The position numbers and the translations under genes are program-made. From NCBI GenBank assembly GCA_029547185.1, contig JAKPPU010000032.1, positions 62,001 to 126,000 of the forward strand: a DNA stretch of 64,000 bases. The letters run 5' to 3'. The notes under the pieces are model-generated. The model was not told the origin of the DNA and ran no database searches. It was given only the letters and a program-made list of their open reading frames with translations. Positions 1-64,000 of the stretch are shown piece after piece; positions within the stretch are counted from its first letter, which is position 1; each line of letters begins with the position of its first letter. Origin of the DNA: Deltaproteobacteria bacterium. Lineage in GTDB: Bacteria; Desulfobacterota; Desulfomonilia; UBA1062.

Positions 1-917
1 TAGATGCAGTGGGTCGCACCCGAAGATTTCAGGTCCTCGATGATCCTGTTTCTCGTGTCCTTTGCCAGATCGGATCGCTGCTGGGCTTCGAAGTTCAGGC
101 CGCAGCACAGGGCATCTCCGTCCTCGTAGTGCCTTTTCACGCGGCTCACGCCGATGAGGTCGAAGATCCTGTCAACGAGGGCGTGGGTCTCGGGCACGAG
201 ACGGTTCGAGCAGTTGCGGTGATAGGCCGCGCGGATGTTCAGGGGCCTTATCCTGCCTTTGAGCTGCTTCAACCGGTCGAGGATGTGCTCGAAGAGATGG
301 ACGGGCTTGAAGGGAACGTTGAGTCCATAGGCCTCTGCATATGAGGTGAAGGCGGCGTAGCACTCGTCGTGGTAGCAGACGAGCTCGCTCAGCCCGTTCG
401 GCTCCAGGTAGTATCTCCAGATGTTCTCGATCATGACCGGGAGCCGCTGTCTGCTGACGGACATCCTGCCGAAGTGCAGGTACATGAGGTTGCAGAAGAC
501 GTCCGTTCCCCAGAACATCGATGCATTCTCGAAGAGGGGGCTTCTTATGGAATCCTTGAGCATGGGGAAGGTGCACATGTCGATGACGGGCGCATGCAGC
601 TCGCGGAACTGGGTCTTTCCCTTCGGGGCGAGCGATGCGATCTGATGCTCCTCGATCTGGGCCGGGACAGGGTGCACCCCGTGCTTTTCCTGGAGCTCGA
701 CGATGCGGTAGAACGGGTGGTTGCCCTTGGGGCAGAATTCCTCGCACGCATAGCAGGTTACGCAGTCATTGAGCACCCGGGATTTCCCGCCATTGGCGAG
801 CAGGTCCCGCTCCCTCTTTGCCTGCGGGATGTCGAGGCCGGCATATCGGCACTTCGTGAGACAGTCCACTGTCTCGCACTGCATACAGAGGTCTTTTTCA
901 AACTTGAGTTCCGGCAT
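1..917 (-). CDS. HdrD/GlpC-like (Fe-S)-binding CCG-domain protein, 3' end outside the window
   Basis: The reading frame opens at an ATG on the minus strand at 917, preceded by a good ribosome site (cgaggaggg), and stays open to the window edge, so about 305 residues are visible. The N-terminus holds two ferredoxin-like cysteine groups: C11, C14, C19, C23 and C52, C55, C58, C62 (the second reads CVTCYACEEFCP). The rest has the two cysteine-rich CCG segments of the heterodisulfide reductase HdrD/glycolate oxidase iron-sulfur family: CYHDECYAAF in the first, and AYHRNCSNRL followed by DALCCGLNFEAQ in the second. Such proteins pass electrons between flavoproteins, quinones or disulfides. The physiological partner is not in view because the left flank is missing. 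Family assignment is good; the specific role is unknown. Confidence 0.85.
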   Translation of the reverse strand, partial: MPELKFEKDLCMQCETVDCLTKCRYAGLDIPQAKRERDLLANGGKSRVLNDCVTCYACEEFCPKGNHPFYRIVELQEKHGVHPVPAQIEEHQIASLAPKGKTQFRELHAPVIDMCTFPMLKDSIRSPLFENASMFWGTDVFCNLMYLHFGRMSVSRQRLPVMIENIWRYYLEPNGLSELVCYHDECYAAFTSYAEAYGLNVPFKPVHLFEHILDRLKQLKGRIRPLNIRAAYHRNCSNRLVPETHALVDRIFDLIGVSRVKRHYEDGDALCCGLNFEAQQRSDLAKDTRNRIIEDLKSSGATHCI

Positions 918-1053
918 GACGATCCCTCCTCGAAAAGAATTGCAGCTCTCTGTCTTTTTTAGCCCGGTCAATCCGGACAGCTCATGAAGCCCGTTCATTG
1001 CACGCTGTTTTCATGATATCCGGGGGTCGGGGAATGTCAATATGCAAGTGCGG

Positions 1054-1103
1054 AAACAGGGCCGGAGACCATTACCGAATGGTTCCTCCGGCCCTGTTTT
1101 TTT
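1054..1103 (+). terminator. Rho-independent terminator hairpin
   Basis: An inverted repeat of cagggccggag and ctccggccctg encloses a second small hairpin (accatt/aatggt) and is followed by a run of seven T on the plus strand. It sits just beyond the stop of the minus-strand acyltransferase gene, where the minus-strand copy has a weaker T run, so it may work in both directions. Confidence 0.7.
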
Positions 1104-1137
1104 GTGAAGGAGGGCTCTCGCGGCGGCAGTATCCGGA

Positions 1138-2046
1138 TCAGTGTGATGACCCGCCTGCAGCGATCTTCGGGGTGATCTCCCTGAGGACGCGGACCTTGCC
1201 CTTTTCTTCTGCAGCCCTGATTTCTCCGCCCATGAGGGTTTCAGGGTTCTGCAGCAGGTATTTGATCTCCTTCTGGAGCAGGGAGACGTAGAAGCCGTGG
1301 AACAGCCGGTGGTCAAGCGTCATGCAGAGCTTCAGGACAGGTCTCACCACGAGCTTGCCGCCCTCGACCCAGGGCTTTTCCCTGACCTCGGGAATGACCA
1401 TGAGGAGGCCGCACCTCGATACCGGGACGAGCGGGCCGTATGCCGACTCGATCCCGTGCATGCCCACCGAGGAGATGATGGCCGTGCCGAAGGGGTCGTC
1501 CGGGAAACCGAAGGAGGAGAGATCCATATTGAATCTGTTGACGAGCGCGCTGGCTATTTTCATGATCCACCGGGTGAGCCGGATGGAGCAGTGCCCGATG
1601 AGATCCTTCGATGCCTGGTACGAAGGCCCGTGGTTGCTTCTCACTGCCAAGGCGCCCTCCCTGATTTCGTGTGCGATCTCGGATACGGTCTTCTTGTCCA
1701 CCTCGTTCAGCTTGATGCCCGAGAGCTCATCTCCGGATTCGGTTGAGACGAGGATCTGGAAATCAACGGTTTTCCGCCTGTAGATCTTGTTCGCTTCGAC
1801 CTTTGCATTGAGTTTGGGATATTTGCGGTACGCCATGGCGAGGGCCTTGGTGCAGAGATGGGTGACCGTGATCTTTTCCCCGGTCCGCTCACGGTGAGTC
1901 TTTATCCAGGCGAGTGCCCTGGTCATGTCGATGTTCAGGCTGCTGAAGATAAAAGGCTCCTCAGGGGTCTTCCACATGGCGTTTGCCATCTTGAAGAATG
2001 ACGGGACACTCTTTTCCTTGCTGAAGCGGCTTTTTCCTCTTTTCAT
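1138..2046 (-). CDS. Stand-alone 2-oxoacid dehydrogenase E2-type acyltransferase domain, variant active site
   Basis: The 302-residue protein is the catalytic domain of the dihydrolipoamide acyltransferase (E2)/chloramphenicol acetyltransferase superfamily without a lipoyl or subunit-binding domain. The start at 2046 is chosen because a gggag ribosome site precedes it; an upstream extension to 2160 lacks one. Family landmarks are the early FxxMANAMWKTPEEPFIF segment, SSVGMHGIESAYGPLVP and the late DHRLFHG motif (D245-G251). The usual E2 motif is DHRxxDG, with an essential histidine and an aspartate; here the histidine (H246) is kept but the aspartate is histidine (H250). Stand-alone members of this family occur in many anaerobes without a known substrate. 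No E1 or E3 gene is nearby. Confidence 0.75.
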   Translation of the reverse strand: MKRGKSRFSKEKSVPSFFKMANAMWKTPEEPFIFSSLNIDMTRALAWIKTHRERTGEKITVTHLCTKALAMAYRKYPKLNAKVEANKIYRRKTVDFQILVSTESGDELSGIKLNEVDKKTVSEIAHEIREGALAVRSNHGPSYQASKDLIGHCSIRLTRWIMKIASALVNRFNMDLSSFGFPDDPFGTAIISSVGMHGIESAYGPLVPVSRCGLLMVIPEVREKPWVEGGKLVVRPVLKLCMTLDHRLFHGFYVSLLQKEIKYLLQNPETLMGGEIRAAEEKGKVRVLREITPKIAAGGSSH

Positions 2047-2438
2047 TATGATGGTCTCCCTTTCATGAAGAATCGGTCGTTGCTTGTATCCATGAGCACG
2101 CGTTTCATACCGGATGGTATCATCACGAAATGTGCCAGAAAAAGACGGGGGAACTACCAAACGAATCCCAGTTAATTAACAGGTGGAAGCTAGTACAAAA
2201 AAGATAATTGATAATATAATCAATTGCATGTCAAAATATGTCAGATGGGAAAAACACGGTGCTCCTGTGGAAACATTTTCCCCTGTTCCAAGAAAATGAT
2301 TTCCCTGCCGCAATGTGATAAGGAAAAGAAAATTGGTATGAATCGGACCGTTGGCATGATCCGGCAGGACGGGACAAGGCTGCATCGGTCTGATCCGGAG
2401 GTTGTGTGCTTTACAGCAGAAGAGAAAGTCGGGATATA
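2047..2438. promoter_or_regulatory. Divergent intergenic region with an AT-rich inverted repeat
   Basis: This stretch separates the minus-strand acyltransferase gene from the plus-strand HPP gene and should hold both promoters. An exact inverted repeat, aattgat-aatata-atcaatt, lies at 2206-2225 within an AT-rich patch and could be an operator or promoter element. No convincing gene was found here; the short frames on either strand lack ribosome sites. Confidence 0.35.
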
Positions 2439-2987
2439 ATGGCAGGCAGTCCAGGGCAGGAGAGAAAGCTCAATAAAGGCGTCAGGAACATCCTTCGCCT
2501 GGCGTGGTGCTCCATGGGAGCGGCTGCAGGAATCGGGCTGGCCCTCTGGATCGTAGACGGACTGTCGTCTCCCCTCCTGCTCGCCTCGCTCGGCGGATCG
2601 AGCGTGTTTCTCTTCGGCCTCACCCGCACACCGACAGCCCAGCCGCGGGCCCTGTTCGGCGGCCATCTGGGAGGTGCGCTCATCGGGATCTTCTGCTACC
2701 AGGCATTCGGCGACAGCCTCTGGGTATGCGTTCTCGCGGTTGCACTGGCCCTCGTCTTCATGCTCGCCACCAGGACATTGCATCCGCCGGCCGGGGCAAA
2801 TCCCCTCATCATGGTACACGGGCATGCCGGTCTTGCCGCGCTCTGGCAGCCTGTCGGCTTGGGCATTCTGATCCTCTCACTGGTTGCAGTGGTGTGGAGC
2901 CGCCTCTTGCCCGGCATGGTCCACTATCCGATTCATTGGTTCGAGGAATCTCCCCCTGGTGATATCTGGGGTGCGTGGACTGAATAG
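2439..2987 (+). CDS. HPP family integral membrane protein
   Basis: The 182-residue protein has four or five hydrophobic segments and the signature TLHPPAGANPL, with the HPP tripeptide that names the family (PF04982). The N-terminal membrane part also carries the conserved SPLLLASLGGSSVFLFG loop. HPP proteins are inner-membrane proteins; some plant and cyanobacterial members carry nitrite, but bacterial functions are mostly unproven. The ATG at 2439 is preferred over a GTG at 2406 because the added residues are not membrane-like and do not match the family start; its ribosome site (aaagtcggga) is only fair. It stands alone between a divergent neighbour and the next operon. Confidence 0.85.
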   Translation: MAGSPGQERKLNKGVRNILRLAWCSMGAAAGIGLALWIVDGLSSPLLLASLGGSSVFLFGLTRTPTAQPRALFGGHLGGALIGIFCYQAFGDSLWVCVLAVALALVFMLATRTLHPPAGANPLIMVHGHAGLAALWQPVGLGILILSLVAVVWSRLLPGMVHYPIHWFEESPPGDIWGAWTE

Positions 2988-3126
2988 TGCTCGCAGGGCG
3001 GGCCGCATGATCTGATCGACCACGGAACTTGCTTCATTGGATGCTTAATTTCTTCCGGGTAATATTGACAAGCTTATTTTGCCCGGGCATAATCAGATCA
3101 CCCAAACCAGGGAAGGATTGTGCAGG

Positions 3127-3741
3127 ATGAACGAACAAAGCCGAAAACAGTGCACCGCATTCGAGGGAAGCCGCTGCATTGCCTCGGGAGAGCTCTCGCA
3201 CGTCGCCGGGAAGGTGAAAGAGGTGCTCGATGAAAATTGCACGGCAGCGGTGCTCATTTTTGATGACCTCACGAGCGAGCTCGTGGAAGTCGATTTTCGC
3301 GGCACAGTGAAAGACGTCCTCAAAAGGCTCGAAACTCAAGCACCAAGAGGCGAGTCGAGCGGTGCGCAGCCAAAAAATGACAGGAGCGTCTCGAGGGGTC
3401 CGGGCCGCCCGAAGCTGGGGGTGGTATCCCGGGAAGTCACGCTGCTGCCGCGCCACTGGGAATGGCTCGGCAGTCAGCCGGGCGGCGCCTCCGTTGCTCT
3501 GCGCAAGCTCGTGGATGAAGCGAGGCGCGTGAACAGCGGCAAAGACAGGGTGCGCCGCTCGCAGGAATCCGCGTACAGGTTCATGTCCGCCATGGCCGGG
3601 AACCTGCCCGGGTTCGAAGAGGCGTCAAGGGCCCTGTTCACAGGCGACAGAAAACGTTTCGAAGAGCTGACAGCATCATGGCCAGCCGACATCCGCAGCC
3701 ATTCGCTGAAACTGTCGGAAGCCGCATTTGAAAGCAGGTGA
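3127..3741 (+). CDS. DUF2239 family protein
   Basis: The 204-residue protein matches the uncharacterised DUF2239 family along its length. It opens with an N-terminal TAFEG/IASGEL segment, continues with VLIFDDLTSELVEVDFRG, and has the highly conserved block GRPKLGVVSREVTLLPRHW followed by QPGGASVALRKLVDEARR. Members are soluble and of unknown function; the basic GRPKLG block and the ribbon-helix-helix-like ALRKLVDEARR helix suggest nucleic-acid contact, which is inference. The ATG at 3127 follows ggaaggattgtgcagg. The stop is 8 nt before the HAD gene start, so the two are probably translated from one message. Confidence 0.85.
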   Translation: MNEQSRKQCTAFEGSRCIASGELSHVAGKVKEVLDENCTAAVLIFDDLTSELVEVDFRGTVKDVLKRLETQAPRGESSGAQPKNDRSVSRGPGRPKLGVVSREVTLLPRHWEWLGSQPGGASVALRKLVDEARRVNSGKDRVRRSQESAYRFMSAMAGNLPGFEEASRALFTGDRKRFEELTASWPADIRSHSLKLSEAAFESR

Positions 3742-3749
3742 ACGGAGGC

Positions 3750-4415
3750 ATGAAGAACAGGGCGGTGATATTCGATATGGATGGGGTCCTCGTCGACTCC
3801 GAACCCATCTATATGATGAGCAACCGCCGCCTCTTCGCCTCCCTCGGCATCGAGGTCTCGGACAGCGAGTATCATACGTACGTGGGGACTTCGGCTCAGG
3901 GCATGTGGTCTGCCATAAAGGAGCGGCACGGCCTTGATGCACCGATGGATATGCTCATCCGTCAGGAGTTCGAAGAGCATGAGCGGTCGCTTTCGTCAGC
4001 AGAGAATTTGTGCGCCATCCCCGGCGTCGAGAAGCTCCTTCTCACCCTCAAAGGCCTTTCCGTACGGCTCGCCGTAGCCTCTTCGTCGTCGAGGAGGGTG
4101 GTCGATCTGATCCTGTCGAGGGCAGGCCTCACACCGTTCTTCGAGACGACGGTATGCGGCCAGGATGTGTCGAACGGCAAGCCTCACCCAGAGATCTTCC
4201 TTACGGCTGCCCGGAGGCTTGGCGTCGAGCCGTGCGAATGCCTCGTCATCGAAGACTCGCCCCGGGGCATTGCAGGGGCGGCCGCTGCCGGCATGAGGAC
4301 GGTCGGCTTTCAGAACCCGAACTCGGGCGTCCAGGACCTGTCCCGGGCCGATCTGCTCATCGGATCGTTCTCCGATGCAGACATCGATGGGATCATCCGG
4401 TTTTTGACGTCATGA
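3750..4415 (+). CDS. HAD-superfamily hydrolase, beta-phosphoglucomutase/phosphatase type
   Basis: The 221-residue protein carries all HAD motifs: FDMDGVLVDSEP near the start (nucleophile D9 and acid/base D11), SSSS for motif II, the GKPHPEIF lysine of motif III and VIEDSPRGIAGAAAAGM for motif IV. The helical cap between motifs I and II is of the C1 type seen in beta-phosphoglucomutase and related sugar-phosphate phosphatases. Substrate cannot be read from sequence. An ATG at 3750 is chosen over an in-frame GTG at 3738 because aggtg lies at a suitable distance. Its last codons overlap the next gene by ATGA. Confidence 0.9.
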   Translation: MKNRAVIFDMDGVLVDSEPIYMMSNRRLFASLGIEVSDSEYHTYVGTSAQGMWSAIKERHGLDAPMDMLIRQEFEEHERSLSSAENLCAIPGVEKLLLTLKGLSVRLAVASSSSRRVVDLILSRAGLTPFFETTVCGQDVSNGKPHPEIFLTAARRLGVEPCECLVIEDSPRGIAGAAAAGMRTVGFQNPNSGVQDLSRADLLIGSFSDADIDGIIRFLTS

Positions 4416-4681
4416 CGAAGAAGCGCTGCCCGGGGATGGACCCTGCGCATTTCAAGCCCGAAGACATACGCATGCAGAGGTGTACGGGCTGCGGCAGAGA
4501 GATCGAGTTCTGGAAAGACGATATATTCCTTGCCTGCCCGGATTGCGGGACGAGAAATACGAACGAGAAGATCCGGAACACCTGCCTGGCATGGTGCAAA
4601 GAGGCCGCGATCTGCATCCGCAACAAGGACATCGATGAATGGCTGCGCCTTGAGAGCGGCGGGAAGAAAGAAGACCATTGA
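4412..4681 (+). CDS. Small zinc-ribbon protein
   Basis: This 89-residue soluble protein starts inside the HAD stop codon (ATGA overlap), which argues strongly for translation and coupling. It has a CTGCGREIEFWKDDIFLACPDCG zinc ribbon (CxxC-x16-CxxC) at about residues 23-45, then a helical tail with further cysteines (NTCLAWCKEAAICIRNKDI). No enzymatic motif is visible. It could be a small regulatory or metal-binding accessory of the HAD/DUF2239 operon. I do not recognise a characterised homologue. Confidence 0.8.
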   Translation: MTKKRCPGMDPAHFKPEDIRMQRCTGCGREIEFWKDDIFLACPDCGTRNTNEKIRNTCLAWCKEAAICIRNKDIDEWLRLESGGKKEDH

Positions 4682-4752
4682 GCTCGTGCATGGACAGGGC
4701 ATCATAAGTGGAAAGGGCCACGTTCTCTTCCTGGTCCGGTGAGGCGGAGACT

Positions 4753-5139
4753 ATGCTCTTGAGAGCCATGGCTGTCTGGCTGTTGATGGCTGTGCTTGCC
4801 GTTGTCAACGGCACGGCGAGAAACGCCCTGATCTCTCCCCGTACGGGCGAGTATGGCGGGCATGTGATCAGCACGGTCATATTCTGCATCCTCTCCTTTT
4901 TTCTCATATGGCTCCTGCTCCCGTGGATCGGCCCGAAGAATCGGAGGCAGCTCTGGCAGATCGGCATCACGTGGCTGGGCTCGACCGTTGCATTCGAGTT
5001 CGTCGCAGGCCGCTACGTGTTCGGGAATTCATGGGAAAGGCTGCTGGCAGACTATAACGTCTTTCGCGGAAGGCTCTGGATAGCGGTTCTGCTCGTGGAG
5101 CTCCTCGGACCCCTCGGGGCTGCACGGATGAGAGGATGA
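4753..5139 (+). CDS. Hypothetical inner-membrane protein with three to four TM segments
   Basis: The 128-residue product has membrane helices at about residues 1-20, 38-60 and 68-85 and a hydrophobic C-terminus (RLWIAVLLVELLGPLGAARMRG). The loop NGTARNALISPRTGEYGGHV and the GRYVFGNSWERLLADYNVFRGRLW stretch are of the kind conserved in uncharacterised membrane proteins of proteobacteria. The ATG at 4753 follows gaggcggag. It may belong to the same transcript as the zinc-ribbon gene 70 nt upstream. Function unknown. Confidence 0.75.
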   Translation: MLLRAMAVWLLMAVLAVVNGTARNALISPRTGEYGGHVISTVIFCILSFFLIWLLLPWIGPKNRRQLWQIGITWLGSTVAFEFVAGRYVFGNSWERLLADYNVFRGRLWIAVLLVELLGPLGAARMRG

Positions 5140-5143
5140 CGGG

Positions 5144-5230
5144 GTGAAGCTCGTTCGCTTCCTCAGCATCCTGCTCACTGCCCTTACGGACCTGATCTGG
5201 TCTGCGCTGATGAGAGAGCCGAAGCGATGA
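5144..5230 (+). CDS. Possible 28-residue hydrophobic small protein
   Basis: A GTG at 5144, five bases after the preceding stop and behind agaggatgacgg, opens a frame coding for a 28-residue peptide with one hydrophobic segment (FLSILLTALTDLIWSALM) and a basic tail. Position and hydrophobicity fit a small membrane peptide translated with the upstream membrane gene, but the frame is short enough to be chance. Confidence 0.3.
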   Translation: MKLVRFLSILLTALTDLIWSALMREPKR

Positions 5231-5351
5231 GACCTCTTTGCTCGAAGCGATAATGGTGGTATTATCGGGGAATTGAGTCGTTTGCGAGCATTGAAGAGAA
5301 GAGGGCGGCACGAAAGGCCTTTCATGTCTGCACCGTGAGGGGAGGGGGTTC

Positions 5352-5870
5352 ATGGACAAGATCTTTACGAAACACAACATCCTGTTCGGGTTTCTGCTCG
5401 TCGCATTCATCATCATCTTCGAGATCATTCTCGCGCGGCTGAGCCTTCCGGCGTGGCCGGCATTCATGGTGATGATCTTCTTCTTCGTCGCTCACGAGGA
5501 TGCGAAGCTGGCGCCCAACATCCTGATCGGAGGCCTGGCAGGGATCGCCTGTGTGGTCCTCCTGAAAGAATTTCATGCGCTCTTCGATCCTTCGGTAGGC
5601 TCAGAGGTCGCCAAGCTGGCCTTTGTCGGGCTGTTCGTGTACGCCATCGTCATGCTCCAGAATGCCGTCCCTTACGTCTTCAACAGCTATGCCTTCATGT
5701 TCTTCCTCGTGGCTGCCCTGGCCGAAAAGGCCTCGAGCTCGAATCCGTACATATGGATGGGCGTGGAGTTTATCGTGGGAGGGATCTTCATTGCCGGCGT
5801 CATCGGGATCAGCCGGATCGTCGATGCACTTCTCAAGGGAGGGGAGGCAGCGCCTGTCCAGGATCAGTGA
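5352..5870 (+). CDS. Hypothetical multi-pass membrane protein, DUF1097-like architecture
   Basis: The 172-residue protein has about five hydrophobic segments, starting with NILFGFLLVAFIIIFEIILA and ending with EFIVGGIFIAGVIGISRIV. Segment order, length and the repeated small-residue pattern resemble DUF1097 inner-membrane proteins (E. coli YcdZ type), but I cannot confirm this by eye. The ATG at 5352 follows gaggggaggggg, a strong ribosome site. The next gene begins 57 nt downstream on the same strand and may be cotranscribed. Confidence 0.75.
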   Translation: MDKIFTKHNILFGFLLVAFIIIFEIILARLSLPAWPAFMVMIFFFVAHEDAKLAPNILIGGLAGIACVVLLKEFHALFDPSVGSEVAKLAFVGLFVYAIVMLQNAVPYVFNSYAFMFFLVAALAEKASSSNPYIWMGVEFIVGGIFIAGVIGISRIVDALLKGGEAAPVQDQ

Positions 5871-5927
5871 GAAGGAGATCTGCCTGGATCCTGAACGCCG
5901 GTCCGATCTTATGCGGAGGTTTGAAGC

Positions 5928-6938
5928 ATGAAAGACGATCTGACAGCCTTTTACGGACAGGTCAACCGGACGAGGTATCTCGGCCAGCTGAAAGGGCACT
6001 ACGAGAGCTTCTTCCAGCGCGCCAACCATCCGAAGCGGCCGCTCGCCTTCTGGATCAGATATACCATCTTCAGCCCTGCAGGCCGTCCCCAGGATGCGAT
6101 CGGAGAGCTCTGGGCAGTCTTCTTCAACGGCGAGACGAACCGCCACGTCGCCGTAAAACAGGAGCTGCCTCTGGAAGAGTGCCTGTTCGATCCTTCACGG
6201 TTCGATGTCAGGGTGGGCAAGGCCCTGCTCGGAACGGACAGCCTCTCCGGCGCCGTTCAGAAAGGTGCGAATGCAATCTCCTGGGATCTCTCGTTCGAAG
6301 GAGAAGCGAACCCTCTGCTCCTCCTTCCCCTGAAGCTCTACCATACGAAGCTCCCGGCCGCGAAGAGCCTGGTGGGGCTTCCCCTGGCACGCTACAACGG
6401 CAGTATCGAGGTGAACGGAGAAAAGATCGGCGTTACGGACTGGGTGGGGAGCCAGAATCACAACTGGGGCTCCCGGCATACCGACTTGTATGCATGGGGC
6501 CAGGTTGCGGGCTTCGATGCCTATCCCGAAAGTTTCCTCGAGCTGGCCACGGCGAGAATCAGGATAGGGCCTTTGTGGACGCCTCCCATCACGCCCATCG
6601 TGCTGCGCCACGAGGGAAGGGAGCATGCGCTGAACGGGCTGCTCCAGGGAGTGAAGGCACATGGCGAATTCACCTGCTTCACCTGGAGCTTCAGATCCGA
6701 AACCCCCCTCGTGGAGATCGAGGGAATCGTGTCGGCTCCGGCCGGCGCATTCGTGGGGCTGAATTACTACAATCCGCCGGGCGGCTCCAAGCACTGTCTC
6801 AACACCAAGATCGCATCGTGCATTGTCCGCCTTAAGGACAAGCAGCAGGGAACATCGGAGACCCTCGAGACGAAGAACCGGGCGGCCTTCGAGATCCTGA
6901 CGGATGATCGCGACCATGGGATAACCATTGCCGCATGA
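5928..6938 (+). CDS. CrtC/AttH-like lipocalin-fold protein
   Basis: The 336-residue soluble protein has no signal peptide. It has a beta-rich sequence with the motif DWVGSQNHNWGSRHTDLYAW, the QxHxWG-type signature shared by carotenoid 1,2-hydratase (CrtC), AttH and tocopherol-cyclase-like proteins. The N-terminal segment with FWIRYTIFSPAGRP and ELWAVFF is also typical of that fold. No carotenoid genes are nearby, so a CrtC reaction is not implied; a hydratase or lipid-binding role is possible. The start follows gcggaggtttgaag. It lies between a membrane protein and a cupin gene on the same strand. Confidence 0.7.
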   Translation: MKDDLTAFYGQVNRTRYLGQLKGHYESFFQRANHPKRPLAFWIRYTIFSPAGRPQDAIGELWAVFFNGETNRHVAVKQELPLEECLFDPSRFDVRVGKALLGTDSLSGAVQKGANAISWDLSFEGEANPLLLLPLKLYHTKLPAAKSLVGLPLARYNGSIEVNGEKIGVTDWVGSQNHNWGSRHTDLYAWGQVAGFDAYPESFLELATARIRIGPLWTPPITPIVLRHEGREHALNGLLQGVKAHGEFTCFTWSFRSETPLVEIEGIVSAPAGAFVGLNYYNPPGGSKHCLNTKIASCIVRLKDKQQGTSETLETKNRAAFEILTDDRDHGITIAA

Positions 6939-6991
6939 AGCCGATGCATCCGGGTTTATGCAGCATAAATCAATCCTGAAAGGAAAGAGTG

Positions 6992-7336
6992 ATGTTCAAG
7001 AAGCACAGCAGCGACGGATACATCCCGGCCGTGGAAGGCGTGGAGATGAAGACGATCGTGTACGGCGACAAGACCCTCATGACGGAGTTCCTGCTGAAAA
7101 AGGGGAGCATCCTTCCCTTCCATTCCCATCCCTGCGAGCAGACGGGCTACCTCGTGAAGGGGTTGATCAGGCTCACGATCGGGACGGAAACCCACGAGGC
7201 CCTGCCCGGAGACAGCTGGTGCATACCGGGCGGCGTCGAGCACGGGGCCGAGATCGTGGAGGAGTCGGTGGCCATCGAGGTGTTCTCGCCCGTGAGGCAG
7301 GACTATCTCCCGAAAGAGAAGTCTAAGGTATTGTGA
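6992..7336 (+). CDS. Small cupin-2 domain protein
   Basis: A 114-residue single-domain cupin. Motif 1 reads HSHPCEQTGYLVKG (G(X)5HXH(X)3-4E(X)6G type; metal-binding histidines in HSH and a glutamate) and motif 2 reads PGDSWCIPGGVEHG. This is the minimal metal-binding cupin barrel; substrates cannot be inferred. The ATG at 6992 is preferred to a GTG three bases earlier because aaaggaaag is then well placed. It ends 136 nt before a convergent minus-strand antiporter gene. Confidence 0.85.
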   Translation: MFKKHSSDGYIPAVEGVEMKTIVYGDKTLMTEFLLKKGSILPFHSHPCEQTGYLVKGLIRLTIGTETHEALPGDSWCIPGGVEHGAEIVEESVAIEVFSPVRQDYLPKEKSKVL

Positions 7337-7472
7337 AACTCACAGTTAAGCTCCAGGCTTGTTTTTAAAAAAGCATAACTTCCATTATGAGATTATCTCT
7401 TCTATCAACCGGAACTTAACTGTATCGGTTTTGTTTCCCAAGCAACTGCTATCCTCTCACGGCTGATGGATC

Positions 7473-9170
7473 TTATGCAGCCTTTGATGGATTATAAAGG
7501 ATGCGTCTGATCGTTTCTCGATGCCCAGCGGCGATATCGCAGGCCATTTGGCTGCTTTCCAATATAAACTCGGCCAAAGCCACACCTACTTCCGCTTCTC
7601 CTGCGGCGACGAAAGTGGCACCGGCTTGACTCAGCGTAGCCGCATCGCGAAGGTGAGCGCAACGTACGAGTATCTGAAGCTGAGGGTTCAGGAGGCGTGC
7701 CTGCTTAACGACTTCGGCAGCGTCTTCGATGTCCGCGCTCAGGATCATGCTTCCCGCCTCCATAATGCCCGCGTCATCGAGGGTGCCCGGGCGCAATACA
7801 TCTCCATATACAGCCGTGTAACCTTCTTCACGCAGTCGTCGTACTGTGTCGAGATTGAGATCGATTATCGTGACCGAAGCACCGGAATCCCGAAGGAGCT
7901 TGTGGACGATTTCGCCGACAGGGCCATATCCAATCAGAACACAGAATTTGGGATTTATGATCATGTGCCGATTATCGGCAACCGGATACGCCTTGCCTTT
8001 TCTCGCAGACGTCCAACGGCGCGCCCATCGATAGACGTACGGGTTCAAAGCAATGGAAATGATTGAAGCTGCTACAAGTGCGTTCCATCCGGCATCATCG
8101 ATAAGTTCCAGGCTGAGAGCGACAGTCCCTAGAATGAAACTGAATTCACCAACCTGAGAAAAGGCTGCGCCGACCGGGATGGCCGTCACCAGGGGCTGGC
8201 CAAGAATTCGAACCGTCACAATGGCGGCCAGCGGTTTGACAATGACCACCACAAAGAGCACCGCGGCTATTATCAGGGGAACTTGTGTCAGGCTCTGCGG
8301 ATTGAAAAGCATACCGACCGAAACAAAAAAGAGCACGGCAAACGCGTCACGCATCGGCAATGCATCGTTAGCCGCGCGAGCTGCAAATTCTGAACGGCCG
8401 ACGGCCAGCCCGGCCAGAAAAGCACCGAGTGCAATCGATACACCAAAGATCTTGGCAGACCCTACCGCTATTCCCACGGCAAGGACAAGCACTGCCAGGG
8501 TGAAAAGTTCTCGGGAACGGGTTTTCGCAATATGTTCCAGCGCTTGGGGGATAACCCATTTACCCAATAGCGAAACAACTGCAACCAGGCCAATAATCTT
8601 GAATCCTGCCTGCCCGAGAACATTCATGATGTTCAGCCCCCCAACATCTTCGGGGGCGAAGATAATCGGGAGGAGAAGCAGGAGGACTACCGTGAGGATG
8701 TCTTCTACAACGGTCCATCCGATAGCGACATGGCCGATCTTGGCGTGCAGGTCGCGCCACTCGTTCAGCACCATGGCCATAACGACCGTGCTGGCCACGG
8801 AAATAGCCATCCCTAATATGAGTCCGTGTGTCCAACTCCAGCCGAACAGAGAGAGAAGTGCCGCCAATACGATCGTTGACAGCGTACTCTGTATCAATGC
8901 TCCCGGGATGGCCACCCGCCATACCGCTATCAACTCGCGCAGATGGAAACGCAACCCTATGCCGAAGAGAAGCAGGATGACGCCAACCTCGGCGAACTGT
9001 TCGGCAATCGTATGGTTGACGACGATGCCCGGGGTGAATGGGCCAACCGCAATGCCTGCCAAAAGGTAGCCGATGATGGGCGACAGTTTAAGACGATAGG
9101 CAAAAAACCCGAAGGCCAGAGCCCCTGCCAAGGCGACGGCAAATGTTATCAGAATGTTCAGTTCATCCAT
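7473..9170 (-). CDS. Kef-type monovalent cation:proton antiporter (CPA2) with RCK_N domain
   Basis: The 565-residue protein has about 12 membrane helices followed by a cytosolic Rossmann RCK_N/TrkA-N domain beginning near residue 405 (CVLIGYGPVGEIVHKLLRDS, a GxGxxG nucleotide site). The transport half carries the CPA2 features LSPIIGYLLAGIAVGP and the paired QVGEFSFIL helix. Length and order match YbaL/KefB/KefC, which exchange K+ or Na+ for protons under redox or nucleotide control. The start at 9170 has aggag seven bases upstream and is preferred over the longer 9194 frame. It is transcribed alone, convergent with the cupin gene. Confidence 0.92.
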   Translation of the reverse strand: MDELNILITFAVALAGALAFGFFAYRLKLSPIIGYLLAGIAVGPFTPGIVVNHTIAEQFAEVGVILLLFGIGLRFHLRELIAVWRVAIPGALIQSTLSTIVLAALLSLFGWSWTHGLILGMAISVASTVVMAMVLNEWRDLHAKIGHVAIGWTVVEDILTVVLLLLLPIIFAPEDVGGLNIMNVLGQAGFKIIGLVAVVSLLGKWVIPQALEHIAKTRSRELFTLAVLVLAVGIAVGSAKIFGVSIALGAFLAGLAVGRSEFAARAANDALPMRDAFAVLFFVSVGMLFNPQSLTQVPLIIAAVLFVVVIVKPLAAIVTVRILGQPLVTAIPVGAAFSQVGEFSFILGTVALSLELIDDAGWNALVAASIISIALNPYVYRWARRWTSARKGKAYPVADNRHMIINPKFCVLIGYGPVGEIVHKLLRDSGASVTIIDLNLDTVRRLREEGYTAVYGDVLRPGTLDDAGIMEAGSMILSADIEDAAEVVKQARLLNPQLQILVRCAHLRDAATLSQAGATFVAAGEAEVGVALAEFILESSQMACDIAAGHRETIRRILYNPSKAA

Positions 9171-9545
9171 TTTCAACTCCTGAAAAGACTGCAAAATCGC
9201 CAGCTATCCTATACTGGTTGATCTACAGCCGGGAATGTCACGAAAAGGGCGATAAAAGATTGTACATCAGAGTTTTTTGATAACATAATATTTTATTGTA
9301 ATGCTAGTACTATATCAACGGCATTTCCTGATAGTATTTTTTAAAAGGCTGGAGGATTTCATCAACCCTCAACCATACCGAAGGTGAAATCAATCATATA
9401 TTCCTATAAGGGCATGAACCCTGCCAACCCGATCCTTTCAGCCCGGACAATCGAGCTTCCCATTGACCGGAGCGCCGGAAAGGGACTATATTCCATCCCG
9501 GACATTTCATGATTATTTTTTAAAAGCGAATTCGAAAGGAAGGGC
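9171..9545. promoter_or_regulatory. Divergent intergenic region
   Basis: An AT-rich region between the antiporter and rmuC, with a stretch around 9270-9345 (gataacataatattttattg) suited to promoters for both genes. No ORF with a ribosome site and no strong hairpin was seen. Confidence 0.3.
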
Positions 9546-10880
9546 ATGATGGACAACGTTCTCCTGATGGCTGTAATCGCCCTGCTGGGGATCGATGTCC
9601 TCATCCTCGTCGTCCTTGTCTTCCGGAAATCCGCCGTCGATCTCGGCCCTGTCCATGACGGTCTCGAATCCATCGAGAAATCGTATGAACGCACGGAGAG
9701 GCTGGTGCGCGACGAGATCGCCAAAAACCGCGAAGAGTCGGGCAATGCCTCGAGGCAGTCGAGGGAAGAGCTCGCCGCCGCCCTCAAAGGCATGGGAGAC
9801 ACGCTCCATCAGCAGATTACGTCCCTGACCCGGACGAACGACCAGAAGCTCGAGCTGGTGCGGGAGACCCTCGAGCAGAAGCTCGAAGCACTGAAGGCTG
9901 CGGTTGAAGCGAAGCTCAGGTCGATCCAGGAGGACAACTCGAAGCAGCTCGACCGGATGCGGGCGACCGTTGACGAGAAGCTGCAGGGCACGCTGGAAAA
10001 GCGTCTCGGCGAGTCGTTCAAGCAGGTGAGCGACCGTCTCGAGCAGGTCTACAAGGGCCTTGGCGAGATGCAGGCCCTGGCGACCGGCGTCGGCGACCTC
10101 AAGAAGGTTCTCACCAACGTGAAGACGCGCGGCACCTGGGGCGAGGTGCAGCTCTGGGCCATGCTCGAGCAGATCCTCAACCCCGACCAGTACGAGGCGA
10201 ACGTCTCGACCAAGAACAACGGGGAACGCGTCGAATTCGCGATCCGGCTTCCCGGCCGGGGTGAAGATGAACAGGATGCCGTGTGGCTCCCCATCGATGC
10301 CAAATTCCCCATCGAGGACTACCAGCGGCTCGTGGAGGCCCAGGAAAGGGCAGATGCGGAGCTTGCCGAGGCTGCATCCAAACAGCTCGAAACCAGGATC
10401 AAGCAGTGCGCCCGGGATATCTGCGAGAAATACCTGAACCCTCCTGTCACCACGGACTTCGGCATCCTCTTCCTGCCTATCGAGGGGCTCTTCGCCGAGG
10501 TGATCAGACGGACCGGCCTTCCCGAATACGTGCAGCGCGAGTGCAAGGTGGTCATCGCCGGACCCACGACGCTCTGGTCGCTCTTGAACAGCCTTCAGAT
10601 GGGGTTCAGGACGCTCGCCATCGAGAAGCGCTCGAGCGAGGTGTGGAGCCTGCTTGCAGCAGTGAAGACCGAATGGACGAAGTACGGGGACATCCTGGGC
10701 AAGGTTCAGAAAAAGCTCCAGGAGGCCTCGAACACCATAGAAGACGCTCAGAGACGGACAAGGGTGATCGGCAGGAAGCTGAAGGATGTCCAGGAACTCC
10801 CGGCCGCCCATGCCAGGGATCTGCTCATGGTGCAAAGCGGCGTCGAGATCCCTGACGAAGAAATGGAAGAGGCTCTGTAG
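9546..10880 (+). CDS. rmuC: RmuC family DNA recombination protein
   Basis: The 444-residue protein has one N-terminal membrane anchor (about residues 4-26), a long coiled coil (about 35-190, with many heptads such as KLELVRETLEQKLEALK) and the RmuC core. The core carries the motifs TRGTWGEVQLWAMLEQIL, WLPIDAKFPIEDYQRL, FLPIEGLFAEVIRR and GPTTLWSLLNSLQMGFRTLAI. RmuC restricts recombination-dependent inversions and has a nuclease-like core fold. The ATG at 9546 follows ggaaggg; a second ATG lies three bases on. It is a monocistronic gene on present evidence. Confidence 0.95.
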   Translation: MMDNVLLMAVIALLGIDVLILVVLVFRKSAVDLGPVHDGLESIEKSYERTERLVRDEIAKNREESGNASRQSREELAAALKGMGDTLHQQITSLTRTNDQKLELVRETLEQKLEALKAAVEAKLRSIQEDNSKQLDRMRATVDEKLQGTLEKRLGESFKQVSDRLEQVYKGLGEMQALATGVGDLKKVLTNVKTRGTWGEVQLWAMLEQILNPDQYEANVSTKNNGERVEFAIRLPGRGEDEQDAVWLPIDAKFPIEDYQRLVEAQERADAELAEAASKQLETRIKQCARDICEKYLNPPVTTDFGILFLPIEGLFAEVIRRTGLPEYVQRECKVVIAGPTTLWSLLNSLQMGFRTLAIEKRSSEVWSLLAAVKTEWTKYGDILGKVQKKLQEASNTIEDAQRRTRVIGRKLKDVQELPAAHARDLLMVQSGVEIPDEEMEEAL

Positions 10881-10982
10881 CGTCCGTAATTCCATGGGTC
10901 CGGACACAAGAAAATTGCACCCTGAACCCTCGCGACGGCTTCTCCCCGCGGCTTTCGGTGAAGGCCGATAAAGCAAATTCGC

Positions 10983-11253
10983 ATGAAGCGGATTGTCTTT
11001 CACGTGATGATTCCGGCCCTCGTGCCGGTATCCTTTTTCGCTGTGGCCATGATGCCGGTCGGAATCACGGGATGCAGGGGACGGGGGTCTGACGGCTTTT
11101 CTGATCGCCCTTGCCGGCGCCCTGTTCGGACTGGCTTCAGCATTGAAGGGCATTGCGGAAAAGGTCAGGGGCAAAAGGGAAACGAATTGGTGGGTTCTGA
11201 GCACGCTGATTCTCGTTATACCGGCTGTTTATGTAGTGATGATTGCGAGGTGA
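10983..11253 (+). pseudogene. Small three-TM membrane protein interrupted by a +1 frameshift
   Basis: The frame from ATG 10983 encodes a hydrophobic start (MKRIVFHVMIPALVPVSFFA and on to GITGCRGRG) and then becomes low-complexity Arg/Gly sequence. In the +1 frame the membrane protein continues as LTAFLIALAGALFGLASAL and WWVLSTLILVIPAVYVVMIA, ending at TGA 11251-11253. Removing one G from the run of five at 11083-11087 joins both parts into a roughly 89-residue protein. The run is a typical slippage or sequencing-error site. Either the gene is broken, or the assembly has one extra base, or phase is variable. Function unknown. Confidence 0.65.
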
Positions 11254-11259
11254 AGAGAG

Positions 11260-11889
11260 ATGGAGGACGATACAAGGGACTTCGACAGAGAAGCGGCATC
11301 CTGGGACGAGAACCCGGAGAGAGTCAAGCTGGCAAAGGACATCGCCGGGACAATAGCGAGAGAGATCAGGCTGGAGCCGGTCATGGACGTCCTCGACTTC
11401 GGGTGCGGGACAGGGCTTCTGACCCTTGAGCTCCAGCCTTCCGTCCGTTCCATAACCGGCGTCGACAGCTCCCGGGGCATGCTCGATGTCCTCAACGGGA
11501 AGATCGGGAAACAGAATCTCGCCAATGTAAAGACCCTGTGCTTCGATCCCGACAGGGGAGACGACCTTCCCGGGAGGTACGATCTCGTCGTGAGCAGCAT
11601 GGCCCTCCATCATGTCAGGGAGACACAACCGCTCCTGAATCTCTTTCACAGAATAATAAACCCTTCGGGATACCTCTGCATCGCGGATCTCGATCCGGAC
11701 GGCGGGCAGTTTCACAGCGACAACGAGGGCGTGTTCCATTTCGGGTTCGATCGGGTGAAGCTGCGCCAGAGCCTCATCGAGGCAGGGTTCAGCGAAGTCC
11801 GGGACAAGTCCGCCGGAGGCGTGATGAAGTATGTCGTGGGTGAAGGGCTGCAGCTGTTCACCGTGTTCCTCATGACCGGACGGAGATGA
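11260..11889 (+). CDS. Class I SAM-dependent methyltransferase
   Basis: The 209-residue protein has the Rossmann methyltransferase motifs: motif I VLDFGCGTGLLTLEL (residues about 44-58), an acidic end of beta 2 in ITGVDSSRGML, post-I DLVVSSMALHHV and motif III PSGYLCIADLD. It lacks accessory domains, so the substrate is a small molecule or is unknown. It starts six bases after the frameshifted membrane gene, with gaagagag as ribosome site, suggesting joint expression. Confidence 0.9.
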   Translation: MEDDTRDFDREAASWDENPERVKLAKDIAGTIAREIRLEPVMDVLDFGCGTGLLTLELQPSVRSITGVDSSRGMLDVLNGKIGKQNLANVKTLCFDPDRGDDLPGRYDLVVSSMALHHVRETQPLLNLFHRIINPSGYLCIADLDPDGGQFHSDNEGVFHFGFDRVKLRQSLIEAGFSEVRDKSAGGVMKYVVGEGLQLFTVFLMTGRR

Positions 11890-11941
11890 GGTCCTCTGCT
11901 TCCATTGACTTGAGCCCTTCGAATGGGTATGACACATCACT

Positions 11942-13165
11942 ATGTCCACGGAACGTATGAGGAGCATGTCCAGGGAGCTCAAGCTGTTCATCGGAGCTTC
12001 GCTGGCGATGGGTGTTGCGTACAGCGTCATTGACGCCACGTTTAACAATTTCATCAATGAGCGCTTTGCCATCGGAGGGCTCGAACGCTCGTTTCTCGAG
12101 TTTCCCCGTGAAATCCCCGGCATTCTGGTCGTCGTCGTATCGGCGCTGCTCTGGTTTCTGTGCAGCCGCCGTCTCGGGGCGGTCGCAATGCTGCTCGGCG
12201 CTGCAGGTTCGCTCCTGATCGGCTTTGCAGCACCCACGTACGCGTTCATGCTCCTCTGGCTCTTCATCTACAGCCTGGGCCAGCATGTCTTCATCCCCTT
12301 GTCCTCGTCGATCGGGATGGACCTCGCATCCGATGGCAAGACGGGCAGGCGCCTGGGGCAGCTGAACGCCATCAGGAACCTGGCGGCCATTCTCGGAAGC
12401 TTCATCGTCTTTGCCGGGTTCAAATACCTGGGCTTCAATTTCCACCATACCTTCATCCTTTCCAGCCTGGCCTTCGCTGCGGCGGCTGTTCTCATGTTCG
12501 CCATGAAGCCCGAGAAAACCCAGCCTCCGGCACTGCACCTGAAGCTCCACCGGGAGTACAGCCTGTACTACGTTCTCGCCGTGCTCTACGGCTCCCGGAA
12601 GCAGCTCTTCCTCACCTTTGCGCCGTGGGTGCTGGTCACGGTTTTTCATCAGCCCACCCAGACCATAGCCACGCTTCTCCTGCTGGGCGGAGTGATCGGG
12701 ATCCTTTTCCAGCCCTTCCTGGGATGGTCGATCGACCGGCTGGGCGAGAGGCTCGTCCTCGTATCCGAGGCCGTGCTCCTGGTCTTCGTCTGCTTCGGGT
12801 ACGGGTTTTCGAAATTCTTTCTGCCGGAGCACACGGCCTTTCTCATCGCCTGCGGATGCTTTCTCCTCGATCAGATGCTCATGTCGGTGAACATGGCCCG
12901 CTCGACCTACATGAAGAAGATCGCGCTCACCCACGAACATGTCCAGCCGGCCCTAACCATGGCGGTGAGCCTCGACCACGTCTTTTCCATTGCAGTTGCC
13001 CTGCTGGGCGGGGTGATCTGGAACAGCTTCGGCTTTCAGTACGTATTCCTGATGGGTGCGCTCATTGCGCTTGCCAATTTCCTGGCAGCGCTGCAGGTGC
13101 GCCTGCCGAAAGCCTCGGAAAGCCTGGAAGGCTTGTCTCCTGTCCTGGTACAGGAGGATAACTGA
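11942..13165 (+). CDS. Major facilitator superfamily transporter
   Basis: The 407-residue protein has about 12 membrane helices in two halves joined by a basic cytosolic loop around residues 185-210 (KPEKTQPPALHLKLHREY). It has MFS-like features such as the DRLGER loop (WSIDRLGERLVLVSE, motif A-like) in the second half. The substrate is unknown. The start at 11942 is one of several Met codons (also 11957 and 11966), none with an outstanding ribosome site. The crotonase gene begins 18 nt downstream, so an exporter or uptake role linked to that enzyme is possible but unproven. Confidence 0.88.
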   Translation: MSTERMRSMSRELKLFIGASLAMGVAYSVIDATFNNFINERFAIGGLERSFLEFPREIPGILVVVVSALLWFLCSRRLGAVAMLLGAAGSLLIGFAAPTYAFMLLWLFIYSLGQHVFIPLSSSIGMDLASDGKTGRRLGQLNAIRNLAAILGSFIVFAGFKYLGFNFHHTFILSSLAFAAAAVLMFAMKPEKTQPPALHLKLHREYSLYYVLAVLYGSRKQLFLTFAPWVLVTVFHQPTQTIATLLLLGGVIGILFQPFLGWSIDRLGERLVLVSEAVLLVFVCFGYGFSKFFLPEHTAFLIACGCFLLDQMLMSVNMARSTYMKKIALTHEHVQPALTMAVSLDHVFSIAVALLGGVIWNSFGFQYVFLMGALIALANFLAALQVRLPKASESLEGLSPVLVQEDN

Positions 13166-13183
13166 TACCGAAGAGGAGGTTAT

Positions 13184-13969
13184 ATGGATTTCGAGAGCAT
13201 CATTTTCGAGCAGGCGGACAATGTAGCCGTCATCCGCATGAACCGTCCCAAAGAGCTGAACACGCTCAGCATGACCCTCGTTGCCGACATCCTGAAGGCG
13301 ATCGAGATCTGCTGGGACGACAGCGGCATCAAGGCCGTCGTCATCACGGGCAACGGCAAGATATTCTGTGCGGGCGGAGATGCGGTCACCTTCAAGAACT
13401 CCCCCGATCTCGGAGATACGGCCCGTCAGATGACCAAGGCTTTCGATCCTCTCATTTCGGGCATCCGGAGGATGGGCAAGCCGGTGATCGCCATGATCAA
13501 CGGCGCGGCCATGGGCGCGGGCCTCTCGCTGGCTGCAGCCTGCGACCTGAGGATCTGCGGGGCATCTGCGGTATTCCGCCAGGCCTACACCTCCGTGGGC
13601 CTCGTGCCGGACGGCGCCTGGAGCCTGTTCGTGCCCCTGCTCATCGGCTTCGGGAGGGCAAACGGATTCATTTTCCTGGACCCCACGGTCGATGCCCGCA
13701 AGGCGCTCGAGATCGGCCTCGTGAACGAGGTGGTCGAGGATGCCGAGCTCGAAGCCGTAACCCTCAAACATGCAGCCCGCCTCGCGAAGGGGCCGCTCAC
13801 CGCATTCGCCATCGCCAAGGAAAACCTCAACCGGGCCATGCTGACCCTGCTGGAGAGCCAGCTCGAACAAGAACGGCTGGGCATAATGAAGGCGGGCAGG
13901 ACAAAGGATGCAATCGAAGGCCTCGAGTCCATGCTGAGCAGGCGCAAGCCGGACTTCAAAGGCGAATAG
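13184..13969 (+). CDS. Enoyl-CoA hydratase/isomerase (crotonase) family protein
   Basis: The 261-residue protein has the crotonase oxyanion loops ITGNGKIFCAGGDAV and INGAAMGAGLSLAAACDL and the C-terminal helices of the family. At the second catalytic region it reads VGLVPDGAWSLF. An aspartate takes the place where hydratases carry glutamate and PGAGG, which resembles PaaG/ECI-type isomerases rather than classical hydratases (family knowledge, inference for this protein). It acts on CoA esters in fatty or aromatic acid degradation. The start has a strong gaggagg ribosome site and lies 18 nt after the MFS gene. Confidence 0.9.
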   Translation: MDFESIIFEQADNVAVIRMNRPKELNTLSMTLVADILKAIEICWDDSGIKAVVITGNGKIFCAGGDAVTFKNSPDLGDTARQMTKAFDPLISGIRRMGKPVIAMINGAAMGAGLSLAAACDLRICGASAVFRQAYTSVGLVPDGAWSLFVPLLIGFGRANGFIFLDPTVDARKALEIGLVNEVVEDAELEAVTLKHAARLAKGPLTAFAIAKENLNRAMLTLLESQLEQERLGIMKAGRTKDAIEGLESMLSRRKPDFKGE

Positions 13970-14095
13970 AAAGCATTGGAAAAGTGATTGCGTGAGGCTC
14001 CGATCCCGATGATCGAAGCCTCGCCGTCCCAGAGGAGGGTATCCAGCGGGCCTCGTGCTTCCCGGGGTCCGCAGGAGCGTATTCTTCTCCACCCT

Positions 14096-14214
14096 GTCAT
14101 TTCCGCTTTCTCCCCCGTCATCCCCGGCTTCTCCTTTGTCATCCTCGTGAAAACGGGGATCCAGGGAGCCCAGGATCGTCCTGGATTCCCGCTTCCTAAG
14201 GGAATGACAGAAAA
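14096..14214. repeat. Dispersed GTCATTCCCG-type intergenic repeat with three 21-bp tandem units
   Basis: Three imperfect 21-bp units beginning GTCAT lie at 14096, 14117 and 14138. The last continues into a long hairpin: cggggatccagg near 14153 pairs with cctggattcccg near 14179, and the element closes with ggaatgac. This layout is the common GTCATTCCCGC...GGAATCCAG palindromic repeat scattered between genes in many deltaproteobacterial genomes. It sits in a 400-bp gap after the crotonase gene and may act as a transcript-end structure. The remainder of 13970-14370 shows nothing else. Confidence 0.6.
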
Positions 14215-14370
14215 GTTATCTCATCATTCCTCAAGCTGTTCAAATCAGTGCCTACCTCTCTTGAGTCGGCGCCCGTGCGCTTCCTCAGGGATTGTCGATC
14301 TGCGCTGATAAGCTTCACGCCTCCCGGTTAAGAGATTGATAACCGATGATCCGTCGTGATTATATCACCT

Positions 14371-14802
14371 ATGTGCAGTTGTATCATTCGCGAGGCCGGC
14401 ACGGCCGATGCAGCTTCCATCGCCTCTCTCGTAACGCAGTTGGGATATCCCTCGACGCCTGCGGAGATGACAGGCAGGCTGAAAGTCCTCTTATCGCTGC
14501 CCGAATACATCATCTTCGTTGCAGAAGCCGATGGCGACATCGTCGGGCTGGTCGGCGCATATATGGCGTACTCACTTGAGTTTTCCGGAATGTACGGGAG
14601 ACTGATCACGCTCATCGTGGATGAAAGGCACAGAGGTGCCGGAATAGGAAAGCAGCTCATCGCAGAGATCGAGAGCCGGCTCAAGCGCGAGGGTGCACTC
14701 CTGGCAGTGGTCACGAGCAGCAGTCATCGTGAAGAATCGCACCGGTTCTATGAGGACAACGGATATCTGAATACGGGGATCAGGTTCACGAAGAAGCTGT
14801 AA
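14371..14802 (+). CDS. GNAT family N-acetyltransferase
   Basis: The roughly 143-residue protein shows the GNAT core: an N-terminal IREAGTADAASIASL strand-helix, LITLIVDERHRGAGIGKQL (acetyl-CoA pyrophosphate loop in RGAGIG) and the C-terminal HRFYEDNGY. The acceptor is unknown. The start is uncertain: an ATG at 14371 and a GTG at 14356 are in frame and neither has a clear Shine-Dalgarno sequence. Confidence 0.85.
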   Translation: MCSCIIREAGTADAASIASLVTQLGYPSTPAEMTGRLKVLLSLPEYIIFVAEADGDIVGLVGAYMAYSLEFSGMYGRLITLIVDERHRGAGIGKQLIAEIESRLKREGALLAVVTSSSHREESHRFYEDNGYLNTGIRFTKKL

Positions 14803-14993
14803 GAGCCACGCCGTGCATGGACTGCATGACCGGCATAACCCTCGAACCGGAGAAGGAATCGCTTTCGAGAAGATCGGATCCCTTTTGAACACGGTCGGAG
14901 TCTTTATAATTATTCCTAGCCGGTAAGGGAAATGTCGGCGCTGTCATGCAGTCATGAGACGAAGAGATCATCCTTTCCCGGCGTGGGGGGTGC

Positions 14994-15350
14994 ATGAAGA
15001 AGCTGATCCCTGTCTTCATAACGGCTGCGGCCATGCTGATGCAGGCAGGCTGCTCGCAGGAGCCTGCCATCGTGGTCACCAACCAGTCGGGAATCACTCT
15101 CACGAACGTGATACTTTCCGGTTCGGGATTCTCACAGCGCATAGACCGCCTGCCTCCCCGTGCAGTCACCAAGTTCATGGTAAGCCCGAAGGGCCCTTCC
15201 GGGGTCGAGGTCGCCTTTGATGCGGCAGGCCGCCATTTCGATACGAAAGGGCAGATCGGTCTCTTCAGGGACAGAGGGAGATATCTCGTCGATGTCGTCA
15301 TCGGCCCTGATTTGAGGCTGACCGTGCTGTCCGAGTCCCGGGGATATTAG
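14994..15350 (+). CDS. Small lipoprotein, hypothetical
   Basis: The 118-residue protein begins with a lipoprotein signal (MKKLIPVFITAAAMLMQAGC) whose lipobox LMQAGC puts the lipidated cysteine at residue 20. The mature part is beta-rich (PAIVVTNQSGITLTNVILSG) and resembles a small periplasmic Ig-like domain. The residue after the cysteine is Ser, which favours outer-membrane sorting by the usual +2 rule. The start follows gtggggggtgc. Function unknown. Confidence 0.8.
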   Translation: MKKLIPVFITAAAMLMQAGCSQEPAIVVTNQSGITLTNVILSGSGFSQRIDRLPPRAVTKFMVSPKGPSGVEVAFDAAGRHFDTKGQIGLFRDRGRYLVDVVIGPDLRLTVLSESRGY

Positions 15351-15551
15351 GACGGGCCGGCCACATAATCTCTCTGTCTGAAGATCCGGCCCGCTTCCGG
15401 TTTCTCCCCGGGCGCCAGTGTCGGATATGGTGGCGCATGCTCCTTTCGTCTGCGCGGGCAGTCCGAGCTCCTCCTCAGGACAGGCGCTTTCTGATGGATG
15501 GATTTTCATGATATAAACCCTTCCATTCTCATTATGATCAGAGGAGGCGGT

Positions 15552-16319
15552 ATGTTCGTGCTCAAGAAGATCGTCAGCGAGTTCTTCATGCCCGTGCCGA
15601 TCGTCCTCTCCCTGCTCGTCATCGGGATCGTCCTCCTCTGGCAGAAGAGGCGGCAGGCTGCGGCGAAGATCGTGCTCACGACCGGTTCGATCCTGCTCCT
15701 CTTTGCCGGATACGGAATCATCTCCGATGCGGTTCTCAGGAAGCTGGAGTATCAATACCCGGTCCTCGATATCAGGGCTGCGCGCGAGGCCGGAGTGAAG
15801 TGGGTCGTGGTTCTGGCAGGCGCCCATGGTTCGGATGCCGGCCTTCCCGTGACGAGCCAGCTCGCCCCTGAGACGCAGGTGAGGCTCGTCGAGGGCATCC
15901 GCATCTATCGGAGCCTTCCGGGAACGAGGCTGCTCGTATCGGGAGGAAAGGTCTTCGATTCCCGGACGAGCGCCGAGCTCATGGCAAGCCTCGCCGGAGA
16001 GCTCGGGGTGAATCCGGAAGATATAACCCTGGAAGACCGGTCGAGGGATACGCATGGCGAGGCGGTGCTCCTGAAGCCTGTTCTCGGAAGCAGGCCGTTT
16101 GTCCTCGTGACCTCGGCCCACCATATGCCCCGCGCAATGGGCCTTTTTAAAGCCCTGGGCATGCAGCCCATTCCGGCGCCTGCATGCCATTATACCCGCA
16201 ACTCTCGAAAAATCGCTCCCGGCAGCTTCTTTCCCGATACGATGGGGATCCGCAACAGCGAGTTCGTTTTCCACGAAATCCTCGGCATCGTAACCGCCAG
16301 GCTCATGGGGCAGATGTAA
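15552..16319 (+). CDS. ElyC/SanA/YdcF family membrane protein (DUF218)
   Basis: The 255-residue protein has two N-terminal membrane helices (about residues 10-30 and 38-58) and a periplasmic DUF218 domain. Domain motifs are VVVLAGAHGSDAG, LLVSGGKVFDSRTSAELMA, LEDRSRDTHGEA and LVTSAHHMPRAMGLF. ElyC and SanA members act in envelope biogenesis and peptidoglycan-precursor or lipid-carrier handling. The ATG at 15552 has a perfect gaggagg site; an upstream in-frame GTG at 15498 does not. Confidence 0.9.
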   Translation: MFVLKKIVSEFFMPVPIVLSLLVIGIVLLWQKRRQAAAKIVLTTGSILLLFAGYGIISDAVLRKLEYQYPVLDIRAAREAGVKWVVVLAGAHGSDAGLPVTSQLAPETQVRLVEGIRIYRSLPGTRLLVSGGKVFDSRTSAELMASLAGELGVNPEDITLEDRSRDTHGEAVLLKPVLGSRPFVLVTSAHHMPRAMGLFKALGMQPIPAPACHYTRNSRKIAPGSFFPDTMGIRNSEFVFHEILGIVTARLMGQM

Positions 16320-16503
16320 CTGCCGAGGCGAACGGCTGCTTCAGGAGGTTCGTCCTGCCGAGCATTCTTGCAGAGCCCCATATCCTGATACTGCCTGCAA
16401 TGCCCGTCTCCAAAGAGCTCCTGTTGCACTGATCCGGATGCACGGATCAGGCCGAAGAGAGCGCATGCCGGCCCTGTGACCTGCCCCGCATGCCGCTTGA
16501 ATC

Positions 16504-19290
16504 TTACCTCGGACTCGGCCCTTCGGTGACCTGAACAAGATCATCGGTTCGGAGCCACTTCCTGAAGGCCTCCCTGACCTCGGGGGCGCCGAGCTTCAGG
16601 TATATCCCGGCCGCCCGGATCGGTTCGTCCAGAGGCAGATCGAGCTCGACCCGCCTGAGGAATCCCGATGCGATGTCATCGATGCTGGACTCCGAAAGGG
16701 GAATCTCCCGGAGAAGCAGGGCCTTGGCACGATCGAGCTCTTCAGTGCCGACGAGGGTATTCTGCATGTCTCTCAAGTTCTTGAGAATGATGGCCCGGGC
16801 TTTGCTCACATTGGGCGGATCGCAGGCATATTCGGTCACGTAGATACCCCGCGTCTTGCTCATCTGGAAGGAAGAGGACACGTAGTAGACGAGCCCTGCA
16901 TACTCCCGGAGGTCCCTGTACAGCCGCGTTGCATAGAATGATCCTCCGAGGACGGTATTGCCCAGTCTCAAAGGGTGGTAGTCAGGATCGGACCTTGTCA
17001 GCCCGAGGGTTTGGGCGAGGGTCACTCGATCCTGGATACGGCTTGCATTGGGCACTGTGGTGTAGGAAGGCTTGTTCAGGGGCACGGGCGGAAGGAGTAC
17101 TTCAGGCTTCGGATCCTCGGGCGCCTTCCATCCGCCGAAATATTTCATTACAGCCTCTCGTGCCCGCTCGGGCGTAATGTTTCCGGCTACCACGATTGTC
17201 GTCAGGTCGGGTCGGAACACCTTACGGTAGTAGTCTTTCACGTCCTCGAGGGTCAGGGATGATATGGTAGCAGGCGTAGCCTGCCGCAGCGACGGGTCAT
17301 TCTCGGGAAAGAGGGCTTTCTTAAGGGCGCGCTCGGCAAGGTATTCCGAGCTCTTGAGGCGGCCGGCCGCCTCGGCTGCGGCCTGGGTCCGCACTACCTC
17401 GAAGGCCTGCGCGGGGAGGGCGGGGTTGAGCTCGTTGTCCGCCAGGAGCTGCATGCCTCGGTCGAACCGATCGGCCAGGACCTGAAGAGAGAAATCCTTT
17501 CCTGCAGACTCCACAGCGCCGATATCGTCGAGCGCCTTCAGGAAGGAGTCACGATCGAGCGATGCGGTCCCGAAAGAGAAGAGATTCTCGAGGACGCCAT
17601 CGACACCCTCCTTGCCTGCAGGCTCTTCCATTTCGGGCTTGTTCCGGATGCGGCCGTACACGCTCACCGTATTGCTCACCGGTGCGCTCTGCACGATGAG
17701 CCTGATCCCGTTCGGCAGGACATCGACGACGGGATGCAGGGTCGAGGAAGGGATGGTAAGCCTTCTGAGCGATTTTTCAGCCCAGTCCGGAAGCCGTACA
17801 GGCTTGATCTGCTTGGGGGTGAAGGATTCCTTGCCCCCGAATCCCTTTCCCGACACCGGATTTCCCGACGGCTGAGGCGTGAGGACGGCGGCTATGGAAT
17901 GATCGAGGTCAAGGTATTTTCGTGCCACCCGCTCGACGTCTTCGACCGTCACCTTCCTGATGGCATTCACGTCATCCTCGGGCGAATTCCTCCCCTCGAC
18001 GGCCAGGGCTTGGGACCAGGACATGGCAAGTCCGGCCACCGAGTTCTTCTCGAACTCTGTCTCGGTTACCTTGCGCCGTTTGGCTGCCTCGACCATGTCG
18101 GCGGATATCCCGCCCTTTTTTGTCGAGCCCAGAATGCTTCGGATGTCTTTCTGGAGTGATTGTGCATCTGCTCCCTGGGGAAATGCAGCGATGGCATACC
18201 CGAGGCCTGCCTTGGTGAAAGAATCGATCTCGAAATCCGTATCCAGCGCCTTGCCCTGCAGCACGAGCGCGTAGAGACTCCCGCGGCGGCTCGACAGGAT
18301 ATCGGCCAGTACCTGCGCAGCAGCATAATCAGGGCTGTCATAGCCGGGCATCCTAAATGAGGTTATGACCATCCCGTAGGGTTTGTCTGTCGTGAGCCGG
18401 ATGGTCTCAGGCCTCACGGGCTGCAGGCGGACCTTCGGGCGCGGCGGGAGCTTTTTCGCGGGAATGCTGCCGAAGAGGCTCCTGACGCGGGCAAGGGCCT
18501 CCTGAGGCTGCACGTTTCCGACAATGACGAGAATGGCATTATTGGGCACGTACCAGGTCTCGTGGAATTGCTTGAGCATGGCACTTGTCGTCTTGGCGAA
18601 GGAAGCGCGGGTCCCCAGCGGATCGTGTGCGTAGGGCGTGCCTTTGAACATGGCCTCGAGGAGCTTTATGTAGAAGACATATTCGGGAATGGACAGATCC
18701 TGTGCCACCTCCTGTTCTATTGCGCCCCTTTCCTGGCTCCATAGCTCCCGGCTGTCGAGAATGCCCCGCATGCGGATTGCCTCGATGCGCAGGGCGACAT
18801 CGAGGTCTTCAGAGGGAACGGTAAAGAAATACAGGCTTGCATTCTGCGTGGTCATGGCATTGAACATGCCGCCAAGAGAGGCGGTGATGTTTGCCAGCTG
18901 GCCTGCCGAGAGTTCTGGAGTGCCCCGGAACATCATGTGCTCCAGTGCATGAGCCGTTCCCGGAAAGCCCGGAGGCGTCTCGTTCGATCCGACGAGGTAG
19001 CTCATCACGGTCGTCGCCACAGGCGCGAGCGTGTTGCGCACGATGACCACCCGCAATCCGTTATCGAGGGTGGCTCGCAGCACCTCCTGATCCTGCCCGG
19101 CGGATTCATCGGCCGTCCGGACATCCGAAGCGGGGAGGAGAAAGGCTGCTGAGAAGAGAAGGAACAGGCAGAAAAGCTTGAGGAGACTTCCGGGACTGAT
19201 TCGTCCGCAACGGGCATATTTACGGGTATTCGAGCGGCTCGCGTTCTCTCCTGGTTCTGAACCGCCGGGACCGTATCCGGTCATGTTCAT
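16504..19290 (-). CDS. Two-lobed M16 family zinc metalloprotease, exported
   Basis: The 928-residue protein has an N-terminal hydrophobic export segment (about residues 45-65) and two M16 peptidase repeats. The first repeat has the inverted zinc site H114-A-L-E117-H118 within AHALEHMMFRGTPE and a downstream glutamate in ERGAIEQEVAQ. The second repeat (from about residue 520) lacks HxxEH, as in the inactive half of pitrilysin-type enzymes, and has the usual DLTTIVVAGNITPE block. The start at 19290 is chosen because aggagg lies seven bases upstream. M16 proteases of this size degrade peptides in the periplasm. It is transcribed alone, convergent with the ElyC-like gene. Confidence 0.92.
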   Translation of the reverse strand: MNMTGYGPGGSEPGENASRSNTRKYARCGRISPGSLLKLFCLFLLFSAAFLLPASDVRTADESAGQDQEVLRATLDNGLRVVIVRNTLAPVATTVMSYLVGSNETPPGFPGTAHALEHMMFRGTPELSAGQLANITASLGGMFNAMTTQNASLYFFTVPSEDLDVALRIEAIRMRGILDSRELWSQERGAIEQEVAQDLSIPEYVFYIKLLEAMFKGTPYAHDPLGTRASFAKTTSAMLKQFHETWYVPNNAILVIVGNVQPQEALARVRSLFGSIPAKKLPPRPKVRLQPVRPETIRLTTDKPYGMVITSFRMPGYDSPDYAAAQVLADILSSRRGSLYALVLQGKALDTDFEIDSFTKAGLGYAIAAFPQGADAQSLQKDIRSILGSTKKGGISADMVEAAKRRKVTETEFEKNSVAGLAMSWSQALAVEGRNSPEDDVNAIRKVTVEDVERVARKYLDLDHSIAAVLTPQPSGNPVSGKGFGGKESFTPKQIKPVRLPDWAEKSLRRLTIPSSTLHPVVDVLPNGIRLIVQSAPVSNTVSVYGRIRNKPEMEEPAGKEGVDGVLENLFSFGTASLDRDSFLKALDDIGAVESAGKDFSLQVLADRFDRGMQLLADNELNPALPAQAFEVVRTQAAAEAAGRLKSSEYLAERALKKALFPENDPSLRQATPATISSLTLEDVKDYYRKVFRPDLTTIVVAGNITPERAREAVMKYFGGWKAPEDPKPEVLLPPVPLNKPSYTTVPNASRIQDRVTLAQTLGLTRSDPDYHPLRLGNTVLGGSFYATRLYRDLREYAGLVYYVSSSFQMSKTRGIYVTEYACDPPNVSKARAIILKNLRDMQNTLVGTEELDRAKALLLREIPLSESSIDDIASGFLRRVELDLPLDEPIRAAGIYLKLGAPEVREAFRKWLRTDDLVQVTEGPSPR

Positions 19291-19659
19291 GATACTTCCT
19301 CCTCTTGGGAAGGATACCTGGGTAGACGTTCTCTTTTTAAGGATCTGTCTCTCACGTCGAGGACCGTCACCAGTATTAGTAAATCTGGAAACTTGAAGAA
19401 TCAAGAGCAGCTGCTTGAAGATCCGGCATGCCTGCCCGTGTCCCGGGATATCCTGCACCGTCCCGGCCGACAGGGCGGGGCACACAGGGATCGCCCGGGT
19501 CTTGAGGCCTGCAGGGACGCAGACGGCTTGAGTTGCTTGAAAGAGAAATCATAATTGACTTTCAAAGGGCTGATGAGTAGCTTCATGAGGCCTCTTAAAA
19601 AATTGAGGCTATTCCTGTGTATTCGTCCTTGAACACGGTATGCGCTTAAGGGAGATCCG

Positions 19660-20121
19660 GTGAAAATCAGAAGAGCGACTCCTCGCGATATCCCATCCAT
19701 CTGCGAGATGCACAACTCATCCATACGGGAGTTGTGCCTCGGCCCCTACTCGCAGGACCAGATAGACGACTGGGTCAGTGCGCTGAATCCCCATGGATAC
19801 GTCAAGGTAATGGAGACACTCGAATTTATCCTTGCCGTTGAAAAGGAGATCGTGGGCCTCTCGATACTCGATCCGGGAAAAGCGGAATTGACCGCCTTGT
19901 ACGTATCTCCCCGTCATGTCGGGCAGGGAATCGGCACGATGCTCGTGGCCGAGGTGGAAGCACTGTCAGGAGAAGCGGACATACACGCGCTTCATCTGAG
20001 CTCGACCTTGAATGCCGTCGGCTTTTATGAGCGCACGGGCTTTGTCCGCCAGTACGATTCGTCCTATACCCTGCCGTGCGGAACCGTACTGCCGTGTGTG
20101 AGGATGATGAAGAGGCTTTGA
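19660..20121 (+). CDS. GNAT family N-acetyltransferase
   Basis: This 153-residue single-domain GNAT reads RRATPRDIPSICEMHN at the N-terminus, ALYVSPRHVGQGIGTMLV for the acetyl-CoA loop and NAVGFYERTGFV near the end. The GTG start at 19660 follows gggagatcc. It is about as similar to other GNATs as to the copy at 14371, so the two need not be recent duplicates. Substrate unknown. Confidence 0.88.
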   Translation: MKIRRATPRDIPSICEMHNSSIRELCLGPYSQDQIDDWVSALNPHGYVKVMETLEFILAVEKEIVGLSILDPGKAELTALYVSPRHVGQGIGTMLVAEVEALSGEADIHALHLSSTLNAVGFYERTGFVRQYDSSYTLPCGTVLPCVRMMKRL

Positions 20122-20388
20122 AGGCGGAAGAGCTGATTGGTTCGAGCGATACCCAGAAACTTACAGAGGACATGCAGACCATCCCGATCTTTTTCCCGGG
20201 CGGGCTTTCCCTGACGGCCGGTCGTCAAGGGCAGCCCGGTAGAGAGCATTCGAATGCATCCGCCACCGGATTGAGATGATGCCGGAATGGACTATTCTAT
20301 AATCACATCCCACCCTCAAACGCAGTTGATGGGGTGGATGCCCTGGATATTAAATAACGTTCGTGCAAGTAGAGCAAAGGTAACACAC

Positions 20389-21183
20389 ATGCCGTACCGG
20401 AGCCCGAATCATCTCAATTTCTGGGAAAAGCTCATGCTCAAGACGTTTCCTCCCCTGATCGCCTTTCTTATCAGGAACTGGTGCCGCACCTGCAGGGTGG
20501 TCGCCCGCATCAATGAAGAGAACGAGAGGAATGCCGTGATCGCCTGCAACGGGGCTGTCTATGTGAGCTGGCACCAGAGGATGTTCTACTTCTTCAAGGA
20601 CTTCGGCAACCGGAACATCATCATGATGATCAGCAGGAGCAAGGACGGGGATTATGCCAACGACGTCGCCCTTCGCCTGGGTTTCTCGTCCGTCAGGGGA
20701 AGCAAGGGCAAAGGCGGGCATAAGGCCATGTACAAGCTCATCGAGAAGCTCAATGAGGGGGGCCGCACTGCGGGCATCATGGTTGACGGCCCCAAGGGAC
20801 CCCCGCGGGTTCTCAAAATGGGTGCGATAAAGATCGCCGAGGACACCGGCAAGCCCATCATCCCCATGATGTACGGGGCAGAGCACCGGATCGTGCTGAA
20901 AAGCTGGGACCGGTATTTCCTTCCTGTACCCTTCACCAGGATCGTCGTTTACCACGGCAACCCGATCTTCGTTCCCCGGGGTGCAACCAGGGAAGAAGCG
21001 AGACGAATCAGGCTCGAGGTGGAGAGGGTCCTCAATGAGATGGCGGACGTGTGTGATACCTTCTGGGGAGGCAATCCCGTAGGAAAGCCCGGGTATGACC
21101 TCGTGGCGGCAGACACGAGGGAAGAGATCGGTTATTTCTCCAATCCGAGCAGCTCGGGAGAGGGCCTGATAAACAATTCCTGA
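20389..21183 (+). CDS. DUF374 lysophospholipid acyltransferase family protein
   Basis: The 264-residue protein matches the DUF374 branch of the PlsC-like acyltransferases. It has an N-terminal membrane-associated helix (FPPLIAFLIRNWCRTC), the HxxxxD-like SWHQRMFYFFKDF, then MMISRSKDGDYANDVALRLG, SVRGSKGKGGHKAMYKL and MVDGPKGPPRVLKMGAIKIA. DUF374 proteins are taken to acylate lipid A precursors or related lipids. The ATG at 20389 is chosen for its caaagg site; the frame extends upstream to 20287 without a better one. Confidence 0.88.
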   Translation: MPYRSPNHLNFWEKLMLKTFPPLIAFLIRNWCRTCRVVARINEENERNAVIACNGAVYVSWHQRMFYFFKDFGNRNIIMMISRSKDGDYANDVALRLGFSSVRGSKGKGGHKAMYKLIEKLNEGGRTAGIMVDGPKGPPRVLKMGAIKIAEDTGKPIIPMMYGAEHRIVLKSWDRYFLPVPFTRIVVYHGNPIFVPRGATREEARRIRLEVERVLNEMADVCDTFWGGNPVGKPGYDLVAADTREEIGYFSNPSSSGEGLINNS

Positions 21184-21338
21184 AAAGATCATTTCCGGAA
21201 GTAAAAATCTCCTTGTACGCAAGCACGGGTATCGGTTATTACATCCCATAGATTCACAGGTGAACGATCGTCCGGCAGAGACTGCCCGAGATCGGCCTCT
21301 GCGCTTAAAAAGAAAGGCAACACCTTAAGAGGATGGCG

Positions 21339-21695
21339 ATGAGATGCGAGAACTGCCAGGCTGAGATAGGATTCTGGACGGCATTGCGACAGTCGATCCC
21401 CTACCGTCTCCAGTGCTTTCAATGCAATGCCAGATACAGGGTCTCCGCTCCCTTCCTGAGCGTACTCTTCATCGCCGCCGTCTTCATATTTGCAGGATTG
21501 CTGCCTGTCTTCAAGGCCGGCTTCGAGGAGTTCGGACCTTTCTTCATCGCTCCCTTCGCAGCCTTCACGATAGGCGTCTGGTTCGTCATTGAATTCATCC
21601 TGTACAGATACATCGCCGGTAGGGGACGGCTCACCAGGATAGATAAGACCGGGCAGGAGTCGGTAAATCCGGCGGAAGGTTCGACAGGAGAATAG
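21339..21695 (+). CDS. Zinc-ribbon membrane protein, hypothetical
   Basis: The 118-residue protein begins with an N-terminal CENCQ...CFQCN four-cysteine zinc ribbon that reads into the cytosol, followed by two or three membrane helices (APFLSVLFIAAVFIFAGLLP and APFAAFTIGVWFVIEFILY). The layout resembles small CxxC-TM proteins of gammaproteobacteria with unknown function. The ATG at 21339 sits properly behind taagagg; another ATG is six bases upstream. The DUF1284 gene follows five bases after its stop. Confidence 0.75.
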   Translation: MRCENCQAEIGFWTALRQSIPYRLQCFQCNARYRVSAPFLSVLFIAAVFIFAGLLPVFKAGFEEFGPFFIAPFAAFTIGVWFVIEFILYRYIAGRGRLTRIDKTGQESVNPAEGSTGE

Positions 21696-21699
21696 AAAA

Positions 21700-22092
21700 G
21701 TGAAGCTGAGACCGCATCATATCCTGTGCGTACAGTTTCTTCCCGACGGCGATACCGGGCGGGGCAGGGAATACAAGGAGATGGAGACGCGGATCAAGGA
21801 GGTCATGAGACAGCCGGACGACACGCTGATCGAGGTAACCAAGGGTGTGGATGATTTGTGCGCCCCGTGTCCCGACTGTGCCGATGGCCGCTGCAACAAC
21901 AGGTTCGGCGATGAAGCTTCCGTACGGAAATGGGATGCGCGGGTCATCGGGGGACTGGGGATCTCGTTCGGTGAGAGCATGAGCGCAAAGGCTCTCCACA
22001 CCCTCATCAGGAGCAAGGCCCCTCTCGCATTCTGCAGGGACCGGTGTCCCTGGCGACCGGCGTGCGGGGTCTTCGGGAAGATCGGGGGCTAG
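21700..22092 (+). CDS. DUF1284 domain protein
   Basis: The 130-residue protein starts with KLRPHHILCVQF, the hallmark of DUF1284, and has a VDDLCAPCPDCADGRCNN cluster and a C-terminal FCRDRCPWRPACGVF, eight cysteines that could bind iron-sulfur or zinc. It starts at a GTG behind ggagaatag, five bases after the previous stop. The frame stops at TAG 22090, but the same frame continues directly into a DUF2284-like tail (see next entry), so its C-terminus may once have been longer. Confidence 0.8.
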   Translation: MKLRPHHILCVQFLPDGDTGRGREYKEMETRIKEVMRQPDDTLIEVTKGVDDLCAPCPDCADGRCNNRFGDEASVRKWDARVIGGLGISFGESMSAKALHTLIRSKAPLAFCRDRCPWRPACGVFGKIGG

Positions 22093-22245
22093 GTCTTCTG
22101 CAAGAACCCGAGGCAATCGAGGCCGACCGTCGAGGCCCTTGCGGTGGACGTCTACCAGACAGTCCGGCGTGCCGGATATCCCATAGAAGTCAGGTCGGAT
22201 TTCTCCCAGGAAATGGACCGCTATGCGGTCCTGCTCGTCGAATAG
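22093..22245 (+). pseudogene. DUF2284 C-terminal remnant in frame after the DUF1284 stop
   Basis: Directly after TAG 22090-22092 the same frame reads VFCKNPRQSRPTVEALAVDV and on to GYPIEVRSDFSQEMDRYAVL, ending in VE and a stop at 22245. This matches the C-terminal pattern of DUF2284 putative metal-binding proteins (CRxPxxxRPSMEAxGIDVxKTxxxAG...YGLxLxE). No start codon with a ribosome site exists in this piece, so it is either a gene remnant or a nonsense-interrupted extension of the DUF1284 protein. From 22246 to 22414 nothing else is seen. Confidence 0.55.
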
Positions 22246-22414
22246 CTACTTTCCCCCTGACTCATCCCTGTTTGAGAAGGCCTTTTTCAGGGTTATTCTT
22301 TTAAGTATCTGTAAGCCCTTTTTATCGAAAGATACCGAAGCTCCTTTCGGATGAGGCAGCTCCAATCTGCAGCAGATCTGAAGGTATGATGCAAGGACAA
22401 AGGAGAAGATTCCC

Positions 22415-22894
22415 ATGGAAGTTCCCGCATGTGGAAAGAGCCTGGAAAGCAGAGTATCACGGCATACCAGCCCTCTTGTAAACCGGGAGATAATGACCCA
22501 GACAGAGAAATCCCTGCTGTTCTATGCGGAGCATCCGGATCAGATAGACGACCGGATAAGCATGCTCAAGGGAGAGTGGGACATCGAGAGGACGCTGGAG
22601 GCCAATGCCTCCATCCTGGAATTGTACAGCCTCTTCATATCCGCAATCATGAGGAGAAGGCTGTACATCCTGCTCGGGATAGCCGTCGTGGGTTTTCTCC
22701 TTCAGCATGCGATTCAGGGATGGTGCCCTCCGGTTTCAGTCTTCAGGCGTCTGGGGATCAGGACAAAGGAGGAGATTCAGCTCGAGCTCTACGGCCTGCG
22801 CATGCTCAAGGGCGATTTCGACGGGATTCTCGAGATAAGCGGAATGGACCCGAGGGACCGTGTCAAGAGGGTCATCGAAGTGCTGAGCACGTAG
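22415..22894 (+). CDS. YgaP-like/DUF2892-type small membrane protein
   Basis: The 159-residue protein has a central membrane hairpin (RRRLYILLGIAVVGFLLQHA) followed by IQGWCPPVSVFRRLGIRT. That signature is typical of the DUF2892/YgaP transmembrane family, where the cysteine-containing loop follows the hairpin. The C-terminus adds a helical EIQLELYGLRMLKGDFDGIL tail. Two starts are possible: ATG 22415 with an ideal aaaggagaa site (used here) and ATG 22493 with gggaga, which would give a 133-residue protein closer to the domain boundary. Confidence 0.75.
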   Translation: MEVPACGKSLESRVSRHTSPLVNREIMTQTEKSLLFYAEHPDQIDDRISMLKGEWDIERTLEANASILELYSLFISAIMRRRLYILLGIAVVGFLLQHAIQGWCPPVSVFRRLGIRTKEEIQLELYGLRMLKGDFDGILEISGMDPRDRVKRVIEVLST

Positions 22895-22922
22895 TTCCCG
22901 CTTTTTTTCCCGTGAGGCAACG

Positions 22923-23168
22923 GTGGCGCTCAGGCTGACAGCCCTGGAAGAGAGAATCAAGAGGCTTAAGTTCGTCGGAGCCCGGCAGATCGGAAAAGGC
23001 AGGAGCCGCTTGCGCCATTACATGAAAATCCCGGGTCCGGGAATCATCGCCGGAGCGGCGGATGACGACCCCTTGAGGCCATGGCTGTCAGGTCTGTACG
23101 TGGCAGGACAGCGGAGAGGAAGAGGTGTCGGCACGAAACCGGTGGAGGCCGGACTGCTCAGAAGGTAA
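22923..23168 (+). pseudogene. Probable GNAT acetyltransferase remnant
   Basis: The frame ends with DDPLRPWLSGLYVAGQRRGRGVGT, very like the PWLxxLYVxPxxRGxGIGxxL acetyl-CoA loop of GNAT enzymes, then stops 12 codons later. A complete GNAT would need about 60 more residues after this point, and the 50 residues before it do not form the usual N-terminal strands. A GTG at 22923 would start the piece, without a good ribosome site. It is read as a decayed fragment next to the convergent sugar dehydrogenase gene. Confidence 0.5.
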
Positions 23169-23177
23169 AGGGCTTCA

Positions 23178-24410
23178 TTATTTATAGACGAGCCGCAGGA
23201 TCTTGTCGTCTCCCTTCCTGGGAGTTCCTCTGCCGTCGCGGTTGCTCGTCAGGACATAGAGATTTCCATCCGGACCAGTGACGACATCACGGAGCCTCCC
23301 GTACTTCCCGCTCGACCAGTCCTCTCCGAAGAGCCGCTCGATGGAGGTCACCGTGTACCCCCTGCCCGATCTTTCGAGGCCTATGCGCACGAGAGCTTCG
23401 GCTTTGAGGGTTGCCAGATAGAGATCTCTGCGGAAAAACGTCATCCCGGCAGGGGGTGTCGCCTTGCCGGGCCAGAATACGATGGGATCGACATAGGGCT
23501 TCATGTTCACCTTGCCCAGGACCCGGGGCCACCCGTAGTTGCCGCCTTTGCGGATGATAATCACCGAGTCTTTTCCATGCAGCCCGAACTCGCCGGATGG
23601 GCCGTGTACGGAGGAAAAAAGGCTGCCGGTGTCGGGGTCCCACGCAAGGCCCTGCGGGTTGCGGAGACCGTACGCGTAGACAGGGGAGTTCCCGAAAGGG
23701 TTGTCTTTGGGGATGGAGCCGTCGGGAGTGAGCCGGAGTATCTTCCCTCCGAGGTTGGAGAGATCCTGTGCTGTTTGAGGATGCGTGGCGTCGCCGGTAC
23801 AGACGTAGAGCATCCTGTCCGGTCCGAATGCGATCCTTCCTCCGTCATGGAAGCGTGCTGCAGGGAGACGGTCGATGATGACCCTGTCGGACACAGCCGT
23901 CTTCCCGGTGTCCCTCAGGCGTTCGACCCTGTTATAGGATTTGATGCCCACCCGGTGGGTATACATGACATAGAGATAGGGCTTTAGCGGGTAATCGGGA
24001 TGGAGTGCAAGCCCCATCAGCCCGCCCTCGCCGAGGGATGAGGCAGGGATGAAGGCGTACGGCGTATCGAGAAGCTTTCCCCTGTCGATCATCCGTATCC
24101 TCCCCGGCCTCTCGGTGACAAGCGCCCTTCCGTCGGGAAGAAACACGAGCTCCCATGGTATCTCGAGATCTTGGGCAAAGGTCTCGACAGTGAAATCCCG
24201 GGGGCTCGGTATGAAAACATCGTGGACCTTCTGAGGCACGGTGCCGACAACCGGGTTTCCTGATCGAGGGCTCTCGGATATTCCAAAAGTCTCCGGGCAG
24301 GGAGCGACGATCCAGACAAAAGCGATGACCAGGAACAGGGCAAAGACCCTTCCTCTGCGGACTGACATGCCGATTTGCATAAAACCGTTGCCATAGCGGT
24401 GTCTTGTCAT
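23178..24410 (-). CDS. PQQ-dependent aldose sugar dehydrogenase (YliI/Hhip type), exported
   Basis: The 410-residue protein begins with an export signal (RRGRVFALFLVIAFVWIVAP). It folds as a six-bladed glucose/sorbosone dehydrogenase propeller: IPWELVFLPDGRALVTERPG, GLMGLALHPDY, HDGGRIAFGPDRMLYVCTGD, YAYGLRNPQGLAWDP and GNYGWPRVLGKV are family blocks that supply the active-site His, Gln and Arg. These enzymes oxidise aldose sugars in the periplasm with PQQ, though several homologues have lost activity. The start at 24410 lies behind gggaggagg; an earlier ATG at 24431 has no site. It is divergent from the DUF2795 array. Confidence 0.9.
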   Translation of the reverse strand: MTRHRYGNGFMQIGMSVRRGRVFALFLVIAFVWIVAPCPETFGISESPRSGNPVVGTVPQKVHDVFIPSPRDFTVETFAQDLEIPWELVFLPDGRALVTERPGRIRMIDRGKLLDTPYAFIPASSLGEGGLMGLALHPDYPLKPYLYVMYTHRVGIKSYNRVERLRDTGKTAVSDRVIIDRLPAARFHDGGRIAFGPDRMLYVCTGDATHPQTAQDLSNLGGKILRLTPDGSIPKDNPFGNSPVYAYGLRNPQGLAWDPDTGSLFSSVHGPSGEFGLHGKDSVIIIRKGGNYGWPRVLGKVNMKPYVDPIVFWPGKATPPAGMTFFRRDLYLATLKAEALVRIGLERSGRGYTVTSIERLFGEDWSSGKYGRLRDVVTGPDGNLYVLTSNRDGRGTPRKGDDKILRLVYK

Positions 24411-24799
24411 GCCTCCTCCCTCGGTACCCATGGAGATGCATTCATGTGATGATTCCCTGTAATGGAGGATACGGGTAACAGGCCGGGTCTCAATTCCCGT
24501 TCCTTATGGAAGAAAGGAAGGGATCGGGCAAAATGGATAACTTGCATATTCATATTAGATCGACAAAAATCACTGGAAATAGCCTTATACAAATTAAAAT
24601 TGGCAATAATCAGGAAACCGATAAGTCCAATAAGAGGCAATCAAATGTAAGTGATAAACCACACGGGCAGGGTGAAAGCCAGCCCTAATGAGATGGGGCA
24701 AGCATTGAGAAAGGTAACCCACAGCCTATAATAAATATTTAGAAAAACCATGCAGAGAGAAGGAATTAAGATAAATTGATAGAAATAGAGGGTGTATAA
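24411..24799. promoter_or_regulatory. AT-rich upstream region of the DUF2795 array
   Basis: The region is clearly richer in A and T than its neighbours, especially 24535-24800, and precedes the first of seven DUF2795 genes. It must hold the divergent sugar-dehydrogenase promoter and probably the array promoter; I cannot fix exact -10 and -35 boxes. Short frames (for example 24506-24688) have no family resemblance and are not called. Confidence 0.4.
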
Positions 24800-24991
24800 A
24801 TGCCAGTCAGTATTGTCCAGCTCGATAAATTTATCACGGGAACGAATTTCCCTGCAAATAAGAATGACCTGAGGAAGACGGCCCGCGAGAACTGTGCCCC
24901 CGACCTGATCATCGATCTCATAAACAACCTTCCCGACCGCAGGTTCAATTCCGAGACGGATGTGAATCGAGCTATATACGACATCGAGTAG
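24800..24991 (+). CDS. DUF2795 protein, array copy 1
   Basis: This 63-residue protein consists of one DUF2795 domain: SIVQLDKFITGTNFPANKND, then LRKTARENCAPDLIIDLINN and LPDRRFNSETDV, closing with a DIE end. The shared family frame is YLxGIxFPxxKxxLxxxAxxNxAPxDVxxLLxxLPDxxYxSxxDVxxAI. DUF2795 is a small helical domain of unknown function. The ATG follows gagggtg. It is the most divergent copy at its N-terminus (FITGTNFP instead of YLxGIxFP) and leads the array. Confidence 0.85.
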   Translation: MPVSIVQLDKFITGTNFPANKNDLRKTARENCAPDLIIDLINNLPDRRFNSETDVNRAIYDIE

Positions 24992-25075
24992 GAGTGCTCT
25001 CAGAGGAGGGAGGAATGGCAAAGAGCATGCAGGCCTTTGCCGTGCATGCTGAACGTGAAGGAAGAGAGGTGACAA

Positions 25076-25267
25076 ATGCCTGTCAACGCAGCTGAACTAC
25101 AATGGTATCTCGAAGGGATAGATTTCCCGGCCACAAAGGATGAAGTGGTCAACCTGGCGCGCTACAACCATGCAACCGATGGCGTCATGCAGTTGCTCAA
25201 GAAGCTGCCGGACAGGGAATACTCTTCACCCGAGGATGTCATCGAAACCTCCGGTGTCGGTGATTAG
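25076..25267 (+). CDS. DUF2795 protein, array copy 2
   Basis: This 63-residue copy reads AAELQWYLEGIDFPATKDEV and LLKKLPDREYSSPEDV. Its last ten residues (DVIETSGVGD) keep the family length but not the DVxKAIGxIE consensus of the other copies, so the tail has diverged or was exchanged. The residue N/APxD region reads NHATDGVMQLL. The ATG follows gagaggtgac. Remains of a further copy lie directly downstream (25317-25382). Confidence 0.85.
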   Translation: MPVNAAELQWYLEGIDFPATKDEVVNLARYNHATDGVMQLLKKLPDREYSSPEDVIETSGVGD

Positions 25268-25316
25268 GATCACGAAATGGGCCGGTAATGGAACACGAGG
25301 CCAAGGTGATCACGAC

Positions 25317-25382
25317 AAGTTTCCATATCAGAGCTTCCTTTGTCTCAGTGATGTCGACAAGGCGATAGGAGATATCGAGTAA
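25317..25382 (+). pseudogene. 3' remnant of an eighth DUF2795 copy
   Basis: In the frame starting at 25317 the sequence reads KFPYQSFLCLSDVDKAIGDI and a final E before TAA. It aligns with the C-terminus of copy 3 (RLPDQSYPSPVDVNKAVGRVD) with no gaps, but nothing upstream restores the first 40 residues in any frame. It is best read as the tail left by unequal recombination between neighbouring copies. An alternative is a 115-bp insertion into copy 2, since GATGTC occurs at 25235 and again at 25350. Confidence 0.6.
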
Positions 25383-25459
25383 ATAGTTCAAAGAGAAAAC
25401 CTACACACAGTTGATCAGCACAAAACCAAGACATAAACAAAGAACAAGGAGGTTGAAAC

Positions 25460-25648
25460 ATGGTAAGCACGGGAGAACTCCAGCAATACCTGCACGGAAT
25501 CCATTATCCGGCAAGCAAGAACGATCTGATGAAGACAGCTCAGGGCAACAAGGCCCCGAAGGACGTCATGGACCTGATTGGAAGGCTGCCTGACCAGAGC
25601 TATCCTTCACCCGTAGATGTCAACAAGGCTGTGGGGCGCGTCGATTAG
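25460..25648 (+). CDS. DUF2795 protein, array copy 3
   Basis: The 62-residue copy begins MVSTGELQQYLHGIHYPASK, continues with NDLMKTAQGNKAPKDVMDLI and ends DVNKAVGRVD, a full domain. Its start shares the MVSTG opening with copies 6 and 7, marking these three as one subgroup. The ATG has an excellent acaaggaggttg ribosome site. The long spacer to copy 4 (187 bp) shows no gene. Confidence 0.88.
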   Translation: MVSTGELQQYLHGIHYPASKNDLMKTAQGNKAPKDVMDLIGRLPDQSYPSPVDVNKAVGRVD

Positions 25649-25835
25649 CCCGGCGCCCGAATAGCCAATCAGGAGAGTGAGTCTTCGAAAGAAAATCACT
25701 TGCGTTTGAGGACAAGAAGGAAAGAAACGGCTGGCGGCATCAGCATAACGGCGATCGAGGAATACTGTTGCGAAGAGCTCACGAAAGGCTGACAGCCGTT
25801 TGTCAAAACGCAAGGAGCGGAAAGGAGGCAGGGAG

Positions 25836-26039
25836 ATGGCAAAATTCGGTGATGTAAGCACTGCGGAGGTGGAAACGTATCTCCGCGGAATGGATTTTCC
25901 ATCAGGAAAAGACGGCTTGATCAAGAAGGCACGTGAAAACAATGCACCGGACGATGTCATGGATCTTCTGAACAGCCTTCCGGATCAGGAATATCACACA
26001 CCCATTGACGTGAGCAAGGCTATCAGCAAAATCAAATAG
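25836..26039 (+). CDS. DUF2795 protein, array copy 4
   Basis: A 67-residue copy, slightly longer at the N-terminus (MAKFGDVSTAEVETYLRGMD), with NAPDDVMDLLNSLPDQEYHT and a basic end, KAISKIK, instead of the acidic IE or VD. The ATG at 25836 is preferred over 25800 because aaaggaggc precedes it. It forms a subgroup with copy 5 (SGKDGLIKKA and SRKDGLIQKA). Confidence 0.88.
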   Translation: MAKFGDVSTAEVETYLRGMDFPSGKDGLIKKARENNAPDDVMDLLNSLPDQEYHTPIDVSKAISKIK

Positions 26040-26083
26040 GAAAGCATCCTGGTGAACCGACTGCCGGGATGAAAGGTGGGGTG

Positions 26084-26275
26084 ATGGGGGTAAGTAGCTT
26101 TGATCTTCAACACTATCTCAAAGGGATGAGCTACCCTTCACGGAAGGATGGTCTCATCCAAAAGGCACAGGAAAACAGGGCGCCCCTGGATGTAATCGAT
26201 CTGCTCAACAACCTTCCGGACCGGGAGTTTCACTCGGCTGCGGACGTGAGCAAGGCAGCAGGCGAGCTCGAATAG
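26084..26275 (+). CDS. DUF2795 protein, array copy 5
   Basis: The 63-residue copy reads MGVSSFDLQHYLKGMSYPSR, KDGLIQKAQENRAPLDVIDL and LPDREFHSAADVSKAAGELE. The ATG at 26084 lies behind aaaggtgggg and gives the family length; an ATG at 26069 would add five residues. It follows copy 4 by only 44 bp, the shortest spacer besides that between copies 6 and 7, consistent with a tandem duplication of copy 4. Confidence 0.86.
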   Translation: MGVSSFDLQHYLKGMSYPSRKDGLIQKAQENRAPLDVIDLLNNLPDREFHSAADVSKAAGELE

Positions 26276-26458
26276 AGTCAGCCGGACGATCGAGACAGCT
26301 CGGATGAAGGAGGAAGGGAAACTCGATATCTCCTCTTTTTCATGCGGTCCCGGGCAGAAGGCCGGTTCGAACAATGGGTGCCGTACATCGGCTTTCGAAA
26401 ACGGAAGGCGGAATATGCATCGGGAAGAAGAAAAATATGAAGGAAAGGAGGTGTTACT

Positions 26459-26647
26459 ATGGTCAGTACCGGTCAAATATTAGAATATCTCCACGGAATA
26501 GATCTTCCCAAGGACAAAGCCGGCTTGGTGAAATACGCCCAGAGCAAGAATGCACCCAAGGACGTGCTTGACATCCTCAACAGGCTGCCGGACCAGCAGT
26601 TCGGAAACGCCGCAGAAATTACCCATGCCATAGGTCAGATCGAGTAG
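26459..26647 (+). CDS. DUF2795 protein, array copy 6
   Basis: The 62-residue copy reads MVSTGQILEYLHGIDLPKDK, LVKYAQSKNAPKDVLDILNR and LPDQQFGNAAEITHAIGQIE. The ribosome site aaaggaggtg is ideal, so strong translation is likely. The 183-bp spacer before it carries no gene. Copies 6 and 7 share the same MVSTG(Q/D)IL opening and the nucleotide string atggtcagtaccggt, the clearest sign of recent duplication within the array. Confidence 0.88.
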   Translation: MVSTGQILEYLHGIDLPKDKAGLVKYAQSKNAPKDVLDILNRLPDQQFGNAAEITHAIGQIE

Positions 26648-26698
26648 AGGGACACCTGGTCGGTTTGTGAAACCGGGATGACAGAGAAGGAGATGAAA

Positions 26699-26887
26699 AT
26701 GGTCAGTACCGGTGACATACTTCAGTATCTCCGAGGCGTACATTTCCCTATCAGAAAAGACGGCCTGCTGAGCAGGGCCCGCGACAATAACGCTCCACAG
26801 GCCATTATGGACGTCCTTGGTAAACTTCCCGATCAGGTATACAGATCGACTGCGGACATCAGTATGGCTGTAGGTGACATCGAATAA
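26699..26887 (+). CDS. DUF2795 protein, array copy 7
   Basis: The 62-residue copy reads MVSTGDILQYLRGVHFPIRK, DGLLSRARDNNAPQAIMDVL and KLPDQVYRSTADISMAVGDI plus a final E. The ATG at 26699 lies behind agaaggagatg; an ATG at 26678 would add seven residues. It ends the array; 590 bp without a convincing gene separate it from vgrG. Confidence 0.86.
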   Translation: MVSTGDILQYLRGVHFPIRKDGLLSRARDNNAPQAIMDVLGKLPDQVYRSTADISMAVGDIE

Positions 26888-27476
26888 TCAGTCTTCAACA
26901 CTCCCAGGTAACAATGACCGGACACCTCCTGTGGACGATCGACCTCCTCATAGGGGGGACCGGGCAGATATCACATGGAACGGAAAGCGCTCCTTTGGCC
27001 TTCAGAGATCATAGGAGTGCTTTCATGTGAGGTTGCTCCAAACTCTCTTTTCCCCCATCTCTCCTTCTCGAAAAGATTTCCCGGGCAGGCAAGGTACGTG
27101 TGACAACCCTTGAGTAATAAATCGAAGAATGATATAGCTATATCCCTGGGTTGATATCCGTTCCGCATACCCGGGTGTTGTAAATTGAATCCTGGGCAGG
27201 TCATAGGCTAAGAGGAGATTGTGATAGGGGAGTATTTTCAGGCAAGCACTGACCAGCGATCCATCCACAATGACAAGCCCGGCGTCCGCACTGGTGGGGA
27301 TATTCCCGGGAAAGAGCCCCATCAGGGCATTCAGGGCTTTTGTCTGCCCGGTCCTCTGGAGCAGCGGCTCTCCATCATCTCCCCCGATGATCATCACCTC
27401 GTCGGTGCTTTCTCCACTGAAAAAACATTCCTGACACCATCCACATTCATCGGAGGATTTTAAAAGAGGGAGTATC
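26888..27476. other. Long gap between the DUF2795 array and vgrG
   Basis: No gene is supported here. A minus-strand frame runs from inside vgrG to 27023 and a plus-strand frame covers 27221-27463; neither has a ribosome site or a recognisable domain, although the minus-strand peptide (CFFSGESTDEVMIIGGDDGE) is not obviously low complexity. The vgrG ribosome site (agagggag) is at the right end. A horizontally acquired junction is possible. Confidence 0.3.
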
Positions 27477-29543
27477 ATGAGCGCAGCCAATATCAGCCAA
27501 ACCGATCGTCTGCTCAGGATCGATACGCCTTTGGGCAAAGACAAGCTGTTCGTTACGAGGTTCGAGGGCACGGAAGGCATCTCCATGCCGTTCAAATTCG
27601 AGCTCGACCTCATTTCGGAAGATTTCATAGATATCAAGGACATCATGGGAAAAGGCGTGACGGTCTCGCTCATCCTGGCAGACGGATCCGAGAGATACTT
27701 TAACGGGGTGGTCTCCAGCATGGCCTATCGGGGAAGTACGCAGAGAGCCTCCAGGTACGGGGCCGTGATCGTTCCCTGGTTCTGGATGCTCACCCGCCGA
27801 AAGGACTGTCGCATTTTTCAGGCCGTCATCAACGGTGAAAACAAGGTCGAGGATATCGTGCGCAAGGTGTTCGAAGACGCGGGCTATCCGGATTTTCACT
27901 ATGAGTTCCATCTCACCGGCACCTATCCCAAGAGAGAGTACTGCGTTCAGTACAACGAGACGGATTTCAGCTTCGTCTCGCGCCTGCTGGAAGAAGAGGG
28001 GATCTACTATTTTTTCAAGCACGAAAAGGGAAAGCATACCATGTACATCTGTGACAATCCCGGAGGGCACGAGCCCTGCCCGAACCAGAAATCTGCCGTG
28101 TATCTCACAACAGAGGGCGGAAAGCTCGACGAGGACATCATCACCGATTTCGGGATATCGAAGGAAATCCACTCGGGCGAGTTCACGGTCAATGACTACA
28201 ACTTCGAAACCCCCACCGCGAATCTGCTGACGCTGACGAGCAGCTCCATCTCGGAGAGCGATAAGAAGCTCAAGCTCTATGAATACCCCGGCAACTTCGA
28301 TGCGATGAACAGGGGCGCCGACCTGGCCAGGATCCGCATGGAGGCGGAAGAGTCACAGTATACAAAGGGCGTCGGGAGAAGCAACTGCAGGGCGTTTGCA
28401 AGCGGATACCGCTTCAGTCTCACCACGGACGATCTCCTCGACGGATCCTATCCCTACAAGGGGGACTATGTACTCACATCCGTAACCCACACCGCCGTCG
28501 AGGGAAGTTACTTCGCCGGGGAGGAAGGAGAAGGAGAGACCGAATATACGAACACCTTCACCTGCATCCCTCACGGCATCCCCTACCGGCCGCAGCGCAT
28601 CACGCAGAAACCCTCCATCCCGGGGGCCCAGACCGCTGTCGTGACAGGGCCGCAGGGAAAAGATATCCATACCGACCAGTACGGCAGGGTCAAGGTGCAG
28701 TTCCATTGGGACAGGCAGGGGGAAAAAGACGAGAAGACCTCCTGCTGGATCAGGGTGGGACAGATGTGGGCGAGCAAGGGATACGGCGCCATGTTCATAC
28801 CCAGGATCGGGGACGAGGTGATCGTCGAGTTCCTCGAGGGAAACCCTGACCGGCCCCTCATCACGGGAAGCGTCTATCATGCCGCCAACATGCCCCCGTA
28901 TCAGCTCCCCGAACAGGAGGCCCTGAAGACGGCCATAAGGACGAATACCTCGCCCGGGGGGAAAGGCTTCAACGAGATCAGCTTCGAGGATTACAAGGGC
29001 AAGGAGCAGATCTTCATCCACGGCGAGCGCAATCTCGACATCCGGGTGAAGAACGACATGCTCCAGACCGTGAACCACGACTCGAACGTGACGGTGAAAA
29101 ACAACCGTCTCGTCACCGTCGAGAAGGACCTCACCGAAACGGTCAAACAGGACAGGATAGAGAAGATCGCGAGGGATCTCAGCATCACCGTAAGCGGGAA
29201 TGATACGAAGGATGTCACCGGCGCGCTCACGGCCACGGTCAAGGGAGACGTGAGCGAGACGTTCAAGAGCAGCCACTCCGAGACCGTGACCGAAAAATAC
29301 GCGCTCAAGGCAAAGAGCGTCCTCATCGAGGCGGACAATGAGATTACGCTCAAGGTGATGAACACCAGCATCACGATCACATCGGCCGGGATCACCATCA
29401 AGTCGTCAAGCTCGCTTGAGCTCGGGAGCGACGGTCAGACAGTGGTCAAGGGCGGGACGGTGAAGATCACTGCGGCCGGCAACGCCAATTTCGAGGCAGG
29501 GGGCGTCGCTGCCGTCACGGGCTCACTGGTCAAGATAAATTGA
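27477..29543 (+). CDS. vgrG: Type VI secretion tip protein VgrG
   Basis: The 688-residue protein has the gp27-like base (residues about 1-380, with LFVTRFEGTEGISMPFKFEL and CVQYNETDFSFVSRLLEEEG), the gp5 OB-fold (DIHTDQYGRVKVQFHWDR, CWIRVGQMWASKGYGAMFIP and IGDEVIVEFLEGNPDRPLIT) and a beta-helical needle rich in T, V and K repeats to the end. There is no C-terminal effector extension, so toxins must be separate cargo. VgrG trimers cap the T6SS tube and are usually tipped by PAAR, found here at 33691. The ATG follows gagggag. The next genes read the same way with short gaps and overlaps. Confidence 0.96.
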   Translation: MSAANISQTDRLLRIDTPLGKDKLFVTRFEGTEGISMPFKFELDLISEDFIDIKDIMGKGVTVSLILADGSERYFNGVVSSMAYRGSTQRASRYGAVIVPWFWMLTRRKDCRIFQAVINGENKVEDIVRKVFEDAGYPDFHYEFHLTGTYPKREYCVQYNETDFSFVSRLLEEEGIYYFFKHEKGKHTMYICDNPGGHEPCPNQKSAVYLTTEGGKLDEDIITDFGISKEIHSGEFTVNDYNFETPTANLLTLTSSSISESDKKLKLYEYPGNFDAMNRGADLARIRMEAEESQYTKGVGRSNCRAFASGYRFSLTTDDLLDGSYPYKGDYVLTSVTHTAVEGSYFAGEEGEGETEYTNTFTCIPHGIPYRPQRITQKPSIPGAQTAVVTGPQGKDIHTDQYGRVKVQFHWDRQGEKDEKTSCWIRVGQMWASKGYGAMFIPRIGDEVIVEFLEGNPDRPLITGSVYHAANMPPYQLPEQEALKTAIRTNTSPGGKGFNEISFEDYKGKEQIFIHGERNLDIRVKNDMLQTVNHDSNVTVKNNRLVTVEKDLTETVKQDRIEKIARDLSITVSGNDTKDVTGALTATVKGDVSETFKSSHSETVTEKYALKAKSVLIEADNEITLKVMNTSITITSAGITIKSSSSLELGSDGQTVVKGGTVKITAAGNANFEAGGVAAVTGSLVKIN

Positions 29544-29560
29544 TCCAGGAGATGATCGAC

Positions 29561-29695
29561 ATGCCCGATCGGCAGTCTGTAACGGACATCCCCGCCCTTG
29601 GCACGACGGCGGCACAGGCAGCAGACAGGGGGCGCAGAAGGCTGGCAAGAGGGCCGGAATACGGACCGAACCCCGGGAGATGCAAAAGGCAATGA
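29561..29695 (+). CDS. Possible 44-residue small protein between vgrG and the metallopeptidase gene
   Basis: An ATG at 29561 behind ccaggagatg opens a 44-residue frame (MPDRQSVTDIPALGTTAAQA and an Arg/Gly-rich tail). Its TGA overlaps the next ATG as ATGA at 29692-29695. The ribosome site and coupling speak for translation; the composition does not resemble a known adaptor. It might be a leader peptide for the next gene. Confidence 0.4.
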   Translation: MPDRQSVTDIPALGTTAAQAADRGRRRLARGPEYGPNPGRCKRQ

Positions 29696-31974
29696 GCTTA
29701 CACACCGTGAGATATCAGATCTCGCTCCACTATCTGGGCGAGGGGTATGTTCGGAGAGACGAACAGAGATACCGGTGCCGTTTCGAGCTCAAAGAGGACG
29801 GAGCGGAGTCTCTGGAGAGCCTTCCCCATGTTATCCCCAACGTGGTGAGCGGGACCGAGCCTCCCGATCCTGCCGCCGTCGAGGCAGCCATGCCCGGAAG
29901 CGAATCCGTGAATCCTCCCGCGGACACGGTCTACCGTCTCGTGATCACGGACAACCATACCCTCCCCGAGGTGGATGCAGGGCTTCTGGGCAATACGGGC
30001 AGCCCCAACGGGGACAGAACCTCCCGGCCGGTATACTACAGGAAGAGCAACCGCAGATGGATGAGGGACGTCCGGCCCCTGGTGCCGTTTCGTATCATCA
30101 TCCGGAGATTCGACGGTGTGCCGGGGAATGAAGAGCGGGTCGATCTGGATGCAGGGGTCAGGGTGGTCATCGAGATCAAAGATCCGGCGGAAGAGAAGGG
30201 TATGCACGCCGAGAGCGACCGCAACGCGGTGAAGAATTGCCTGGGCGATTTCTTCAGGAAATACAGCCGCTCCGGAAACGACCCGAGCGGGGGCGACGAC
30301 AACTGCCCCGAACCCTTTGCGGGACACCGTACGATTTCGGACCCGAGCCCGGGAATAAACGCAGGCAAGGTCGTCAGGAAGATCCCCTATGTCCCGTCTC
30401 CCACCCCCGACACCGCCCTGCCGGGAGGAATCCGGCCCGGCCGGGTCAGCACGGAGGGGATATACGCGTCCAATCACGTGACGTTCGATCCCGAGCTCAT
30501 ACAGACCATGGAGGACGGCAGCAAGGTGAAGATCGGGGTCGTCGACTATGTCTTTTCTCCCCTGCCCATCGGCGGAGACAACTACCGCTTCCTCATCAGG
30601 CTCGTGGACGGATCGGGCAGGGATATCCGGGAAACCCGGATCGACGGTGCGGCGGTCGGCCTCACGGACGACCGTGGGGAAATCCTTCCGCTGCTGCGCG
30701 CCTACTGCACGGGCAGGTTCGTGATCTGGCGCAGGATCGACGTCCGCCTCATGCTCGCGGCGAACAGGGCCTGTCCCGAGGATATCGACTGGGAAAAGAT
30801 CAGGGGCTTCTACCGGCATGCCTTCATGGAGATAAGCGGACCCCTCGAGATAAGAGAGCTTCCCCTCACGGGCTGGAGACAGAGCATCATCGACGTGTTC
30901 AACGGCGGCGAGTCATCCGGCGAATACGGAGACCTGGACAACTTCCGGCCTGCAGGAGCGGGGCCGGAGGACGTGAACTACAACGACATCTATTCGCAGG
31001 GGCTCTTTCCCTCCTTCATGAACCCTGCCTCCAGGACGAACCAGGAGGTCGAAAATCTCTGCAGCGACATCCTCACCAAGGCGGTCCAGGCGCTTCCTCC
31101 CCTCAAGGGCGGATATGCGACCCCGGAAAGCCGGAATGTGGACGGCGAGGGTGAAGGCTTCTACATGCTCTACGTAAAGAACAACACGGGAGCAGCGCCG
31201 GGAGGCATGTGGCTGGGGGACGGCAGACTCGCCGTATCGAAGCTCACCGGGGCCCTCTCCGGGATGGAAAGCGGGATGACCGCCCATGAGATGGGCCACG
31301 GCCTGTTCCTGAGGAATTCGATCTCCCCGGGGCTCAAGCGTCTGGACCCGGATACGGGCGGCTCGGCAGATTTTCTCGTCCGGTACAGGAAGGCAGGGGA
31401 TCCTGATTTCGAAGTCATTCGACTTCTCCATCCCACCCGCAATACCTATCCCGAAGACCACGACCAGCATTTCTCACACAAGTGTGTCATGGCCGATCTC
31501 GATCGCCAGGCATTCTGCGGGATCTGCTCCTTGGGCCTGAGGTTCTACGACCGCATCAGGATCCAGGACAAAGGTCAATACCTGAGCAGGATCATGGAGG
31601 GCTCCTTCGTGGACGTGGAGAACCCGGACAACGGTGCGAAGATCGTCCATGCCCTCTACGACCCGTCCGCTCCCGATGAGATTAAACTGAGCGAGGTCAT
31701 CCCTGCCATGGCCGCGAACCAGGAAATCTACCTCATGGCCGTGGGCCCGGAGCGGGAATACAGCTTTGCCGGTACGCCCGAAAAGGGCCGCGTCAATCTC
31801 GGCGCCTCGGGAAAGGACCCCATATCCGACTGGAGCTCGAGCAATACGGGCATCGTGAGCCTGAAGATGGCGGGCGGCATCGGCGTGATCGCCACGGCAA
31901 AGAGGCCGGGCACCGCGACGATCAAGTTCAGCCGATACGGGAAATCGGTTGCTGCAGTTATCACCGTTGCATGA
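29692..31974 (+). CDS. Candidate VgrG-linked effector with HExxH metallopeptidase motif and C-terminal Ig-like domain
   Basis: The 760-residue protein is not one I recognise. It has no signal peptide or membrane helix. About two-thirds in, GMTAHEMGHGLFLRN gives a thermolysin-type zinc site H532-E533-M-G-H536, and a histidine-rich block NTYPEDHDQHFSHKC (D589-H596) about 55 residues later could supply the third ligand. The last about 75 residues (ISDWSSSNTGIVSLKMAGGI then GTATIKFSRYGKS) are a BIG_2-like Ig domain. The N-terminal half is unassigned. Position directly after vgrG and before PAAR is typical of T6SS cargo. Zinc protease activity is inferred from the motif and neighbourhood only. Start 29692 is coupled to the small upstream frame; 29680 is an alternative. 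Confidence 0.7.
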   Translation: MSLHTVRYQISLHYLGEGYVRRDEQRYRCRFELKEDGAESLESLPHVIPNVVSGTEPPDPAAVEAAMPGSESVNPPADTVYRLVITDNHTLPEVDAGLLGNTGSPNGDRTSRPVYYRKSNRRWMRDVRPLVPFRIIIRRFDGVPGNEERVDLDAGVRVVIEIKDPAEEKGMHAESDRNAVKNCLGDFFRKYSRSGNDPSGGDDNCPEPFAGHRTISDPSPGINAGKVVRKIPYVPSPTPDTALPGGIRPGRVSTEGIYASNHVTFDPELIQTMEDGSKVKIGVVDYVFSPLPIGGDNYRFLIRLVDGSGRDIRETRIDGAAVGLTDDRGEILPLLRAYCTGRFVIWRRIDVRLMLAANRACPEDIDWEKIRGFYRHAFMEISGPLEIRELPLTGWRQSIIDVFNGGESSGEYGDLDNFRPAGAGPEDVNYNDIYSQGLFPSFMNPASRTNQEVENLCSDILTKAVQALPPLKGGYATPESRNVDGEGEGFYMLYVKNNTGAAPGGMWLGDGRLAVSKLTGALSGMESGMTAHEMGHGLFLRNSISPGLKRLDPDTGGSADFLVRYRKAGDPDFEVIRLLHPTRNTYPEDHDQHFSHKCVMADLDRQAFCGICSLGLRFYDRIRIQDKGQYLSRIMEGSFVDVENPDNGAKIVHALYDPSAPDEIKLSEVIPAMAANQEIYLMAVGPEREYSFAGTPEKGRVNLGASGKDPISDWSSSNTGIVSLKMAGGIGVIATAKRPGTATIKFSRYGKSVAAVITVA

Positions 31975-31990
31975 GAGGGAGCGATCGGGC

Positions 31991-33604
31991 ATGAACGGAC
32001 TCAAGCTCACATTCGAACTGCAGAGAAACGAGGCCGTGTTCGGGGAGTCTGTCCCCTTTGCCGTGACCCTCACCCATACCTTCAAGTCGCCTGTGCTCGT
32101 CAATGCCCTCGATCCGGTGAACCGGGCACTGAAGGTGTTCATGCGAAGACTCGACGGCGAGGAGCGTACTGCGGACCAGATGACTCCTATCCTTCGGGAC
32201 GGCCTTTCTAGAGGCGCCCCGGTGGTCCCCGGGGGAGTGAGGCTGCTCCCGGGGCAGAAGCTTGAATTCAAAGACGACCTGCTCCGGTGGTTTGCCCACA
32301 TCCCTGCCGGGACCTACAGGGTCTGGGCAGAATACGAGGGGCTCCTGCGCACGGCCGCGTCCGAGCCGGCGGAGCTGCGGATCTCGCCCGCCCTGATCCT
32401 CGCCGCCAATACGCCCCGCTGGGGCCTCCAGATGCCCGATGCCCCGTATGCGGCGGCATGGGCCCACCGCCACGAAAGGGGCATCATGCTCTTCTACCAG
32501 CTGCAGAGCCCCGACCTTCCGAGGAACCCGGTACGCTCGATCCGGGCAGGCGTCATCGGAGAGCAGGTCTCTGCCCACGCCGCCTGCCTGCCGGGCGGTG
32601 AGAACCTCGTGGGGCACCTCTACTGGTTCACGGTCAAGGAGCGGTTCTTCTTCGTGCCCTTTGACGTGAAGAACGGGGTGACCGGTCCGGCAGTGGAGGT
32701 GAAGAAGCTTCCGTTCAAGGGATGGCCCATCCCGTCGGGGCTCTCCCTCAAGGACGGGTCGTTCCTGGTGCCCTTTACGGATCACCGGAGGACAAAGGTC
32801 GCCCTGATGCATGTATTCCCGAACGGCGAGGCGAGCGCCGTCATTCTCGATCTGGAGAAGAACTCGCCCCTCGGGCCGCACATGAGCTTCTTCGAATACG
32901 ACAGGAGGCTCCACTTCATCTGGACGAAGGCAAAAGGCAGGCAGATCGACTACGCCATGCTGCCGCTCGACGACATGGAATCGGGTTTTGCCGCGAGGAC
33001 GATCCACATCGCGAACGATCCGGTCCTGTGGTTCGATGCCTACCTCGACAGGGGCATGAACATCCTCCAGCTCAAGTCCCTTTACCTGGGCGACCCGCCT
33101 CCATCGGGCGAGCAGGAAGGGGAGGAGCCTCTTGCCAGGGTCATGGCCTGGTGCATAACCTCGAAGGACAGGCAGATCGTATGCACCCCGATCAGCGCCA
33201 CGGACAGCTCCATGGGCAGGCCCGTATCCTTTCAGACCGGCAGCGCCGGGGATGTAAGCGTGCTCGGATCGGTCACCACCTCGAAGGGCGGCCTCGCGCT
33301 CCTTCTGGTGAATGGAAACGGAAGGATCTTTTATGCGAGCACCATGCGCAGGAGGCTCATGCCCATCGAGGATGCCGTCGGCATCCCCGTTACCCAGGCG
33401 AACTGCCCGAGTCTCATGCGCGGGAGCAGGTATCCCTGGGTGCACCTGAGATTCATCACGGACGCCAGGATGATCAGCTACGTCAGGCTCGAGCCGGTAA
33501 GTGAGTTCGATCCGGTGGAGAGCGAGACGAGGCCCCTCGATCTCGTGTCCGATGAATGGACCGAGGTCACGGATGAGACCGAAGGGAGAAGCCAGAGTGA
33601 ATGA
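31991..33604 (+). CDS. Hypothetical beta-rich protein of the VgrG island (Ig-like plus propeller-like)
   Basis: The 537-residue protein starts with a beta-sandwich segment like the intracellular proteinase inhibitor/BsuPI fold (LTFELQRNEAVFGESVPFAV to about residue 110, including AGTYRVWAEYEG). It then shows repeated strands with recurring W/F-x-P blocks (GWPIPSGLSLKDGSFLVPFT, HMSFFEYDRRLHFIWTKAKG) suggesting a beta-propeller. No signal peptide and no catalytic motif are visible. It begins 16 nt after the metallopeptidase gene. Roles as inhibitor/immunity protein, chaperone or second cargo are all open; the inhibitor-like N-terminus makes immunity the first hypothesis. Confidence 0.65.
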   Translation: MNGLKLTFELQRNEAVFGESVPFAVTLTHTFKSPVLVNALDPVNRALKVFMRRLDGEERTADQMTPILRDGLSRGAPVVPGGVRLLPGQKLEFKDDLLRWFAHIPAGTYRVWAEYEGLLRTAASEPAELRISPALILAANTPRWGLQMPDAPYAAAWAHRHERGIMLFYQLQSPDLPRNPVRSIRAGVIGEQVSAHAACLPGGENLVGHLYWFTVKERFFFVPFDVKNGVTGPAVEVKKLPFKGWPIPSGLSLKDGSFLVPFTDHRRTKVALMHVFPNGEASAVILDLEKNSPLGPHMSFFEYDRRLHFIWTKAKGRQIDYAMLPLDDMESGFAARTIHIANDPVLWFDAYLDRGMNILQLKSLYLGDPPPSGEQEGEEPLARVMAWCITSKDRQIVCTPISATDSSMGRPVSFQTGSAGDVSVLGSVTTSKGGLALLLVNGNGRIFYASTMRRRLMPIEDAVGIPVTQANCPSLMRGSRYPWVHLRFITDARMISYVRLEPVSEFDPVESETRPLDLVSDEWTEVTDETEGRSQSE

Positions 33605-33690
33605 GCCGAAAGACAGGGCGTCACATCCCGGACATCGTGATGGCCGACCAACCGGGTCCGGGAGAGACGCCGATGGAGGGGAGGTGAGCC

Positions 33691-33981
33691 ATGCCGCCTG
33701 CAGCTCGAGTCGGTGACCTGCATACGTGCCCGGCGGCTAACGGGCCCGTGCCCCACGTGGGAGGACCCATCGCCGGGCCGGGCGTCCCAACGGTGCTTAT
33801 CGGGTGTATGCCCGCAGCAGTGATGGGCGACGTGGCCGTGTGCGCAGGACCGCCGGCTACGATCGTGAAGGGCTCGGCAACCGTCCTCATAGGGGGAAGG
33901 CCTGCTGCCCGCATGGGAGACCAGACAGCGCACGGCGGCTCCATCGTCGGGGGCCTGCCCACCGTCATGATCGGGGGATAG
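33691..33981 (+). CDS. PAAR domain protein (T6SS spike tip)
   Basis: The 96-residue protein is a bare PAAR domain: MPPAARVGDLHTCPA (the naming PAAR motif at residues 3-6), GPGVPTVLIGCMPAAVMGD, ATVLIGGRPAARMGDQTAHG and a final GLPTVMIGG. The conserved Cys and His (C13, H22, C51, H81 by position) would bind the zinc at the tip of the cone that sharpens VgrG. The ribosome site ggaggggaggtgag is strong. It lacks any C-terminal toxin, so effectors must be separate. Confidence 0.93.
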   Translation: MPPAARVGDLHTCPAANGPVPHVGGPIAGPGVPTVLIGCMPAAVMGDVAVCAGPPATIVKGSATVLIGGRPAARMGDQTAHGGSIVGGLPTVMIGG

Positions 33982-34025
33982 GCTGGATGGAGCCCACGGC
34001 ACGCCTTGGCAGCACCCTTGAGGGA

Positions 34026-34931
34026 TCAGCGCTTGAAGATGTCCTTGATGGACCAGCCGCCTTTCTTCTTTTCATCGGGCGGCTTCGGGGAGCCTTCCGG
34101 AGCGTCGCTTCCCGGCCCCGGCGGGGCCGGCTCGGGCTCCTCGTACTCGGCAAGCCTCCCTTCGCCGAGGAACCGAAGGACCGGTCCCTGCGGGCTCAGG
34201 GAGAGGACATCGTTTACGTTGAGGGCTGCCTGGAGATCGATCGGGCGGCCGTTGATGGAGATGCTCTTCCTGCCGGTGAGGTCTTTGATCCAGTACTTGC
34301 CCTGAGCGAAAAAGATCTGGGCATGCCGGTCCGCAATGGAAGGATGGGTCATGATGAGGTCGTTGCCGGGCCCCTGACCGATGTTGACGGGAAGCTCCCT
34401 GTAGGAGTTGAGCGTGGGGCCGTACTGGACGATGAGCGGAACCTGGACCTTCCTGACGGCGATTTCCTCCGGTCGCCCCGGCGCTTCGGGTGCAGGCTTT
34501 TTCGGAGGTTCGGGAGCGGCTCTCTCCCCTGCAGGCGGCACCGGTACATCGACCTGCATCATGGGCTCCGGCCGGGTCACATTGAGGTTCTGCTCGATGT
34601 CGCGCATCTCGATGGCCTTGGCGAGGAAGCTCACCTTGGGCCCGTCCGGAGAGAACATGATGACGTCCCCGTCTTTGAGGAACACCTCTTTCACCTGCTT
34701 TCCGTTGACGAAGGTGCCGTTCGTGCTCCTGTCGACGAGCTTGAATCGGTTCCCCTCACGGACGATCTCGGCGTGGCTCCTCGATACGGCGGCAAGGTCC
34801 TTGGGAAACTGCATATCGCACGTCGGGTTCCTGCCTATGGTAATGGCAGGTCCGCTGAATTCCTGGATCCGGCCCTTGAGCGGGCCCTGGATATGGATGA
34901 GCTGGACAATGATAACCGGTTCAGTGTTCAT
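34026..34931 (-). CDS. Double FHA domain protein
   Basis: The 301-residue cytosolic protein has two forkhead-associated domains. The first spans residues about 20-100 (ITIGRNPTCDMQFP, AAVSRSHAEIVREG, VDRSTNGTFVNGKQV) and the second about 180-265 (VNIGQGPGNDLIMTHPSIAD, RHAQIFFAQGKYWIKDLTG, SISINGRPIDL). A Pro/Glu-rich linker joins them and a charged tail follows. The first domain has the full GRxxxxxxxxxxxxxSRxHAxxx...NGTxxNG phosphothreonine-binding set. FHA proteins act with the kinase and phosphatase encoded just downstream in T6SS-type threonine-phosphorylation switches. The start at 34931 follows gggaggc. It is divergent from the PP2C operon. Confidence 0.9.
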   Translation of the reverse strand: MNTEPVIIVQLIHIQGPLKGRIQEFSGPAITIGRNPTCDMQFPKDLAAVSRSHAEIVREGNRFKLVDRSTNGTFVNGKQVKEVFLKDGDVIMFSPDGPKVSFLAKAIEMRDIEQNLNVTRPEPMMQVDVPVPPAGERAAPEPPKKPAPEAPGRPEEIAVRKVQVPLIVQYGPTLNSYRELPVNIGQGPGNDLIMTHPSIADRHAQIFFAQGKYWIKDLTGRKSISINGRPIDLQAALNVNDVLSLSPQGPVLRFLGEGRLAEYEEPEPAPPGPGSDAPEGSPKPPDEKKKGGWSIKDIFKR

Positions 34932-35044
34932 GGATCTGCCTCCCTTCATCTTGTATGGGGACGCCGGGACATCATTTCTAGACCCCAACGTTACTACAAT
35001 TACGCCAAATCACTGTCAAGAAGATTGAACGGATAAGGGAGAGT

Positions 35045-35773
35045 ATGAACAGATCGGTCGGCAGAACAGATGTCGGGCTTGTGCGGAAGAACAACGAGGA
35101 TGCGTACGCAATCGACGACGCGGCAGGCTACTGCGCCCTGGCCGACGGCATGGGGGGCGCGGCCGCAGGCGAGATAGCGAGCCGGATCTTCGTGGACACC
35201 GTGCGCGGGATCTTTCCGGGCAGAGAGCCTTCGCCTCCGGGCGAATGCTCCACGCTGGTGCAGAGGGCCTTCGTCATCGCCAATCAGAGGATGCTCGACC
35301 ACGTAAGGGACAACCCCTCTCACCGGGGCATGGGCTGTACGGCAGAGCTCCTCGTGTATGCGGATGACGGCTTCGTCATAGGCCACATGGGGGACAGCAG
35401 GACCTACCGGTTGAGGAACGGTGTGCTCAAGCAGCTCACCAGGGACCACTCGCTCGTGCAGGAGCAGATCGAGAAGGGCATCATCACCCCCAGGGAGGCA
35501 CGGACGAGCCCCCACCGGAACATCATCCTGTGCGCCCTGGGGACGAGCGAAAACCCTGCCCTGGACATCATCAGGGGGAAGACCTTTGTCGGCGACCTGT
35601 TCCTCCTGTGCTCGGATGGCCTCACGGACATGATCGAAGACGATCGGATCCTCAGGATCCTAACCTCTTCGCAGGACCTCGCCGGGACCGCGGACGATCT
35701 CATTGCAGCAGCGAAGCAGGCAGGCGGAAAGGACAACGTCACCGTAGTGCTTTCACGGGTGGAGGCAGGATGA
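35045..35773 (+). CDS. PP2C-type Ser/Thr protein phosphatase (Stp1/PppA-like)
   Basis: The 242-residue soluble protein has the bacterial PP2C motifs: SVGRTDVGLVRKNNEDAYAI, ALADGMGGAAAGEIAS, GCTAELLVYADDGFVIGHMG, DSRTYRLRNG, LCSDGLTDMI and GKDNVTVVLS. Metal-binding aspartates are all present. It would reverse the kinase encoded 1 kb downstream and thereby control FHA binding, as PppA does for T6SS in Pseudomonas. It overlaps the protease gene by ATGA. Confidence 0.94.
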   Translation: MNRSVGRTDVGLVRKNNEDAYAIDDAAGYCALADGMGGAAAGEIASRIFVDTVRGIFPGREPSPPGECSTLVQRAFVIANQRMLDHVRDNPSHRGMGCTAELLVYADDGFVIGHMGDSRTYRLRNGVLKQLTRDHSLVQEQIEKGIITPREARTSPHRNIILCALGTSENPALDIIRGKTFVGDLFLLCSDGLTDMIEDDRILRILTSSQDLAGTADDLIAAAKQAGGKDNVTVVLSRVEAG

Positions 35774-36714
35774 AAAGACTGCATATCATTTTACTTTCTT
35801 TGCTTCTTTCCATAGCGCCCCTGTTCTCGACCGCTCGCTGCGGCGAGCCGAAGGTCTTCGCCCTGACGAGATCCGAAGCGGTTGATGCCGTGAGCGGGTG
35901 GTTCGAAAAGTCCGGGTTTGCCGTAACGAAAGCAAGCGGCAGGGAGAGCCTCGAGATCAGGGCACTCAAGGGAAATGAGGAATGGATCGTAACGCTCAAG
36001 CCCCACTCGCCCCTCGCCAGCGAGATCAGCGCTTCCTACCGGATGAGCGGTGTCCGGAGCCAGGATGAGGTCCGGAACCTGTGGAACTTCCTCTCGGGAT
36101 ATGGAAACGGGTCCCATGCCCAGATCGATGCATCGAGCTCAGGCATCCCGGGAAGCATCCGGGCTTGGAGAGAATCCGTGGTTTGCCTCAGTGCAAAGAC
36201 CGCTGACGAACTGTACCAGTTTTCCGGGTTCGTGGTCGACACCTCGGGTCTGATCCTGTGCACTGCCCACAACCTCAAGGGCGTCAGGGAGATCGTCGTC
36301 ACGTTCTCTGACGGGCGCACACGGCCGGGCACGATCGTGAAGATCGATGAAGAGCGGGACCTCTCCCTGATCGATGTGGGGACGACATTGAGAAAGGCTG
36401 TTTCGCCCGTGGGGGGGGCCATGAGCGTCCGGTCGGGCCAGAAGCTCTTTTCCGTGGGCTGTCCCGAGGGCTTGAGCGGCACCATATACGCGGGCGTCAT
36501 CAGCGGCCCGCCCCGGGCCGTGGGAGGCCAGCGCCTGTGGCAGGCGGGAATGAAGGTGTACCCGGGAAGCTCGGGGAGCCCGGTCTTCGACGAGCAGGGA
36601 AACCTCGTGGCAGTGGTCAAGGGAAGGCGCCGGGGCACCGACTCCACGGGTTTTCTCATCCCTCACGGTACCATCGTCTCCTTTATCAGGGGCGGCAGGC
36701 ATGGGAAGAAATAG
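35770..36714 (+). CDS. Exported trypsin-like serine protease (S1 family)
   Basis: The 314-residue protein has a signal peptide (MKRLHIILLSLLLSIAPLFS), an unassigned N-terminal alpha/beta segment to about residue 130 and a trypsin-like domain. The triad is visible: His in ILCTAHNLKGV, Asp in EERDLSLIDVG and Ser in VYPGSSGSPVFDEQGNLVAV. The cut site is probably TARCGEP. It starts within the stop of the PP2C gene (ATGA), so it is coexpressed with the signalling pair. PDZ domains are absent, unlike HtrA. Its place between phosphatase and kinase genes suggests an envelope sensor role, which is inference. Confidence 0.85.
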   Translation: MKRLHIILLSLLLSIAPLFSTARCGEPKVFALTRSEAVDAVSGWFEKSGFAVTKASGRESLEIRALKGNEEWIVTLKPHSPLASEISASYRMSGVRSQDEVRNLWNFLSGYGNGSHAQIDASSSGIPGSIRAWRESVVCLSAKTADELYQFSGFVVDTSGLILCTAHNLKGVREIVVTFSDGRTRPGTIVKIDEERDLSLIDVGTTLRKAVSPVGGAMSVRSGQKLFSVGCPEGLSGTIYAGVISGPPRAVGGQRLWQAGMKVYPGSSGSPVFDEQGNLVAVVKGRRRGTDSTGFLIPHGTIVSFIRGGRHGKK

Positions 36715-36770
36715 GGCAGGCTTCATAGGCATTGCTTATTGTGAAAACTCCTCATATGATAGGAACATCT

Positions 36771-38015
36771 ATGGAAGGCACTGAGACAAGCCTGAAGTAC
36801 GGGCGCTATGAAATCGTGGAGCAGATCGGCAGGGGTGCCATGGGGGTCGTCTACAGGGCGCACGATCCCCAGATCAACCGGACGGTGGCCTTGAAGGTCC
36901 TCAGGGAAGACAGGGTCACGAGCGAGGATTTCGTCCAGCGGTTCCTCAGGGAGGCCATGGCCATCGGCCGCCTCTCGCACCCGAACATCGTCACGGTCTA
37001 CGACATCGGGCAGGATCATGGAACGGTGTACATCGCCATGGAATTCCTCGAAGGCGAGCCCTTAAACGAGGCCATCAGAAGGCGTACTCCCGATGCATCA
37101 TGGGTTGCAGGCATCGCCGTCCAGCTTGCGGAAAGCCTCGCGTATGCCCACTCGAAGGGAATCGTGCACCGGGACATCAAACCTTCGAACATCATCCTCA
37201 CACCCGACGGACAGGTGAAGATCACGGACTTCGGGATCGCCCACATCGAAGATCCGGACATGACCCAGCAGACCCAGGCAGGCCAGATCCTGGGGACGCC
37301 GATCTACATGTCTCCCGAGCAGGTGATCGGAAGCAGGCTCGACGGCCGCTCGGACCTCTACTCCCTGAGCGTCATCCTCTACGAGACCGCTGTGGGCAGG
37401 AGGCCTTACTCGGGCGAGAACATCGCGGCGATCTTCCATGCCATAACACAGGACAATCCGGCTCCACCGGCGCAGATGGATCCGGGGGTGCCGGAGGCCT
37501 TGTCCGATCTCATCATGAAGGGCATGGAAAAGGACATCGACAAGCGCTTCCAGAGCGGCGCTGAGATGGCCCGGGCTTTCCGGGATTTCCTGAAAAGCCT
37601 CGAGGTGAAAGACTCCGCACCGGAGGCGCCGGCCCGGGAGGGGGGGCGGCAGGGTCTCTTGATTATCGTCATCCTCGTGCTCGTCGCCCTCATGGCCGGA
37701 GGAGGCTTTTTCTATCTCTCGCACAGGCAGGCGCCCTCTCCGGAGAAACCGCGGGATGCCGGCGTTCAGGCCCCTCTCGAAGCACCCGTGGCGAAGGCAT
37801 GGGTGAATATCGAGAGCGACCCGAGCGGTGCCCGGGTATTCATCGACAATGCGCTTGCCGGCAAGACGCCGCTCAAGATCGATATTCCCCTGGGCAAGCA
37901 CGAGATCCGCATGAGCCTGCCCGATTACGAGGTGTGGGAGGCGCAGATCGATCTCGACAAGCCGGACGATGTCGTGCCCTTGTCCGTCAAGCTGGTGCCC
38001 GCAGGCGGAGGGTGA
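36771..38015 (+). CDS. Transmembrane Ser/Thr protein kinase with PEGA domain
   Basis: The 414-residue protein is a Hanks-type kinase: glycine loop IGRGAMGVVY, catalytic Lys42 in VALKVL, HRDIKPSN, DFG and SPEQ of the activation segment, and the RRPYSGE end. A membrane helix (LLIIVILVLVALMAGGGFFY, near residues 300-320) leads to a periplasmic PEGA domain (VNIESDPSGARVFIDNALAG). The start at 36771 lies behind atagga; the frame also runs up to a TTG at 36732. With the FHA protein and PP2C it forms a complete threonine-phosphorylation module of the PpkA/PppA/Fha type. Confidence 0.93.
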   Translation: MEGTETSLKYGRYEIVEQIGRGAMGVVYRAHDPQINRTVALKVLREDRVTSEDFVQRFLREAMAIGRLSHPNIVTVYDIGQDHGTVYIAMEFLEGEPLNEAIRRRTPDASWVAGIAVQLAESLAYAHSKGIVHRDIKPSNIILTPDGQVKITDFGIAHIEDPDMTQQTQAGQILGTPIYMSPEQVIGSRLDGRSDLYSLSVILYETAVGRRPYSGENIAAIFHAITQDNPAPPAQMDPGVPEALSDLIMKGMEKDIDKRFQSGAEMARAFRDFLKSLEVKDSAPEAPAREGGRQGLLIIVILVLVALMAGGGFFYLSHRQAPSPEKPRDAGVQAPLEAPVAKAWVNIESDPSGARVFIDNALAGKTPLKIDIPLGKHEIRMSLPDYEVWEAQIDLDKPDDVVPLSVKLVPAGGG

Positions 38016-38119
38016 GGCTGCATACACATGCAAAGGCAAGCTGCGGGGGCGTGACGGATCCGGCGGCTTACAGGGGGGCTTGATCCCCATATATGAATAA
38101 ACTGCGAGGAGGAGGTACG

Positions 38120-40069
38120 ATGACACTCTTGAAACGCTGTGCAATCCTGGCCTTTCTGATCCTCTGGGCTGTTCCGGCCGGGACGGTCTTCGCCGGGATA
38201 GAGAAGGGCAAGCCGGTCCCGAACTTTTCCCTTAAAGATACGAAGGGAAAAACCTACGATCTCGGCTCTGCAAAGGCAAGCTCGATGATGATCCTCTATT
38301 TCTTCGATGCGGCATCGAGGCCGAGCCAGGAATTCCTGCTCACGATCGACAGCCTGGCAAACAAATACCAGGCTGCGGGCCTCACGGTATGGGGCATCAC
38401 GAGTTCGCCCAAGGACAAGGTGAATGCCTTCGTCCAGAAAGCGAGCCCGGGATTTCCCATTCTCATGGACAGCGCACGCGTTTCCGACGCGTATAATGCC
38501 AGGCTTATTCTGCCCACCACGTGCATCGTCGGCCCCGGATTCAAGCTGCTCGACTATTTCCAGGGGGGCGGCAAAAGCACGAACGCCATGCTCGTGAAGC
38601 TGGCCGAGCGGACCCTGCAGCAAAACCAGCCGAAGCTCGCCGGGGCGATCAGCGACCATGTCGTCAAGAGCGATCCGAAGAACGGCAAGGCCCGGATGGT
38701 GAAGGGATATGCAGCGCTCAAGGCAGGCCAGGTGTCTGACGCCGAGAAGACCTTCTCTGCTCTGAGCAGGGAGAAAGGCCAGGAAAAAATCCTGGGCAAA
38801 GAGGGACTCGCAGGCGTGTATGCCTTCAAGGGCGAAAACGACAAGGCCCTCAAGCTGGCTGACGAGGTCCAGAAGAAGGCGCCGGAGAGATCGTACGCCT
38901 ATGTGATCAAGGGCGATGTCCTTTACAGCAAGGACAAGGCCAAGGCCGAGGAGCAATACCGCAACGCCGTCGAAAAGAAGGAGGCGGAAGATTTCCAGAA
39001 GGCGGCCGCCTACAACAAGCTGGGGCGCCTCTATGCAGGCGCGGGCAAGTATGACCAGTCGCGGCAGCTCTATGACCGGGCCGTTGCCCTCGATCCGTAC
39101 TACGTGGAGGCCATGACCAACAAGGGAATGACCTATGAAAAGCAGGGCGACTGGAGCAAGGCCCTCGACGAGTACCGGCAGGGCCAGGCAGTGAACAGGG
39201 ACGATGTCTTTGCCGGGGCGCTTGCCAAGAGGGCTTCCGAAATGCTCGCCTATCAGGGCGATGCCAAGCAGAAGGAGCGCATCGACAAGCTCGTGAAAGA
39301 GCTCTCCGAGCGCTACCGCTCTCAGGACAAGGCGTCCGCCAAGACCGAAGAGGATACCTGGACATCGAAGCCCATGGTCATCTCGTTCGTCGACTTCCAG
39401 GAGACAGGCGTTCTGAGCGACAGGGACGGGTTCTCCACCGTGTTTACGACCCAGCTTGCAGACCAGCTCAATGCCTCGGGAAGGGTCAGAGTGGTCGAGA
39501 GGGTTCTCGTCGAGCGGCTCCTCGAGGAGCTGAACATCGGATCATCCGAGCTGGCAGACCCGGCGACCTCCCTGAAGCTGGGCAAGGTGCTGGCTGCAAA
39601 ACTCATGGGTACCGGCACGATCCTCCACCTGTCGGGGGGCTCCATGATGAGCCTGAGGCTCATCGACACCGAGACGAGCGCCATCCCTCACGTCATCATC
39701 CGCCAGATCCCGCAGGCCTCACCGCTGAAGAAAGAGCTCGGCTCACTGGGCAGGGAGGTGCTTGCCTCGATCATGCAGAACTATCCCCTCCACGCCTATG
39801 TGGTCAATGCGGATGAGAAGCAGGTCATGATCAACCTGGGCGCCAACCAGGGTGTGGTGTCGGGGACGGCCTTCGAGGTCATCGAGGAAAAGGCTGCGGT
39901 CGAATACAAGGGGAAGAAGCTCCAATCCGCACCCGAGACCGTTGCAAAGCTCGAGGTGGTCAAGGTGGAGCCCGATCTCTCCTACTGCCGGATCGTCGAG
40001 AAGAAAAGGGACATCAAACGCGACGACAAGGCGGTCGAGAAGATCGACGAGGCGCTCGTAAAGGGCTGA
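38120..40069 (+). CDS. Exported thioredoxin-fold/TPR/CsgG-like multidomain protein without redox cysteines
   Basis: The 649-residue protein has a signal peptide (LLKRCAILAFLILWAVPAGT), a redoxin/AhpC-TSA-type domain to about residue 165 (KGKPVPNFSLKDTKGKTYDL), about four TPR repeats (residues 180-400, for example YNKLGRLYAGAGKYDQSRQL), then a CsgG/FlgT-like part (FVDFQETGVLSDRDGFSTVF, VERVLVERLLEELNIGSSEL) with a GANQGVVSGTAFEV C-terminal block. Where active TlpA/AhpC proteins have a cysteine motif, this one reads LYFFDAASRPSQEFL, so the thioredoxin fold is probably a binding module. It likely sits in the periplasm or outer membrane. The ATG follows ggaggagg. Confidence 0.8.
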   Translation: MTLLKRCAILAFLILWAVPAGTVFAGIEKGKPVPNFSLKDTKGKTYDLGSAKASSMMILYFFDAASRPSQEFLLTIDSLANKYQAAGLTVWGITSSPKDKVNAFVQKASPGFPILMDSARVSDAYNARLILPTTCIVGPGFKLLDYFQGGGKSTNAMLVKLAERTLQQNQPKLAGAISDHVVKSDPKNGKARMVKGYAALKAGQVSDAEKTFSALSREKGQEKILGKEGLAGVYAFKGENDKALKLADEVQKKAPERSYAYVIKGDVLYSKDKAKAEEQYRNAVEKKEAEDFQKAAAYNKLGRLYAGAGKYDQSRQLYDRAVALDPYYVEAMTNKGMTYEKQGDWSKALDEYRQGQAVNRDDVFAGALAKRASEMLAYQGDAKQKERIDKLVKELSERYRSQDKASAKTEEDTWTSKPMVISFVDFQETGVLSDRDGFSTVFTTQLADQLNASGRVRVVERVLVERLLEELNIGSSELADPATSLKLGKVLAAKLMGTGTILHLSGGSMMSLRLIDTETSAIPHVIIRQIPQASPLKKELGSLGREVLASIMQNYPLHAYVVNADEKQVMINLGANQGVVSGTAFEVIEEKAAVEYKGKKLQSAPETVAKLEVVKVEPDLSYCRIVEKKRDIKRDDKAVEKIDEALVKG

Positions 40070-40073
40070 TCGC

Positions 40074-40595
40074 ATGAGCTCTCAAGGATTGGACACGCTC
40101 ATGAAACCGGCCTTCCTTTTCCTGTATATCCTGGCTGCCCTTTCAGGGTGTGCGGCCCTCAACAAGGGCGAGCCTGCAGAGCCTTCCGCCGATGCCGCTG
40201 TCGCCGTCTGGGACCTCGAGGACTTGAGCTATGGCCCGGCACCGTTTCCGGACATGAGCGAGATGCTCTCCGGCCAGATCATCGAGACCGTCAGGCAGAA
40301 GGGCGAGCACGAGGTGATCGAGCGGCAGAAGCTTCTCATGGTGCTCGAAGAGCAGCGCATCGGCTCTTCGTCCCTTGCGGACGAGGGTACGAAGCTCCGT
40401 TTGGGAAAGCTCTCCGGTGCACGGCTCATGATCTTCGGGGCGTACCAGGTGGCAGGCAAGACCATGCGGATGGACTTGAGGCTCGTGGATGTGGAGACCG
40501 GCAGGATCCTCAAAACCTCTGAGAAGACCGCGGGGGCCTTTGACTTGAACGGCTGGCTCTCCGCGGCGTCTCATGCCGCAGAAGAGCTTTTCTGA
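40074..40595 (+). CDS. CsgG-like lipoprotein
   Basis: The 173-residue protein has a lipoprotein signal with lipobox ALSGC (cysteine near residue 26) and a CsgG-like domain parallel to the previous protein: VWDLEDLSYGPAPFPDMSEM, VIERQKLLMVLEEQRIGSSS, LGKLSGARLMIFGAYQVAG and DLRLVDVETGRILKTSEK. The short distance (4 nt) and shared domain suggest a paired complex at the outer membrane. The ATG at 40074 sits behind aaaggg; an internal ATG at 40101 would shorten the signal but has no site. It ends the signalling operon. Confidence 0.82.
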   Translation: MSSQGLDTLMKPAFLFLYILAALSGCAALNKGEPAEPSADAAVAVWDLEDLSYGPAPFPDMSEMLSGQIIETVRQKGEHEVIERQKLLMVLEEQRIGSSSLADEGTKLRLGKLSGARLMIFGAYQVAGKTMRMDLRLVDVETGRILKTSEKTAGAFDLNGWLSAASHAAEELF

Positions 40596-40661
40596 CGAAA
40601 CGTAATCGTGCTGGAGCGGCGCCGGCCGCTGCCGCCGACTGCTCACACCCGAGCGCGCTCC

Positions 40662-40763
40662 TGCCATCTGAGGGACAAGGTCGACCGCGGCTTCGACAAG
40701 AAGCTCCTCCACACCATCAGAGGCGTCGGCTACGTGCTCGAAGACCGGGATAAAAAGGAATAG
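40662..40763 (+). pseudogene. C-terminal fragment of an OmpR-type response regulator
   Basis: The frame reads CHLRDKVDRGFDKKLLHTIR then GVGYVLEDRDKKE and a stop. This is the recognition helix and wing of an OmpR/PhoB winged-helix regulator (xxLRxKldxxxxxxLIxTvRGxGYxLe). The receiver domain and first two-thirds of the DNA-binding domain are missing; the sequence in 40596-40661 shows only GC-rich noise. A remnant of a lost two-component system. Confidence 0.7.
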
Positions 40764-40793
40764 CTGCCGCAGCCGAATCCGCTGTCGAGAACG

Positions 40794-40833
40794 GGCCGAT
40801 GCTTCCCTGCCCTGCGGCAGGGAAGCATCGGCC
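40794..40833. repeat. Perfect 18-bp inverted repeat with tetraloop
   Basis: ggccgatgcttccctgcc at 40794-40811 pairs exactly with ggcagggaagcatcggcc at 40816-40833 around a ctgc loop. No T run follows on either strand, so it is not a textbook terminator; it may still stop transcription after the CsgG-like gene or mark an old element. The rest of 40834-40954 is AT-rich promoter-like sequence before the 66-residue gene. Confidence 0.75.
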
Positions 40834-40954
40834 GCCGAAAAGACGTCTCAAAAAGTCCGAAATGCAGGGCGGTGCAAAATGTCCCTGTACATTATGCTCT
40901 TAATTATATAATATATGCAGCTGTTCACAGACTTGATCGTGGTCCGGAGGTTTT

Positions 40955-41155
40955 ATGTCGGAAATGTGGGCAGTCGCAGTTGATCAGTCCGGTGGAATGC
41001 AGGGAAAATTTCAGTGGATAAGGGATCACAGCGGGGGCATCATGACATTCGGCTCCAAGTGGGAAGCGAGAAAATGGGTCCTGACGAGGAGCACGATCGA
41101 CCAGGACAGGAATGAAATCGTGTTCGTCAAACTGACCAGGAAAGATCAGGCTTAA
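40955..41155 (+). CDS. Small hypothetical protein, 66 residues
   Basis: A short soluble protein (MSEMWAVAVDQSGGMQGKFQ) with a WEARKWVL helix and a basic end. The ATG has a good cggagg site, an AT-rich promoter-like stretch lies upstream (tatataatatatgc near 40900) and a strong terminator follows at 41183. These signals support a real single-gene unit. No family is recognised. Confidence 0.65.
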   Translation: MSEMWAVAVDQSGGMQGKFQWIRDHSGGIMTFGSKWEARKWVLTRSTIDQDRNEIVFVKLTRKDQA

Positions 41156-41182
41156 AAAATCATATCCGGGTTTCCATAGCCA

Positions 41183-41223
41183 TAAAAAAACGCGGCTGCC
41201 TGTGAAGGCAGCCGCGTTTTTTT
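41183..41223. terminator. Bidirectional Rho-independent terminator
   Basis: An exact stem of aaaaaaacgcggctgcct and aggcagccgcgttttttt around a gtga loop, with A and T runs on both sides, so it terminates on both strands. It separates the 66-residue gene from the convergent formate dehydrogenase operon. Confidence 0.93.
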
Positions 41224-41288
41224 ATGTTTCGGACAGTTCACTCAAGGCCCTTTCCCGAAGATGGAGAAAGGGCCTTGAATCTCATGAA

Positions 41289-41921
41289 TCAAGCTGCCTC
41301 GGTCTTCTTGCTGCGCTCCTCGAACCAGCGCGGACAGTGCGTTTCGCACCATGCCTTCGTGCACTTTCCCGTGAACATGGCCGATGCCGTTCCCGGGTTT
41401 CCGATCGTCCCGAGATAGAAGTGCACGACAAAGAATGAGCCGATGACCATCGCGCTCAGGGCATGGAGGGTGAATGCCCATATGGCGAGGTCGTTCGGGA
41501 AGATGTCAGCGTTCCACATCATCAAGCCGGAGAGCGCGATGATCGCCCCGAAGACGATGACGCACCAGAAGAAGGCCTTCTGGCCGGCATTGTACTTGTA
41601 GACCGGGGGCAGGTTGTTGGTGGGCCAGAGGTAGCCTCCGCCGTTTAAGATCCACTTGGCGTCGTCCGCCTCGAAGACGCAGTCCTTCTTCCACATGAAG
41701 TATCCGTAGATGAGGGAAGCGGTGAATATCACACCCGAGAAGATATGGATCCACTTTGCCGCATAGTAGCCGCCGAACAGCGCGGGTATGAAGCTCCACG
41801 AGCTGAACATGAAGCCCAGCCCCGTGAAGAGACAGAGGAGGCAGCTTCCGGCCAGAAGCCAGTGGGCTATCCGCTCGGTGGCGTCCGTTACCTGAACCAT
41901 TTCCTGTGCATGATCCGACAT
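41289..41921 (-). CDS. fdnI: Formate dehydrogenase gamma subunit, cytochrome b556
   Basis: The 210-residue integral membrane protein has four helices and the histidines of a diheme cytochrome b (ERIAHWLLAG, KWIHIFSGVIF, TLHALSAM, VVHFYLG). The block NPGTASAMFTGKCTKAWCETHC is a typical C-terminal FdnI/FdoI-like segment. It anchors the alpha-beta dimer and passes electrons from formate to the quinone pool. The ATG at 41921 has gggggtga upstream, overlapping the stop region of the beta gene. It is the last gene of the operon. Confidence 0.93.
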   Translation of the reverse strand: MSDHAQEMVQVTDATERIAHWLLAGSCLLCLFTGLGFMFSSWSFIPALFGGYYAAKWIHIFSGVIFTASLIYGYFMWKKDCVFEADDAKWILNGGGYLWPTNNLPPVYKYNAGQKAFFWCVIVFGAIIALSGLMMWNADIFPNDLAIWAFTLHALSAMVIGSFFVVHFYLGTIGNPGTASAMFTGKCTKAWCETHCPRWFEERSKKTEAA

Positions 41922-41922
41922 A

Positions 41923-42720
41923 TCACTCACCCCCTTCCTTCTTTTCATGTACCTCGTGCGGTCCCTTGATCAGGTAGTGCAGCGCTGCCATACCTGCAAC
42001 GGCGCCCATGCCGATGAGGGTGAGGGGTCTGAAGAGGTTCTTCCACAGGATGACCGACATCGGCATGCTCGGATTGGCCGGCAGCTTGTCATACACGGCA
42101 GCCGGTTCCGAGAGGATGTACAGCACGTGGGTCCCGCCAACGAACTTGTCGCCGTAGACGATCGCCTTGTTGTCGAGCTGCTCGACGCGATCATAGGCCT
42201 TTTTGATCATGGCTTCCTTTTCGCCGATGGAGAGTGTCCCGGTGATGCATGATTTTACGCATGCGGGCTGCTCGCCGTTCTTGAGCCTGTCATAGCAGAG
42301 GTCGCACTTGTAGGACTTTTCCGTTTGCTTATTGTACCGCGGGATGTCGAAGGGGCAGGCAGCGGTGCATGCCTTACACCCGATGCACTTTTCCAGGTCG
42401 TGGCCGACCGTCCCGTACTCGGTATGGAACAGGGAGCCGCTCGGACATGACTTGACGCATGCGGCGTCGGTGCAGTGCATGCAGCCGTCTTTTCTGAAGA
42501 GCCATTTGAAGTTGCCGTCCTTGTCCGTGTACTCCTGGAAGCGGATGAGCGTCCAGGTATTCCACTCCAGATCCTGAGGATTCTGGTAGGTGCCGTGCTG
42601 GCGGGTTATCGAGGCAGGAAGCTCGTTCCACTGCTTGCATGCCACCTGGCAGCCGCGGCAGGCGGTGCATCTCGTTGTATCGATGAGTTTGACGTATTCT
42701 TTTTTATGATTATTCTTCAT
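41923..42720 (-). CDS. fdnH: Formate dehydrogenase beta subunit, four [4Fe-4S] electron-transfer protein
   Basis: The 265-residue protein has four cysteine groups: CTACRGCQVAC, CMHCTDAACVKSC, CIGCKACTAAC and CDLCYDRLKNGEQPACVKSC. A C-terminal membrane anchor (PLTLIGMGAVAGMAALHYLI) closes the sequence, as in FdnH/FdoH. It relays electrons from the molybdopterin subunit to cytochrome b. It begins 14 nt after the alpha stop codon. Confidence 0.95.
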   Translation of the reverse strand: MKNNHKKEYVKLIDTTRCTACRGCQVACKQWNELPASITRQHGTYQNPQDLEWNTWTLIRFQEYTDKDGNFKWLFRKDGCMHCTDAACVKSCPSGSLFHTEYGTVGHDLEKCIGCKACTAACPFDIPRYNKQTEKSYKCDLCYDRLKNGEQPACVKSCITGTLSIGEKEAMIKKAYDRVEQLDNKAIVYGDKFVGGTHVLYILSEPAAVYDKLPANPSMPMSVILWKNLFRPLTLIGMGAVAGMAALHYLIKGPHEVHEKKEGGE

Positions 42721-42734
42721 CTCTCATGCCCCCT

Positions 42735-45700
42735 TTAAGCCTTGGTCACGTTGACCATGAATGCCTTGTACTCAGGGCAGAAGGTGTTGGCATCCCCGAC
42801 AGTCGGCGTGAGGAAATTCGTAGAGTCGCTCCCGTCTTCCGGATAGAGCCATCCGTAATTGAACGGCAATCCAACCTGGTGGACGGTTCTGCCTTCGACC
42901 GTAAACGGCGTGAACCGTTTGGTCACCATGGCCCTGCACTTCACCTTGCCCCGGGCCGATGAGACGTATACCCAGTCGGCATTGGTGATGCCCAGTTTAT
43001 TGGCAAGCTTCTCGCCGATCTCCACGTAGAGCTCGGGCTGCATCTCGAGCAGCCATGCCTGCCAGCGCGTCAGCGCGCCGGAGCACCAGTGCTCGGTGCA
43101 GGAGTACGTGGTGCAGACATAGGGGAACTGTTCGCTTGCATTCTCGACCATGTCGAGATCGCTGTTGAAGATCTCGATGGTCGGGTTGATCCGCTGGCTC
43201 GAAAGCGGGTTTTTCGCGAGCGGGCCTTCGAGCGGTTCATAGTGCTCGGGGAACGGGCCTTCGGCCATGGCCGGACCGAACAGAGATGCAACGCCGTCGG
43301 TCTTCATGATAAACGGGTATTTCCCGTTTTTCTTGTCCGCCATTGGCGGCCACGGACCGTCCGGCACGTCGCCCACCCACTTGCCATCCTTCCATTCCAG
43401 GAGCTTTCGCTTGGGGTTGTAGGGCTTGCCGTTGATGTCGCAGGATGCCCGGTTGTAGATGATGCGGCGGTTTACCGGCCATACATAGGCCCAGTTCGGA
43501 TACAGACCTAACCCCGTGGGGTCATCCTTGCCGCGCTTGGCCATCTTGTTCTCGCCGTCGGGCCCGAAGGAGCCTGACATGATCCAGTTGCCGCATGCCG
43601 TGGTGCCGTCGCTCTTGAGCATGCCGAAGGTGGGGACAAGATCACCTTTTTTGTACTGCTTCTTCACGCCCTTGTCGTCGATCTCCACGTCCGCGGTGAA
43701 GTGTCCGTTGATCTGTTTGGCCACTTTGAGGACGTCGAACTCGCCTTTGGGGTTCTTGTAGTCCCACTTGAGGTTGAGGATGGACTCGGCATTGGGACCT
43801 CCCTCCTTGGCATAGAGGGACTTGATGGTATCAATTAGCCGGATCTGGATATCGCCTATCGAAATGGCGTCTTCGGGAGGATTAGCGGCCTTGTACTTCC
43901 ACTGGACCATCCTGCCGCTGTTGCTCTGGCTGCCTTCCTTTTCCATGGTGGCTGCCGCAGGCAGGAGGAAGCACTCTGTCTTGACCTGCTTGGGGTCGAC
44001 ACCTGGGCCGTGCCAGAAGGAGGCTGTCTCGTTGTCGAAGATATTGGCCGAGACGAGGAAGTCGAGCTTCTCGAGAGCCTTGCGGACCTTGTTCGAGTTC
44101 GGCGAGCTCACCGCAGGGTCGGTCCCGTAGGAGAACAGGCCCTTCACCTTGCCCGCGTACATCCTGTCGAAGAGGTGCATGAGGGAGTAGTGTTTGCCGT
44201 CATCCATCTTCGGAAGCCATGAATAGCCGAATCCGTTCTCCGGCGTTGCCGCATCGCCATACATGGACTTGAGCCAGCTCACGAAGAAGTTGGGATAGTT
44301 CGTGTAGTAATTGGCTGACTGCGGGTCATTGCACTTGGGTGTATATTTATCGAGGTAACGCTCTATAGTGTCCAATGAAGCAGACGGCATCTTCAGGTAG
44401 CCGGGAAGGTTGCCGTACAGAATACAGTGGTCGGTGGAACCCTGTACGTTGGGCTCGCCGCGGAGCGCGTTCACTCCGCCGCCCGCGATGCCCATGTTGC
44501 CCAGCAGGAGCTGAATCATGGACATGGTGCGGATGATCTGGCTTCCCGTGGTGTGGTGGGTCCAGCCGAGTGCATAGCATTCCGTGCCCGCCTTGTCCGG
44601 GGCGCCGGTTGCGCTGTATTCCTCATACACCCTCAGGAGGTTCTCCTTGGATACGCCCGTGATGCTGGAGACCTTGTCCAGGGTATAGCGCGAGTAGTGC
44701 TTCTTCATGAGCTGGAACACGCAGCGCGGATCCTGCAAGGTCGGGTCCTTGAGCGGAACGCCGTTCGCATCCGTCTGGAAGGTCCAGGTTGTCCTGTCGT
44801 ATTTCCGCTTTTCTGCGTCATACCCCGAGAACAGGCCGTCATTGAAGGAAAAGTCCGGGTTTACGAGGAACGATGCATTGGTATAGTTGATCACATAGTC
44901 GTGGAACCATTTGTCATTGTCGATGATGTACTTGATCATTCCCCCCAGGAAGGCGATGTCTGTGCCCGACCGGAGAGGGACATGGTAGTCGCAGCGGGCC
45001 GAGGTGCGGGTGTAGCGCGGGTCCACGTGGATGATCTTCGCCCCGTTCTGCTCCTTTGCCCGAAGGATCCATTTGAACGCCATGGGGTGGTGCTCCGCGG
45101 CGTTGCTGCCCATAATAAGGATAACATCACTGTTTTTCAGATCGATATAGTGGTTCGTCATCGAACCCCTGCCAAACGACTCTCCCAGAGCCGCTACGGA
45201 AGGGCTGTGTCAGACCCTTGCCTGGTGATCGATATACACCAGGCCCATTGCCCTCACTGACATGCTGATAAGCCAGCATTCCTCGTTGTCGATGTTGGAG
45301 CTGCCGAGGTGTGCTACGCTCTCCGTCCGGTTCACCAGCTGTCCCTTTTCGTTCGTGACGATGAAATCCTTGTCGCGCGCATCCTTGGTAAGGCGGGCGA
45401 TCCTTTTCATTGCCCAGTCCCAGTCCTTCACTTCCCACTTGTCGCTGTACGGGGCCCGGTATTGAACCTTTCGGAGGCGGTGCTTGTTGGCCTCGGTGAG
45501 GTCGAAGAATCCTGCACCCTTCGCGCACAGAGAGCCTTCGTTGATGGGATGTTCCGGGTCTCCCTCGATGTTGAAGATCTTGCCCGTGATGCTGTCGACG
45601 CTGCTGATGAGCCCGCATCCGCAAGAGCAGTAGGCGCAGACCGTCGTGAACTGTTTCGAGGTCTTGATCCGGTGCATCTTGCTGAGCTCGTCGGCATATG

Positions 45701-45788
45701 CCTTTACCGGTTTGAAGTCCAGCCCCAGCGCTGTCGATGCACCCATGGCACCGGACAGCTTCAGGAAGCTCCTACGTGTGATTTGCAT
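42735..45788 (-). CDS. fdnG: Selenocysteine formate dehydrogenase alpha subunit, Tat-exported
   Basis: Reading through the in-frame TGA at 45212-45210 gives a 1017-residue molybdo/tungsto-bis-MGD enzyme. It starts with a twin-arginine signal (MQITRRSFLKLSGAMGASTA) and a [4Fe-4S] motif CAYCSCGCG...LCAKG. Sec193 lies in DHQARV-U-HSPSVAALGE, exactly the position of U196 in E. coli FdnG. MSV/FGRGSMTNH and later blocks (TYSCTEHWCSG near the C-terminus) fit the FdnG type. It oxidises formate in the periplasm and hands electrons to FdnH. The SECIS after the codon is less clear than in the second enzyme (hairpin ggctct-ggg-agagtc about 20 nt downstream). The two frames should be annotated as one gene. 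Confidence 0.95.
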
Positions 45789-45898
45789 TCAATCCTCCTC
45801 TAGATATGCGAGTTGGTATATATATAACAACAGACATAAAACCCTTTTTATGCGAAGTCAAGAGAGGATTTAGGGAAACGAATGTATTATCAACTTAC

Positions 45899-45916
45899 TA
45901 TGTTATAGATAACATA
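45899..45916. promoter_or_regulatory. Palindromic operator candidate upstream of fdnG (TATGTTA-N4-TAACATA)
   Basis: A perfect 18-bp palindrome TATGTTA-TAGA-TAACATA in the AT-rich gap between fdhE and fdnG, about 110 bp ahead of the fdnG start. An identical-arm copy lies at the modA start (49906) and a weaker one ahead of the soluble formate dehydrogenase (46949). Shared control of molybdenum enzymes and uptake is the obvious idea; the arms are not a clear match to the E. coli ModE site. Confidence 0.55.
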
Positions 45917-45986
45917 ACAAGGGACACCGCTTGTCGGCCTAGTTCGAACGGCTTATAGGAGAATCGCGTCTCGAACAGTTATGAGC

Positions 45987-46862
45987 TCAATTCCATTCGC
46001 ATTCGGCTATGGGCGAGTAACCCTTGTCTTCCATGATGACGTCCAGATGGGCAAGGCTCAGCACGGCGATGTCCGGGTCGTACTCGGTGACATCGCTCAC
46101 CTTGGTCACGGTGATGAGATAACATTTGCACTTTTCACAGGTAAAGCAGGACTCGTTCTCTCTATTTTCAACGTGAAAATAACTCATGGTTTTCTGTTCA
46201 TCGTTTTCGCAGCAGGGGCAGACGACCCTCTTGAATCTCCACTCATGGCCGCATAACGGGCAGTGAAGCCACCGCTGGCCGGAGCCTTCCAGATGCTTTG
46301 TGATGTCGGGAAACGCTCCGCACATGGGGCAATACCCTTTCTCCCAGTCCAGGCCCTTGATGACGTCCGCATGATTGCGTGATCTCTTTTCCAAGACCAC
46401 CCGGGCTATGGCCCTCATAAGGAAGCCGGTTACCCGGATGTCCGTATCGAGCATCTCTGCCCAGCGTGAGAGCACGTCTTCTCCATCTGTTGGAAACGTT
46501 TTGAAAAAATCATAGAGTCTGATCGTTTGAGCATCGATGAGCCCGGCAAACTTGTCCCACACGCTGAACTGGCTTGAGAACCCTTCTCTTAAGGCCGGCA
46601 GGAGCGCCCGTGCCACGGTCTCGAAGGGATCGCTCTCACGGAAGAAGGCGTTCTGTCCAAAGAGTGGAACACCCTTCTTGAACAGCTCCTTGTCAAGGGT
46701 GAAGGTTTCTTCTCCTTTGAGCTCAAGGTCATCGACGAGGCGTGCCCTTGTCATGATGAGAGGTTTGTAGGCATTCAAGATTTCTGAGCTGTGTGGGTTG
46801 TTCTTTATTGCTGCAAGGAGAATCTTTTCCTGTTTCCGAAGGGTGTCTTCTCTGGTAGCCAT
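45987..46862 (-). CDS. fdhE: Formate dehydrogenase accessory protein FdhE
   Basis: The 291-residue cytosolic protein has the FdhE rubredoxin-like metal centre built from cysteine pairs YCPMCGAFP, HCPLCGHEW, CPCCEND and CEKCKCYL. FdhE is needed for maturation or transfer of Tat-exported formate dehydrogenase, which fits fdnGHI directly downstream. The ATG at 46862 follows agaggata; the longer upstream frame to 47132 covers the intergenic region and is rejected. It is divergent from the soluble formate dehydrogenase. Confidence 0.93.
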   Translation of the reverse strand: MATREDTLRKQEKILLAAIKNNPHSSEILNAYKPLIMTRARLVDDLELKGEETFTLDKELFKKGVPLFGQNAFFRESDPFETVARALLPALREGFSSQFSVWDKFAGLIDAQTIRLYDFFKTFPTDGEDVLSRWAEMLDTDIRVTGFLMRAIARVVLEKRSRNHADVIKGLDWEKGYCPMCGAFPDITKHLEGSGQRWLHCPLCGHEWRFKRVVCPCCENDEQKTMSYFHVENRENESCFTCEKCKCYLITVTKVSDVTEYDPDIAVLSLAHLDVIMEDKGYSPIAECEWN

Positions 46863-46948
46863 GCCGTTATCCTCTGAGAAAGATATGTATTTTCTAGTGT
46901 TTGGATAAGGTTGAATACCATGGATGCAAGTGTACAGCAAGGATAAAG

Positions 46949-46966
46949 TATGTATTTCTTGACATA
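46949..46966. promoter_or_regulatory. Weaker copy of the shared palindrome
   Basis: TATGTAT-TTCT-TGACATA has the same 18-bp length and outer arms (TATGT and ACATA) as the sites at 45899 and 49906 but differs at three inner arm positions. It lies in the divergent region between fdhE and the soluble formate dehydrogenase gene, 120 bp ahead of the latter. Confidence 0.35.
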
Positions 46967-47085
46967 AGGCCGGTTTTAAGTTTAGGTTGTCTGTGTAAGT
47001 CCAAGAATTTGGACGTGTTGTACACAGGCTTTGTCCGATGAACAAGTCATTCCGGCAGCCAAATTCATGAATCGAGGAGCATTGA

Positions 47086-49776
47086 ATGGAAGGCAGCGTG
47101 CTTACGTTGAACGGCAAGCAGGTAGAATTCAAGTCCGGTCAGACCATCCTGGAGGTTGCAGCAGACAACGGGGTCAAAATCCCCACTCTCTGCCACCTGC
47201 AGGGCTGCACTCCCACGGGTGCATGCAGGATCTGTCTGGTCGAGGTGACAGGTGCACGGTCCCTGGTGGCAGCATGCTCAACCCCGGCAGAGAAGGGCAT
47301 GACCGTCAGCACGGAGACCGACAGGGTCCACAGGACGAGGAGGCTCACCACCGAGTTCCTCCTGGCAAGCGGGAGGCATAACTGCATTACCTGCGAGAGG
47401 TCCGGCAACTGCACGCTCCAGGAGCTTGCGTACCGGTACGGAATAGAAGAGCCCCGCTTCGAGAACACCCCCCAGCCGTATGAGAACGAGGATGTGAATC
47501 CCTTCATCATACGCGATTTCAGCAGGTGTATCCTCTGCGGGCGCTGCGTTCAGGCCTGTCAGGATGTCCAGGTGAACCGGGCCATCTCGTTCGGCTACCG
47601 GGGTCCGCACGCGAAAATCATCGCCGGGGGCGATGTCCGCTACGACCAGAGCGACTGCGTCTTCTGCGGCCAGTGCGTTCAGGCCTGTCCGGTAGGTGCC
47701 CTCATCGAGAAGAAGGCAAAGTTCGCGGGCCGCATCTGGGATGTCGAAAAGGTCCGCACCACGTGCCCGTACTGCGGCGTGGGCTGCCAGCTCATGCTCC
47801 ACGTGAAGGACGGCAGGATCGTCAAGGTCACGGGAGCGGAAGATGCCTCGCCCAACAAAGGGAGGCTCTGCGTCAAGGGCCGGTTCGGCTACGACTTCAT
47901 CTATTCCGAAGAGAGGCTCAAAACCCCGCTCATCAAGGAGAACGGCGAGTTCAGGGAGGCATCCTGGGATGAGGCCACAACCCTCGTTGCGAATAAATTC
48001 AAGGAGATCATCGAAAAGCACGGGCCTGACGCCATTGCCGGTGTAAGCTGCGCCCGCAGCCTGAACGAAGACTCCTACCAGATGCAGAAGCTCTTCCGCG
48101 CGGTGATCGGCACCAACAACATCGATCACTGCGCTCGAACGTGACACGCCCCCACGGTCGCCGGTCTGGCGATCGCATTCGGCTCCGGGGCAATGACCAA
48201 CTCCTTCGGCGAGTTTGCGGATGCCAAGATGCTTCTCGTCATCGGGTCGAACATGACCGAGGCGCACCCGGTGGCGGCGACGTTCGTGAAAAATGCCGTC
48301 ATGAAGGGTGCGGAGCTCATCCTCGTTGACCCGAGGAAGCAGCCGCTCGCGGACTTTGCGACGATCCACGTTCCCCTGAAGGTCGGGAGCGACATCGCAT
48401 TCTTAAACGGTCTCATGAACGTGCTCATCGCGGAAGACCTCTATGACAAGGAATTCGTGGCGAACAGCTGCAAGGGCTTCGACGAGCTCAAGGAGAAGGT
48501 GAAGGAGTATACTCCTGAATATGTAGCCGGGATAACGGGGATAAGCGCGGACATGCTCCGCGAGGTGGCGAGGAAGCTCTCCTCGGTGAAGCCGGCCATG
48601 TGCTGCTACACGCTGGGCATCACCGAGCACACCTGCGGCAGGAACAACGTGCTTTCGGTAGCCAACCTCCAGATGCTGCTCGGCAATATGGGCCTCGAGG
48701 GCGGCGGGGTCAATCCGCTCCGCGGCCAGAACAACGTCCAGGGCGCCTGCGACATGGGCGCGCTGCCCAACGTGTTCCCCGGATACCAGCAGGTAGCCAA
48801 CCCCGATGCCCGGGCCAAGTTCGAGAAGGCCTGGGGCGTGGAGAAACTCCCGGAAAAGCCCGGTCTCATGATCCCGCAGATGATGGAAGGCCTCGTGAGC
48901 GGAAAGGTGAAGGCCCTCTGGATCTTCGGCGAGAACCTGGCCAACACCGAGCCCGACATCGCCAAGGTCGAGCACGAGCTCTCCTCGGCCGAGTTTCTCG
49001 TATGCAGCGACATCTTTCCCACCGAGACCACGAGGTTCGCGCATGTGGTTTTTCCGGCTGCAGCCTGGAGCGAGGACGACGGGACCTTCACCAGCAGCGA
49101 GCGCAGGGTGAGCCGGGTCAGGAAGGTGAGCCAGGCCCCGGGGCAGGCAAAGCCCAACTGGTGGATCTTCAAAGAGGTTGCGAAGAAGATGGGGCATGAG
49201 TGGAAGTCGAACAGCGGGCCCGAGATCTGGGACAACGAAGTCTCGATCCTTGCGCCCGCCCTGGCCGGGATAAAGTTCCGCCGCATCGAAGGCGACGGCC
49301 TCCAGTGGCCTTGCCCCAATGAAGAGCATCCGGGCACACCTGTCCTCCACCGGGGAGGCGTGTTCACGAGCGGCAAGGGCCAGTTCACCCCGGTTGAATG
49401 GACTCCGCCGGCAGAGGTGCCGGACAAGGAATATCCCTTCGTGCTTTCAACGGGCCGAAGGCTCTATCACTACCACACGAGAACACAGACGGGCAGGAGC
49501 GGCCTCGACTATCTTCTCGGCGAAGAGACTGCGGACATCTCTCCTGCCGATGCCGGAAGCTTGGGCATCGTCCATGGAGATATCATCCGGGTCAGGTCCC
49601 GCAGGGGAGAGGTAAAGGTGAAGGCCAAGGTGACGGACCAGGTCCCCAAGGGCATGGTGTGGATGGCGTTCCACTTCAGGGACGGGAACGCGAACTGGCT
49701 TACGAACGCAGTCTTCGACCCGTTCACCCAGACCGCCGAGTACAAGGCCTGCGCAGTAGCCATCGAGAAGATCTGA
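47086..49776 (+). CDS. fdhA: Selenocysteine formate dehydrogenase catalytic subunit with ferredoxin-type N-terminus
   Basis: Reading through TGA 48142-48144 gives an 896-residue protein. N-terminal domains in order: [2Fe-2S] (C36...C47, C50 in CHLQGCTPTGACRICLVEV), His/Cys-ligated cluster (HNCITCERSGNCTLQELAYR), two [4Fe-4S] (CILCGRCVQACQ, CVFCGQCVQACP), then the molybdopterin core with CPYCGVGCQ...LCVKG. Sec353 lies in DHCART-U-HAPTVAGLAIA. The layout is that of cytosolic FdhA/FdhF-like subunits of NAD- or ferredoxin-dependent formate dehydrogenases and hydrogenase/formate lyase systems. There is no Tat signal. No diaphorase subunit is adjacent, so the electron partner is elsewhere. It could work for formate production or CO2 reduction. 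Confidence 0.94.
48142..48172 (+). promoter_or_regulatory. Selenocysteine UGA and SECIS hairpin
   Basis: Fourteen bases after the UGA a perfect five-pair stem tcgcc (48158-48162) / ggcga (48168-48172) presents the loop ggtct. This is the same GGUCU loop that SelB recognises in E. coli fdhF, so UGA recoding is well supported. Confidence 0.88.
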
Positions 49777-49781
49777 ACTTC

Positions 49782-49820
49782 CACGGGGTCGGGAGTGTGA
49801 CTCCCGACCCCGTGTTTCTT
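49782..49820 (+). terminator. Rho-independent terminator after fdhA
   Basis: A 15-bp stem cacggggtcgggagt / actcccgaccccgtg with a gtg loop and tttctt after it, six bases beyond the fdhA stop codon. Confidence 0.92.
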
Positions 49821-49896
49821 GACAATTCTCGAACGAAGGCAGATACATTTAATATGTAGGCAAAAATGCGAGGGAAATGTGATTGAGGAGAATGAT

Positions 49897-50685
49897 ATGT
49901 TAAAATATGTTAATAATAACATAAAAGGGCAATGCTTCCGCGGCACGTTGAAGGTCTATGCCCTGTGCCTGTTCGTCCTGCTCTGTATGCCGCATTCCGC
50001 TTCGGGCGGAGAGGAGCTGCGGGTTGCCGTAGCGGCGAACTTCATCACCCCGTTCAACGAGATCTCGGCCATGTTCGAGAAGACAACCGGGATACACGTC
50101 GAACCGGTATTCTCTTCGACCGGGAAGCTCTATGCGCAGATCATCGAGGGTGCACCCTATGATGTCTTCCTCTCGGCAGACGAAAAAAGGCCCCTTGAGC
50201 TGAATCGGAAGGGCCTCTCCGGAAAGCCTTTCGTCTATGCAAGGGGTATGGTGGTCCTGTGGACTGCCAATAAGGACCTGTGCAGGGGGAGCGACTGGAA
50301 GGCCGTGGTCACCGGCGCTCAGACAAAAAAGATCGCGATCGCCAATGTCGAGACGGCTCCCTATGGAACGGCGGCCATGGTTGCGCTCAAGGATGCAAAA
50401 TTGTGGGACGGCATTCAGGACAAGCTCGTCTTCCCCCAGGACATAGCCCAGGCGTTCCAGTATGCCTTCACCGGGAGTGTCGATGCGGGATTCTGCGCCC
50501 TCTCTTCAGCCCTTTCCGAGCAGGGAAAGACAGGATGCTATCTTGAGGTAGAGGGGGCGCCAGAGATCGTTCAGGCCGCCTCCGTCCTCAACAGGAGCAC
50601 CGATAAGAGTGCTGCGGAAAAGTTTGCCGCCTTTCTCCTGTCCCGGGAGGCAGGTGCCGTGAAGGGCAGATACGGGTACAGATAG
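49897..50685 (+). CDS. modA: Molybdate ABC transporter periplasmic binding protein ModA
   Basis: The 262-residue protein has a signal peptide (LKVYALCLFVLLCMPHSASG) and the ModA fold: LRVAVAANFITPFNEISAMF, FSSTGKLYAQIIEGAPYDVF, LSADEKRP, IANVETAPYGTAAM and AFTGSVDAGFCALS. It binds molybdate or tungstate, needed for the two formate dehydrogenases upstream. The ATG at 49897 follows ttgaggag; the upstream in-frame ATG at 49819 lies in the terminator and is rejected. The palindrome at 49906-49923 lies inside its first codons. modB follows after ten bases. Confidence 0.93.
   Translation: MLKYVNNNIKGQCFRGTLKVYALCLFVLLCMPHSASGGEELRVAVAANFITPFNEISAMFEKTTGIHVEPVFSSTGKLYAQIIEGAPYDVFLSADEKRPLELNRKGLSGKPFVYARGMVVLWTANKDLCRGSDWKAVVTGAQTKKIAIANVETAPYGTAAMVALKDAKLWDGIQDKLVFPQDIAQAFQYAFTGSVDAGFCALSSALSEQGKTGCYLEVEGAPEIVQAASVLNRSTDKSAAEKFAAFLLSREAGAVKGRYGYR
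49906..49923. promoter_or_regulatory. Palindromic operator candidate at the modA start (TATGTTA-N4-TAACATA)
   Basis: TATGTTA-ATAA-TAACATA, the same arms and spacing as the site ahead of fdnG, here overlapping codons 4-9 of modA just after the ribosome site. Binding here would block the start of the mod message. Confidence 0.5.
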
Positions 50686-50694
50686 GAATTGGGA

Positions 50695-51363
50695 ATGGTG
50701 GATCTCCTCCCCCTCTATCTTTCCTTAAAGCTCGCTGCCGTGAGTACGGCCGTTCTGATGGTCGTGGCAGCCCCGATTTCCTATGCCCTCGTATTTCACC
50801 GCATACCGGGCAAGTCCTTCCTCGAGGCGCTCATCAATCTTCCGATCGTGTTGCCGCCTACGGTCCTCGGCTTTTACCTGCTGGTCGCCCTCGGCCCGAG
50901 GGGGAGCTTCGGCCGGGCATGGGAGTCGGTCTTCGGTTCGCCGCTCCTTTTCACGTTCACGGGCATTGTCGTTGCGTCCCTCGTCTACAGCCTTCCGTTC
51001 GCCGTGGCCCCCATGAAGACGGCTTTCTGCCGGATCGACAGAAGGCTCGTCGAGAATGCCCAGATTCTGGGTCTGAATCCTATGGCAATATTCTTCAGAG
51101 TCATCCTTCCGAATTCCCTGGCGGGAGTGGCTGCATCGGCGATCCTCGTCTTCCTGCACACCATCGGCGAGTTCGGCGTCATCCTCATGGTGGGAGGCAG
51201 CATACCCGGAAAGACAAAGGTGGCTTCCATCGCGATCTTCGAGGCGGTAGAGGCCTTGCGGTACAGCGATGCCTGGCTCATGTCCCTGGCGCTGGTGCCC
51301 GTTTGCTATGTCTTCCTCCTTCTCGTGAACCGTCTGACCCCGGAGGCCCAGCATGGAACTTGA
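50695..51363 (+). CDS. modB: Molybdate ABC transporter permease ModB
   Basis: The 222-residue permease has five membrane helices and the ModB/CysT blocks LPIVLPPTVLGFYLLVALGP, ENAQILGLNPMAIFFRVILP (EAA loop) and HTIGEFGVILMVGGSIPGKT. The ATG at 50695 is chosen over TTG 50689. Its end overlaps modC by 11 nt. It works with ModA and ModC to import molybdate. Confidence 0.94.
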   Translation: MVDLLPLYLSLKLAAVSTAVLMVVAAPISYALVFHRIPGKSFLEALINLPIVLPPTVLGFYLLVALGPRGSFGRAWESVFGSPLLFTFTGIVVASLVYSLPFAVAPMKTAFCRIDRRLVENAQILGLNPMAIFFRVILPNSLAGVAASAILVFLHTIGEFGVILMVGGSIPGKTKVASIAIFEAVEALRYSDAWLMSLALVPVCYVFLLLVNRLTPEAQHGT

Positions 51364-52111
51364 TGTCAGGATAAAGAAGAAGCTCAAGCATTTCGACCTC
51401 GATGTGTCGTTCTCCTGTGCTGAGGGGAGGCTCCTCGCGATAGTCGGCCCGTCGGGTGCAGGCAAGACCACGATCATCCGGATCATTGCCGGGCTCGACA
51501 GGCCGGATGCGGGATTCATCTCCTGCAGGGATACGGTATGGGCGGATATGTCGGCAGGGATCAACGTGCCGACCAGGAAGAGGGGCATCGGCTATGTTTT
51601 TCAAGAATTCACCCTGTTCCCGAACCTGAGCGTCTATAAAAACGTCGCCTTTGCCGCCCGGAACAGGGATACCGTGGAGTATCTGCTGAAAATGTTCGAT
51701 ATCTGGCACTTGTGTGAAAGCAGGCCGCACCTCATCTCCGGAGGCGAGCGCCAGAGGTGCGCCATATGCCAGGCCCTTGCCCGTGACCCCAAGGTGCTCC
51801 TCATGGATGAGCCTTTCTCGGCCCTCGATGCCCTGAGCCGCCGGAAGCTCAGGGAGATGATGAAATCCATAAAGAGCGAGCTTCATATTCCCATCATCCA
51901 CGTGACCCACGATATCAGGGAAGCGCTCTTCATCGCGGACGACATCATGCCCGTCGTCCAGGGAAGGGTAGAGCAGAAGTGGGTTATGCATTTCATGCTC
52001 ACGGCGAGGGACTTCGACCGGGCCAGGTGCTCCCCGACCCGGGCGGAAAAAAGGAGAGACGAGGAAGAGGACATAGAGTTATCCATAAAAGCAAAGGAGT
52101 ATATGAAATGA
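51353..52111 (+). CDS. modC: Molybdate ABC transporter ATPase ModC, short form without MOP domain
   Basis: The 252-residue ATPase has Walker A GPSGAGKTT, signature LISGGERQR, Walker B VLLMDEPFSALD and the H-loop HVTHDIREA. It is about 100 residues shorter than E. coli ModC and lacks the C-terminal TOBE/MOP regulatory domain; instead it ends in a charged helix. It is thus probably not inhibited by molybdate the way classical ModC is. It overlaps modB at its start and the FmdE-like gene by ATGA at its end. Confidence 0.93.
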   Translation: MELDVRIKKKLKHFDLDVSFSCAEGRLLAIVGPSGAGKTTIIRIIAGLDRPDAGFISCRDTVWADMSAGINVPTRKRGIGYVFQEFTLFPNLSVYKNVAFAARNRDTVEYLLKMFDIWHLCESRPHLISGGERQRCAICQALARDPKVLLMDEPFSALDALSRRKLREMMKSIKSELHIPIIHVTHDIREALFIADDIMPVVQGRVEQKWVMHFMLTARDFDRARCSPTRAEKRRDEEEDIELSIKAKEYMK

Positions 52112-52731
52112 ACATCGGACCCTACTCAATCGAAGACTATATGCACATGATCAAGTCGTTCCACGGCAATATCGCGCCGGGGCTCATCATCGGAGGATTC
52201 ATGGTGGATCTCGCAAAGAAAAATCTTCCCGACGAGATCCTCTTTGACGCCATCAGCGAGACGAGCACCTGTCTACCGGATGCGATCCAGCTCCTGACGC
52301 CCTGCACCATCGGCAACGGCTGGCTCAAGGTTATGAACTTCGGGCGGTATGCCCTCTGCCTCTATGACAAGTATCAGGGGAAAGGCGTGAGGGTGTATCT
52401 CGATTCCGATAAGGTGGAGAACTGGCCGGAGATCAGGGACTGGTTTTTCAAGAAGAAGACGAGGAAGGAGCAGGACCCGAACAGGCTCAGGGACGAGATC
52501 ATCGAGGCGGGCCCCGACATTCTCACCTGCCAGAGGGTGGTCGTCGAAGGTGCGTTTCTCGGCAAGAAGGGCAAGGGAGCCATTGCGAAATGCCCGTCGT
52601 GCAACGAGGCGTATCCGGTCAAGGATGGGACCCTATGCCTCGCCTGCCAGGGGGGCAGCCCGTATCGAGACACACCCCGGACAGACCCGACCGAGGAAAA
52701 GCCGAGTCTGCGGATAATAACCGGAGATTGA
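52108..52731 (+). CDS. FmdE-like protein with C-terminal zinc ribbon
   Basis: The 207-residue protein matches the FmdE (formylmethanofuran dehydrogenase subunit E) family: SFHGNIAPGLIIGGFMVDLA, SETSTCLPDAIQLLTPCTIG and KVMNFGRYALCLYD, with a cysteine pair that can bind a metal. The C-terminus adds a CPSCNEAYPVKDGTLCLAC zinc ribbon. FmdE-like proteins accompany molybdopterin enzymes in many anaerobes without a proven role. Start overlap (ATGA) with modC ties it to molybdate uptake, and the flavoprotein gene starts four bases after its stop. Confidence 0.9.
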   Translation: MNIGPYSIEDYMHMIKSFHGNIAPGLIIGGFMVDLAKKNLPDEILFDAISETSTCLPDAIQLLTPCTIGNGWLKVMNFGRYALCLYDKYQGKGVRVYLDSDKVENWPEIRDWFFKKKTRKEQDPNRLRDEIIEAGPDILTCQRVVVEGAFLGKKGKGAIAKCPSCNEAYPVKDGTLCLACQGGSPYRDTPRTDPTEEKPSLRIITGD

Positions 52732-52735
52732 GCAC

Positions 52736-54667
52736 GTGGGATTCGATCGTCTGTTCTCACCCATCGCCATACAGGGGATGGAGCTTAAGAACCGCATCGT
52801 CATGCTCCCCATGAGCACGGGATTCACCGAGCCCGACAATACGACAGGCGATCGCTTCATCAACTTCTATACCGAGAGGGCAAAGGGCGGCGCCGGTCTG
52901 ATCGTCATTCCCTTCACCCCGATGAGTGACGGGGCACCCATCGAGCCCGGGCTCTTCGACGACCGCTTCCTCCCCGGCGTCAGCAGACTCACGTCGGAGA
53001 TTCATTCATACGGCGCCAAGGCAGCGGCCCAGCTGATTATCTCGTACATCGTCATCCTCCACGGCGGCCTCCCCGAAATAGTAGGCCCGTCGCCCGTTTT
53101 CAACAAGATCCTGCGCACGGTCCCGAGAGAGCTCACCAGGGACGAGATACGCCTCATCGTCTCCGCATTCGGCGATGCGGCCCGACGTTCGCGCGAGGGA
53201 GGCTTCGATGCCGTAGAGGTCCTTGTCGGCGGCGGCTACATCCTGAACCGCTTCCTCTCACCAATCGGCAACGAGCGAAAGGACGAATACGGAGGCAGCC
53301 TCGAAAACAGGATGAGGATCATCCTCGAGATCATCGAGGACATCAGGGAGAAGGCGGGCAGGGATTTCCCCATCATGTGCCGCCTGAATGTCGATGAACA
53401 GATGCCGGGCGGGCACACCATCGAGGAGTCGAAAGAGGTGGCCAGGGCCCTCGAAAGGGCCGGCGTCAGCGCGATAACCATCTACACCGGCTGGCATGAG
53501 TCTCCCGTCCCGACGGTAGCGCCTTCGCTGCCCAAGGGCGCCTTTGCCCACCTGTCCCAGAAGCTCAAAGAGTGCATAGATATTCCGGTCATCGCCACCA
53601 ACCGGATCAACGACCCCTACATCGCGGAAAAGATCCTGGCCGAGGGAAAGGCCGACCTCATCGGCATGGGACGGGCCCTCCTGGCCGACCCCGAGCTCCC
53701 GAACAAGGCCGGGGAAGGCCGGGTCGAGGAGATCCTCCCCTGCCTGGCCTGCTCCGAGTGCCTTGCGCTGCTCATGGCTGCAGCGTACGGCGGGGCTGCC
53801 GGCATCGATCGGTCGTTCTGCAGTGTCAACCCCCTGGCCGGGAAAGAGGCTGAAGGACTCCTCGATGCGCCGGCCCGGAAGAAGCGGGTGTACGTCATCG
53901 GCAGCGGTCCGGCGGGCATGGTCGCGGCAAGAACGGCAGCCTCAAGAGGCCACGAGGTAACCGTGCTCGAAAGGGAGAGCGGGCCGGGAGGCAGGCTTGT
54001 CACCGCAGCCCTTCCTCCGTTCAAGGATGAGATCCGAAACCTCGTCCGGAGCCTCCATGTGCAGGGTCGGAAGGCGGGTGTCAAATTCAGGTTCAATACC
54101 CATGCCGGTCCCGAGCTCATCGAAAGGGAGAAGCCGGATGCCGTCGTGCTGGCAACAGGGGCCGACGTCCTCATCCCTCCCGTGCCGGGAATCGGCGGGC
54201 GCAATGTCGTGCCGGCAGAGGACGTGCTCACCGGGCACCAGAGCGTGCACGGGTCGGTAATAGTTGTCGGCGGCGGGATGGTCGGCTGTGAGACGGCCGA
54301 GTTCCTCGTCGAGAGAGGCGTGAAGGACGTGACGGTTCTCGAGATGCTCGGCCGGATGGCGGACAACGTCGTTCCCACATACCGCCCCTTTTTCCTCGCA
54401 CGGCTGAAAGATGCCGGTGTGAAGCTCGAAGCCAATACGACCGTAACCGGGATCACGGAGCAGGGCGTCAGCGTCGTGAAGAATGAAGTCCCCGGATTCG
54501 TTCCCGGAGACACGGTGGTCCTCGCGGCAGGCTTCAGGGCGGACCCCGAAAAGCTCGAGCGGTTCAAGGGAAGCGCTGCCGAGGTCTACTCGGTGGGTGA
54601 CTGCGTGAAGGCCCGGACAATCAAGGATGCCATCGAAGAGGGGTTCAGAGTAGGAAAATCGCTTTGA
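52736..54667 (+). CDS. Old-yellow-enzyme/2,4-dienoyl-CoA reductase-type FMN, Fe-S, FAD oxidoreductase
   Basis: The 643-residue protein has an FMN-binding TIM barrel (residues about 1-330; NRIVMLPMSTGFTEPDN, GYILNRFLSPIGNERKDEYG, KADLIGMGRALLADPELPNK), a cysteine cluster, and an FAD/NAD(P)H domain (VYVIGSGPAGMVAARTAASR, SVIVVGGGMVGCETAEFLVE, SVGDCVKARTIKDAIEEG). The Fe-S motif reads CLACSECLAL with the fourth Cys about 20 residues later, one residue shorter and with a longer second gap than the usual CxxCxxxCx11C. The GTG start at 52736 follows ggagattg. It is the last gene of the mod cluster. Its substrate, an enone or enoyl-CoA, is unknown. Confidence 0.9.
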   Translation: MGFDRLFSPIAIQGMELKNRIVMLPMSTGFTEPDNTTGDRFINFYTERAKGGAGLIVIPFTPMSDGAPIEPGLFDDRFLPGVSRLTSEIHSYGAKAAAQLIISYIVILHGGLPEIVGPSPVFNKILRTVPRELTRDEIRLIVSAFGDAARRSREGGFDAVEVLVGGGYILNRFLSPIGNERKDEYGGSLENRMRIILEIIEDIREKAGRDFPIMCRLNVDEQMPGGHTIEESKEVARALERAGVSAITIYTGWHESPVPTVAPSLPKGAFAHLSQKLKECIDIPVIATNRINDPYIAEKILAEGKADLIGMGRALLADPELPNKAGEGRVEEILPCLACSECLALLMAAAYGGAAGIDRSFCSVNPLAGKEAEGLLDAPARKKRVYVIGSGPAGMVAARTAASRGHEVTVLERESGPGGRLVTAALPPFKDEIRNLVRSLHVQGRKAGVKFRFNTHAGPELIEREKPDAVVLATGADVLIPPVPGIGGRNVVPAEDVLTGHQSVHGSVIVVGGGMVGCETAEFLVERGVKDVTVLEMLGRMADNVVPTYRPFFLARLKDAGVKLEANTTVTGITEQGVSVVKNEVPGFVPGDTVVLAAGFRADPEKLERFKGSAAEVYSVGDCVKARTIKDAIEEGFRVGKSL

Positions 54668-54829
54668 CGGACATCCGGCTTATTGATCCGGCAGCTCATT
54701 CTCCGAATCACACACGGCCCATTTCCAGGATTCTGTTCAGTGATTCATTTGCCGGATCAGAAAAATCCCTGAAGCGGACGGATGACGATTAGGCTTGATT
54801 TTTCTTCGGCCGCGGACAAAATTGGATTC

Positions 54830-55036
54830 ATGATACAGGTCGTCGAAGGAAGGGTCTGCGAGGTCTGCGGGAAGAACGAGGCAGTGGTCGCATGCAACGG
54901 GTGCGGCAAGGCGCTCTGCAGGGAGTGCCGGACCTTCGATATCTGGTGCTATGGCTGCGGCCACGGCAACACCATGGCGTTCTGCAAAGAGTGCAACAAA
55001 AACCCGGACGTAAACATCTGGAAGGGTCAAAAGTAA
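54830..55036 (+). CDS. Small zinc-binding protein (eight-plus cysteines)
   Basis: The 68-residue protein has paired cysteines at CEVCGK, CNGCGKALCRECR, CYGCGHG and CKECNK, enough for two zinc sites in a B-box or FYVE-like cross-brace. No other feature is seen. The start is uncertain: an ATG at 54830 gives the compact domain, a frame from 54782 adds 16 residues; neither has a strong ribosome site. A partial PilZ frame follows 17 nt later. An inverted repeat (tgatccggca at 54684, tgccggatca at 54750) lies upstream. Confidence 0.65.
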   Translation: MIQVVEGRVCEVCGKNEAVVACNGCGKALCRECRTFDIWCYGCGHGNTMAFCKECNKNPDVNIWKGQK

Positions 55037-55052
55037 CCGGAGCCGCGGAGGC

Positions 55053-55238
55053 ATGTACGTAAACACCGATATCCCCTTCGATGAAGGCACCTATCTCAAT
55101 GCACAGCTGGATCTGGGAGGTTCCGGCAGGCCTCTCTGGGTCCAGGGCCGAGTCGTGAGGTCCTCGGGAGAGGGCGTGGCGATGGAGTTCTCCCATGCGG
55201 AGATGGAGGGGTTGAGCAGGGCGCTGACGATATCATGA
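55053..55238 (+). CDS. N-terminally incomplete PilZ-like protein
   Basis: The 61-residue frame reads MYVNTDIPFDEGTYLNAQLD, LGGSGRPLWVQGRVVRSSGE and GVAMEFSHAEMEGLSRALTI, the second half of a PilZ barrel. The c-di-GMP-binding RxxxR and N/DxSxxG parts belong before this. The codons directly upstream in the same frame read NRSRGG, fitting NxSxxG, but a TAA lies 14 codons upstream and no start codon intervenes. The gene either starts at this ATG (ggaggc before it) as a non-binding half domain, or is the stump of a larger gene. Confidence 0.5.
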   Translation: MYVNTDIPFDEGTYLNAQLDLGGSGRPLWVQGRVVRSSGEGVAMEFSHAEMEGLSRALTIS

Positions 55239-55533
55239 ACCGAGCCGGTTTCACTCCGTAATCCAAGGCCTCCTGAAACCCTTCGAATCTGGAAATTTTT
55301 TTCTCCTTTGGAGAAATATATTACTCACGCCAAATTCAGCATTTTCTTGGATGATTTTATAAATCTTTGATAATAAAGAAGAGATTTGTTTTGATGTATC
55401 TCCTGTCTCGGTTTTATCAGCCTTTTTTTCTGGCATGATAATTGATAAAAATCACGACGGTAAATTGTGTTTATGGAATTACCAGGAAAGTACCGGCAGG
55501 TTTACATCTCGAATATCAGGGAGAGAAGGCTAC

Positions 55534-57141
55534 ATGGGAAATACAACGAAAGAGCCCGGGCTTGTATTGATCCACCGTTCTTCGGAAACCAGGAATCAAG
55601 TCGTCATCCCCCCGATCATCATGAAGAAGATCTACTCGATCGGAAGTCTGAAAAACATTGAAGAGGGTGTGTCGTTCACCATAAAGAATCCGCTGAAAGA
55701 CACCCTGATCATCGGGCTCAACGGACTTTCCCTCGATGGTTGTGTGATTCCCCCGGAAGATGTGGAGTTGAAGAGCGACGGAATGAGCCTCAGGGCGAGC
55801 GAGATGAGCGAAAACCAGCCCTTTCCCTTTCCCATGGGCCAGGATGTGGAATTCCATGTGCGCGCTCTGCCCCTGGCAAAGCACACCGAGCATAAGATCG
55901 CCGTATCGTGCAGCACCGATCTTTACGGTATGCTGAACCTGGAGGCATCAGATATCGTTATCGAGATGAGAGAATCCCGGAAGAAGCTGCCGTACGACAA
56001 GCAGAACAACTACAGCATGGACGTCATCAGGGCCCGGCAGAAGTTCGTGGAAGAGTATACGGGTACGAGCTTCAATCACATCAAGAATCACTCCTTCGAC
56101 CCCATCGTAACGCAGGGGAACATAGAGAACTTCACCGGCGTCGCACAGGTGCCTCTCGGGTTTGCCGGCCCGCTCCTCATCAACGGCGAACATGCCAAGG
56201 GCGAGTTCCTTATCCCCATGTGCACGAGCGAAGGGACCCTCGTGGCATCCTACAACAGGGGCATGAAGCTCATTAACATGTGCGGAGGGGTCAAGGTGAC
56301 CGTGGTCGAAGACCGCATGCAGAGGTCGCCGGCATTCGCCTTCGACTCGGCCCGGGAAGGCAGGGACTTCATGCTCTGGGTAGACGAGCACATGGATGAG
56401 ATCCGGAAGCATGCCGAGTCCGGCTCGAAGGTCGCCAAGCTCCTGGGCATCGAAAGGTACATGGCGAGCAGGCTCGTCTACTTAAGGTTCAACTACTACA
56501 CGGGAGACGCTGCAGGCCAGAACATGGTGAGCATGTGCACCTATACGGCATGCAACTGGATCCTCTCCCAGGTCGATACGGTCCGGCACTTCTATATGGA
56601 CGGCAACATCTCCACCGACAAGAAGGCGTCCTTCATCAACAACCTCAATACCCGCGGCAAGAGGGTCATCGGAGAGATCCTCATCCCAAAAGAGATCATG
56701 ATGCAGCACATGAGGGTCGATCCCGTAACTCTCGACTATCTCTGCAGGGCATGCCAGCTCGGCGCCTTCATGGGAGGAGCCGTGAGCAACGGCCTCCATG
56801 CAGCCAATGCCCTGGCAGCTATCTTCATCGCAACCGGCCAGGACGTGGCGAACGTGTCGGAGTCGTCCACGGGCATGGTGTGCACCGAGATCACGCCCGA
56901 GGGTGATCTGTACGGGTCGCTGACGCTCCCTTCACTGATCGTGGCTACGTACGGCGGCGGCACAGGCCTTCCCACCCAGCGGGAATGCCTCGAGTCGCTC
57001 GGGTGCTACGGCCTCGGCAAGGCAATGAAATTCGCAGAGATCGTGACCGCTGCCGCCACCGCAGGGGAAATCTCCCTTGCCGGAGCGATCGCGTCGCTCG
57101 ACTGGGTCACGAGCCACGAGCGCCTGGGCAAGAACCGCTAG
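55534..57141 (+). CDS. Class I HMG-CoA reductase with an unassigned N-terminal domain
   Basis: The 535-residue protein has a complete class I HMG-CoA reductase core (residues about 165-535). Catalytic residues are present: E233 in CTSEGTLVAS, K363 in STDKKASFINN, D437 in TGQDVANVSES and H528 in WVTSHERLGKNR. The GDAAGQNM and GGGTGLPTQ NAD(P)H motifs are also seen. The first about 160 residues (for example VSFTIKNPLKDTLIIGLNGL) form a beta-rich domain not found in eukaryotic or class II enzymes. It reduces HMG-CoA to mevalonate, or acts on a related acyl-CoA. The ATG at 55534 follows agggagagaagg. The DUF2156 gene follows, 96 nt away. No other mevalonate gene is in the window. Confidence 0.85.
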   Translation: MGNTTKEPGLVLIHRSSETRNQVVIPPIIMKKIYSIGSLKNIEEGVSFTIKNPLKDTLIIGLNGLSLDGCVIPPEDVELKSDGMSLRASEMSENQPFPFPMGQDVEFHVRALPLAKHTEHKIAVSCSTDLYGMLNLEASDIVIEMRESRKKLPYDKQNNYSMDVIRARQKFVEEYTGTSFNHIKNHSFDPIVTQGNIENFTGVAQVPLGFAGPLLINGEHAKGEFLIPMCTSEGTLVASYNRGMKLINMCGGVKVTVVEDRMQRSPAFAFDSAREGRDFMLWVDEHMDEIRKHAESGSKVAKLLGIERYMASRLVYLRFNYYTGDAAGQNMVSMCTYTACNWILSQVDTVRHFYMDGNISTDKKASFINNLNTRGKRVIGEILIPKEIMMQHMRVDPVTLDYLCRACQLGAFMGGAVSNGLHAANALAAIFIATGQDVANVSESSTGMVCTEITPEGDLYGSLTLPSLIVATYGGGTGLPTQRECLESLGCYGLGKAMKFAEIVTAAATAGEISLAGAIASLDWVTSHERLGKNR

Positions 57142-57237
57142 TATACGGCAGCATCCAAACCAAGAGGGAGATATGCAGATTCAAGGACGATGCATTAAGG
57201 TCGAGTCCCCTGCAGATCAGCCCAGAGGGTCATTCCT

Positions 57238-58233
57238 ATGGAATACAGCTATCCGGGAATCCGGGGACAGGTCGATCTCTTCACCCTCGAAGAGCGGCTC
57301 TCATACCTCAGGAGATACGGCAACCAGTGCATGTCTTTTTCAACGCTCCAGCCCGAGATGCATTTCTTCGATGTCCCGGGCATCGGATTCATTGCCTTCA
57401 GGGAGAAATGGGGCAACCGTCTGACCCTCGCCGATCCGGTATGCGATGCGAAGGACCGCGAGGTCCTGCTCAGAGAGCTTCACAGGGACGGCAAGCGCAC
57501 GACCTTTGTTCAGATCTCCCAGGAGGTTGCAGAACTGCTCCATGACAAGTTCGGGTACTATGCCACCCAGTTCGGATCCGAGATCAGCGTCGACCTCGAA
57601 AAGTGGGACCTGAAGGGAAAGAAGAAGCAGATCTTGAGGACGTCCGTCAACCATGCCAAGAAGGCGGGTGTGGTCATCACTGAAAAGTTCGACTACGGCG
57701 AATGCCGACGGCTCGCGGATGAATGGCTGAAGACGCGCAGGTTCAGGAAATGCGAGATAGGATTTCTGATAAGGCCCATGGACATGGACTACCAGGAAGA
57801 GACGAGAAAGTTTTTTGCCTATCTGGATGGCGAGCTCATCGGGTTCGTCTATTTCGATCCGATCTACTTTCATGACAAGGTGATCGGATACGTGCCCAAT
57901 ATCTCCCGCTTCAGCGGCAGGTTCAAGCCGGGCGTCTTTTACCCGCTCATGGTTCACGCCATCGAGGTATTCAAGAGCGAAGGCGTGAAGCAGTTGAATC
58001 TCGGGCTGTGCCCCCTGGTGGTGAGCGATCTCGACATGCCCTGCGAGTCTGCCCTCCAGAAAAAGCTCAATCGGTTCCTGTACCGGCACGGCAACTGGAT
58101 ATTCAGCTTCAAGGGGCTCTACTTCACCAAATCACGGTTCGACGGGGTCGTGACCAAGGTATTCGGCGCGCACAGGGAGTATCTCCCGGTAATACCCTTC
58201 CTGACCATGTTCAAGCTCTCGAACATGGTGTGA
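57238..58233 (+). CDS. DUF2156 (MprF C-terminal, aminoacyl-lipid transferase-like) protein
   Basis: The 331-residue soluble protein matches the GNAT-like DUF2156 domain of lysyl-phosphatidylglycerol synthase. It has an N-terminal half (FSTLQPEMHFFDVPGIGFIA) and a second GNAT-like half (FFAYLDGELIGFVYFDPIYF, GVKQLNLGLCPLVVSDLD). No flippase membrane domain is present. In MprF this domain moves an aminoacyl group from tRNA to lipid; stand-alone versions are unproven. It follows the HMG-CoA reductase gene and is convergent with the methyltransferase. Confidence 0.85.
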   Translation: MEYSYPGIRGQVDLFTLEERLSYLRRYGNQCMSFSTLQPEMHFFDVPGIGFIAFREKWGNRLTLADPVCDAKDREVLLRELHRDGKRTTFVQISQEVAELLHDKFGYYATQFGSEISVDLEKWDLKGKKKQILRTSVNHAKKAGVVITEKFDYGECRRLADEWLKTRRFRKCEIGFLIRPMDMDYQEETRKFFAYLDGELIGFVYFDPIYFHDKVIGYVPNISRFSGRFKPGVFYPLMVHAIEVFKSEGVKQLNLGLCPLVVSDLDMPCESALQKKLNRFLYRHGNWIFSFKGLYFTKSRFDGVVTKVFGAHREYLPVIPFLTMFKLSNMV

Positions 58234-58255
58234 GATACTTCAAGCGGACCTTTTG

Positions 58256-58924
58256 CTAGAGCGCTTTTTTCTGCCCCCGTATGGACCAGTGGCAGTCCAT
58301 GCCGAGCATCTTGAAGTATTTTATCTCTGCAATTTCGAAGCCCAGTGACTTCAAGAGGCCGGGATAGTCGTAGATGGGGTGGACGGCATTGTCTGCGGTA
58401 AGCCAGTAGAGTGTCGCAGCGAAATACCAGTAGATGGTCTGGAATGTCTTATAGAAGCTGCCGCCGTTTTGCGGCAGGGTGAAGTCGCCGATGACCATTG
58501 AGCCGCCCGGCTTTACGCAGCTCGTGAGATGGGTCAGGATCTGAAGCATCTTCTCCCTGGGAAATACGTTCAGAAAATAATTCGCGATGACCATGTCATA
58601 AACAGGACCGTGATGCTCCTGGAGGATGTCATTGTTTATTATCCGGATGGGTTTGCTCAGCCTTGCCCGCTCGATCTTCTTCTGCATGTACTTGAGCATG
58701 GTCTTCGAGATATCGACCGCCGTGACATCGACCCCTCTCCTGGCCGCCTTTATTGCCTCGATGCCGTGCCCCACGCCCGCGATGAGCAGCTTGTCGCCCG
58801 GCTTGAGGTGATCGAGCATCGCCACCTTGCACTTCGGGATCTGCCCCAGGCTGTAAAGGCTGCCCGTGAGCTCGTACTGGAATCCCATCAGCCAGTATCC
58901 ATCTCTCAAGTCACCGTTTTTCAT
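58256..58924 (-). CDS. Class I SAM-dependent methyltransferase
   Basis: The 222-residue protein has motif I LLIAGVGHGIEAIKAARRGV, motif II with VTAVDISKTMLKYM, post motifs YDMVIANYFLNVFP and VKPGGSMVIGDF, and a distal hydrophobic segment (FQTIYWYFAATLYWL) suggesting a lipid or quinone-like substrate. The start follows gaggga. It is convergent with the DUF2156 gene with 22 bp between stops. Confidence 0.88.
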   Translation of the reverse strand: MKNGDLRDGYWLMGFQYELTGSLYSLGQIPKCKVAMLDHLKPGDKLLIAGVGHGIEAIKAARRGVDVTAVDISKTMLKYMQKKIERARLSKPIRIINNDILQEHHGPVYDMVIANYFLNVFPREKMLQILTHLTSCVKPGGSMVIGDFTLPQNGGSFYKTFQTIYWYFAATLYWLTADNAVHPIYDYPGLLKSLGFEIAEIKYFKMLGMDCHWSIRGQKKAL

Positions 58925-59126
58925 AATGATCCCTCATTGAATTTTTATTATCATCCGCACTCTTGGAACTATTGAACAAATTATACCATTTCTCCATCCT
59001 TTGTGCCACCACAATGGTGAAAATTATTTGGAGATTTGCCTATAAAACACTGGAAAACAGATGCGCTGCGGGTTATAGGAGATGTGGACTTTTTCAAGTC
59101 GGTATTAGACGAAGCACGAGGCATCC

Positions 59127-59579
59127 ATGAAGAAGAAAAACGCAAAGGAAAATTCGGAAAACCAGGTACGCAAAACCCCGGAAAGCAGGACGGCCAGGGG
59201 CGAGCTCTATCGCTTCGGCGAGGTTGCCGTGCAGGTCGAAGGGGTGGACGTAAATATATGGCAGTGCTCGGTCGAGGGCACGACCATCGGGTTCGTGACC
59301 TATACCCCCGAATACAAGTTCAGGACCGAGAGCAAGGGGAGGGACTACGGCTTCCAGGGCTTCCATTCCGATACCATCGAAGACGCGCAGCTCTTTCCCG
59401 CAACCGACGTGAACCGCTATTCATCCTTGAGGAATGCAGCCAGGGCCGTCGTGGCCTGCCACTACAGCGGCAGGCAGTACACTTATATCCACGACAACAT
59501 CGCCATCCTCGACGGCAAGGTCGTACCGGAAAGCGTGTTCAAAGGCAGGAAGATCATAAAGCCCACCCTCGAAAGCTGA
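59127..59579 (+). CDS. Hypothetical protein with charged N-terminus
   Basis: The 150-residue protein starts with a basic stretch (MKKKNAKENSENQVRKTPES) and continues with an alpha/beta core (WQCSVEGTTIGFVTYTPEYK, GFQGFHSDTIEDAQLFPATD, HYSGRQYTYIHDNIAILDGK). No known domain was recognised. The frame has coding character throughout and is convergent with the acyl-CoA synthetase. The ribosome site (gaggc) is weak. Confidence 0.6.
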   Translation: MKKKNAKENSENQVRKTPESRTARGELYRFGEVAVQVEGVDVNIWQCSVEGTTIGFVTYTPEYKFRTESKGRDYGFQGFHSDTIEDAQLFPATDVNRYSSLRNAARAVVACHYSGRQYTYIHDNIAILDGKVVPESVFKGRKIIKPTLES

Positions 59580-59647
59580 AGTGCGAATGCCCTCAATCGG
59601 TGCGGTCGGCTTTGCACAAAAGGGGAGGACCGGACTCTCCCGTACGC

Positions 59648-61678
59648 CTACCCTTTCCCTGCCGCCGGTTTCTGAACCGTGTACATGCTCCTGATCTCGT
59701 CCGCGAACCGCTCCTTGATGATGCGGCGCTTGAGCTTGAGCGTGGGCGTCAGCTCGCCTCCCTCCACGCTGAAGGGCTTGGGGAGGAGGGTGAAGTACTT
59801 GATCTGCTCATAGCGGGCGAGCCCTTTGTTCACCACGTCCACCTGGCTCTGGATGAGGGCCTTGATCTCCTCCCGCTTAACGAGCTCGGAAGGATCATCG
59901 ACGGCAATGCCCTTTTCCCGGGCGTATTTTTTCAGCTCGTGGAAATCGGGTACGATGAGCGCGGTGAGGTACTTCTCGCCGTCCCCTGCCAGACAGGCCT
60001 GATCGATGTACGGGCGGGCGATGATGGCGAGCTCGATGGGATGGGGGGCGACGTTCTTGCCTCCCGAGGTCACGAAGAGCTCTTTCTTGCGGTCCGTGAT
60101 CTCGAGGAACCCGTCAGAATCGAACCTGCCGATGTCGCCGGTGAGGAACCAGCCGTCCTCGGTGAACGACTCCTCGGTTTCCTTTGGCATCTTCCAGTAT
60201 CCCTGGAAGATTTGCGGGCCCCTGGCGAGGATCTCGCCGTCTTCCGCAATCTTTTCCTCCGTGAGCATCACGGGCTTGCCGACGGTCCCCGGCTTGACCT
60301 GGAGACGGTAGGCCATGGTGTTGTATGCGACGGAGAGCTTGAGCGACCGGGCCGGATTCGTGTGGGGAGATTTCCCCTCTGCCTGCTTCCTGACCATGCA
60401 GTCATAGGTCCAGTCGATCATCTTCTTCTGGAACCACGTGAGGTTGTCCCGGTCGAGGCCTCTGAATTCGGGTGCGTTGTAGTTGAGCACCGCTGCGGTC
60501 TCGGTGAGGCCGTACCCCTCGGTGAGCTGGACACCCAGCGATCGCATGAAGGTGCAGACGTCCTTCGAGAGCTTGCCTCCGCCCGAACCCGCCATGACGA
60601 GCCTGTCGAGCCCGGCCTCCTTGCGGAGCTTGTTGAAGACGAGGATATTCGCCTGGGAGAAGAGGAAGAGATCGAGCATGCCCAGGCGGGTTCCGGATGC
60701 CATGGCGTCCGAGAACTTTCCGCCCTGGCGCATGGCCCAGGCAAAGAGGGACTGGACGGCCCCGGGCTGCTTTGCGACCGCCGAGGTGATCTGGTCGTAG
60801 ACCTTCTCGAAGAAGCGGGGAATGCTGATGATCACGTTGGGCCGGAGCTCTTTCAAGGTCTTGGGAATCCGGCCGAAGTCCGGCTCAAAGGCGAGGATGC
60901 CCCGCTGGCTCAATCCGCCGACATGGTAGTCGCAGGAACGGCCGTAGACGTGGCATATGGGCAGGTGAACGAGAAAGAGCAGGTGGAGGTCCTTGTCCTG
61001 GCCCTGCCGGCGGACAAGGGTCGGGTCGGTGAACTGCTTCATGGCGGCCATCCAGTTTGCATGGGTGAGCATGGCGCCCTTGGGACGGCCGGTTGTGCCC
61101 GAGGTGTAGATGATGCTGACCACGTCTTCGGGTCTCGCCGCATTGATGCTCGCGTCGAGCTCGGTCAGATCGAGGTGCTTCCTGCCGATCTCGAGGACCT
61201 CGTTGAAATGGTAGACGCCCTGCTTCCTTTCGCCTTTGAGCGATTCCATGACGATGATCGTCTCGAGGATGCTGTCCGGCTTGACGGCGAGCGCCATCTC
61301 CGCTTTGTCCATCGTGGAGCAGAAGATCATCTTCGATTCGCTGTTGCCGACCATGTAGGAAAGCTCGTCGAGGGACAGGGTAGGGTAGAGGGGAACCTCG
61401 ACGCCGCCCACGGCCTGTATGGCCTGGTCGGCGATGATCCAGCGGGGCCGGCTCTCGGAAAAGATCGCAACCTTGTCTCCCCGAGACAGGCCCAATGCCG
61501 TCAGGCCTGACGCGAGCTCGAGGGACTGCTGTCTCGTTTCCCTCCAGGTGAGGGTCTTAAAGTCGTTCGTCGGGTCGCCATTACTGTCGAACCTTCCCAT
61601 GAGGAACGGCTGTGATCCGTCTATCTCCCTGGACCGCTTGTGGAAAAACCCGCACAGAGTATCGTCACGATATTCCAT
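59648..61678 (-). CDS. Long-chain acyl-CoA synthetase (AMP-forming)
   Basis: The 676-residue protein carries the adenylate-forming motifs: IIYTSGTTGRPKGAMLTHAN (P-loop), YGLTETAAV, GWFLTGDIGRFDSDGFLEIT and DRKKELFVTSGGKNVAPHPI. The length and the long insert between the ATP loop and YGLTE fit FadD/FAA-like long-chain enzymes (the FadD15 type). It activates fatty acids to acyl-CoA for degradation or lipid synthesis. The start at 61678 has ggaggtg upstream (aggaggtgtttc). Upstream lies an AT-rich divergent region shared with the NlpC/P60 gene. Confidence 0.94.
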   Translation of the reverse strand: MEYRDDTLCGFFHKRSREIDGSQPFLMGRFDSNGDPTNDFKTLTWRETRQQSLELASGLTALGLSRGDKVAIFSESRPRWIIADQAIQAVGGVEVPLYPTLSLDELSYMVGNSESKMIFCSTMDKAEMALAVKPDSILETIIVMESLKGERKQGVYHFNEVLEIGRKHLDLTELDASINAARPEDVVSIIYTSGTTGRPKGAMLTHANWMAAMKQFTDPTLVRRQGQDKDLHLLFLVHLPICHVYGRSCDYHVGGLSQRGILAFEPDFGRIPKTLKELRPNVIISIPRFFEKVYDQITSAVAKQPGAVQSLFAWAMRQGGKFSDAMASGTRLGMLDLFLFSQANILVFNKLRKEAGLDRLVMAGSGGGKLSKDVCTFMRSLGVQLTEGYGLTETAAVLNYNAPEFRGLDRDNLTWFQKKMIDWTYDCMVRKQAEGKSPHTNPARSLKLSVAYNTMAYRLQVKPGTVGKPVMLTEEKIAEDGEILARGPQIFQGYWKMPKETEESFTEDGWFLTGDIGRFDSDGFLEITDRKKELFVTSGGKNVAPHPIELAIIARPYIDQACLAGDGEKYLTALIVPDFHELKKYAREKGIAVDDPSELVKREEIKALIQSQVDVVNKGLARYEQIKYFTLLPKPFSVEGGELTPTLKLKRRIIKERFADEIRSMYTVQKPAAGKG

Positions 61679-62011
61679 GAAACACCTCCTCGATCATATG
61701 TGTCCGGCGATTCTACGCACTACTATTAAAAATTCATTTCCCTGCAGATATCAATGATACACAATAATACCATCACCTTGCGGGCAATGAAACAAGAAAT
61801 ATAACATTAGTTTTTTAACAAGATCCTCTTTTAAGAAATTATATTTTACAAAAGAAATATTGCAGTATTTCTACATAACGTTTTGAATAAATTGAAATAT
61901 TACATGTTTGACATATCCTCCCCCGGCAAGTATAGAGTATGTATTGAATTTTTGGCCTTATGAGGCCCGTACGAAAGAACTGAACAACTGTATTAGGGGC
62001 GGGGTGTTAGA
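61679..62011. promoter_or_regulatory. AT-rich divergent promoter region
   Basis: Between the acyl-CoA synthetase and NlpC/P60 genes. It is strongly AT-rich (61790-61920), with a small hairpin ggcct-tatg-aggcc at 61954-61967 just before the NlpC/P60 ribosome site. No riboswitch consensus was recognised. Confidence 0.4.
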
Positions 62012-62866
62012 ATGAGGAGATACGTTCTGGGTCCAGTCGTCCTATGCCTTTTGGTCATAGGATTCATCGGGGCTGACTTCGGGCAGGCCGCACAGGCCCG
62101 GACAGCCAACAAAAAAGTGATCAAGTCGGCTGCATCGCATCAAGCAAAGTCCCACAAAAAAACGGCAGATACCTCACGAGAAGCCCTCGCAGTCAAGAAG
62201 ACAGCCTCTGCCAAGAAGAAGACGAAGTCGCATCGGAACCTTCATGCAGCGAAAACGAAGACATCTGCCAAAGCGCACCTTCATGCCCATGCAAAGACGA
62301 GAGCCCATGCGCACCTTCGTGCCAGTGCCCGTTCTTTGAAGCCTCTGGCCCGCATCAATCACGTCGCGGATTATGATCTCCCCGCGCCCCAGCCTTCAGA
62401 GCTTCTCCTTGAAAAGAGCTGCCCGGGCTTCGACAGGAGAATGGCAAACGGGATCGAGCCCGACGGAATGACCATGAAGATCCTCGAATCTGCCTACAGT
62501 TGCCTCGGCACTCCCTACCGGGCGGGTGGAACCACTCCCGACGGCTTCGACTGTTCCGGATTCATCAGGTACGTATTCCGGGAGAACGGCATCGAGCTGG
62601 CGCGCTCATCCCGGGAGCAGGCCCTCGAGGGGAAGCCCGTCCAATTGAGCGAGCTCAAGCCCGGCGACCTCATCTTCTTCAAAATGCATCAGGGAAGAAG
62701 GGCGGGATCTCATATCGACCATGTGGGCCTCTATGTAGGCAAGGGGCAGTTCATCCATGCCTCCAACAACCCGCGTTCACGCGAGATCAGGGTGGATGAC
62801 CTCGAAAAGAGGCATTACCTGCCCAAGATTGTGGAGGCCCGGAGAATTCTCGACGACGTTCAGTGA
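62012..62866 (+). CDS. Secreted NlpC/P60 cell-wall peptidase with a Lys/His/Ala-rich linker
   Basis: The 284-residue protein has a signal peptide (VLGPVVLCLLVIGFIGADFG), a basic linker of about 70 residues rich in K, H, A and S (TKTSAKAHLHAHAKTRAHAH), and an NlpC/P60 domain. The catalytic cysteine is C181 in GFDCSGFIRYVF, with histidines in HIDHVGLYVG and FIHASN. It would cut peptidoglycan stem peptides. The basic linker may bind wall polymers or metal. The start follows aggggcgggg. It is preceded by the AT-rich region above. Confidence 0.9.
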   Translation: MRRYVLGPVVLCLLVIGFIGADFGQAAQARTANKKVIKSAASHQAKSHKKTADTSREALAVKKTASAKKKTKSHRNLHAAKTKTSAKAHLHAHAKTRAHAHLRASARSLKPLARINHVADYDLPAPQPSELLLEKSCPGFDRRMANGIEPDGMTMKILESAYSCLGTPYRAGGTTPDGFDCSGFIRYVFRENGIELARSSREQALEGKPVQLSELKPGDLIFFKMHQGRRAGSHIDHVGLYVGKGQFIHASNNPRSREIRVDDLEKRHYLPKIVEARRILDDVQ

Positions 62867-63229
62867 TCTGCCTGTACCTGGGCGGGTACATTTGAGCCGA
62901 CCTCGAACCGGCGTCATCATGCATGCGAAGACGGTCTGCCTCTTTTCACATCGGGTTTGAAGACATCTCCGATACTGCCTCGGTCTGTTCGCAACGGCGC
63001 CCTGACATTACCCAAAGGTAACCTTGAGGTCATGTACGGATAAGCTCTATGAGATGCTCACTGAAACCTCAGCAGTGATTGCACACATAATGGAAAAGGT
63101 TCCCTTTCATTCAGGGGATGGATCTGATAGTGAGCATACTCGACCTTATTTGAGGAAGAGGTGTCGGGGAGTGAACAGAAAAAGACGGGAGGGGTGCTCC
63201 TTAAAAGCTGCCGAAGGGAGGCCTCTCCC
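62867..63229. other. Gap between NlpC/P60 and ArnT-like genes
   Basis: No gene is supported. A short palindromic aaggtaacctt lies near 63015. A 69-residue frame from 63024 has no recognisable domain. The ArnT-like ribosome site (aagggagg) marks the right end. Confidence 0.3.
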
Positions 63230-64000
63230 ATGAGCGCATCGAGTGTGCGCGTACTCTTTCTTGCCCTGCTCATACAGTGCGTCGGCATCGCCGATCATTC
63301 CCTGTGGACGCCCGATGAGCCCCGGGAAGCGCAGATCGTTCGCGAGATGTCTCTCAAAGGAGACTATCTCATTCCCAGCCATGCCGGCCGACCGTTCCTG
63401 GAAAAGCCGCCCCTTTACTACATCGTCGCCACGGCTGCCTACAGATTGTTCGGGGGATATTACCAGGAGGCAGGCAGGTTTGCATCTTTGCTCTTCGCGT
63501 TTTCACTGCTCCTGGCGGTGTACGCTGCGACCAGGAGCCTCTATGGCGATGAGGCTTCCGTATTTGCACCCCTCATCCTTGCCACCTTTCCGCTGTTTTT
63601 CCTCGCCTCCCACAAGATGCTCGTCGACATGGGCCTCGTTTTCTTCATCACGGCAGCCATGTGCTCCTTCCTGCTTGCGTTTAAAGGATTGTTCCCCGCA
63701 GGATACAAGGTTTTCTGGCTCTGTCTGGTTCTTGCCTTTCTCACGAAGGGGATCGTCGGGCTTGCCATACCCGGGGCGGGGATTCTCGTCTTCATGCTCT
63801 GGCAGCGGGACATGCGCATCATTCGTGATGCCTGGATCATCCAGGGCGTCCTGCTCGTCTTTACCGTCATGCTTGCCTGGGGCCTGGTTCTCTACCTTAA
63901 GGGGGGCACTGAATTTCTCTACACCTTCTATATCTACAACCATCTCGGAAGGTTCATCCCTGCGGGTACGATCTACCAGGGCGGCCACGTGCGGGATTTC
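63230..64000 (+). CDS. ArnT-family GT-C glycosyltransferase, 3' end outside the window
   Basis: The frame from ATG 63230 (behind aagggagg) is open to the window edge, 257 residues. It starts with a membrane helix and the GT-C loop HSLWTPDEPREAQIVREM, whose DE is the catalytic aspartate region, then GDYLIPSHAGRPFLEKPPLY, the marker block of ArnT/PMT-like transferases. Several more membrane helices follow. Such enzymes move sugars from polyprenyl phosphate to lipid A or other acceptors. Confidence 0.88.
   Translation, partial: MSASSVRVLFLALLIQCVGIADHSLWTPDEPREAQIVREMSLKGDYLIPSHAGRPFLEKPPLYYIVATAAYRLFGGYYQEAGRFASLLFAFSLLLAVYAATRSLYGDEASVFAPLILATFPLFFLASHKMLVDMGLVFFITAAMCSFLLAFKGLFPAGYKVFWLCLVLAFLTKGIVGLAIPGAGILVFMLWQRDMRIIRDAWIIQGVLLVFTVMLAWGLVLYLKGGTEFLYTFYIYNHLGRFIPAGTIYQGGHVRDF

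Follow-up and report, generated by a model that had tools for sequence, protein, structure and literature searches.

The window, by which we mean the whole 64,000-nt stretch that was analysed, carries seven complete DUF2795 genes in tandem on the plus strand (24800–26887; 62–67 aa). The array is old, sister species keep its order largely unchanged, and among the genomes searched it is restricted to one genus, of which it is a trait. We tentatively read it as a set of small, acidic proteins that are transcribed together, largely do not duplicate one another, and protect against stress by acting as adaptors, a reading that we regard as possible and somewhat short of probable.

The original prediction of seven complete DUF2795 genes of 62–67 residues was borne out, since all seven were intact open reading frames and each scored well over the Pfam cut-off in a profile search (PF11387, 51.6–72.5 bits; curated cut-off, 25). 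Every copy matched the 54-position profile nearly end to end, and PF11387 was the sole Pfam family found in each at E up to 0.001, so that they appear as stand-alone single-domain proteins. The ribosome sites that had been predicted were likewise seen, as a purine-rich Shine-Dalgarno-like stretch upstream of the ATG in all seven copies (by eye); for copies 4, 5, and 7, start codons giving longer proteins are possible. The gaps between genes 1–7 measured 84, 192, 187, 44, 183, and 51 nt. The features of the region are as follows:

23178–24431, minus strand: glucose/sorbosone dehydrogenase (GSDH), divergent neighbour; PF07995, 255 bits
24705–24732, plus strand: predicted array promoter; −35 TTGAGA, 16-nt spacer, −10 TATAAT
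24800–24991, plus strand: DUF2795 copy 1 (position 1); 63 aa; PF11387, 51.6 bits
25076–25267, plus strand: DUF2795 copy 2 (position 2); 63 aa; PF11387, 72.5 bits
25317–25382, plus strand: relic of a defunct DUF2795 copy, comprising its C-terminal tail and stop; profile positions 43–63; open frame
25460–25648, plus strand: DUF2795 copy 3 (position 3); 62 aa; PF11387, 66.7 bits
25836–26039, plus strand: DUF2795 copy 4; 67 aa; PF11387, 70.8 bits
26084–26275, plus strand: DUF2795 copy 5; 63 aa; PF11387, 64 bits
26459–26647, plus strand: DUF2795 copy 6; 62 aa; PF11387, 60.6 bits
26699–26887, plus strand: DUF2795 copy 7; 62 aa; PF11387, 59.4 bits
26980–27028, plus strand: hairpin 3′ of the array, a candidate transcript 3′ end by RNA folding; no T-run

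Arrays of five or six DUF2795 copies were present in six of the seven other genomes of the genus (one sister genome is Syntrophaceae bacterium UBA6087). None of 16 same-family genomes from other genera had any DUF2795, and no further array was found among 395 genomes of the phylum or in 201 from a Bathyarchaeota class. The original prediction had hinged on arrays of this size being uncommon, and none was found outside the genus. The carriers found outside the genus have the same PF11387 domain but at most two copies of it, and in none were the copies seen side by side, let alone seven in a row. We rejected a phage or plasmid origin for the array, given that phages yielded no DUF2795 match and that the 20 plasmid records with DUF2795 had at most two places each. 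Copy number varied from five to seven between species and dead copies were seen; single array copies have been lost. In the window, the relic between copies 2 and 3 preserves 21 residues (~25317–25379; hmmsearch i-E 0.0024, the search space being small).

Pairwise identity among the window copies was 28–56%, and orthologues at the same array position averaged 56–90%. In a test that used gene order only, the best match of copies 1–3 was the same-numbered copy of another species in 122 of 126 cases; a companion test with tree-aided labels for positions 4–7 gave 196 of 204, a figure that is partly circular because those labels lean on the tree, as the order-only figure does not. In the tree, the second copies of the seven arrays formed one clade (100/100), and the first copies clustered weakly (50/0), rising to 98/94 once two solo genes joined them. 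Copy 3 held third place in all seven arrays. Copy 6 clustered with the C99 pair, the sixth copies of G004–G006, and the fifth of G002 (98/86), and copy 7 with G002 copy 6 (99/58). Most measured orthologue pairs at positions 1–5 are under purifying selection: dN/dS was mostly 0.02–0.2, with a maximum of 0.29, for measured pairs at positions 1, 2, 3, and 5 and among the fourth copies of G001 and G004–G006. Values were given solely for pairs with pS of 0.05–0.65; window copy 4 was too diverged from G003 copy 5 to yield one, and G003 copy 4 was omitted from the position labels in the identity and dN/dS comparison. Two close pairs at position 6 were nearly unconstrained (0.80 and 0.91), which means that not every array position is strongly constrained.

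These comparisons uphold the proposal that the array grew by tandem duplication, but place the duplications far back rather than recently. The shared MVSTG start of copies 3, 6, and 7, which had been taken as a trace of duplication, lost that meaning: all seven genomes have the motif at the start of copy 3, and one gene of the C99 pair begins with it too (sister-copy starts being set at the nearest upstream start codon), so that it gives no sign of recent copying among the three. The split between copies 4 and 5 is probably old as well. Copy 4 pairs with G003 copy 5 (97/79) and copy 5 with G003 copy 6 (89/97), support that is incomplete; because the partners are different G003 copies, the split would be older than those two species.

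Ahead of copy 1, TTGAGA-N16-TATAAT was found 59–67 nt upstream in all seven array-bearing genomes, and conservation in the upstream alignment was highest there. The relaxed pattern TTGARA-N16-TATNAT had a single match in the window, the array promoter, and none in 100 shuffles. Exact TTGARA-N16-TATAAT sites numbered six in the genome, the array's included. Three of the other five precede TolQ/ExbB-like, GtrA-like, and enoyl-CoA-hydratase-like genes, which we take to be housekeeping genes, and of the remaining two, one lies before an unrecognised protein and one has no clear open reading frame (all by eye). Since none of these other sites stood ahead of evident stress genes, we discarded the idea of a dedicated stress-sigma regulon and treated the array promoter as an ordinary sigma-70-type element; it looks like a housekeeping promoter. 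The seven genes would form one operon, read from this single strong promoter as one shared mRNA. No promoter-like sites were found in 35 internal gaps. Counting against this reading, a 9-of-12 site is present within the end of copy 4, and promoter-like sites across the array region showed no excess over shuffles.

The operon would deliver seven small (~7 kDa), acidic, folded, and largely non-redundant proteins, probably in abundance, as a proteome figure for a Nitrosospira multiformis relative (given below) would suggest. All seven window copies are acidic, with net charges from −0.3 to −7.4, and net charge was negative in 49 of 50 proteins of the arrays and of the G000 DUF2795 set. Copy 2 is the most acidic in the window and has its own C-terminal end, an alteration common to the second copies of all seven genomes (by eye). 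The structure model had four helices (pLDDT 87.9; 74.4 for a second model from a more diverse alignment), and its elements showed a helix-strand-helix-helix-strand order. Searches of PDB and viral-model structures gave no match at E up to 0.001 and none above chance, and the sequences of solved-structure chains gave none below E 0.4. The symmetric helix-strand-helix look of the model had raised the idea of an internal two-fold sequence repeat, which was rejected when 226 of 500 column shuffles reached the same score. Each protein may be a four-helix adaptor, small and cytosolic, that forms assemblies with further copies of itself or with array neighbours; every adaptor would have client proteins of its own, and the matched set would be delivered together by the array.

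A role in stress protection is suggested because some relatives adjoin stress genes (BON/OsmY-like, Usp, DUF4142, ferritin-like/DUF892, sigma subunit). The genome has eight DUF2795 places besides the array, and three of its five BON loci lie 193–566 bp from a DUF2795 place, which was unmatched in 200,000 random placements in a test made after the adjacency had been noticed. Counted the other way, three of seven non-array DUF2795 loci adjoin BON. In Burkholderia, same-strand runs combine BON, DUF2795, DUF4142, and ferritin-like/DUF892 genes, and in Rhizobium the DUF2795 neighbours are a sigma subunit and TIGR02587/8. Lone DUF2795 genes sit within such runs in Burkholderiaceae, and the BON adjacency at three loci of our genome resembles this; the array differs, since the neighbours scanned beside it included no recognised BON, Usp, DUF4142, or ferritin-like gene. 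Also counting against a stress role, the BON link was absent by coordinates from the other six genus genomes, and five of 11 annotated plasmid contexts of DUF2795 had no DUF4142. The housekeeping type of the array promoter counts against the stress reading as well, as does the fixed neighbour of the array, which encodes a sugar dehydrogenase and is no stress gene.

The original prediction had left open whether such a run serves dosage or a diversified set of partners, and diversification is favoured because the paralogues are only 28–56% identical and most measured pairs at positions 1–5 are under purifying selection. We consider it unlikely, if credible, that the array merely multiplies the output of one protein, with differences between copies immaterial. 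The conserved and strong-looking promoter would suit such a role, as would the variable copy number with its dead copies and the near-absence of constraint at position 6 in two pairs. A DUF2795 protein can also be abundant: in PMC5960693, Q2Y844, labelled DUF2795, makes up 0.37% of the Nitrosospira multiformis proteome, in a sentence that leaves it uncertain whether the DUF2795 label extends to two further proteins. Dosage alone, however, gives no reason for keeping positions distinct, against which stand the lower identity of paralogues than of position orthologues, the order-only orthology, and the copy 2 tail kept in all seven genomes. A stronger form of diversification, in which every one of the seven is an obligate, non-interchangeable subunit of a single hetero-oligomer or they are combinatorial adaptors with one client each, built once in this Syntrophales genus out of a family whose members act singly elsewhere, we also judge unlikely; if it held, the operon would be a natural experiment revealing the binding partners of DUF2795.

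The neighbours of the array suggest two other roles. GSDH divergently adjoins the array in all seven genomes, exactly those seven of 46 genomes had a close GSDH (E below 1e-160; five more had weak matches alone), and in Paraburkholderia sprentiae a DUF2795 gene overlaps that of a membrane PQQ-dependent glucose dehydrogenase. It nevertheless seems quite unlikely that the array works with GSDH as a single unit in periplasmic sugar oxidation: the pairing comes from a single clade and may be one historical event, the genome has eight more DUF2795 places away from this locus, and GSDH has a signal-like hydrophobic start where the array proteins have none (by eye), making contact unlikely. On the other side, VgrG starts 589 nt downstream of the array, and the copies could be immunity proteins against effectors of VgrG-type systems. 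Polyimmunity loci, as described in a 2012 Biol Direct survey (PMC3482391), resemble the array in being same-strand tandem runs of diverged small paralogues in one orientation, and they are uninterrupted by toxin genes, so that a missing nearby toxin does not exclude one. The array has the tandem layout of at least four same-strand genes described there, but DUF2795 is not named in the 300,000 of 357,715 characters of the survey that were searched. Polyimmunity genes also vary in number and type even between strains, whereas copies 1–3 are fixed in order in all seven arrays; across species, number (5–7) and later positions do vary. With tblastn finding no VgrG within 7.5–9.7 kb on each side of the six sister arrays, the VgrG-island setting of the original prediction is incidental. 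Several other DUF2795 sites are runs with stress-type genes, and purifying selection on most measured pairs is a further difference; we regard immunity as highly improbable. We find it very unlikely, too, that DUF2795 is a reduced winged-helix/HTH-like domain and the array a nucleoid or RNA-binding set. Weak, single-member Pfam echoes (TBPIP winged helix, 0.002; TFIIE_beta, 0.0071; RecX_HTH1, 0.0099), the helix-strand order of the model, a TFIIE-beta core chain among weak Foldseek matches (E 5.5), and the basic RG-rich N-terminal tails of Bathyarchaeota-class members point that way. The window copies, by contrast, have no such tail and are all acidic, and the highest second-look structure matches were pairs of EF-hands, not winged helices. 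Those matches were themselves weak, and Pfam searches with 38 and 40 members listed no EF-hand family even at E up to 10 (HMMER filters drop most matches above ~0.1).

DUF2795 is an uncharacterised family found in bacteria and archaea, and is nearly absent from publications: in the open-licence literature searched, two papers name it, among proteomics results. Seven diverged, separately conserved copies permit an internal comparison of conserved core with diversified parts, and the array offers a ready co-expression test for binding partners; with BON, DUF4142, and ferritin-like genes recurring nearby, a role for the family can be put to the test.

We rejected the idea that a riboswitch or other structured leader RNA precedes copy 1 on the basis of Rfam scans: there was no match at the gathering score in the window or the six sister loci, and at E up to 1 the stretch 22000–28000 gave just one sub-threshold match, to a microRNA family, after the array. 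This is how the hairpin first surfaced; the fold of 26975–27040 reached −25.5 kcal/mol (z −2.56), with two of 200 shuffles equally good. The AT-rich flank of the original prediction is present but mild, with 49.5% G+C at 24001–25000.

A profile search bore out the claimed tandem run of seven complete DUF2795 genes: the seven open reading frames at 24800–26887, all in one orientation and encoding 63, 63, 62, 67, 63, 62 and 62 residues, matched PF11387 at 51.6–72.5 bits against a cut-off of 25, with no other Pfam family listed for any copy at E up to 0.001. By eye, each is preceded by a purine-rich stretch resembling a ribosome site, and we consider this anatomy firm. The window spans 62001–126000 of contig C113 of the source genome. 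This genome, a 4.19-Mb MAG (completeness 96.0%, contamination 5.3%), holds 15 genomic matches to the family, seven in the array and eight elsewhere.

Among 60 genomes, DUF2795 was carried by eight: the source genome, 6/7 other genomes of the genus, 0/16 from other genera of the family, 1/18 from the remaining class and 0/18 from the remaining phylum sample. The sole genus member without it, G007, is just 80% complete; another, G003 (contig L058), is Syntrophaceae bacterium UBA6087, Syntrophales. In a sample of 395 genomes from the phylum, 12 had a match, five of them from this genus with 7–15 places each and seven with one place each, one of these scoring under the family cut-off. The class of a Bathyarchaeota MAG gave matches in 20 of 201 genomes, at one or two places each, and in all five two-place genomes the places were on separate contigs. 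In PLSDB, 23 places were spread over 20 plasmid records, and in the two two-place records examined (of three) a single DUF2795 gene was present within 5 kb. Because no clustered places were found in these collections, the array is peculiar to this genus within the collections searched, and the commonness of same-size arrays that would have counted against the original prediction was not seen. Lineage-specific rows of diverged paralogues are a known kind of thing; the literature searched for DUF2795 or PF11387 yielded no description of this family forming one.

The six sister genomes, G001–G006, carry arrays of 5, 6, 6, 6, 6 and 6 copies. In a 50-row tree, built on few columns and with many of its forks left open, the second copies of all seven arrays formed one clade (support 100/100), while the first copies fell weakly on one side of a branch (50/0; 98/94 once two solo genes from outside the array of the source genome were included), and the third copies did not resolve as a single group, their label requiring two changes. 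When copies 1–3 were labelled by order only, the best match was the same-numbered copy in 122/126 comparisons, the four misses all involving first copies, of the source genome (G000) and of G001. Identity among the window paralogues was 28–56%. Values of dN/dS were mostly 0.02–0.2 (highest 0.29) for orthologue pairs at positions 1, 2, 3 and 5 and for the fourth copies of G001 and G004–G006, with dS near saturation in several of the pairs measured; copy 4 of the window and its G003 partner have diverged too far for the ratio to be calculated. Copy 7 gave 0.25. At position 6 the ratio was 0.80 in one close pair, 0.91 in another, and 0.35–0.47 against G002. The positional best matches, the paralogue identities and the dN/dS pattern together point to a set of long standing whose members have diversified and for the most part remain under purifying selection, with one position loosening. 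The shared MVSTG start and KDGLI block, taken in the original prediction as signs of stepwise growth, are real but older than the species.

Copies 2 and 3 are separated by 192 nt, and this gap retains a relic of a further DUF2795 copy, its last 21 residues (i-E 0.0024 in a small search space). In G004–G006, weaker decayed fragments (i-E 0.14 to 3.4) were observed in the 412–413 nt that separate copy 3 from copy 4:
L045 8947-9358, gap between copies 3 and 4
L046 8780-9192, gap between copies 3 and 4
L047 8949-9360, gap between copies 3 and 4
Taken with the relic, these traces indicate that array copies also get lost.

In all seven genomes, TTGAGA-N16-TATAAT lies 59–67 nt ahead of copy 1. Around it, 27 of 60 alignment columns are invariant, against 0–3 per 20 columns in blocks 5′ of the promoter; the final three blocks have 3, 4 and 2. 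It is the window's sole match to TTGARA-N16-TATNAT (0 in 100 shuffles). A consensus promoter scan over the region showed no excess (3 found, 3.3 expected from shuffles), so the case for the promoter rests on conservation. No comparable site was found in 35 internal array gaps; the terminal part of copy 4 does contain a 9-of-12 promoter-like site. Downstream of copy 7 is a hairpin (−25.5 kcal/mol, z −2.56) without a T-run, and the array is likely a single predicted transcript. Similar sites precede solo genes of the SAAELEKYL type (5/10, TTGARA-N16-TATWAT) and the MVSAAEV type (4/6). The SAAELEKYL-type gene is multiplied in the source genome, with four scattered copies; promoter regions upstream of genes of this type are in these extracted loci:
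L049, a TTGAGT variant by eye
L090
L093
L094
L096
L098
Across the genome there are six exact TTGARA-N16-TATAAT sites, including the array's, and none of the reversed pattern. By eye, three of the other five precede apparent housekeeping genes; a fourth precedes a protein that was not recognised, and the fifth has no clear open reading frame after it. Because of the genes following these sites, a stress regulon was rejected, and the array promoter looks like a strong general promoter.

A divergent glucose/sorbosone dehydrogenase gene (PF07995) adjoins the array in all seven genomes. Close homologues (E below 1e-160) occurred in exactly these seven of 46 genomes, with weak matches in five more, a co-occurrence that may represent one event. 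The downstream flank varies: VgrG in the window, a radical-SAM gene in five sisters (by tblastn, with Pfam run on one of the five) and, in G003, homologues of genes from the window's serine/threonine-kinase cluster. A polyimmunity locus, with the copies as immunity proteins against VgrG-type effectors, would fit the window's own flank; tblastn found no VgrG within 7.5–9.7 kb on each side of the array in the six sister loci. We rate diversification above dosage, and both well above immunity; our proposed reading of the molecular action of the array proteins is a commitment, not a result. In the window, 27477-38015 holds VgrG (TIGR03361), two large ORFs without Pfam matches, FHA and PP2C genes and then, by eye, protease-like and serine/threonine-kinase ORFs; homologues of the later genes lie near the G003 array, without VgrG in the stretch covered.

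Triple-BON proteins are encoded at five loci in the source genome, and at three of the five a DUF2795 place lies close by, at distances of 281, 193 and 566 bp. Three of five was unreached in 200,000 random placements, in a test run after the adjacency had been noticed. One such locus, on contig C136, also has two Usp genes. By coordinates, the other six genus genomes had no BON within 50 kb of DUF2795 on the same contig. Contig C114 of the source genome, without a DUF2795 place, carries five triple-BON-type genes in 9 kb (10272-19340; L105–L107, L110, L111).

Raw neighbour counts came from 11 plasmid hits with usable annotation, among 15 examined of the 20: within 5–6 kb of DUF2795 were DUF4142 (6/11), ferritin-like or DUF892 (4/11) and BON (3/11) genes. 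All three BON contexts are Burkholderia, close kin worth one or two observations, with a one-strand run of BON, SDR, DUF2795, hypothetical, second SDR (annotated glucose 1-dehydrogenase in one of three), DUF4142, ferritin-like/DUF892 and dehydrogenase genes. A sigma subunit and TIGR02587/TIGR02588 adjoin DUF2795 in Rhizobium. In Paraburkholderia sprentiae (L118 4950-7731), a membrane PQQ-dependent glucose dehydrogenase gene directly follows DUF2795, and its start lies within the DUF2795 gene's end, a second sugar-dehydrogenase link. Four of the 11 contexts had none of these neighbours. Judged from such neighbours across the family, a stress role is moderately supported, and the array's own surroundings and promoter partly contradict it.

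No paper naming PF11387 or DUF5789 was found in the open-licence literature. Two papers there name DUF2795: a DUF2795-labelled Nitrosospira multiformis protein (Q2Y844) makes up 0.37% of the proteome (PMC5960693), and one DUF2795 protein is tabulated among induced Streptomyces proteins (PMC12772271). Seven loci of the Bathyarchaeota class (L079–L083, L085, L086) have a conserved basic RG-rich tail ahead of the domain, which suggests nucleic-acid contact in archaea. DUF5789 (PF19102) weakly matches 4 of the 40 DUF2795 members aligned (best E 0.0075) and is possibly a distant sister family.
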